From IMG/VR virus record IMGVR_UViG_3300017788_001619, positions 1 to 26,408 of that record: DNA of 26,408 nucleotides. The stretch is one strand, 5' to 3'. This DNA is from a virus. Below are positions 1 to 26,408 of the stretch, one piece after another. The notes under the pieces were generated by a model. That model saw only the letters and a program-made list of their open reading frames with translations, searched no databases and had not been told where the DNA came from. The position numbers and the translations under genes are program-made. Every line of letters starts with the position of its first letter. The first letter of the stretch is position 1.

Positions 1-592
1 ACAAAACTTTTCTTTCCGAGTTCTCTAAATAACACTCTTTTCTTAATTTCTCTATATCTTCCCAATTGTTTATATAGAATATTTCTGACCATTTTTTCTG
101 AAGACCATAAGATATATTAGTTATATTATCGTTTTCATCTTTAACTATACCTATATCTAGATTCAGCGATTCGCCAGCCTGCTCTATTATAAAGTTTTCT
201 CCCTCTATATTGGCTATTATTTCCGGATATATAAGTAGAGAACTATTTATAATTAGAATAGAATCATTATCTATCATATCCAAACACATTTTTAAGCCTT
301 CTACATTTGTAGAATCGCTTGTTTTATTGTTAATCAGCTTTATATTTTCCCCTCTGTAATTTTGCTTGATATAGTTAGAAACATCTTTTCCATCTAAATT
401 CGAGCAAAGTATTATTTCAGAGGATTTATCAAACATAGTCCTTATGCATTTTATTTGTATATCTAATAGTTTGTTTTTACCCAAATTTATTAAAGATACT
501 GGTTCGGTCACATTTGTACTATTGTCATATAAAAGAATTACAGAAGGGTTTCTGTTCTTAACTTTCTTTCTTTTTATTTGTGTTGTACTCAT
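1..592 (-). CDS. Nucleotidyltransferase-like protein (3' end beyond window)
   Basis: About 197 codons are visible from an ATG at 592 and the frame is still open at base 1, so the C-terminus is missing. The visible protein resembles a sugar-phosphate/phosphocholine nucleotidyltransferase-like Rossmann fold. It has a segment like PVSLINLGKNKLLDIQI, matching the 'P-L-x-x-x-x-x-K-x-L-L-x-x-Q-I' region of NTP transferases, then a strand SEIILCSN, then a strand SILIINSSLLIYPEI at the usual position of the nucleotide/metal-binding strand. The classical N-terminal GxGxR loop is not obvious, so activity is uncertain. The start codon overlaps the stop of the upstream gene in ATGA (589-592), which points to translational coupling. 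It closes a cluster of three glycosyltransferases and a methyltransferase-like gene, so a role in making or attaching an activated sugar or similar group is inferred. Confidence 0.55.
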   Translation of the reverse strand, partial: MSTTQIKRKKVKNRNPSVILLYDNSTNVTEPVSLINLGKNKLLDIQIKCIRTMFDKSSEIILCSNLDGKDVSNYIKQNYRGENIKLINNKTSDSTNVEGLKMCLDMIDNDSILIINSSLLIYPEIIANIEGENFIIEQAGESLNLDIGIVKDENDNITNISYGLQKKWSEIFYINNWEDIEKLRKECYLENSERKVL

Positions 593-1071
593 ATACTCAC
601 ATGATCTTCTTTAAGAGATAGTAAATATTCTATAGCATTTACTTCAAAACATGTAGTTTCAAAAAACTTACAGAACGATAAGAAATTATATCTTGAATCA
701 GTAATACAGGCGAATCGTTCTTTATTTATTAGTTTTAGTACCGCCACATCCCTAAGATATGTTATATCTGATGGATATTTTAACTGCATAACAATAAAAA
801 GTAAACAGTTTGAAGTCTTTATAATTCTATCCATTTCAAAATCTATATCTTTTTTTTCTACAAAATCAACCTCTATTTTGATATCTTCACAATATTCATT
901 TACAATATTCATAAAGTAATTAGCTTTAGTATACGGGGCTATTATGTGATATTTAATATTAGGATTAAAACAGATAGATTTGCTGAAATTATCTTCATTA
1001 AAATCGAATCCATCAAACATTACTACTGTACTAACTATTTCATCAAAATTATCTTTTAACTGAGCAGTCAA
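589..1071 (-). CDS. Hypothetical protein in the glycosyltransferase cluster
   Basis: A 160-residue protein that I do not recognise. It starts with TTG at 1071; the choice is supported by a strong AGGAGG about 8 bases upstream (near 1081-1086). It overlaps the 3' end of the methyltransferase-like gene by 23 bases and couples to the next gene by an ATGA overlap. The protein alternates short hydrophobic strands (IKYHIIAPY, CLLFIVMQL, AVLKLI) with helices, like a small alpha/beta domain. It has no membrane segment or signal peptide. Its place inside the sugar-modification cluster suggests a related role, but this is inference only. Confidence 0.6.
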   Translation of the reverse strand: MTAQLKDNFDEIVSTVVMFDGFDFNEDNFSKSICFNPNIKYHIIAPYTKANYFMNIVNEYCEDIKIEVDFVEKKDIDFEMDRIIKTSNCLLFIVMQLKYPSDITYLRDVAVLKLINKERFACITDSRYNFLSFCKFFETTCFEVNAIEYLLSLKEDHVSI

Positions 1072-1468
1072 GTAAAAATCCTCCTACTTTCTTAATATAA
1101 TCTATTTTCATATTATTCTTATTCAAAATAGAATAAAAATCTAAAGCCTTTGGAACAAAATTAATATTTCCTATTATTTCGTTTAATGTATTTATTGAAT
1201 CATTTAGTGCCGCACTATTCTTATTTACTAATAGAGTTTCTGCTAAACATATTACAAATCTGATACAACCACCCATCCTTATTTTTGAACAAATAAAATT
1301 AAATGATTGTTCGAAGGTGTCTTTCGTGAAGGAATTAGGATAGCCGTACATAATTAATTCTTCAATACTATTGTCGGGTTCCATATCCAACATTTTTATA
1401 TCTTTTATTATTTTGTATCCATCTATTATTTTACCTTGTTCCGATGGTAACAGTAATTGTATTTTCAT
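1049..1468 (-). CDS. Truncated methyltransferase-like protein
   Basis: A 139-residue protein counted from the ATG at 1466-1468, which is preceded by AAAGGAAAC and overlaps the preceding stop as ATGA. A longer in-frame TTG at 1504 is less likely. The fold resembles the second half of SAM-dependent methyltransferases: an acidic 'NSIEELIMYG' strand where class I enzymes have the strand-4 motif, then a long helix and 'IRMGGCIRFVIC', equivalent to the 'LKPGGxLxI' post-motif. The glycine-rich SAM-binding motif I is missing, so it may be a non-catalytic or minimal relative. It sits directly downstream of three glycosyltransferase genes, where methylation of a glycan would fit. Confidence 0.45.
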   Translation of the reverse strand: MKIQLLLPSEQGKIIDGYKIIKDIKMLDMEPDNSIEELIMYGYPNSFTKDTFEQSFNFICSKIRMGGCIRFVICLAETLLVNKNSAALNDSINTLNEIIGNINFVPKALDFYSILNKNNMKIDYIKKVGGFLLDCSVKR

Positions 1469-2316
1469 AATGTTTCCTTTATTTGTCTTAAAAGTTGGTT
1501 CCAATTATCTACGAAATTTTTTACCGAGTATTGTTCTCCCGTTATAGCCTGGGAAGAATATTCTGAGATATGAGTAAGAAGACCACTATTTGATAGTAGA
1601 TTGTTTATTTTATGAATTTCTTCTTTATTACTATAAATGTAACCATTGACTCCATGACATATTATGCTGTTTTTTACCTTAGATATTGTGGGGCAACCAC
1701 AAGACATAGCCTCTAGCATTTCGTATGTCATTAATTCGCTATCATCTAAATAACACCTTGATTCATTATATAGGGTCCTTCTATGCTCACTAGTCTGTGG
1801 AATCACCGTATTTTCTGACCATTCGCTTATATTATTTTCATTCTTAAACTTAGTAGAGAACGTTAGAGTTTCCTTCCTTCTGTATTTACTAGTATTTGTA
1901 AAATAATCCCTATCAACGCACTTATTAATGTAAACTATATTAAAATAGTTATTCTTCATAGCTAGTTCTTCCAGGGTTTTGTCTGAACATACGTTAATAT
2001 CAAAATTCCCCAATAATTCTTTATCGTGGCAGCCCACAAGTATAGGATTATTACCTAACGAAGCTTTAATGTTGTTTGCTATAGGAATATCTTCATTGTT
2101 AAAAACTATTACAAAATCTATCTCGATAGGTATTGTATTCCTTATCAGTTTATACATACCATCATTATCAGCACAAAATATATTAGAATTGTTATTTTGC
2201 TTTGTTTCTAATACAAAAATATTAGCGTCTAATTTAGATAGGTAAATGTGCTGTGGGATGTACCTGTTAAATAGTAATATATTGGGTTTGTAGTCTGTAC
2301 TAATCCATCTTTTCAT
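1465..2316 (-). CDS. GT4-type glycosyltransferase
   Basis: A 283-residue protein with the C-terminal signature of GT-B fold, group 1 glycosyltransferases. Near residues 190-235 there is 'SELMTYEMLEAMSCGCPTIS' followed by a Gly-x-Asn-Gly-Tyr segment, matching the E-x7-E nucleotide-sugar binding region and the 'NG' loop of GT4 enzymes. The N-terminal half is shorter and more divergent than in full-length GT4 enzymes (usually 350-400 residues). It overlaps both neighbours by ATGA (2313-2316 and 1465-1468), as part of a translationally coupled run of three glycosyltransferases. Donor and acceptor are unknown; phage enzymes of this kind often modify virion proteins, DNA or host surface glycans. 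Confidence 0.75.
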   Translation of the reverse strand: MKRWISTDYKPNILLFNRYIPQHIYLSKLDANIFVLETKQNNNSNIFCADNDGMYKLIRNTIPIEIDFVIVFNNEDIPIANNIKASLGNNPILVGCHDKELLGNFDINVCSDKTLEELAMKNNYFNIVYINKCVDRDYFTNTSKYRRKETLTFSTKFKNENNISEWSENTVIPQTSEHRRTLYNESRCYLDDSELMTYEMLEAMSCGCPTISKVKNSIICHGVNGYIYSNKEEIHKINNLLSNSGLLTHISEYSSQAITGEQYSVKNFVDNWNQLLRQIKETL

Positions 2317-3299
2317 TTTAAAAGCTCTCTCTTTATATTTTGCCCTAATTCTTCTATTGAATAATGATCTATATTAGGTTCTTTTTTTGATCCGAATATA
2401 TATGAAACTAACATAAATTCTTGTAGGGATTTTATATTATATCTTCTACCATAATTGCCATTATCTATACCAAGTAATGGATAATCAAGCCCTATACTAG
2501 AAGATGTATTCATAGTTACATTACCAAATCCTTTAGCATCTATTTCATTATAGTCTTCACCGATATCTATAGAAGTATTTACGAAACAATCGCAATTTTG
2601 GTGAAGAGAAGCTAAATGTTCATCTTCCATATTGCCGCAAAGTATTATTTCTTTAGGATAGTCTTTTTTGCCGCATTTAATTTTTATAGACTCTGCCATT
2701 CCATTTATGTGGTTAAATAATTCCTTTTCTTTACCATTTTGAAGAATCCTAGCCTTTATTATTAAACATACTTGATCGTCTACATCAAATGTTGTATAAA
2801 AAGCTATAAATAAATCTTCTACATACTTTTTATTTGATGAATAGTTCATAACGGTATAAAATTTATATGTGTGATCTAAGCCCCTTATATTCATTGGGGC
2901 GTACTGCTTTTCATAATATGCTTTTGGCTTAAAACATGGCTTTAGACAGTTAAACTTTAATTTAGGGTTATAAGACCATAGTTCTGTCATTCTACGAGTA
3001 AGTTCTTCATCATAAAATTTTGTAGAGGGGCAGTCTATGATACCTATATTTTTCTTATACATATCAGACCCAATCATTTGGTCGTTATCAACATGTTGTA
3101 TACAATGTGTTATATCTTTTATTGGTTTATTTAGATATTGTAATACTAATGGATTAACATTTTCTGTACTTAAACTTCTACATACAATATTTACGTCATT
3201 CTTTGCTAAACCTATTACATTATTAGTAGCACTTGTATTTCTCTTTGACGGTCTACCAAAATCACTTATATACAATACGTTCATTTCTGATTCTGACAT
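2313..3299 (-). CDS. Glycosyltransferase-like protein (GT-B fold)
   Basis: A 328-residue GT4-like protein. It opens with a 'MNVLYISDFG' strand/loop typical of the first Rossmann fold, and has an internal 'FYTVMNYSSNKKYVEDLFIAF' segment that corresponds to the 'F.sV..w...K....Ll.Af' start of the second GT-B domain (about residue 147). Near residue 230 it has 'LHQNCDCFVNTSIDIGED', the position of the acidic donor-binding motif. The conserved E-x7-E pair is weaker here than in the two flanking glycosyltransferases, so catalytic competence is less sure. The first ATG (3299) overlaps the upstream gene by 19 bases; an internal ATG at 3284 would give the 4-base ATGA overlap seen at the neighbouring junctions and may be the true start. 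Confidence 0.65.
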   Translation of the reverse strand: MSESEMNVLYISDFGRPSKRNTSATNNVIGLAKNDVNIVCRSLSTENVNPLVLQYLNKPIKDITHCIQHVDNDQMIGSDMYKKNIGIIDCPSTKFYDEELTRRMTELWSYNPKLKFNCLKPCFKPKAYYEKQYAPMNIRGLDHTYKFYTVMNYSSNKKYVEDLFIAFYTTFDVDDQVCLIIKARILQNGKEKELFNHINGMAESIKIKCGKKDYPKEIILCGNMEDEHLASLHQNCDCFVNTSIDIGEDYNEIDAKGFGNVTMNTSSSIGLDYPLLGIDNGNYGRRYNIKSLQEFMLVSYIFGSKKEPNIDHYSIEELGQNIKRELLK

Positions 3300-4933
3300 A
3301 ATTTCTCAAACCTTTGATTTTCCCAGTAATTGATTTTGTTTCTTATATTTAACATATCCTGATACGCTTCCTTTGGTCCGAATGGTATCATTTGTCTTCT
3401 TCCATCAAAAGCGGCAGAACTCTCATTCAGGTATAAACCACCTACTGTACCATTTTTGTAGCCATAAGTCAAGTCCCGAACAAGTCTACTTTCAAAAAAA
3501 GTGTTTAGTTTTTCTGGTTGACCTAGAACATTTATGATAAGCCACTTGGTTAGTTGAGATGGAACAACCTTTTCTAGTTGCGGATCATATTGTTGTGGAG
3601 TAAACATCTTCGGCCTAGATAGCCACGTTGCCCTCTCGTCTTTTAATTCTAAAGAATCAAAGTGCTTCATAAGGTTTCCAGCCGATATTTCTATAGAATA
3701 ATACTTATTAAAATTATTAAGTGTCTCTTTCTTTATTCGAGATATTTCTACACTATCTTTATTAAAGAATTCTTCAAAAAATTTGCAAGTTTTTATATTA
3801 TCTGGAACCGCCCTCATACATCCAGTTTCAAGTTCTTTATAATAGGATTTAGGTTCTAATCTATATCCATCAATATTATCTAATATACTAGTCATAGCAG
3901 AATAATTTATTGCACATATAGGTATTCCACATGCTGCGGCTTCTATTAGTGGTATTCCAAATCCTTCGCTATTAGCATATTGTACATATAAATCTAGTGA
4001 GTTATGGATATTAGCCAAATCTTCTATAGTAACACCATTTTTTACTCCGCATAATTGTCCCGAAAGTTGGTTTGTATCTGGGGATATAGCTCTAACACCT
4101 TTATATGTACTAGCAAATACTCTATTAGTATGTAAACATTTATAACTAAATAGTACATTAGAAGCTATTTTATGTTCTTGTAATAACTCTGGTATATCCC
4201 AACCTAAATCTGGAAAGCCTGTATGACAATAAAGAAAATAATTAGAAGGGTTTTCTATTCTATTTAGAAACATTCTAAAAGCACTAAACAAATCCGGAAA
4301 TAGTTTTCGTCTTTGATTTCGCATAACTGTTCCGATTAGTTTTATATCTTTATCTATACCAAGTCTTGATCTAGCGATTTGTTGAGGAATAGGGCAAAAT
4401 ACATCATCAACCGTTGGTGAAGCTGTACCTACATAGTTTATTGTGCCATTAGATTGTTTATTTAAAACCTCTCCAGCCCATTCAGAATATGAAAAAATTA
4501 AATCTGCATTTTTATACATATCTACCCAATGTCTAGCTTGAGGATAAGCATCAACAGTTGGCATTAGAGCAAACTTATAATACTCCCTAAATGGAGAAGA
4601 TTCGATGAACGATACCATCCAATAATCACGTATATCAAAGACTATATCTGGCTTAAAATCTAGACAAACGTTCTCAAAGATATATGAACCAAAAGCATGT
4701 ATCGCATCTGAATTATATCTTTCCATTTCCTCTTGGCTATCTGGTTGAACCCCATAGTATTTCCAGGGTAATTTTAAACCCCTTGGGTCACTACGATCAC
4801 CATAAGCCGCCATTTCAGCTAATTCGTACTTATTTGTTTTATGTAAATATTCGAGCATCCTTCTAGTATAATTGGCGTATCCAGTACTAAGAAAAGAAGC
4901 CTCTGAACAAAAAAGTATTCTCTTTTTTCTCAT
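3281..4933 (-). CDS. GT4-type glycosyltransferase, large
   Basis: A 550-residue protein with both halves of a GT-B glycosyltransferase. The N-terminal region 'RILFCSEASFLSTGYANYTRRML' is the first Rossmann strand with its glycine-containing acceptor loop. The second domain begins near 'IKLIGTVMRNQRRKLFPDLF' and holds the donor-binding motif 'EGFGIPLIEAAACGIP' (E-x7-E). About 120 extra residues follow the catalytic core and could be an acceptor-recognition domain. The ATG at 4933 has an AAGGGAAA ribosome-binding site and overlaps the dnaE C-terminal gene by ATGA, so glycosylation genes are read straight after the replication genes. The substrate cannot be read from sequence. Confidence 0.85.
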   Translation of the reverse strand: MRKKRILFCSEASFLSTGYANYTRRMLEYLHKTNKYELAEMAAYGDRSDPRGLKLPWKYYGVQPDSQEEMERYNSDAIHAFGSYIFENVCLDFKPDIVFDIRDYWMVSFIESSPFREYYKFALMPTVDAYPQARHWVDMYKNADLIFSYSEWAGEVLNKQSNGTINYVGTASPTVDDVFCPIPQQIARSRLGIDKDIKLIGTVMRNQRRKLFPDLFSAFRMFLNRIENPSNYFLYCHTGFPDLGWDIPELLQEHKIASNVLFSYKCLHTNRVFASTYKGVRAISPDTNQLSGQLCGVKNGVTIEDLANIHNSLDLYVQYANSEGFGIPLIEAAACGIPICAINYSAMTSILDNIDGYRLEPKSYYKELETGCMRAVPDNIKTCKFFEEFFNKDSVEISRIKKETLNNFNKYYSIEISAGNLMKHFDSLELKDERATWLSRPKMFTPQQYDPQLEKVVPSQLTKWLIINVLGQPEKLNTFFESRLVRDLTYGYKNGTVGGLYLNESSAAFDGRRQMIPFGPKEAYQDMLNIRNKINYWENQRFEKLCQNQK

Positions 4934-6090
4934 TCTTGTATTTCCCTTATATCTTTAACTATAAATGAATTGTTTTTTATATCTCCAATCATAAGAATAT
5001 TATTTCCCTCAAATATAGAAAACCTATGTTCTTCTCTCACATCTGGAAATACAACTATATTGTCGGCTTCTCCTGTATCATCCTTCACCGAAAGAAAACA
5101 CATTTCCCGCCCTTTATTAACCCCTTCTTTTTTAATTGTATGAGTGTTTATTCTTGATATACAACAAGATAATCTTACACCCTGACAATTTCCCCTATTT
5201 GCTATTTCTTCACATGTACAGTTAGCTACCATTTGCGAAGGCATATTGTATTTGTCTATAGATAGGCATACCCCCATCATCTTTTCTTCTTCATCTATAA
5301 GCCAACTTGGATCATCTACATCTAAATCATAAGGCGGATTCTCCAATAGAAGTATCTCACTAGTTATAGCCGCCCTTCTATTCTCTGTACTAGTTCCGCC
5401 ACCATTTTTCTTCGCAGGTTTCAAGTCCATCAAGCACGATATTAAATCCCCCCATTTTTTTTGTTCAAAATTCTCATTTATCCACTTTATTTCGCCCTCT
5501 TTTAGTTTACTATATATACCGTATTCATAAAGGCATCTTGTTCTAGTTAGTTTCTTATCTAGACACTGGAAAAACCCTATTGAACATAGGGCTTTGAAGG
5601 CTGTAGATTTCATATTCTTAGATAATAAAACTAGTATTTCCATCCAGGTTGGATTTTTGTTAATACCTTTTAGCTTGTTTATTTCCGCTATTGCTTTATC
5701 ACCATCTACACCTGTCAGCGATTTCACGTATTTCAATCCAAAATCTATAGAATTAGTTTTTCTATCTATTTTGAAAGTTTCATCGAACTTGTTAAAATCA
5801 CATAAATTTACAGTTATACCAAATGTCTTAGCCTCTGATACTAGTTGTTCTATTTCTTCATGCATATCCTGTTTTTCGTTTGCAAACTCTAGGTAAGCAC
5901 AAAAAAAGTCAAGTGGATACATGTATTTGGCATAAGCTGTAAGTAAGGCGGTTTTAGCATAGGAGTATGCGTGGGAATTACTTGTGGCTATACCATTTCC
6001 ATAAAACAAATGTTCTTTAGAATCAACTTCTATATCTACAGACCTTCTTTTACCTATACTTTTAACGCCAATAATTCTTCTAGCTTGCAT
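4930..6090 (-). CDS. dnaE: DNA polymerase III alpha, C-terminal fragment with split-intein C-half
   Basis: A 386-residue precursor. Residues 1-38 are the C-terminal half of a split intein (block F 'DIEVDSKEHLFYGN', ending ATSN). Ser39 is the +1 residue, and the mature polymerase continues as 'SHAYSYAKTALLTAYAKYMYP', the equivalent of 'FNKSHSAAYALVSYQ' in bacterial DnaE. This fragment carries the rest of the fingers, the helix-hairpin-helix and clamp-binding region, and near the end an OB-fold domain ('LSCCISRINTHTIKKEG' to 'FLSVKDDTGEADNIVVF'). It stops after the OB fold, so the tau-binding tail of bacterial DnaE is missing. The ATG at 6090 lies inside the 3' end of the homing endonuclease gene (37-base overlap). 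The function needs trans-splicing to the product of 6993-7814. Confidence 0.93.
   Translation of the reverse strand: MQARRIIGVKSIGKRRSVDIEVDSKEHLFYGNGIATSNSHAYSYAKTALLTAYAKYMYPLDFFCAYLEFANEKQDMHEEIEQLVSEAKTFGITVNLCDFNKFDETFKIDRKTNSIDFGLKYVKSLTGVDGDKAIAEINKLKGINKNPTWMEILVLLSKNMKSTAFKALCSIGFFQCLDKKLTRTRCLYEYGIYSKLKEGEIKWINENFEQKKWGDLISCLMDLKPAKKNGGGTSTENRRAAITSEILLLENPPYDLDVDDPSWLIDEEEKMMGVCLSIDKYNMPSQMVANCTCEEIANRGNCQGVRLSCCISRINTHTIKKEGVNKGREMCFLSVKDDTGEADNIVVFPDVREEHRFSIFEGNNILMIGDIKNNSFIVKDIREIQE
5977..6090 (-). other. Split intein C-half (IntC) of DnaE
   Basis: 38 residues at the N-terminus of the DnaE C-terminal fragment, the same size and layout as the IntC of the gp41-1 family. It opens with a start Met and a charged strand, then block F with 'SVDIEVDSKEHLFYGNG', and ends in terminal Asn38 followed by Ser as the +1 nucleophile. 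The penultimate residue is Ser, not the usual His. The partner is the 94-residue N-half at 6993-7277. Ligation would give '...QFNA|SHAY...', which restores an uninterrupted DnaE sequence. Confidence 0.92.
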
Positions 6091-6962
6091 ATTATCTCTT
6101 CTCTATTTTGTATTATGTCATTTTCCCAAAATCTTACAAGTTTTAAATTATGTTTTAAACAATAATTATTTTTACTTATATCTCTAGCCCAATTAATTTT
6201 TTGAGACTTTGTTTTTGGTCCATCTGGATAAAATTTAGGATTAGAATGCCAATAGTCTCCATCTACTTCTATATATAGATTATAATCGTTTAAATAAAAA
6301 TCAAAAGACCAATATTCTATTATTTTTTCTTCCTCGTATTTCAATCCAAATTGTTCTATAATAGATTTTAATGCTTGATGTGGTATTGTATTTGTTTTCG
6401 CAAAACTTCCATTTTTTATTCTTTCTAAAGTCCTATATCTCATTCTAATTTTTTCTCCTTGTGAATGAGTTCTGCCTGTATGACCATGTATCAATCTTTT
6501 TTTCGCCGAATCTGACTGTTTTAATTTTACATGTTCGGGAGTTATTCTACCTTTAGCCCTTTCTGAATTTTCTCTTATAATAACATCATTATATTTATTT
6601 TTACCTTTATTCCAAGGTTGTTTTCCATACATCGGATTATTTTCACCTAATCTACTAATCTTAGCTTCTTTAGACCATTTTATTACGCCATTATTTCTAC
6701 CACAAGACATTTTCGACCAACTAAAATTTGATCCTCTTTTTATTATTTTTAAGTCTTTATTACAAATCCCGCATAAACATTTTTTTAATTCTAACCCACA
6801 ATATTTAGTAAAATATTCTACAAGGCTTATATTTTTAGAATCAAGATATTTTTCAAAAACTTCTGTGTAATATATACCGCTTCCACCATATATTTTAGAA
6901 AGTTCTTGTATTTTTTTATTATCTATTTTAGATATATGCCATAATTTTTTATCTATAATCAT
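6054..6962 (-). CDS. Free-standing Vsr-like (EDxHD) homing endonuclease with NUMOD3
   Basis: A 302-residue putative endonuclease encoded between the two halves of the split-intein dnaE. Visible parts are an N-terminal Cys cluster (C62, C64, C67, C87; likely zinc), a NUMOD3 motif 'GENNPMYGKQPWNKGKNK' at about 106-123 with a second NUMOD3-like stretch near 160-175, and a C-terminal Vsr/PD-(D/E)xK-type catalytic domain: D221, then 'IEVDGDYWHS' (E232, D234, H239), RD at 260-261 and 'FWENDI' at 278-283. This matches the endonuclease family known from fractured split-intein genes. The start ATG (6962) has TGAGG 7 bases upstream, and the 3' end overlaps the DnaE-C gene by 37 bases. It most likely cuts intein-free dnaE alleles and spreads the split element (inference from the family). 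Confidence 0.88.
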   Translation of the reverse strand: MIIDKKLWHISKIDNKKIQELSKIYGGSGIYYTEVFEKYLDSKNISLVEYFTKYCGLELKKCLCGICNKDLKIIKRGSNFSWSKMSCGRNNGVIKWSKEAKISRLGENNPMYGKQPWNKGKNKYNDVIIRENSERAKGRITPEHVKLKQSDSAKKRLIHGHTGRTHSQGEKIRMRYRTLERIKNGSFAKTNTIPHQALKSIIEQFGLKYEEEKIIEYWSFDFYLNDYNLYIEVDGDYWHSNPKFYPDGPKTKSQKINWARDISKNNYCLKHNLKLVRFWENDIIQNREEIICKLEELLALKV

Positions 6963-6992
6963 TGGTATGCCTCATATTAAGTTAAAGCCATA

Positions 6993-7277
6993 CTATTCTA
7001 TACACATTATTTTATAATTATATAGTATAATTTCAGATAAAGGTCTTTTAATTTCATCTTCACATAAAAATCTATGATCTAATGAACATATAATAGTATA
7101 TCCTTCTTCAACTTCTACTTCGTACAATTCTTTTTCGCCAGATTCAAAGAAATTTAAAACTTCTACAAACTTATCTCCATCTTCTGTAGGACAAAGTATT
7201 TTTTCCCCAATACTTAATTCATCTAATGTTTTAATTTCTCCACGATCTGTTTCTACGAATGTGTTTGGGTCTAAACA
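6993..7277 (-). other. Split intein N-half (IntN) of DnaE
   Basis: 94 residues after 'YQFNA', beginning with Cys1: block A 'CLDPNTFVETDRGEIKTLDE' and block B 'YTIICSLDHRFLC', where the usual TxxH reads CSLDH (residues C-S-x-x-H). The layout and length match the gp41-1-type IntN, whose block B likewise reads CSxxH. There is no endonuclease domain in the intein itself. The coding sequence ends with TAG at 6993-6995, 31 bases before the start of the endonuclease gene. Confidence 0.92.
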
Positions 7278-7814
7278 TGCATTAAATTGATATCTTGCAC
7301 TTTTCTCGATAATCTCAAATATCTCTAAACCTTTTTCTCTAGAAACCATACCAGTCTTTTCGCAGCCATCTACAAATTTAGATTTTAGTTTTTCCATAAG
7401 GTCTACTTTTTTCTTACCAATAGCTTTTCTTAATTTATCAGCTTCTATATCTGTAAATCCAGCTATCTTTTTAGATATTTGCATAGTTTGTTCTTGATAT
7501 AACATAAGACCCAATGTAGGCTCTAATATATCTTTACATGAGTCGTGAATGTATGTAATTGGCTCACGTTTATGTGCTCTATCAATATAGTGCTGTGTTA
7601 TAGACTTGTCTTCTATTAGAGCCTTTAACGATCCTGGTCTAAGAATGCTTACTAAAGCAGAAAGTTGTTCTAGGTTTTTTGGTTCAAGTTTTCTAGACCA
7701 ACTCTTACCAAGATTGCTTTCTAATTGGAATATACCTTTAGTTTTACCATTAGCAAAAAGGTCCCATACTCCACTGACACTTTCTATGTTATCATTCCAC
7801 ATACAATTTTCCAT
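6993..7814 (-). CDS. dnaE: DNA polymerase III alpha, middle (fingers) fragment with split-intein N-half
   Basis: A 273-residue precursor. Residues 1-179 match the DnaE region that follows the last catalytic Asp: 'GIFQLES', 'LSALVSILRPGSL', 'LEPTLGLMLYQEQTMQI', 'LRKAIGKKK' and 'EKSARYQFNA' are the fingers-domain signatures. Cys180 starts the intein N-half, which runs to the stop. The ATG at 7814 is preceded by AGGAGC at 8 bases and overlaps the exonuclease gene by 23 bases. No polymerase catalytic Asp is present here; they are all in the separate gene at 8777-10279. After trans-splicing with the 4930-6090 product this piece would become a polypeptide of about 527 residues that must pair non-covalently with the N-terminal subunit. 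Confidence 0.93.
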   Translation of the reverse strand: MENCMWNDNIESVSGVWDLFANGKTKGIFQLESNLGKSWSRKLEPKNLEQLSALVSILRPGSLKALIEDKSITQHYIDRAHKREPITYIHDSCKDILEPTLGLMLYQEQTMQISKKIAGFTDIEADKLRKAIGKKKVDLMEKLKSKFVDGCEKTGMVSREKGLEIFEIIEKSARYQFNACLDPNTFVETDRGEIKTLDELSIGEKILCPTEDGDKFVEVLNFFESGEKELYEVEVEEGYTIICSLDHRFLCEDEIKRPLSEIILYNYKIMCIE

Positions 7815-8475
7815 TTGCGAATGCTCCTGGTAGTTTTTGTGATAAAAGTTTTTGATACAACTCTCTTTGAGTTTTCATAAATAATATAAGTAAATTAGCA
7901 GTATCTTTAACGTCTTTTAGAGCGTCGTGTGCATTTTCTTTAGATAATCCGGTTATTTCCCTTATTTTATCTAAACTAACAGATTTAATATCTGGGTCGC
8001 TCTCTGTCCATGAATAAACCAAGTCCATAACATCTATCTTAAAAATTGGACTAAATATATTCTGTCTGCCAGTTTTATCTACATTACCAAATTGTTGACA
8101 TAGCCTATTTATAATTGGCATATCGAAGTTTATTATATTATATCCACAAGGGATAGGGGCGAACCAAGTTGTTTTATTAAAATTGAATTTATTTACAAAA
8201 TCGACGAATTTGGGCCAAACATATTTCATTTCTGGGGCCTTAGAAATGTTTTCTCTAGTTTTTCCAGTAACTTTTAATGCACCCTCTTGTATAGGTTCTA
8301 AGCCTAGTTCTATAGCTTTTTCATCATCTGTTTCTGCAAATACTTCAGAATTAAAAGAACCTTTAAGCTTAAAACTTCTACCATCTAAGGCTATTGCTGC
8401 TATTTGTGTAATTTGACAAGTATATGGATTAGCACTACCAGTTTCCATATCGAATATAATTAAATCTTTAGGCAT
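7792..8475 (-). CDS. DnaQ-like DEDDh 3'-5' exonuclease (proofreading)
   Basis: A 227-residue exonuclease of the DnaQ/RNase T superfamily. Motif ExoI is 'FDMETG' (D9, E11), ExoII is 'YNIINFDMPII' (D118), and ExoIIIepsilon is 'HDALKDVKDT' (H183, D188), giving a complete DEDDh set. It lies between the N-terminal and middle fragments of the DnaE polymerase, so it is probably the proofreading subunit of this replicase. That fits the loss of metal ligands in the polymerase PHP domain. The ATG at 8475 directly follows the preceding stop and has AAAGGAAC upstream. The alternative, general repair exonuclease, is less likely given the position. Confidence 0.88.
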   Translation of the reverse strand: MPKDLIIFDMETGSANPYTCQITQIAAIALDGRSFKLKGSFNSEVFAETDDEKAIELGLEPIQEGALKVTGKTRENISKAPEMKYVWPKFVDFVNKFNFNKTTWFAPIPCGYNIINFDMPIINRLCQQFGNVDKTGRQNIFSPIFKIDVMDLVYSWTESDPDIKSVSLDKIREITGLSKENAHDALKDVKDTANLLILFMKTQRELYQKLLSQKLPGAFANGKLYVE

Positions 8476-8799
8476 TTATTGTTCCTTTATTACATACATT
8501 CTATATTTTATGATTTTGTTACCTAGTAAACCAGTTTGGTAATGCTTATCAGTAGAAACTACTTTATATACATTTCCATGAATATCATAATACTCTTTAT
8601 CTACTTTGAAATCTTCCTTAGTTATAATATCTATAATAATACCATCAGTACTTATCGCAAAGAATGTCATATTTAAATCATCACCATTCTTATCAAATAT
8701 GGTTTCATACTTATTTTGGATATTAAAAGGTTCTAATATTGGACCATAACTCCAAACACCAGATGTATGAAATGGATTAGTCTTTTGCAAGTTCTTCAA
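8476..8799 (-). CDS. Hypothetical protein between dnaE-N and exonuclease
   Basis: A protein of about 104-107 residues that I do not recognise. The frame opens with TTG at 8799, but GAGG is only 2 bases from it. A second TTG at 8790 has the GAGG at a better spacing of about 10 bases, so the true start may be 8790. It overlaps the 3' end of dnaE-N by 14 to 23 bases. The sequence is rich in short beta strands ('MTFFAIST', 'GIIIDIIT', 'NVYKVVSTD', 'IIKYRMYVIKE'), like a small beta-barrel or SH3/OB-type domain. It has no cysteine cluster or membrane segment. Its location between replicase genes makes a replication accessory role possible, without direct evidence. Confidence 0.6.
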   Translation of the reverse strand: MKNLQKTNPFHTSGVWSYGPILEPFNIQNKYETIFDKNGDDLNMTFFAISTDGIIIDIITKEDFKVDKEYYDIHGNVYKVVSTDKHYQTGLLGNKIIKYRMYVIKEQ

Positions 8800-10279
8800 T
8801 CCTCATTAATTTGCTTAATACTGAAACCCCAAGTATATCTAACTTCACTAAACTTAAATCCTCTAACGGCCCCATTTCCATTTGTGCGATTCCGTCTATA
8901 ATTGGGCATATATTAATCAACGCCTCTTGAGATATAACTATTCCAGCGGCATGTGTGCCCATATTCTTATAAGTACCCTCAAGTTTTATAGCCTGAGCAA
9001 ATTGTTCTGCATAATCGCCTGTTAATTTATCTTCATTTATAGCACAAAATGGTTCAAGTTCAGATTTCTTGTGTATTAAAGCCCATCTTATGATACTTCT
9101 TTCATCTTCATCCATTTTCTTTAATTCGTCTGATATAGCCGCTTCATCTGGAATATGTTTTGTCATTGCATTCATTTCTGAAAAGCCGCAAGACTCATTA
9201 ACCCTTAATACTTCCTTCAAAACGCTTCTTCCCTGTAATCGGCTAAATGTAGATATTTGAGCTACATTATCTTTCCCGTACTTGTTTACCACATAGTCTA
9301 TAATTTCATCTCTTTTACAAGATGGAACGTCAAGATCAATATCTGGAAGAGATACGTTCCCCTCTGTATTTCTAGCCTCAGAATAGAACCTTTCAAACAA
9401 AAGATTATATTTTATGGGGTCTAGTTTGGTTATATCCATAAGGTATGATATCAAACAACCTGCCGCAGAACCTCTACCAACCCCTGTTAGGAATCCTTTA
9501 GAATTAGCATACTTAATGATATCATAAACAATAAGAAAATATCCAAACAAATTAGCTTCTTTAATAACTGAAAATTCATGCTGAAATCTTCTAAGATATT
9601 CATCTTTCTGTGCTGTGCTCTTTAAAATTGGTGTTATCTTTTTGGTCCAACCTTCTCTGCAAATATCCTTTAGAAATTCTTCCTCAGTTTTTCCACTAGT
9701 TGGAAAATGCGGTAACTGTGGAGATTTTAGTATGTTATATTCTTCACAATCGTTTATTATGCCATTTATTAAATCTGATTCATAACCAAATTCCGGCAAA
9801 CATAGGTCTTGTGTGAATATGTGTTTATAAGATTCGGGTTTTGGGTCTTTTCTCGTTATCTTTAACCCACTACAAACAGATATTTGATGAACATCTTGGT
9901 CTGAAGAGTCGCAATAGTAATAAGCCTTTATGGAACCATCATTCAGCCTAAAGTCTTTGAAGTCCTTTCTTGTGTCAGATACGCATATAAGATTATCTGT
10001 AGAGGTCTCTACATTACTGTGGATTTTGATTAATTCTTTCCACCCGTCTTTGTTTTTAGCGAATAAGAACGTATCTTTATCTAGAGCCATACCAAGTATT
10101 GGCTTTATACCCTTCTCTTTGCATAGTTTGAAGAATTCTACGCATCCAGATATGGTTTTCATATCTGTAATACCACATACTGTATATCCGCATTCCTCAC
10201 ACTTAGCTATTAATTCTTTCGGTTTAGAAAAACCGTATTGTAGACTATAATGAGTAAAATTAGCCAATGGTACAAACAT
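8777..10279 (-). CDS. dnaE: DNA polymerase III alpha, N-terminal fragment (PHP, palm, thumb)
   Basis: A 500-residue polypeptide that covers the N-terminal half of bacterial DnaE. It has a PHP domain at about 1-230, palm motif 'GVGRGSAAG' at 267-274, 'LPDIDLD' with catalytic D313 and D315, 'GTHAAGIVIS' at about 441-450, and 'LVKLDILG' with the third catalytic D481. It then stops 19 residues later, just where the fingers domain should start; the rest is encoded by 6993-7814 and 4930-6090. There is no intein at this break. The PHP metal motifs are degenerate: where active PHP domains read HxH and TDH, this one reads A-N-F and TDM, so PHP nuclease activity is not expected. The ATG at 10279 follows AAGG and overlaps the upstream stop as TAATG. 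Confidence 0.95.
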   Translation of the reverse strand: MFVPLANFTHYSLQYGFSKPKELIAKCEECGYTVCGITDMKTISGCVEFFKLCKEKGIKPILGMALDKDTFLFAKNKDGWKELIKIHSNVETSTDNLICVSDTRKDFKDFRLNDGSIKAYYYCDSSDQDVHQISVCSGLKITRKDPKPESYKHIFTQDLCLPEFGYESDLINGIINDCEEYNILKSPQLPHFPTSGKTEEEFLKDICREGWTKKITPILKSTAQKDEYLRRFQHEFSVIKEANLFGYFLIVYDIIKYANSKGFLTGVGRGSAAGCLISYLMDITKLDPIKYNLLFERFYSEARNTEGNVSLPDIDLDVPSCKRDEIIDYVVNKYGKDNVAQISTFSRLQGRSVLKEVLRVNESCGFSEMNAMTKHIPDEAAISDELKKMDEDERSIIRWALIHKKSELEPFCAINEDKLTGDYAEQFAQAIKLEGTYKNMGTHAAGIVISQEALINICPIIDGIAQMEMGPLEDLSLVKLDILGVSVLSKLMRIEELAKD

Positions 10280-12252
10280 TAATTACCTTTTCCTGGTGCA
10301 TCGTAATTTGAAGAATTAAATCCACTCGCCTTGAGTTTGGTTTGTGCTAGCTTTATACCGTAAGTCTTTATACCATTTTCAACATGTTCACAAATATTTT
10401 CTTCCGTTCCTGGAAATGGCGTCTTGTAGTAGTGACACAGCCTAGTACACTTAAAGCTAGTTCTACCGGAAGAACATAATTTAGGCATTTTGGTATAACT
10501 TATCTCATAGAACTTTTTACGAAGTCTTCTTAAAAACTCTTCTTCATCTTCCTTCTCGAAAGAAAGCGAGAAGGGTCCCCCATCCCTTAAAAAAATTATA
10601 GTGAGAATCCGGTGTTTGTATTGGGGGTAAAGTTTGGAAATAGCGTAATTATATAGAAGTAATTGAGTATCTTTCATTAGTTTGTGATAGTCTTTTATTT
10701 CTCCTGTAGCCCAATCCTTTCTTTGGCCTGTATTATGTGTTGGAATCATATTTTCTGTACATAGATAAGTTTTACTAGGGCTATCTACCATGATACATTG
10801 TGTATATTTTTTACCTATAGGAATTATTTCTTTTATTTGTCTCTTATTAGATTTTCCTGGACCCCATTCAGACTTTATCACATTAGCTTTTCTTGGTAGT
10901 AAAAACGGATTTATATTAATAGGTCTAAAGAAAATATCATAAGATGAAACCGTTAATCCAAATCCATTCTTTTTTAATTCCTTTAGATATGGTCGTTGTC
11001 CTAAACTAAGTAAAACTTCTTTAAAATCTTGTGATAGTTTTTTATTACAATTAACAAAATGACCCTGTTTTCTTATAGGATTTGCATATCCATCGCTATC
11101 CATAAGACCTCTTACTAAATCTAACCTTTGTGTAAAAGAAGATTTTTTATATATATTTGGTATATGTTTGTTATTTAACAATCCCAATTTTCTTAACTCA
11201 GTTGTTAAACTAATAATAGTATGACTAGGACAACGTTTACCGCCTCCAGAAATATCTTTACCTATTTTATATCCTCTTCTTTGTATTTCTTCAAATATAA
11301 ATTCATCATTACCACAAATTTCTCCACATCTATTTCTACCATCACCAAGCCAAACTCCTAAAACATATGGATCAATTGGTAATGGTTTATTATCATATTT
11401 CACAACTTTTGCCGTATCTATATTATCTTTTATTTTTAAATCTTTTATTTGGACTTCTTTTCCATTCGATAATAACCAAATATGTTCATCATCACATTCT
11501 ACTTCACTAGTATCATCAAACAATATTCTATAACAATCTTTATATTTAACTTTAGATTTGCCAGTGACAATGGTTTCATTGCCATCTTTATCGTACAAAG
11601 TATCTCCAACAACTACTTCTCCCATAGTAGTCCAACCATCAGGTGTTAATAATTTAGTTTCTAATGGAAGCCCTTTATAGTCTCTTACCTCTATAGTTTC
11701 TTCGTCTAACTCTGTTACTAAGTCAATAGTTCCCTTTATTGCTAATTGATAACTTTTACCCTCGTAAGTAAATTTAGCCCAATCTTCTTCTATAGGTATA
11801 TCAAAGAAGGGTTCTGGGTCTAGTATTTTACTATTTCTAGGGTCGTAAATTCCCGAATATTGATCTGTTATAACTTTACATAAATCAAGACAAAAATTAA
11901 AGTCTTTTTCTGTGTACTCATGTATGCACTTAGAGGAATAATACAAAAAACTCTTCCAACATAAATCATTGACAAATTGTTCTGTTACAAATTCAGATTT
12001 CTTCCAATTTATAGTACCAAGTTCTGGATCAATATATTTAAAAGAGGCTTTTCTATTGGGGTTTTCTTGTAGTTGTTTTTTACAATTAGCTAGAATTTCC
12101 ATAGTCTTATGGACTATTGTTCCTAATTGTGCTTTTTGATTTGCTGGTGCTTTATGTCCTAATACATATTGAATAAAGTACTGCATTTGACAAAATTCGT
12201 GATTTCCAAGGCTACTACTTCTAAAGTATATAGTAGGTATATTGATTCCCAT
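10279..12252 (-). CDS. RecB/Cas4-like PD-(D/E)XK nuclease with class 3 intein
   Basis: A 657-residue precursor whose intein (194-507) leaves a mature nuclease of 343 residues. The host protein has the RecB-family nuclease core: 'GTIVHKTME' near 44-52 (H48), 'GTIDLV' (D177) and 'VRDYK' (D191, K193), continued after the intein by 'TGQRKDW', so the mature motif is DYKTG. C21 near the N-terminus and a Cys cluster after the catalytic domain ('CSSGRTSFKCTRLC') suggest an iron-sulfur staple as in Cas4 and AddB. It probably processes DNA ends in recombination or replication together with the RecA-like protein. The ATG (12252) overlaps the kinase stop as TAATG. The nuclease cannot have a complete active-site loop until the intein is removed. 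Confidence 0.88.
   Translation of the reverse strand: MGINIPTIYFRSSSLGNHEFCQMQYFIQYVLGHKAPANQKAQLGTIVHKTMEILANCKKQLQENPNRKASFKYIDPELGTINWKKSEFVTEQFVNDLCWKSFLYYSSKCIHEYTEKDFNFCLDLCKVITDQYSGIYDPRNSKILDPEPFFDIPIEEDWAKFTYEGKSYQLAIKGTIDLVTELDEETIEVRDYKGLPLETKLLTPDGWTTMGEVVVGDTLYDKDGNETIVTGKSKVKYKDCYRILFDDTSEVECDDEHIWLLSNGKEVQIKDLKIKDNIDTAKVVKYDNKPLPIDPYVLGVWLGDGRNRCGEICGNDEFIFEEIQRRGYKIGKDISGGGKRCPSHTIISLTTELRKLGLLNNKHIPNIYKKSSFTQRLDLVRGLMDSDGYANPIRKQGHFVNCNKKLSQDFKEVLLSLGQRPYLKELKKNGFGLTVSSYDIFFRPININPFLLPRKANVIKSEWGPGKSNKRQIKEIIPIGKKYTQCIMVDSPSKTYLCTENMIPTHNTGQRKDWATGEIKDYHKLMKDTQLLLYNYAISKLYPQYKHRILTIIFLRDGGPFSLSFEKEDEEEFLRRLRKKFYEISYTKMPKLCSSGRTSFKCTRLCHYYKTPFPGTEENICEHVENGIKTYGIKLAQTKLKASGFNSSNYDAPGKGN
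10732..11673 (-). other. Class 3-type LAGLIDADG intein in the RecB-like nuclease (Gly1)
   Basis: 314 residues (194-507 of the precursor) inserted between K193 and T508 of the DYK|TG motif. It begins with Gly in 'GLPLETKLLTPDGW', so the usual Cys/Ser/Ala1 is absent. The class 3 'WCT' signature is visible: W259 in 'DDEHIW' (block B), C486 in 'TQCIMVD' (block F) and T505 in 'PTHN' (block G). Two LAGLIDADG motifs, 'VLGVWLGDG' and 'LVRGLMDSDG', make up the endonuclease domain. It ends in His-Asn with Thr at +1. Confidence 0.92.
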
Positions 12253-12977
12253 TATTTAGCTATTTCCTCAAATCTGAATGACAACGTGTTAATAAAATCT
12301 TCATGCGATAACATAGAGTTATCTATAACCATATCATAATCACGATATCCATCCAGGGCAATTTCGCTTTCATGTTTAAGATTAAGGACATTTCTAGTTA
12401 GTTTTATCAATCTTCCCTTATTCTTTCTTATAGCTTTAGCCTCATTTAGAAATCTAAGGTCTGTTATAATGGCTATTTCTGGTTGTTCCTGTTGTATTGT
12501 TCTTATGGTTTTATTTACCCATACATTATCGTATATTCTTCTCATTACTTCTGTTCCGAAATACTGCATTATTTCTATACCAGACATTGGGCCTTGTAAA
12601 GTAACTTCCCCTGGCATATCTTCCCAATTTATATGAGTTTTTACATTTCTTTGTTCCTCATTTCCGTAAACCGATTCTTCAGAAACATCGAATAAATCAA
12701 TTATCATATCTTTTAGGGGTTTTGCGAAACTATAGCATTTAACATAGGGCCAAATAGTTTGTGAGGCATGAATATAGAATTCTTCGTCTCTTCTATCTAA
12801 ATCTAGCACTCCCCAATCTATACTACCATCACTAAAAGCGGTTTCTACTAAAAGTTTACCTTCTTCATTAATAAAGAAGTCCTTTACTAAACCCTTGTCC
12901 TTTAGTACTCTACCGGTAATATAATTTCCAAAAGTATTCTTGCCAGAACGTTTCTTACCTGCTATACCTATTATCAT
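12252..12977 (-). CDS. Deoxynucleoside monophosphate kinase (T4 gp1-like)
   Basis: A 241-residue P-loop kinase. Walker A is 'GKKRSGKNT' at 7-15. Further conserved dNMP kinase features are 'FAKPLKDMI', 'GIEIMQYFGTEVMRRI', 'VWVNKTI' and 'AIITDLRFLNEAKAI', the arrangement seen in T4 gene 1 and related phage enzymes. It phosphorylates dNMPs to dNDPs and so feeds the dNTP pool alongside the ribonucleotide reductase and dUTPase of the same module. The start ATG at 12977 shares one base with the primase stop (TAATG) and has AAAGG upstream. The kinase stop in turn overlaps the nuclease start. Confidence 0.85.
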   Translation of the reverse strand: MIIGIAGKKRSGKNTFGNYITGRVLKDKGLVKDFFINEEGKLLVETAFSDGSIDWGVLDLDRRDEEFYIHASQTIWPYVKCYSFAKPLKDMIIDLFDVSEESVYGNEEQRNVKTHINWEDMPGEVTLQGPMSGIEIMQYFGTEVMRRIYDNVWVNKTIRTIQQEQPEIAIITDLRFLNEAKAIRKNKGRLIKLTRNVLNLKHESEIALDGYRDYDMVIDNSMLSHEDFINTLSFRFEEIAK

Positions 12978-13990
12978 TAATAATATCCTTTTAAATCTAA
13001 TAAAATATTTTCTTTTATGTATTGAGGGGACATTTTCCCTATATCTTTTTTGGACGAAAATCTTGGGAATATTAGATTGTAATACCTACCCAAATTTCTC
13101 ATTATAAGCGTTTTAGACTCTCTGCCTGCTGTATCATTGTCTAGTAATATAATCAAGTTTGTAACACAAAGATTATCTATCTTCTGTCTTTGAGCCTGGG
13201 AAAACTCTTTACCCATTAATGAAACACAGTTCATAACACCGGCCTCATACATTCTCCAAACATCCCCAGAACCTTCTACTATAAAAGCGACATTCTTTTC
13301 TTTGATTTTTTCAGCCGCCCTATGATAGTTATATAAGTAATTAGTCTTTTGGAAACTTTTATCTACTAGAAATTTTGGTTCTAGCCAATCTTTGGTTGAT
13401 CTATAAAGGTTGGCTATAACCTTCATTCCATCGTCATTATGTACTGGTATTACAGCCCTATATCTTGATATGCCGGTTTTTAGTAATGAATCTCCTATAT
13501 TGAAATATGTAAGGGTTTTTGGGTCATACATCCTTTGTTTTACGAAATACTCGGAAGGTATAACTACATCTTTAAAATTGTTATCAATCTCTGGGGGCTT
13601 TGTAGTATTATTACTATATATCCCCTGTAGATATGTTAGTAAATCAACTTCTTTATTTGGTACAAACCCTGTGGCTTTAATATTGAAGGTTGAAGTTACC
13701 CATTTTAGGACATCTACAAATTGATAATCTTCCCCCTTCTTGTGTAAAACGCCCCTTATCAAACCAAATATGTCGTTCCCAAACTCTTGGTGACAATTAC
13801 TAGTCCAACAAATCCACTTACCATTTTTGTAATAACTAAAACTTCTATCGCTATCTCCGTCATGTATAGGACACTTACAAGAAATAAAATTACCTGTATT
13901 GTCACACTCTATACCAAGTTTCTCAAATACTACAGATATATTTTCTTTTAAAAACTTCTCTATATCTTTTATACTATTCTTCAAGATCAA
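12977..13990 (-). CDS. dnaG: DnaG-type DNA primase
   Basis: A 337-residue primase, about half the length of bacterial DnaG. An N-terminal zinc-binding domain has C38, C40, H43, C61, C66 and H67 ('CKCPIH' and 'WTSNCH'). A TOPRIM domain follows with 'FIVEGSGDVWRMYEAG' (E239) and 'LLDNDTAGRES' (D284, D286). There is no room for a C-terminal helicase-binding domain. It makes RNA primers for lagging-strand synthesis with the DnaB-like helicase encoded immediately upstream (17-base overlap). No ATG is present near the start: the frame opens at TTG (13990), and a second TTG at 13984 has GAG at a better distance and may be the real start. Confidence 0.88.
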   Translation of the reverse strand: MILKNSIKDIEKFLKENISVVFEKLGIECDNTGNFISCKCPIHDGDSDRSFSYYKNGKWICWTSNCHQEFGNDIFGLIRGVLHKKGEDYQFVDVLKWVTSTFNIKATGFVPNKEVDLLTYLQGIYSNNTTKPPEIDNNFKDVVIPSEYFVKQRMYDPKTLTYFNIGDSLLKTGISRYRAVIPVHNDDGMKVIANLYRSTKDWLEPKFLVDKSFQKTNYLYNYHRAAEKIKEKNVAFIVEGSGDVWRMYEAGVMNCVSLMGKEFSQAQRQKIDNLCVTNLIILLDNDTAGRESKTLIMRNLGRYYNLIFPRFSSKKDIGKMSPQYIKENILLDLKGYY

Positions 13991-15425
13991 GCTCTATGTT
14001 TTCGGTTTCACCACTTTGTACTAACCCTCTATCATTTAATGATCTTCTAGCCTCATTCCTTGTACCTATTTCTTTAATAAGGCCAATACTACCATCAAAC
14101 GATATGTTGATATAATCTCCATAATCTAAACCTGCACCGTGTCTAGAAACTATAGGTACTAATTTTCTATTACCATTCCTAACTCCATCATCAGCCATTT
14201 CTTCTAGTGTTTTGTGCTTGAAAATTGTAAAGGATGTACATAACCACACAATTCTATCAGAACCGCTTACTACATCGGTACTTTCCCTTGTCTCGCCTTC
14301 TCTGTTCAACTGTACAAACGAAAGACATGGAATATCTAACTTAACGCATATATTATGAAGTTCACTAATTTGAAAACCCAATGCTTGATACTCTTGTATA
14401 TTTGCATTGATACTACTAGAACTCATAAGTTTCAAATAGTCATAGATAACAAGACAATCATTAGTCTTACCTTCTTCGTTTTTACCAACAACCTGCATAA
14501 CCCATCTTTTGATATGATTGGCTATTACGTTAAATGGTTGACCGGCGACATTAATATAGTAATAATTAAATTTAGAAAATTTTAAAGCAGCTTCTTTTAC
14601 AAGCTTTTTCTTTTCTTCACATTTTCCAAAGCTTCCGTTTTCTATTTCATCTAATGTCACACCACTTAAAGAAGCTAATATTCTATGATAGTGATCTTCT
14701 TTAGACATTTCTGTATCAAGTAATAATACAGGATAATTTTTTGTAGAACATATATTAATAGCCATAATATCAGAAATAAAACTTTTTCCGACTTTGCTTC
14801 TTGCCGCTATAACATTAACCGTTTTGCGTCTTAGTCCACCACCTATAGATTTATCATATCTAGTAAATCCAGTTGGTATACCTACAAAATCACAAGGATT
14901 ATTTTCAAGAAAATCTACATATTCTAATATATCTTCCCCAAATTTCTCTGGCTTTTCTCCTATAGATTCCATAGATATAGCTTTAACTAGGGGTTTTTCA
15001 ACTATATCAATTATTTCATCTATAGATTCCATACCAGAAACCGAATTAAGATTTTCTAGTATCTTTTTAGCCTCTTCTTTTAGACCCCTTAAAAAAGATA
15101 GTTTCTTAATTTGTGCGGCAAACTTAAATACGTTGTCTTTGTTTATATTTAAAGTTTTTAAAGATTTGATATAATCCAGGTCTGAGCTAATTTCTTCTTT
15201 TAGATTTAATTCTGTTGCGGCAGACGTTAAGGAAGGAACGTCTATACTCATACCCTTTTCTATAATGTATCTTAAACATCTATATATTATAGCGTTTTGG
15301 TCATTATAAAAGTCAACTTCCTCTATTATATCCTGTATTTCTACATATACTTCTGATCCGTACTGAAACAGTCCAGAAAGTACAGCCCTTTCAGAGCCAA
15401 AGTCGAAATCTTTTTTATCCACCAA
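13974..15425 (-). CDS. dnaB: Replicative DNA helicase, DnaB-like
   Basis: A 483-residue hexameric helicase. The N-terminal DnaB domain opens with 'SERAVLSGLF' and 'VDFYNDQNAIIYRCL' (about 11-52). The RecA-type motor domain has 'GIPTGFTRYDKSIGGGL' at 182-198, Walker A 'ARSKVGKS' at 208-215, 'LLLDTEMSKEDH' at 234-245, Walker B 'LVIYDYLKLM' at 325-334 and 'SFVQLNREG' as motif H4. It unwinds the fork and partners the primase encoded next. The first codon in frame is TTG at 15425; GTG at 15422 is spaced better from AAAGGTG. No loader gene is recognised in the window. Confidence 0.93.
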   Translation of the reverse strand: MVDKKDFDFGSERAVLSGLFQYGSEVYVEIQDIIEEVDFYNDQNAIIYRCLRYIIEKGMSIDVPSLTSAATELNLKEEISSDLDYIKSLKTLNINKDNVFKFAAQIKKLSFLRGLKEEAKKILENLNSVSGMESIDEIIDIVEKPLVKAISMESIGEKPEKFGEDILEYVDFLENNPCDFVGIPTGFTRYDKSIGGGLRRKTVNVIAARSKVGKSFISDIMAINICSTKNYPVLLLDTEMSKEDHYHRILASLSGVTLDEIENGSFGKCEEKKKLVKEAALKFSKFNYYYINVAGQPFNVIANHIKRWVMQVVGKNEEGKTNDCLVIYDYLKLMSSSSINANIQEYQALGFQISELHNICVKLDIPCLSFVQLNREGETRESTDVVSGSDRIVWLCTSFTIFKHKTLEEMADDGVRNGNRKLVPIVSRHGAGLDYGDYINISFDGSIGLIKEIGTRNEARRSLNDRGLVQSGETENIELDLEE

Positions 15426-15762
15426 TACACCTTTCGCATCTATAGTAATCGGTAGTTGGTAAACTAGTTGGAATTTCTACTTCCCTAGCACAAATACTAC
15501 ATTTGATTTTCTTTTTAGATGCCATAGGTCTAAAATCTGTAGGCTTCTGTCTAACAACCTTTTTATCAAAATCCTCTAAAGGAACACCACCATCATCAGT
15601 CCAAGTATTAAGACCGGCTTTTACTGGAACCCTACCTCTCACAGAACCTTCTTCTTTTTTTATAGTAGAGAAAATAGTGCTAACAACTTGTGGTTGTTCC
15701 TCTACTTTTACCTTGTTTTTAGAACCCTTTGGTCTGCCCCTCTTTTTCTTTTCTTCACTCAT
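15415..15762 (-). CDS. AT-hook and zinc-ribbon small protein
   Basis: A 115-residue basic protein. Residues 5-17 form an AT-hook-like motif 'KKKRGRPKGSKNK' with the RGRP core at 8-11. The C-terminus carries a zinc-ribbon-like pair of CxxC motifs (C88/C91 and C109/C112). A low-complexity linker joins them. Such a layout suggests minor-groove binding of AT-rich DNA with a second nucleic-acid or protein contact. It is placed just upstream of the helicase and primase genes and overlaps the helicase by 8 to 11 bases, so a replication or transcription accessory role is plausible. Its ATG has a strong AAGGGAG site. Confidence 0.65.
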   Translation of the reverse strand: MSEEKKKRGRPKGSKNKVKVEEQPQVVSTIFSTIKKEEGSVRGRVPVKAGLNTWTDDGGVPLEDFDKKVVRQKPTDFRPMASKKKIKCSICAREVEIPTSLPTTDYYRCERCIGG

Positions 15763-16261
15763 AAAGTCTCCCTTTGTTAAAAAGTATATTAGACATAGAT
15801 TTTAAATTTTCTATTTTACCATTGAGCAAGGCTATTCTTGAGTTTATATGAGAAGAAAGCTTTTTAATATCCTTACCTATAGTAACCGTATTTAATAATA
15901 TATTTTTTTTGTTATCAGCTTTCGCGTATTTGTATTCATCAGAGTCTTTTGATACGATACCCATATTTAAGACTTCGTTACATATATCCATCGTTATTTC
16001 ATCTAGCCATTGATTTACAGCCATATTTTTATTTAATTCATCTTGTAGTAAACTAGCGGCTTGTAAGATATGATAGCTAGCGTCTAAACATTCGCTCTTT
16101 TTCATATTCTTCATTTCATTAGGTGTCAAGTTACAATATTCTTCACAATAGCTTGTATCTTTAGTATAGTCTATATGGTGTTGAGCCATATAAGAGTCTA
16201 TTTCTTTTCTAAAGTTGTCATACAGAGATAAGTAACTCTCTCCAATTGTGTTGTTCGTCAT
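15755..16261 (-). CDS. Hypothetical helical protein
   Basis: A 168-residue protein that I do not recognise. It is almost entirely helical by composition, with heptad-like stretches ('SYHILQAASLLQDELNKNM', 'DIKKLSSHINSRIALLNGKI') and four scattered cysteines. It has no P-loop, so it is not an AAA helicase loader. It overlaps the Vsr-like nuclease gene upstream by 44 bases and the AT-hook gene downstream by 8 bases. A structural or adaptor role within the replication module is possible, but nothing in the sequence proves it. The ribosome-binding site of the first ATG is weak, so the start is not certain. Confidence 0.6.
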   Translation of the reverse strand: MTNNTIGESYLSLYDNFRKEIDSYMAQHHIDYTKDTSYCEEYCNLTPNEMKNMKKSECLDASYHILQAASLLQDELNKNMAVNQWLDEITMDICNEVLNMGIVSKDSDEYKYAKADNKKNILLNTVTIGKDIKKLSSHINSRIALLNGKIENLKSMSNILFNKGRLYE

Positions 16262-16619
16262 ATTTTAGTATTACTACCCCTATATTATTTAATTCACAAA
16301 ATCTTATTTTTTCATTGTCTCGTTTTAAAGATTTAAGATATCCTATTTTACTTTTATGAAAAAAGGGTATATATGAGTAATGCTGTTCCCCATGAACTTC
16401 TATTACTAGATTTAAGTTTGGAACAAAAAAATCTAAATACAATTTTGTCCCAGGTATTTTAACTTCTTCTAGAATAGAATATGAACCATATATACTTTTA
16501 ATTTCTTGTCTTGCGAGTATATGGTATTTTGATCTTGGTCTGGATTCATCTTTGAATACCCTAAATTTAGACATATTCCATTTATAAGACCTACCATTTA
16601 ACCCCTTTACAGTTTTCAT
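16218..16619 (-). CDS. Vsr-like PD-(D/E)XK endonuclease, small
   Basis: A 133-residue putative nuclease. The core 'LDFFVPNLNLVIEVHGEQHY' holds D63 and E74, followed by H80 and a downstream 'KRDNEKIRFCELNNIGVVIL' in which R100-D101 stand where Vsr-like enzymes place their second acidic site. The D-x10-E-V-x-G-x3-H spacing is the same as in the homing endonuclease at 6054-6962 (D221, E232), but the zinc cluster and NUMOD3 repeats are absent. It is coupled to the RecA-like gene by an ATGA overlap (16616-16619). A recombination or repair nuclease or junction resolvase fits this position; a free-standing homing nuclease is the alternative. Confidence 0.65.
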   Translation of the reverse strand: MKTVKGLNGRSYKWNMSKFRVFKDESRPRSKYHILARQEIKSIYGSYSILEEVKIPGTKLYLDFFVPNLNLVIEVHGEQHYSYIPFFHKSKIGYLKSLKRDNEKIRFCELNNIGVVILKYDEQHNWRELLISV

Positions 16620-17623
16620 GCCTTAGCAATTTCTTCCATCAGAGTTTTGAACGCTTCATTATTTTGTTTAAAATAATCTATCAGCTTTTCAGAACCTTGG
16701 AATTTTTCTTCTCCTATATAATACCAAGCACCAGCCTGTTTTATAATACTAAGTTCTAGAGCAATCTGAAACATTTCTTGTACTTCGTCTATCCCTTCTC
16801 CATATCTTAGCCACCCTTCTGCTTTAGAACCTGGAGTACCACCTACATTACTTGTTATAACTTCCCAAAACATTCTATGACCTATTTGTTTTTCATCTTT
16901 GTCCGACCATTTTTGGGTGTGAGTTATTACAACATTTGTTCCTGCCTGATATTTTATCATGTTTCCACAATCAGATAATTTCGACTTACCCATTCCAGAA
17001 GTGTTTGCTATATTATGTGTTATCATAATCATAACAGTTTTATTTTTAACTAAATGTGGGGCTATTTTCTTACAGAACAAAGATAAAAGCCTTGGTAATG
17101 AGTTTCTTATACCAACCTTTATTTCACCATCTAGTTCTTCTTTTGGAATCATATTAGAAGTAGAGTCTACTATAATTATAGAATTTGGGAGCATCTTTGT
17201 ATACTGCTCAATAATTGTGAGATAATCTTCTGCTGATAATATTGTATCTTCTGTAGATTCTACAATATGTATTTTTTCTGGGTTTAAATCTTTTACACCT
17301 TCAAAATTTTGTCTAGATAATCTATTTTCTGTATTTATATAGATTATATTTTTGTCCTTTTGATGTTTTGCCGCGAAATGTAATGCAGAAGTTGTTTTTC
17401 CTGCTTTAGCATCTGATGTTATAATTACCATACTTCCTTCTCTAAATCCGCCCCCTAACGCTAAATCAAGACAGGGCGATACAGAGAGTGTTTTGAGAGA
17501 GTTTATACTCTTCAAAACTTCTGACCCGCTTCTTATTACATTGCCATACTTCTTAATGATGGATTCATTTATGTCTTTTATATTTACTTCTCTAACACCT
17601 TCTTCAACTTTTTTCTTCGCCAT
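16616..17623 (-). CDS. recA: RecA/UvsX-like recombinase
   Basis: A 335-residue RecA-family ATPase. Features are 'LDLALGGGF' at 52-60, Walker A 'SDAKAGKTT' at 70-78, Walker B-like 'SIIIVDSTSN', and a 'VMIMITHNI' segment. The C-terminal stretch with 'AGAWYYIGEEKFQGSEK' parallels the RecA C-terminal 'GAWFSY..E..GQG' region. It forms filaments on single-stranded DNA for strand exchange. The neighbouring Vsr-like nuclease and the RecB-like nuclease suggest a recombination-dependent replication or repair set. The ATG at 17623 has GAGG upstream and lies within the 3' end of the preceding gene (20-base overlap). Confidence 0.88.
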   Translation of the reverse strand: MAKKKVEEGVREVNIKDINESIIKKYGNVIRSGSEVLKSINSLKTLSVSPCLDLALGGGFREGSMVIITSDAKAGKTTSALHFAAKHQKDKNIIYINTENRLSRQNFEGVKDLNPEKIHIVESTEDTILSAEDYLTIIEQYTKMLPNSIIIVDSTSNMIPKEELDGEIKVGIRNSLPRLLSLFCKKIAPHLVKNKTVMIMITHNIANTSGMGKSKLSDCGNMIKYQAGTNVVITHTQKWSDKDEKQIGHRMFWEVITSNVGGTPGSKAEGWLRYGEGIDEVQEMFQIALELSIIKQAGAWYYIGEEKFQGSEKLIDYFKQNNEAFKTLMEEIAKA

Positions 17624-18155
17624 TCTTTATGCCTCTTAATTTACTAAGTTTGGTTGATCCAAACGTTTTTCTTGTAGAATTACCACTCGGCAACTCTATT
17701 ATATCTGAAACCGATTCTCGCTCTCTTTTTTCTTTAATTATTTTTTCGTGCTTTTTTAGATAAGGTATTATAGAGGGGTTTATCTTCCAGCCTCTACCCC
17801 TACCATTTTGTATGCCTATAAGTAGAAACCTCTTAAAGTCGTCTGAGTTTAGAAAAGATAAAATAACATCTTCTCCATATTCTTTAGCTAACTCTCTTGC
17901 GGCATTTAGTTGTTTAAGCCAAGTCCAATGATCTTTACAGCCCTTTGTCCAAAATTTGTATTCGGGCTTGCCTATATTAAGCCTCTCGGCCCTTTTTATT
18001 ATTACAAGTTCTGCGACATAAGCTTCGAATGTACAATACTCTCCTGTATGTATGTGTTTATATTTATACCTATCTGACTGCTCTTTTTGAAATTCCCTAT
18101 TAAATAAGCTAGGCTTTTCCACATTCTTCTTTCTGAAAATTAAAGGCTTCTTCAA
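17604..18155 (-). CDS. Hypothetical basic protein
   Basis: A protein of up to 183 residues without a recognised family. It is rich in Lys and Arg and in aromatic residues, with a central helical stretch ('TFEAYVAELVIIKRAERLNI', 'WLKQLNAARELAKEYGEDVI') and 'GRGRGWKINPSIIPYLKKHE'; the composition suits nucleic-acid binding. The frame begins at TTG (18155), which overlaps the upstream gene by 47 bases; a GTG at 18122 would reduce the overlap to 14 and is an alternative start. It lies directly upstream of the RecA-like gene. Confidence 0.6.
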   Translation of the reverse strand: MKKPLIFRKKNVEKPSLFNREFQKEQSDRYKYKHIHTGEYCTFEAYVAELVIIKRAERLNIGKPEYKFWTKGCKDHWTWLKQLNAARELAKEYGEDVILSFLNSDDFKRFLLIGIQNGRGRGWKINPSIIPYLKKHEKIIKEKRERESVSDIIELPSGNSTRKTFGSTKLSKLRGIKNGEEKS

Positions 18156-18525
18156 AACAATCTTCTATATTGGAAGACTCTGTATATTTCTCTATAAGGC
18201 CCGTATTTATGTAAATTTTTTTGTTCACAACTCTGTCTTTTAATGCACCTATAGTTGTTGTGTGTATTGGTTCTTCACCTATTCTACCTAAAATAGACCT
18301 TACTAGATACACACCTTCACAATCTTCTGGTATAACTGTTTCTACGATTTGAGACCTATATTGTAAACATACTTTAGTTATTTTCTTTTTCATTGCTACA
18401 ACTTTATACCAATCGTTGTAGTCATTAAATGCTAAGAAGTTTTCACCAAAATAAATCCAAAACCATATTTTGTACTTATCGTCTTTATACGCTTCTCGCC
18501 ACTTATCTTTAGAAAAAACTATCAT
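18109..18525 (-). CDS. Hypothetical protein
   Basis: A 138-residue protein that I do not recognise. It is aromatic-rich at the N-terminus ('YKIWFWIYFGENFLAFNDYNDWYKV') and continues with a beta-rich middle part ('TKVCLQYRSQIVETVI', 'GVYLVRSILGRI'). It has no signal peptide or clear membrane span. The start ATG at 18525 forms an ATGA overlap with the stop of the HTH-like gene, so translation is likely coupled. Function unknown. Confidence 0.6.
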   Translation of the reverse strand: MIVFSKDKWREAYKDDKYKIWFWIYFGENFLAFNDYNDWYKVVAMKKKITKVCLQYRSQIVETVIPEDCEGVYLVRSILGRIGEEPIHTTTIGALKDRVVNKKIYINTGLIEKYTESSNIEDCFEEAFNFQKEECGKA

Positions 18526-18830
18526 TGCTTAATCTTTACTATATAATCTTTTTCTGGTTGTGCTTTTACAGTTTTTCTATTATCATCGCCAGATTCAGAT
18601 GCGGCTTCTGTCATAACTACAGTACCACTACGTTTGGCGAAATGGTCTTTTAGGACTTTTTCTTTTCTAACACTTGTTATGTTTGACTTTGTATTTATGT
18701 TTTCATTTATGTATTTCTTTACAAAATAAACAGTTCTATCAATCTCTTTGGCTAATACTTCTGGGTCATCATTTATATGCCCATCTAGATAAAACTTTTC
18801 TACGTTGCTAATCGGGCCTTTTTTAGTCAT
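18522..18830 (-). CDS. Putative helix-turn-helix small phage protein
   Basis: A 102-residue protein. Residues 5-40 ('GPISNVEKFYLDGHINDDPE' then 'VLAKEIDRTVYFVKKYIN') look like a homeodomain-type helix-turn-helix, as in sigma-like or resolvase-like DNA-binding segments. A disordered charged tail ends in 'VVMTEAASESGDDNRK'. The start ATG has a clear AGGAGA site. It could be a transcription or DNA-binding regulator; the assignment rests on pattern alone. It overlaps its upstream gene by 8 bases and its downstream gene by 4. Confidence 0.5.
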   Translation of the reverse strand: MTKKGPISNVEKFYLDGHINDDPEVLAKEIDRTVYFVKKYINENINTKSNITSVRKEKVLKDHFAKRSGTVVMTEAASESGDDNRKTVKAQPEKDYIVKIKQ

Positions 18831-19140
18831 TAAATATTCTCCTATTAATCATATTGAAAGAATTTATTTTTCTATCTTTAAGATACTGTATGTATTTATT
18901 GAAAAGTTCTTTTGTAACATTCTTAAACTTAAAGTGATTTTTAATTGTGTTTTCTCTGTGAGAATATCCGCCACCTGGATTATATATCGAACCGGCAAAT
19001 ATCGCAACCTTGAACTCTTCCGAATTTTTAGATTTTATATGTTTAGCAACTATAGTATCAGATTCACCACATTCCAACCCTTTAGTGTTATAATTTATAA
19101 CTGACGTTAAATCATCTATCTTAAAATATTCTTCTTGCAT
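18823..19140 (-). CDS. Hypothetical protein downstream of phoH
   Basis: A 105-residue protein without a recognised family. It has a glycine-rich turn 'IFAGSIYNPGGGYSHREN' in the middle and a basic helical C-terminus. The ATG at 19140 has GAGGG five bases upstream and begins 8 bases after the phoH stop, so it is co-transcribed with phoH. No catalytic motif is evident. Confidence 0.6.
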   Translation of the reverse strand: MQEEYFKIDDLTSVINYNTKGLECGESDTIVAKHIKSKNSEEFKVAIFAGSIYNPGGGYSHRENTIKNHFKFKNVTKELFNKYIQYLKDRKINSFNMINRRIFND

Positions 19141-19147
19141 TATACCC

Positions 19148-20833
19148 TCAACTTTCTAAAGCCTTTAATACTTTTCCAATTATACCATTCCTTTGTATGT
19201 CTGATGTATCGAATTTAACATTTCCAATACCCTTTATATCTTTTAACTTGTTTATACAATATAGAAGAGAAGATGGGGTTTTTCTTAGGTCTGTTTGGTC
19301 TAAGTCTCCATTTATAATTACCTTACTATCTTGGCCTATTCTTGTTATGAACATCTTTAACTGTTCTAGCGTACAGTTTTGGGCTTCATCTAAAATCATT
19401 ATAGCATTATTAAATGTTGAGCCTCTCATTAATTCTAGTGGCTTATATAGTATAAACCCCTGACTAAAATAGTCTTTATACATATCTCCCAAAAAGAATC
19501 TAAAATTTTCTTCTAGTGGTAATAGATATGGCATTATTTTTTCATCTAATTCTCCAGGTAATGCTCCTATATCTTTACCAGTACAAACCAAAGGTCTTGT
19601 AACTACTATTCTTGATATATCTCCCTTATGTAATTTTTCAGAAGCTAAACCAGAGGCTATGAATGTATTATGTGTCGGTATAAAATTATTAGTAATATAT
19701 AAGTGTTTATCATCATCAATAGATATACATTGACAATCTTTGACTCCTATTCTACTGATAGAACTAATATAATGATAATTAGTTCCTTTTTGTTTCTTTT
19801 TTAATCTATTTAATTTTCTATCCAAAGAAAATAACTTTAAATTTTGAATATCTTTAATATATAATCTATAAGAATAATTATGAGTAGTTTCCTTTCTGTT
19901 TATTGAAACTATACAACCTAAAGATTCAAGAATTTCCTTCATATCATAAGCCAAATCAATAGAAGATGATGAATATTCAATATTTCCATTTTTATCAACG
20001 CAACCATCAGTATCCATTAATCCCCGTATTAAATCTAATCTTACGGATAGGCTATTGTATTTATATTCATTTGGAATTTTTTTATCTAATGATGACTTAC
20101 CCATCAAATTTAAATTTTTTAGATGTTCTTTGTAAGGGTTTTTTATTTGTGGACAAGATTTTTCTTTTTTAGTAATAGAATAACAATATTTATTAGATAT
20201 TTTTTTTATTTTTAATTCTTCTGGTAATCTTTCCCTTACTAAATCTATAATTTGTTTATCATTTGAGGTTATAATTATATTGCCTTGAGTTATACCACCA
20301 TCCCCTAAAATAACACCTAAAATATATGGATCTATTGTTATTTCTTGATCATTAAAATATGCATATGATATTGGTTTGATTCTATATATATATCTATTCC
20401 AAATACCTCTATCTGTATAAATACTTCTAAACAATTTTTCTTGAAGCATCTCTTTTGTTGTTATAACCTTTTGTTCCCACGTTCCAGATCTATTAAGTTT
20501 TTCAACAAGCCATAAATGATCTTCGCAACATTCTACAGAATGTCCATTCTTAAAATTGATAGAATAAACCATTTTTTTTCCTTGAGGATATATAGCTGTA
20601 ATTTTGGCTACTCCCCCATGAGGAACACAAACATTATCATGTATTTTAACACTACCCATATTTACAGGACCATTTGGTGTTACAACAATAGAATCTAATG
20701 GCTGAGCTTTACCGGTTCCACTAGGTCCTGTACAAAAAGTAATATCGTTTTCTATAATTGATAAAATGTAATCTTTCTGGTTCTCTGTTTTATAGGAAAG
20801 TGGAACTACTTTAGATTTAACACACTTCGTCAT
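19148..20833 (-). CDS. phoH: PhoH-like ATPase with class 3 intein in the Walker A motif
   Basis: A 561-residue precursor whose intein (43-389) leaves a mature PhoH of 214 residues, the usual size for phage PhoH. Host motifs are 'CTGPSGTGK' with K42 directly before the intein and T390 directly after (mature GTGKT, the Walker A loop), 'IVVTRPLVCTGKDIGALPG', Walker B 'AIMILDEAQNC' and 'VIINGDLDQTDL'. PhoH-like proteins are predicted ATPases/RNA helicases common in marine phages; their exact role is unsettled. ATP binding needs the spliced form because the intein cuts the P-loop. The ATG at 20833 has GAGG upstream and follows dut by 18 bases. Confidence 0.92.
   Translation of the reverse strand: MTKCVKSKVVPLSYKTENQKDYILSIIENDITFCTGPSGTGKAQPLDSIVVTPNGPVNMGSVKIHDNVCVPHGGVAKITAIYPQGKKMVYSINFKNGHSVECCEDHLWLVEKLNRSGTWEQKVITTKEMLQEKLFRSIYTDRGIWNRYIYRIKPISYAYFNDQEITIDPYILGVILGDGGITQGNIIITSNDKQIIDLVRERLPEELKIKKISNKYCYSITKKEKSCPQIKNPYKEHLKNLNLMGKSSLDKKIPNEYKYNSLSVRLDLIRGLMDTDGCVDKNGNIEYSSSSIDLAYDMKEILESLGCIVSINRKETTHNYSYRLYIKDIQNLKLFSLDRKLNRLKKKQKGTNYHYISSISRIGVKDCQCISIDDDKHLYITNNFIPTHNTFIASGLASEKLHKGDISRIVVTRPLVCTGKDIGALPGELDEKIMPYLLPLEENFRFFLGDMYKDYFSQGFILYKPLELMRGSTFNNAIMILDEAQNCTLEQLKMFITRIGQDSKVIINGDLDQTDLRKTPSSLLYCINKLKDIKGIGNVKFDTSDIQRNGIIGKVLKALES
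19667..20707 (-). other. Class 3-type LAGLIDADG intein in PhoH (Ala1)
   Basis: 347 residues (43-389 of the precursor) inserted in GTGK|T. It begins with Ala in 'AQPLDSIVVTPNGPVNMG'. The WCT signature of class 3 inteins is present: W108 in 'CEDHLW', C369 in 'CQCISID' and T387 in 'PTHN'. The endonuclease domain has 'ILGVILGDGG' and 'LIRGLMDTDG'. It ends His-Asn with Thr as +1. It resembles the nuclease intein at 10732-11673 over blocks A, C, E, F and G. Confidence 0.92.
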
Positions 20834-20851
20834 AAATAAGCCTCATGTAAA

Positions 20852-21277
20852 TTAAAAAGGAATTTCATCTGAACTACCAAAACCCTTTTCCCCTCTATCT
20901 GTAGAATCTAGGTCTTGAACAATATCTATATCAAAACTATAGTATTTCTGAATTATCATTTGAGCTATTTTATCGCCGGTATCTATTTCTACATCTGTAT
21001 TACTAGTGTTTAATAGACACACCATTATCTCTCCACGATACGATGAATCTACGACACCTGCAAGAACGTCTATACCTTTTTTTACAGATAGACCTGATCT
21101 AGGCCAAATAAGACCTACAAGATCTACAGGTATTGACATAGCTATACCTGTTTTAAATGTTGCTCTCTCATAAGCTGGTATAACTTTTGTTTCTATTGAA
21201 TACAAGTCATAACCAGCGTCACCATTATTAGCTCTTGTCGGAACTACAGCTAATGTGTCAAGAAGTTTTACTTTCAT
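20852..21277 (-). CDS. dut: dUTPase (trimeric)
   Basis: A 141-residue enzyme with all five motifs of trimeric dUTPases: motif 1 'DAGYDLYS' at 20-27, motif 2 'PRSGLSVKKG' at 59-68, motif 3 'GVVDSSYRGEI' at 74-84, motif 4 'DKIAQMIIQKY' at 102-112 and motif 5 'DRGEKGFGSS' at 127-136. It hydrolyses dUTP to dUMP and pyrophosphate, keeping uracil out of phage DNA and supplying dUMP for thymidylate synthesis. The ATG at 21277 is preceded by AAGGAAAA; the gene follows the PAS-protein stop by 10 bases. Confidence 0.96.
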   Translation of the reverse strand: MKVKLLDTLAVVPTRANNGDAGYDLYSIETKVIPAYERATFKTGIAMSIPVDLVGLIWPRSGLSVKKGIDVLAGVVDSSYRGEIMVCLLNTSNTDVEIDTGDKIAQMIIQKYYSFDIDIVQDLDSTDRGEKGFGSSDEIPF

Positions 21278-21287
21278 ATTTTCCTTT

Positions 21288-21953
21288 CTAAGGTTTTACT
21301 ATTTTTTTAGGTATTAACTCTATTATACCTAATTCTCCTAAAATTTGTATTATATTATTTACACCAAATGATCCAATAACAAGTACAAAGATTAACATAG
21401 ATGTCTTTGGATACTTTTTAATCATTTTTATGGTATAACTAAACCATTTCGATTCTTCGTCTATTGGTTCTGTACAGGATTTTTCTACAAACTCTGTCAT
21501 GTTCTTAGCCATTTGTACTATTTCTTGAGTTAGTTTGTCTAATTTAACCAAAACTTGTCTTACAATATCCTGCTGCTCTCCATCAATAGGATGCCAAGAA
21601 CACAGATAAAAATCGTTTTGTTGTCCATTTATTTCTGGGCATTTCATAATATGAAATATTCCCCAATCCGAGTCTCCGTTCCTTTTTATAAATCGTTTGT
21701 GTACAGCGTAACTAGAAACATAGTCATTCTTTATTATATCTAGATTGTCCAAGTCTTTTTCAAAACTATCGCCTCTAGGACTAAAATCAGAAGATTTTTT
21801 ATTAATAATTTCTGATTGTAAATATCCGATCCAATTACAAAACGCCCTATTAGCCCATACTATGCTACCATCAGATTTTGTAACCAATTTACAATATAGG
21901 GAATTTGAAAGCCAGTGTCTTACTACATCGCAATCTAATATTTTTAAACTCAT
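21288..21953 (-). CDS. Membrane-anchored PAS-domain protein
   Basis: A 221-residue protein. Residues about 14-122 form a PAS domain: 'LVTKSDGSIVWANRAFCNWI' (strands A and B with the helix C Asn-Arg-Ala-Phe), 'GYLQSEIINKKSSDFSP' (helix F region), and the C-terminal strands 'HKRFIKRNGDSDWGIFHIM' and 'FYLCSWHPID'. A coiled-coil-like helix follows (about 125-160), then one hydrophobic membrane segment at about 184-206 ('SMLIFVLVIGSFGVNNIIQIL') and a short basic tail. There is no kinase, cyclase or DNA-binding output domain. It may sense a small ligand, redox state or a partner protein at the membrane; the function in a phage is unknown. Confidence 0.75.
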   Translation of the reverse strand: MSLKILDCDVVRHWLSNSLYCKLVTKSDGSIVWANRAFCNWIGYLQSEIINKKSSDFSPRGDSFEKDLDNLDIIKNDYVSSYAVHKRFIKRNGDSDWGIFHIMKCPEINGQQNDFYLCSWHPIDGEQQDIVRQVLVKLDKLTQEIVQMAKNMTEFVEKSCTEPIDEESKWFSYTIKMIKKYPKTSMLIFVLVIGSFGVNNIIQILGELGIIELIPKKIVKP

Positions 21954-21967
21954 AGTATATCTCGCAG

Positions 21968-22003
21968 AAAAAAAATTTAGGATAATATAGTTATATACAC
22001 CTA
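21968..22003 (-). terminator. Possible AU-rich terminator after nrdJ
   Basis: Minus-strand RNA after the last nrdJ codon reads UAGG...CCUA around an AUAUA/UAUAU inner stem (the stop codon is part of the outer arm), followed by a run of eight U (21975 to 21968). The stem has a three-mismatch internal loop and few G-C pairs, so termination is probably partial. Confidence 0.35.
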
Positions 22004-25000
22004 TATTTTCACTATTTCACAAGCTCCAGCACTACAAGCTTGGGCTGTATAGTTAGATATATCCTTATATTCTGGGGCTTTTAGGGCTTTTGAAAAGTCT
22101 ATTTCTCTCATTTCTCTGTTTATAGACTCCCATTTATGGTACAAATGTATGTCTTTTAGACAATATACAAGGGTTTTTAGGTCATTTTTGAAGTAGTTCT
22201 TAGCAAATTTCTTTGCCCGACCTACCCAATACTTTTTAAGCATTACCTGTTCTCTAGTACCAGAAATAGGGATATCTGGGTCCACAATACAATCACAAGC
22301 ATCCCAAAGATTATTGTTAAAATAGTGTAGACCATCTACAATTAAACCGGAAATAAATATTGATCCTTTACCGTATTTCTGGAAAATTTCTTCAGCATTT
22401 AAAATTGAAGTGAATGGGGCTTGATTAAAGTCTTTATCCCCATAATCAGAAATGAAACTTACGGCTGTAAAGTCGTCCTTATTTTCCCATATATAGTCTA
22501 TAATTTGTGGCTTGTCATCTATAATAATAGTACAATTATGTGTTAAAACATTATTTTCCATAACAAAACTATTTGTTTCTGGTTCTTCTACGCAAAAAAC
22601 GTTTTCATAAATTTCGGTTGATTTAACGCTTTCTACTATCCATTTTTTACTGTTCTGAGACTTATTTTTAAGATAATTAGAAAATCTATCTTTCTTTTTA
22701 TCATGCTTCATAAAATCTATATCTATAGAATCTTTATTTATTGATATTGTATAAAAATGCGTATTTTTAGATGGATAAGAACCTTTTCCTCTTTTATGTG
22801 TCGAAATATTATTTACAAAAACTTTACCTAAAAATGAATTTTTTTGTAACCATTCCAGATTTTCTTTATTAGCAGAAGCTAAAGACATAGTTCTTCCATC
22901 TATAGAAATATGTCCATCTGTTGCAAACCAACCTGAAATAAAACTTCTAATATAAGATTCATATTTATTTTTTGGAAATTCTTTCCAATCATTCGGTAAA
23001 CCATATATTCTAATATGGTCTTCTTTTTCTATGGTTTTATATCCAGCTAATTCAAAATATTCAGCTAAACACTTATCGTCAAATAAATAAATTTGACATT
23101 TATTATTTTTTTTATGTAATGTTCCGTCTCCGAAAACACAACCATGCAAAAACGCATCTAAATTAAAGTCTGGAAAAATATTAAAATCTACATTTTTAAT
23201 TTTCATTCCAGGTTCCAAATCTATAGTATTTCTAATTTTAATATTTGGCGAATTTCTTCTATCCCAATTTTTAACAACTAACCATTTATGATTATCCGTT
23301 GTTTTAATAGTTTTATATTGACTACCCTTTCTTAATATAATTTCATATATTTCTTGTTCTCCACCATGTATAACTTTGGATTTAGAAAAATTACCAATTC
23401 CATTTAGAACATTAATAGAATCTAATTTAGAAATTTCTTCAAAAGATTTTAAACCTTGATCTGTATAAATTTTTTCAGAAGCACTAAAACAACTACAATT
23501 ATGATTTATTTTGGGCGATATACCAAGTTCTTTTCTAGTTCCTGGTAATATCCAATTTTCTTGTACTAGCTTTATAAATTCTAAGTGTTTTACCCCATGC
23601 ATACTATTCTTAAACATAGCCCCAGTTGGGTTTATGATAGGTACGAAAACCACATAATCTGTGTTATTTGTAGACCAAACGCTTTCTTCTAATAGAAATG
23701 GCATGTTTTCATTAAGCCACTTAGCTATATCAGTGTTTTTGTTAAGCTGCATTATTCTAAAGTATGTTTCAGAATGCTCTGGATGTATTCCTGATGAAGT
23801 TTGAGCTATTACACTGAGATTACCTTCGGGTTTTACGCATGTTGTTCTAGCGGCTTTATTTATACCTAATTTAGCGGCAAGTTTTTCGTTTGTTTCAAGT
23901 ATAACCTTAACGCCTTCTTGAAGCCATTCTTTGTTAAACAATTTAGGATTATTCATCCATCCCGTAATAGAAACACCGAGTAAAGCCTCTTTCTTGGTAA
24001 GTTCTTCTGTTTTATTTTTGAAATATGAAAAGCTTGTATATCCAGCTTGTAAAGTGCCTAATACAGCTTCATCCCGACACGCCCTAAGAAAATCTTCCTT
24101 ATTCTTTATTTTTTCAGCATTCATAGATGTAAGATTACATAATTGCACACCAAACATATCTTTATTTTCTTTTATAAAATTTGGCAACTCTTCATATGTT
24201 ATTTGTGTTAAATCTTTATCTGTAAGTATTGGGGTAAACGAAATCTCGTAGCAATTATGAACTTTAAAACCATTGCATTCAAAAGCTTCAATTCCAAATT
24301 GTACAGCACAATCATATACATTATCAAGTCCGTCTAATTCGCAAATAGAAACAATTCTTTCCTCAAAAGATTGTTTATAGAATTTTTTAGAATAATTATT
24401 TAAAATTTTATTAATAATATGTTTTTTGTCTTCATTTAATATATTTATTATAGTAAATTTATCAATAGCTTCTTTAGTAATACATAATTCGTAACTATTT
24501 TGAATAGGATATATTTTACTCCCACCTTTACCATCTGGAAGAGTATTAAAACCATTTAGACATTTATTTCTATCTTTATAAATCTTTGAATATATACCTA
24601 TAGCATTTAACGCTATTTGTAAATTTTCTAAATTTTCTAGTTGTACAGAAGTTATTCTAATAGAATTACCTTTTTTCTGATTAAATGCTACTGTTCCATC
24701 TGCATCAAAGTATCCTGCTATCAATCCGTTTATATAATTAAAATCACCAGATAAAAGTTTTTTACTTAACCTTTTATTACTAATAATAGATTCATCTTTT
24801 TCTTTAATAAATTTATATAAACCACCACTACTTAAACGTGAATAAACTTCAGAATCTTCTTCTAATTCTTTATGAGGTTTTCCGATATTCCAATTCAAAT
24901 CTTTAATATATTTAATACATTTATTGTGATATTTATGATTATCTTTACCCCAAAATTTAATTTGACAACTTTCTTCAATAAAATTTCCATCAGCTAAAAA

Positions 25001-26296
25001 TGACCCAACCAAATACCCCTTTTTAAAGCTATCTGAATTATAATCAAATTCTATATTAAGCTTGGTATTATTAGAAATAATAACCTTATCAGCAATCGCT
25101 AATTTACACGCTGGAACTAAACCCTCGTCTGTAAACATTATATGTTCATGTGTAACTTTTATTTTCCTACCATACTCAGTCTCTATTTGTAATAATTTTT
25201 TAACACCTGTTTGTCTAAAACCTGAAGAGTCAAAATTAATACTATCTAAAATTATTTTATTATTATTTTTTAAATCTTCCGGAAAATATAATCCATATGG
25301 AGTATTAATTAAAGAATCTGATGACACACAAGGGTTAAACATATCAAACCAACTATTAGCAAAAGCAAATCCTATATCATTATCCCCGTCATTTAATTTA
25401 ACTATTTCTTCAAATTGCTTTTTTTCAACTATATTTCTTAGCAACAAAACAGAATTATTACTTCTAGCTCTTTGTGGATTAGTTTGTCTCCAATTTCCAA
25501 TTTTAGCATATATCATTTCAGTATCATTAGGGTCTATAATCATATTAAGCGCACTACGTCTTACACCACCTGATAGAATACAATCTGATATATGGCAAAT
25601 TATATCGAAAACATGTATGGGTCTTAATTTGTATACTTTTTGATCTATAAGATTATCTAGAAACTTTTCTATTACTTCTAACGATTTCTTTAATGGGTCT
25701 GGTCCAGGGGCTTTGAAACCACCACTTATAAGCGATCCGTTTGGCCTAATTAGAGAATAATCAAATCTTATCTTACAATTAGCATATTCTGGAAATGTTT
25801 GTTTATCTACAAAATAAGAACTCATTAATACGCCAAATGCATCTGCCCATCCCTCTATACTATCTTCGATAACAAAAGTCTTTGTACCATTTTCTCTGTC
25901 TTTTATATTAGATATGTTATCAACAAAGGGTTTCATAAGACTAACACCAACCCCGCAACCATTTATGAGTAAATAACATATATTCTGAAATATTTCATTG
26001 CTTACAGCATGAGTAACTGAGCAGTTATACAATCTTAGGTTACTTCTCTTAACCTGCGGATATCTAAATTGAAGATTTCTCTGGCTGGCAAAAACCTTCA
26101 TTTCTTTCATAGACTCTAGTGCGGAAGCTAGTTCTTCTTCTATATCAATGCCGCTGTATTTTTTCCTATGTCCATCTACTATATCTTCACAAGCCTCTTC
26201 CCATGTTTCATATCTTCCCAAATCTTCCCTCCATTTCAAGTAATCTGAATGAAGCTTAATATCCGATAGAAACTTTTTTCCGTTATTTTTTTTCAT
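22001..26296 (-). CDS. nrdJ: Class II (adenosylcobalamin-dependent) ribonucleotide reductase with two inteins
   Basis: A 1431-residue precursor. Removing two inteins (323-681 and 936-1254) leaves about 753 residues, close to monomeric class II RNRs such as the Lactobacillus leichmannii enzyme. Host motifs are C92 in 'LYNCSVTH' (one half of the redox pair), 'SGGVRRSALN', 'FNP|CYEISF' with the thiyl-radical Cys682, 'LCNLTSMN' with C720 (other half of the pair), and a C-terminal 'CSAGAC' disulfide relay. It reduces ribonucleotides to deoxyribonucleotides using cobalamin taken from the host, without oxygen dependence. The ATG at 26296 has a strong AGGAGA site. It is the first gene of the module and is preceded by a terminator-like hairpin. 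Confidence 0.95.
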   Translation of the reverse strand: MKKNNGKKFLSDIKLHSDYLKWREDLGRYETWEEACEDIVDGHRKKYSGIDIEEELASALESMKEMKVFASQRNLQFRYPQVKRSNLRLYNCSVTHAVSNEIFQNICYLLINGCGVGVSLMKPFVDNISNIKDRENGTKTFVIEDSIEGWADAFGVLMSSYFVDKQTFPEYANCKIRFDYSLIRPNGSLISGGFKAPGPDPLKKSLEVIEKFLDNLIDQKVYKLRPIHVFDIICHISDCILSGGVRRSALNMIIDPNDTEMIYAKIGNWRQTNPQRARSNNSVLLLRNIVEKKQFEEIVKLNDGDNDIGFAFANSWFDMFNPCVSSDSLINTPYGLYFPEDLKNNNKIILDSINFDSSGFRQTGVKKLLQIETEYGRKIKVTHEHIMFTDEGLVPACKLAIADKVIISNNTKLNIEFDYNSDSFKKGYLVGSFLADGNFIEESCQIKFWGKDNHKYHNKCIKYIKDLNWNIGKPHKELEEDSEVYSRLSSGGLYKFIKEKDESIISNKRLSKKLLSGDFNYINGLIAGYFDADGTVAFNQKKGNSIRITSVQLENLENLQIALNAIGIYSKIYKDRNKCLNGFNTLPDGKGGSKIYPIQNSYELCITKEAIDKFTIINILNEDKKHIINKILNNYSKKFYKQSFEERIVSICELDGLDNVYDCAVQFGIEAFECNGFKVHNCYEISFTPILTDKDLTQITYEELPNFIKENKDMFGVQLCNLTSMNAEKIKNKEDFLRACRDEAVLGTLQAGYTSFSYFKNKTEELTKKEALLGVSITGWMNNPKLFNKEWLQEGVKVILETNEKLAAKLGINKAARTTCVKPEGNLSVIAQTSSGIHPEHSETYFRIMQLNKNTDIAKWLNENMPFLLEESVWSTNNTDYVVFVPIINPTGAMFKNSMHGVKHLEFIKLVQENWILPGTRKELGISPKINHNCSCFSASEKIYTDQGLKSFEEISKLDSINVLNGIGNFSKSKVIHGGEQEIYEIILRKGSQYKTIKTTDNHKWLVVKNWDRRNSPNIKIRNTIDLEPGMKIKNVDFNIFPDFNLDAFLHGCVFGDGTLHKKNNKCQIYLFDDKCLAEYFELAGYKTIEKEDHIRIYGLPNDWKEFPKNKYESYIRSFISGWFATDGHISIDGRTMSLASANKENLEWLQKNSFLGKVFVNNISTHKRGKGSYPSKNTHFYTISINKDSIDIDFMKHDKKKDRFSNYLKNKSQNSKKWIVESVKSTEIYENVFCVEEPETNSFVMENNVLTHNCTIIIDDKPQIIDYIWENKDDFTAVSFISDYGDKDFNQAPFTSILNAEEIFQKYGKGSIFISGLIVDGLHYFNNNLWDACDCIVDPDIPISGTREQVMLKKYWVGRAKKFAKNYFKNDLKTLVYCLKDIHLYHKWESINREMREIDFSKALKAPEYKDISNYTAQACSAGACEIVKI
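22535..23491 (-). other. LAGLIDADG intein 2 of NrdJ
   Basis: 319 residues (936-1254 of the precursor). It begins with Cys in 'CFSASEKIYTDQGLKSFEEI', has block B 'TTDNHKWLV' (TxxH), two LAGLIDADG-like motifs 'FLHGCVFGDG' and 'FISGWFATDG', block F 'NVFCVEEPETNSFVME' and ends 'LTHN' with Cys at +1. It sits between 'NHNCS' and 'CTIIID'; splicing restores the 'HNxSxT' segment conserved in class II RNRs. All class 1 splicing residues are present. Confidence 0.9.
24254..25330 (-). other. LAGLIDADG intein 1 of NrdJ, at the radical cysteine
   Basis: 359 residues (323-681 of the precursor), starting with Cys in 'CVSSDSLINTPYGLYFPEDL'. Block B is 'VTHEHIMFTD' (TxxH); the endonuclease motifs are 'LVGSFLADG' and 'LIAGYFDADG'; block F is 'NVYDCAVQFGIEAFECNG'; it ends 'KVHN'. 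The +1 residue is Cys682, which is also the catalytic thiyl-radical cysteine of the mature enzyme ('NP|CYE'). Confidence 0.93.
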
Positions 26297-26314
26297 ATTG
26301 TCTCCTATGTATAT

Positions 26315-26339
26315 AAAAAAAACGCTCTTTCAAGCGTTT
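26315..26339 (-). terminator. Rho-independent terminator-like hairpin in the nrdJ leader
   Basis: On the minus strand AAACGCT (26339-26333) and AGCGTTT (26326-26320) form a perfect 7-bp stem around a 6-base loop, followed by a run of eight T (26322-26315, three of them in the stem). The nrdJ ATG is only 18 bases further on. It should end the transcript of the gene upstream of the window, or act as an attenuator for nrdJ. Confidence 0.75.
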
Positions 26340-26408
26340 CTATAACCATCAATAAATAACTTTATAAGAACAATTATATATATCCAAATCAATATATAAT
26401 AAATCCAA
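26340..26408. other. AT-rich intergenic end of window
   Basis: No gene is seen. On the minus strand the stretch is very AT-rich with TATAAT-like hexamers, so it may hold the promoter of nrdJ, but no -35/-10 pair with correct spacing can be pointed to. Confidence 0.3.

What the first reader, a model, noticed from the sequence alone, without database searches (positions are those of the whole stretch)
6993..10279. Second break in dnaE without an intein, at the palm-fingers boundary
The gene at 8777-10279 ends 19 residues after the third catalytic Asp (LVKLDILG), and the gene at 6993-7814 begins with the fingers ('GIFQLES'). No intein, frameshift remnant or duplicated sequence is visible at either edge. 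The break falls in a variable linker, and two other genes stand between. The palm with all catalytic residues and the fingers would therefore be separate chains held together non-covalently, giving a polymerase from three genes and two final polypeptides.
Basis: partly seen in the sequence, partly recalled or inferred. Interest (0 to 1): 0.88.

Follow-up and report, generated by a model that had tools for sequence, protein, structure and literature searches.

The report
Phage DNA polymerase split palm/fingers
A large, uncultured group of phages builds its DNA-copying enzyme from two separate proteins, one carrying the catalytic residues and one the fingers, with the proofreading gene sitting between them; the same break is kept in some 176 distinct relatives, so it is an old and working arrangement rather than damage.

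Summary
On the minus strand, dnaE is broken in the palm-fingers linker: N (8777-10279; PHP + palm, all three catalytic Asp) and F (6993-7814; fingers + Int-N). No conserved residue is missing. A 107-aa ORF and a DnaQ-type exonuclease gene lie between.

The break is not peculiar to this phage. Of 261 related viral loci, 258 (176 of 178 after dereplication) have the same order, N - exo - fingers/C-part, with the same break. The same kind of script called 84 control loci outside the group fused. N, exo and FC are under purifying selection. Each half is confidently predicted to fold as its part of DnaE. No family A or B polymerase was found on the large contigs searched. One lineage carries a fused gene, probably a re-fusion.

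Best reading: a naturally two-chain C-family replicase, with a separate exonuclease presumably acting as proofreader, assembled non-covalently. Splicing, association and activity are inferred, not shown. Closest precedent: the minimal split PolIII-alpha of some jumbo phages (PMC7824862), which differs in break, domains and gene order.

The parts
8777..10279 (-). dnaE-N: PHP + palm/thumb part of PolIII-alpha, 500 aa, catalytic Asp D313, D315, D481
   Evidence: Pfam PF02811 + PF07733; PDB alignment to E. coli PolIII-alpha; AF2 pLDDT 93.8 and Foldseek to DnaE structures
8837..8839 (-). codon of the third catalytic Asp (D481)
   Evidence: alignment with the LVKFDFLG motif of E. coli PolIII-alpha; invariant in 51 aligned sequences
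8476..8799 (-). 107-aa ORF between N and exo, function unknown, not conserved in most relatives
7792..8475 (-). DnaQ-like 3'-5' exonuclease (DEDDh-type motifs by eye); present between the halves in all classifiable split viral relatives
   Evidence: PF00929, phrog_192 'DNA polymerase exonuclease subunit'
7278..7814 (-). dnaE fingers (N-extein, 179 aa); start overlaps exo end by 23 nt, AGGAG Shine-Dalgarno-like site 9 nt upstream
   Evidence: PF17657, alignment, sequence
6993..7277 (-). Int-N of the split intein, starts CLDPN after FNA (94 aa + stop)
   Evidence: Hint/Intein_splicing Pfam, gp41-1-type intein hit in PDB
6054..6962 (-). free-standing homing endonuclease gene inside the split intein
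   Evidence: phrog_559/9084/3339 homing endonuclease; same gene in other fractured relatives
5977..6090 (-). Int-C (38 aa) ending in SN before S (SHAYSYAK)
   Evidence: IntC homologues in L016, L040, L042, L045
4930..5976 (-). dnaE C-part (C-extein, 348 aa; the rest of the C-terminal half)
   Evidence: phrog_405 DNA polymerase; relatives' uninterrupted FC protein folds as the DnaE C-half

Best explanation
This is a working phage replicase of the bacterial PolIII-alpha (C) family whose catalytic core is naturally two chains. Chain 1 is PHP + palm/thumb with all three catalytic Asp. Chain 2 is fingers + the C-terminal domains. The break in the palm-fingers linker arose most likely once, by insertion or rearrangement that left the proofreading exonuclease gene between the halves, and has been kept across a large clade of uncultured phages. 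In this phage chain 2 is additionally interrupted by a later-arriving split intein with an endonuclease gene and must be restored by trans-splicing. Mechanism: the genes are co-directional, and the exo-FC overlap suggests translational coupling (inferred). The two chains dock through the ordinary intramolecular palm-fingers surface, now a subunit interface (inferred). The DnaQ-like protein supplies proofreading (inferred from family). Shown: gene order, break position, conservation, selection, and predicted folds of the separate halves. Not shown: splicing, binding, activity.
For: Same order and break in 258/261 viral loci, 176/178 dereplicated, with 84 fused controls called as fused. The split loci form one clade (100/99*) among fused phage and cellular DnaEs in the first tree. 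Purifying selection on all three genes: window vs L016 dN/dS 0.14 (N), 0.11 (exo), 0.13 (F). N alone predicted at pLDDT 93.8 / pTM 0.89, intact FC of L041 at 92.0 / 0.84, both matching DnaE structures. Catalytic residues invariant. 0/32 large contigs with PolB and 0/25 with PolA. Exo-FC overlap in 68/102 loci. Distance matrices of N and FC correlate r = 0.885, 0.54 after removing exo. A fused relative, L294/L297, nested in the split clade is probably a re-fusion, as expected if the halves act as one enzyme. A precise 1,320-bp intein + HE insertion separates the L042 and L116 alleles, so the intein is a later, mobile layer.
Against: Contigs are linear, without completeness estimates, so absence of another polymerase is not proof. 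The mirror-tree correlation mostly reflects shared descent. The re-fusion reading of L294 is strong by bootstrap (0/200 trees keep the split rows as one clade) but only borderline by AU test (p = 0.06).
Confidence: 0.86

Rival explanations
1. The two halves are joined covalently after all, by an unrecognised intein, RNA trans-splicing intron halves or ribosomal frameshifting, so that the mature polymerase is one chain.
For: Split inteins do join other parts of this very gene; exo-FC (and sometimes N-exo) reading frames overlap.
Against: N ends 15-35 aa after the third Asp, which is just linker helix and leaves no room for Int-N; FC heads show no Int-C motif. No Rfam intron in the window or 8 relatives. 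In six relatives (L046, L047, L048, L049, L054, L059) both junctions overlap, leaving no untranslated sequence for an intron half. In others N and exo are up to 2.6 kb apart, so frameshifting cannot join them.
Confidence: 0.05
2. The polymerase was inactivated by a recent insertion and the phage uses another polymerase (host or second phage enzyme).
For: Host-polymerase use is common in phages (general knowledge); the window is only 26 kb of a probably larger genome.
Against: Same break in 176 distinct relatives, dN/dS 0.11-0.14, invariant active-site residues, no PolA/PolB on the large contigs searched.
Confidence: 0.04
3. N and FC form a complex that is no longer the replicase but a repair or specialised polymerase, as proposed as one option for the minimal split PolIII-alpha of jumbo phages (PMC7824862).
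For: The jumbo-phage precedent coexists with a PolB.
Against: No PolB or PolA on the searched contigs; conserved neighbouring exonuclease; helicase- and primase-like genes lie just upstream in the window (12977-15425, read from the sequence, not tested against a library).
Confidence: 0.04
4. Assembly or sequencing artefact.
For: Single metagenome-derived contig.
Against: Independent contigs from many metagenomes and MAG bins, with whole genes between the halves.
Confidence: 0.01

Closest known systems
Bacterial DNA polymerase III alpha (DnaE1-type C-family replicase, e.g. E. coli 5fku, 2hnh)
   Same: Same domains in the same order, catalytic Asp triad, predicted folds of both halves; separate DnaQ-like exonuclease as with E. 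coli epsilon
   Different: The catalytic core is broken between palm and fingers into two genes, with the exonuclease gene between them
Minimal split PolIII-alpha of group 2.2 jumbo phages (PMC7824862)
   Same: A phage C-family polymerase encoded as two proteins presumed to reassemble
   Different: Those are minimal (no other PolIII domains), encoded by distantly located genes, with the Mg-binding part described as lying in the C-terminal protein, and coexist with a PolB; here the PHP and C-terminal domains are kept, the genes are adjacent around exo, all three Asp are in the N-protein, and no PolB was found
Fractured genes: split intein + free-standing homing endonuclease (Dassa et al. 2009, not held here; analogue described for PolB of phage MIJ3, PMC6892783)
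   Same: The lower break (6993-6090) has exactly this anatomy
   Different: It does not apply to the palm-fingers break, which has no intein or endonuclease
Split cyanobacterial DnaE (trans-spliced by the DnaE split intein; from general knowledge and PMC3919608)
   Same: A dnaE made by two genes and rejoined, comparable to the intein break here
   Different: Covalently rejoined; here the intein sits at the FN/SH site and the palm-fingers break is not rejoined by any visible device

Membership tests
C-family DNA polymerase (PolIII-alpha / DnaE) | PHP + palm domain with three catalytic Asp | tested here: met
   Pfam, PDB alignment, invariant D313/D315/D481 in 51 sequences
C-family DNA polymerase (PolIII-alpha / DnaE) | Fingers domain | tested here: met
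   PF17657 at 4.6e-42 in F
C-family DNA polymerase (PolIII-alpha / DnaE) | C-terminal (HhH)2 and OB domains | tested here: inconclusive
   No Pfam hit in the window's C-part; the L041 FC model aligns over ~557 columns with DnaE structures and L025 FC hits HHH_6
C-family DNA polymerase (PolIII-alpha / DnaE) | Palm and fingers in one polypeptide | tested here: not met
   Separate ORFs in the window and in 258/261 related viral loci
Fractured gene (split intein + endonuclease), lower break 6993-6090 | Int-N and Int-C on separate genes at a conserved site, endonuclease gene between, uninterrupted alleles in relatives | tested here: met
Fractured gene (split intein + endonuclease), palm-fingers break | Intein halves or endonuclease at the break | tested here: not met
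   the neighbours are exo and a 107-aa ORF
Minimal split PolIII-alpha of jumbo phages | Distantly located genes, no other PolIII domains, PolB present | tested here: not met
   Nearby genes in one cassette, PHP present, no PolB on 32 contigs
Minimal split PolIII-alpha of jumbo phages | Sequence homology of the two halves to the jumbo-phage proteins | not tested
   No jumbo-phage sequence was fetched for comparison

The most novel reading that the evidence does not exclude
An undescribed family of obligately two-chain C-family replicases in which the polymerase active site is completed only by association of a palm subunit with a fingers subunit, encoded as a palm - proofreader - fingers cassette and used as the sole replicase by a widespread group of uncultured phages. 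Assembly could be a control point, and in some members a Cys-rich (CGC) N-terminal extension of the fingers subunit may serve as a docking element.
Probability: 0.65. Interest if true: 0.82.

Novelty: new variant of a known kind. Interest (0 to 1): 0.74.

Why it matters
As far as I know, replicative DNA polymerases keep palm and fingers in one chain, apart from cases rejoined by inteins. A clade that has lived with a permanent break between the catalytic palm and the fingers would show that covalent continuity there is dispensable, offers a natural split C-family polymerase to reconstitute in vitro, and would let one ask how nucleotide selection and fingers motion work across a subunit interface. 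It also warns annotators that many phage 'partial dnaE' genes may be real subunits.

Tried and rejected
Close-relative scan with N as single query found none. Several 'phage' tblastn hits (e.g. L002, L004, L010, L011) look like bacterial chromosome contigs from their neighbouring genes and served only as fused controls. Among the listed hits of the phages collection no member of the clade was found; best identities below 42%. Rejected: recent frameshift or pseudogene, intron (no Rfam hit), hidden intein at the palm-fingers break, assembly artefact. The gp23-type capsid search rang nowhere, so it says nothing; no tail-sheath family (PF04984) hit in 17 large contigs, so phage morphology stays open. 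MAG bins holding clade contigs (SAR202, Verrucomicrobiales, Flavobacteriales, Lokiarchaeota, Alphaproteobacteria) disagree, so no host is assigned. Dassa 2009 was not held. Nine paper searches found no description of this arrangement.

Full report
Observation. The window is a 26.4-kb linear viral record with its main genes on the minus strand. N (8777-10279, 500 aa) carries PHP and PF07733; F (6993-7814) carries the fingers family PF17657 followed by an intein N-half. The third catalytic Asp is D481, aligned with the LVKFDFLG motif of E. coli PolIII-alpha; N ends 19 residues later. Aligned to fused DnaEs, the break falls in the variable palm-fingers linker and the tail of N plus the head of F account for it without losing a conserved residue. 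Between them lie a 107-aa ORF and a DnaQ-like exonuclease (PF00929, phrog_192 'DNA polymerase exonuclease subunit'). F starts inside the end of the exonuclease gene (23-nt overlap) behind an AGGAG site.

Relatives. A scan of IMG/VR with the exonuclease gave 24 loci, one with a fingers alignment gave 80, and two deeper ones gave 157 more, with overlaps. In all 104 loci of the first two scans the order is N - exo - fingers, with N and fingers in different ORFs. Over all 261 loci, 258 are split with exo between, 2 are fused and 1 is cut off; after removing near-duplicates 176, 1 and 1 of 178. Applied to other DnaE loci, the same kind of procedure reports 84 fused, so it does not create splits; the 6 split loci in that run are contigs of this clade inside MAG bins, and 4 loci were too partial to classify. 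The break sits at the same place in the clade: N ends 15-35 residues after the third Asp, and FC begins 18-65 residues before the G-x-FQ motif. Sampling was by similarity to the fingers or exo, capped at 80 loci a scan, so the counts describe the neighbourhood of this phage, not all phage DnaEs.

Two layers of breakage. In most relatives fingers and C-part are one gene without intein. The intein is sporadic: the sister L016 has it in cis without endonuclease; L040, L042-L045, L269 and L294 have intein and endonuclease. L042 and the intein-free L116 differ by a precise 1,320-bp insertion. The intein is therefore late and mobile, while the palm-fingers break is old. In the first tree the 39 split rows form one clade (100/99*, one change of state).

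A fused relative. L294/L297 carry N and fingers in one ORF, with exo moved directly upstream (4-nt overlap) and the fractured intein at the same site. In a careful tree it nests in the split clade (96/89* and 99/97*; no bootstrap tree of 200 keeps the split rows as one clade), which reads as a re-fusion; the AU test is borderline (p = 0.06), so retention of the ancestral fused state is not excluded. The exonuclease tree does not settle its place.

Function. N, exo and F are under purifying selection (window against L016: dN/dS 0.14, 0.11, 0.13; close pair L018/L022: 0.17, 0.05, 0.06). The catalytic residues are invariant. AlphaFold2 predicts N alone at pLDDT 93.8 and the intact FC of L041 at 92.0, matching PolIII-alpha structures at Foldseek E-values of 1e-33 and 5e-22. 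Large contigs hold no family B (0 of 32) or family A (0 of 25) polymerase, though none is known to be complete. The exo and FC genes overlap in 68 of 102 loci, consistent with translational coupling. Distances of N and FC correlate at 0.885 (0.54 after removing exo), mostly shared descent.

Could the halves be rejoined? N has no room for an intein half, FC heads show no intein C-terminal motif, no Rfam intron is present, and in six relatives both junctions overlap so that no untranslated sequence exists, while in others the genes are kilobases apart. Non-covalent assembly through the normal palm-fingers contact is the simplest mechanism. It is an inference: association, splicing and activity were not tested, and the complex could not be modelled with the tools here.

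Known or new. The lower break is an ordinary fractured gene. For the palm-fingers break the closest report is the minimal split PolIII-alpha of some jumbo phages (PMC7824862), which lacks other PolIII domains, is encoded by distant genes, places the Mg-binding part in its C-terminal protein and accompanies a PolB. The arrangement here differs in each respect. Of two surveys of bacterial PolIII-alpha searched for splits, one mentions intein-split and fragmented sequences and the other none of this kind. I rate it a new variant of a known kind.

Verdict.

Noticed in passing
L294:5407-10782 and L297: Fused N+fingers gene nested within the split clade, with exo directly upstream and the fractured intein at the usual site: probable re-fusion.
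   Followed up: yes
L042 and L116 (contigs of 221 and 206 kb): Each contig holds two split-dnaE copies about 146 kb apart, one with intein and endonuclease and one without; possibly over-length assemblies of variants.
   Followed up: partly
FC proteins of many relatives, e.g. L025:9689-9800, L105:8911-9000: 61 of 102 FC proteins carry an N-terminal extension with a conserved CGC motif (F.CGC.F ... L.C), absent from the window; possibly a metal-binding or docking element evolved after the split.
   Followed up: partly
L027:4947-8089; L102:4308-6609; L126:1861-4932: The N half is itself broken again in the palm by an inserted stretch, a further interruption of this polymerase.
   Followed up: no
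window 8777-10279 and relatives L041-L064: The PHP active-site motifs are degenerate in the window's branch (NFTHYS, ITDM) but look intact in other clade members (LHVHSHYS, TDHG), and the window's N is about 120 aa shorter, mainly in the PHP region.
   Followed up: partly
window 10279-12252, 19148-20833, 22001-26296: The PD-(D/E)XK nuclease, PhoH-like and ribonucleotide reductase genes also appear to hold inteins (two in the reductase), making this phage unusually intein-rich; in the window only the DNA polymerase intein is split.
   Followed up: no
L357 (Alicyclobacillus phage MMB025, PV686781): An isolate phage of another lineage has dnaE broken into 736-aa and 286-aa genes around an endonuclease gene.
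   Followed up: no
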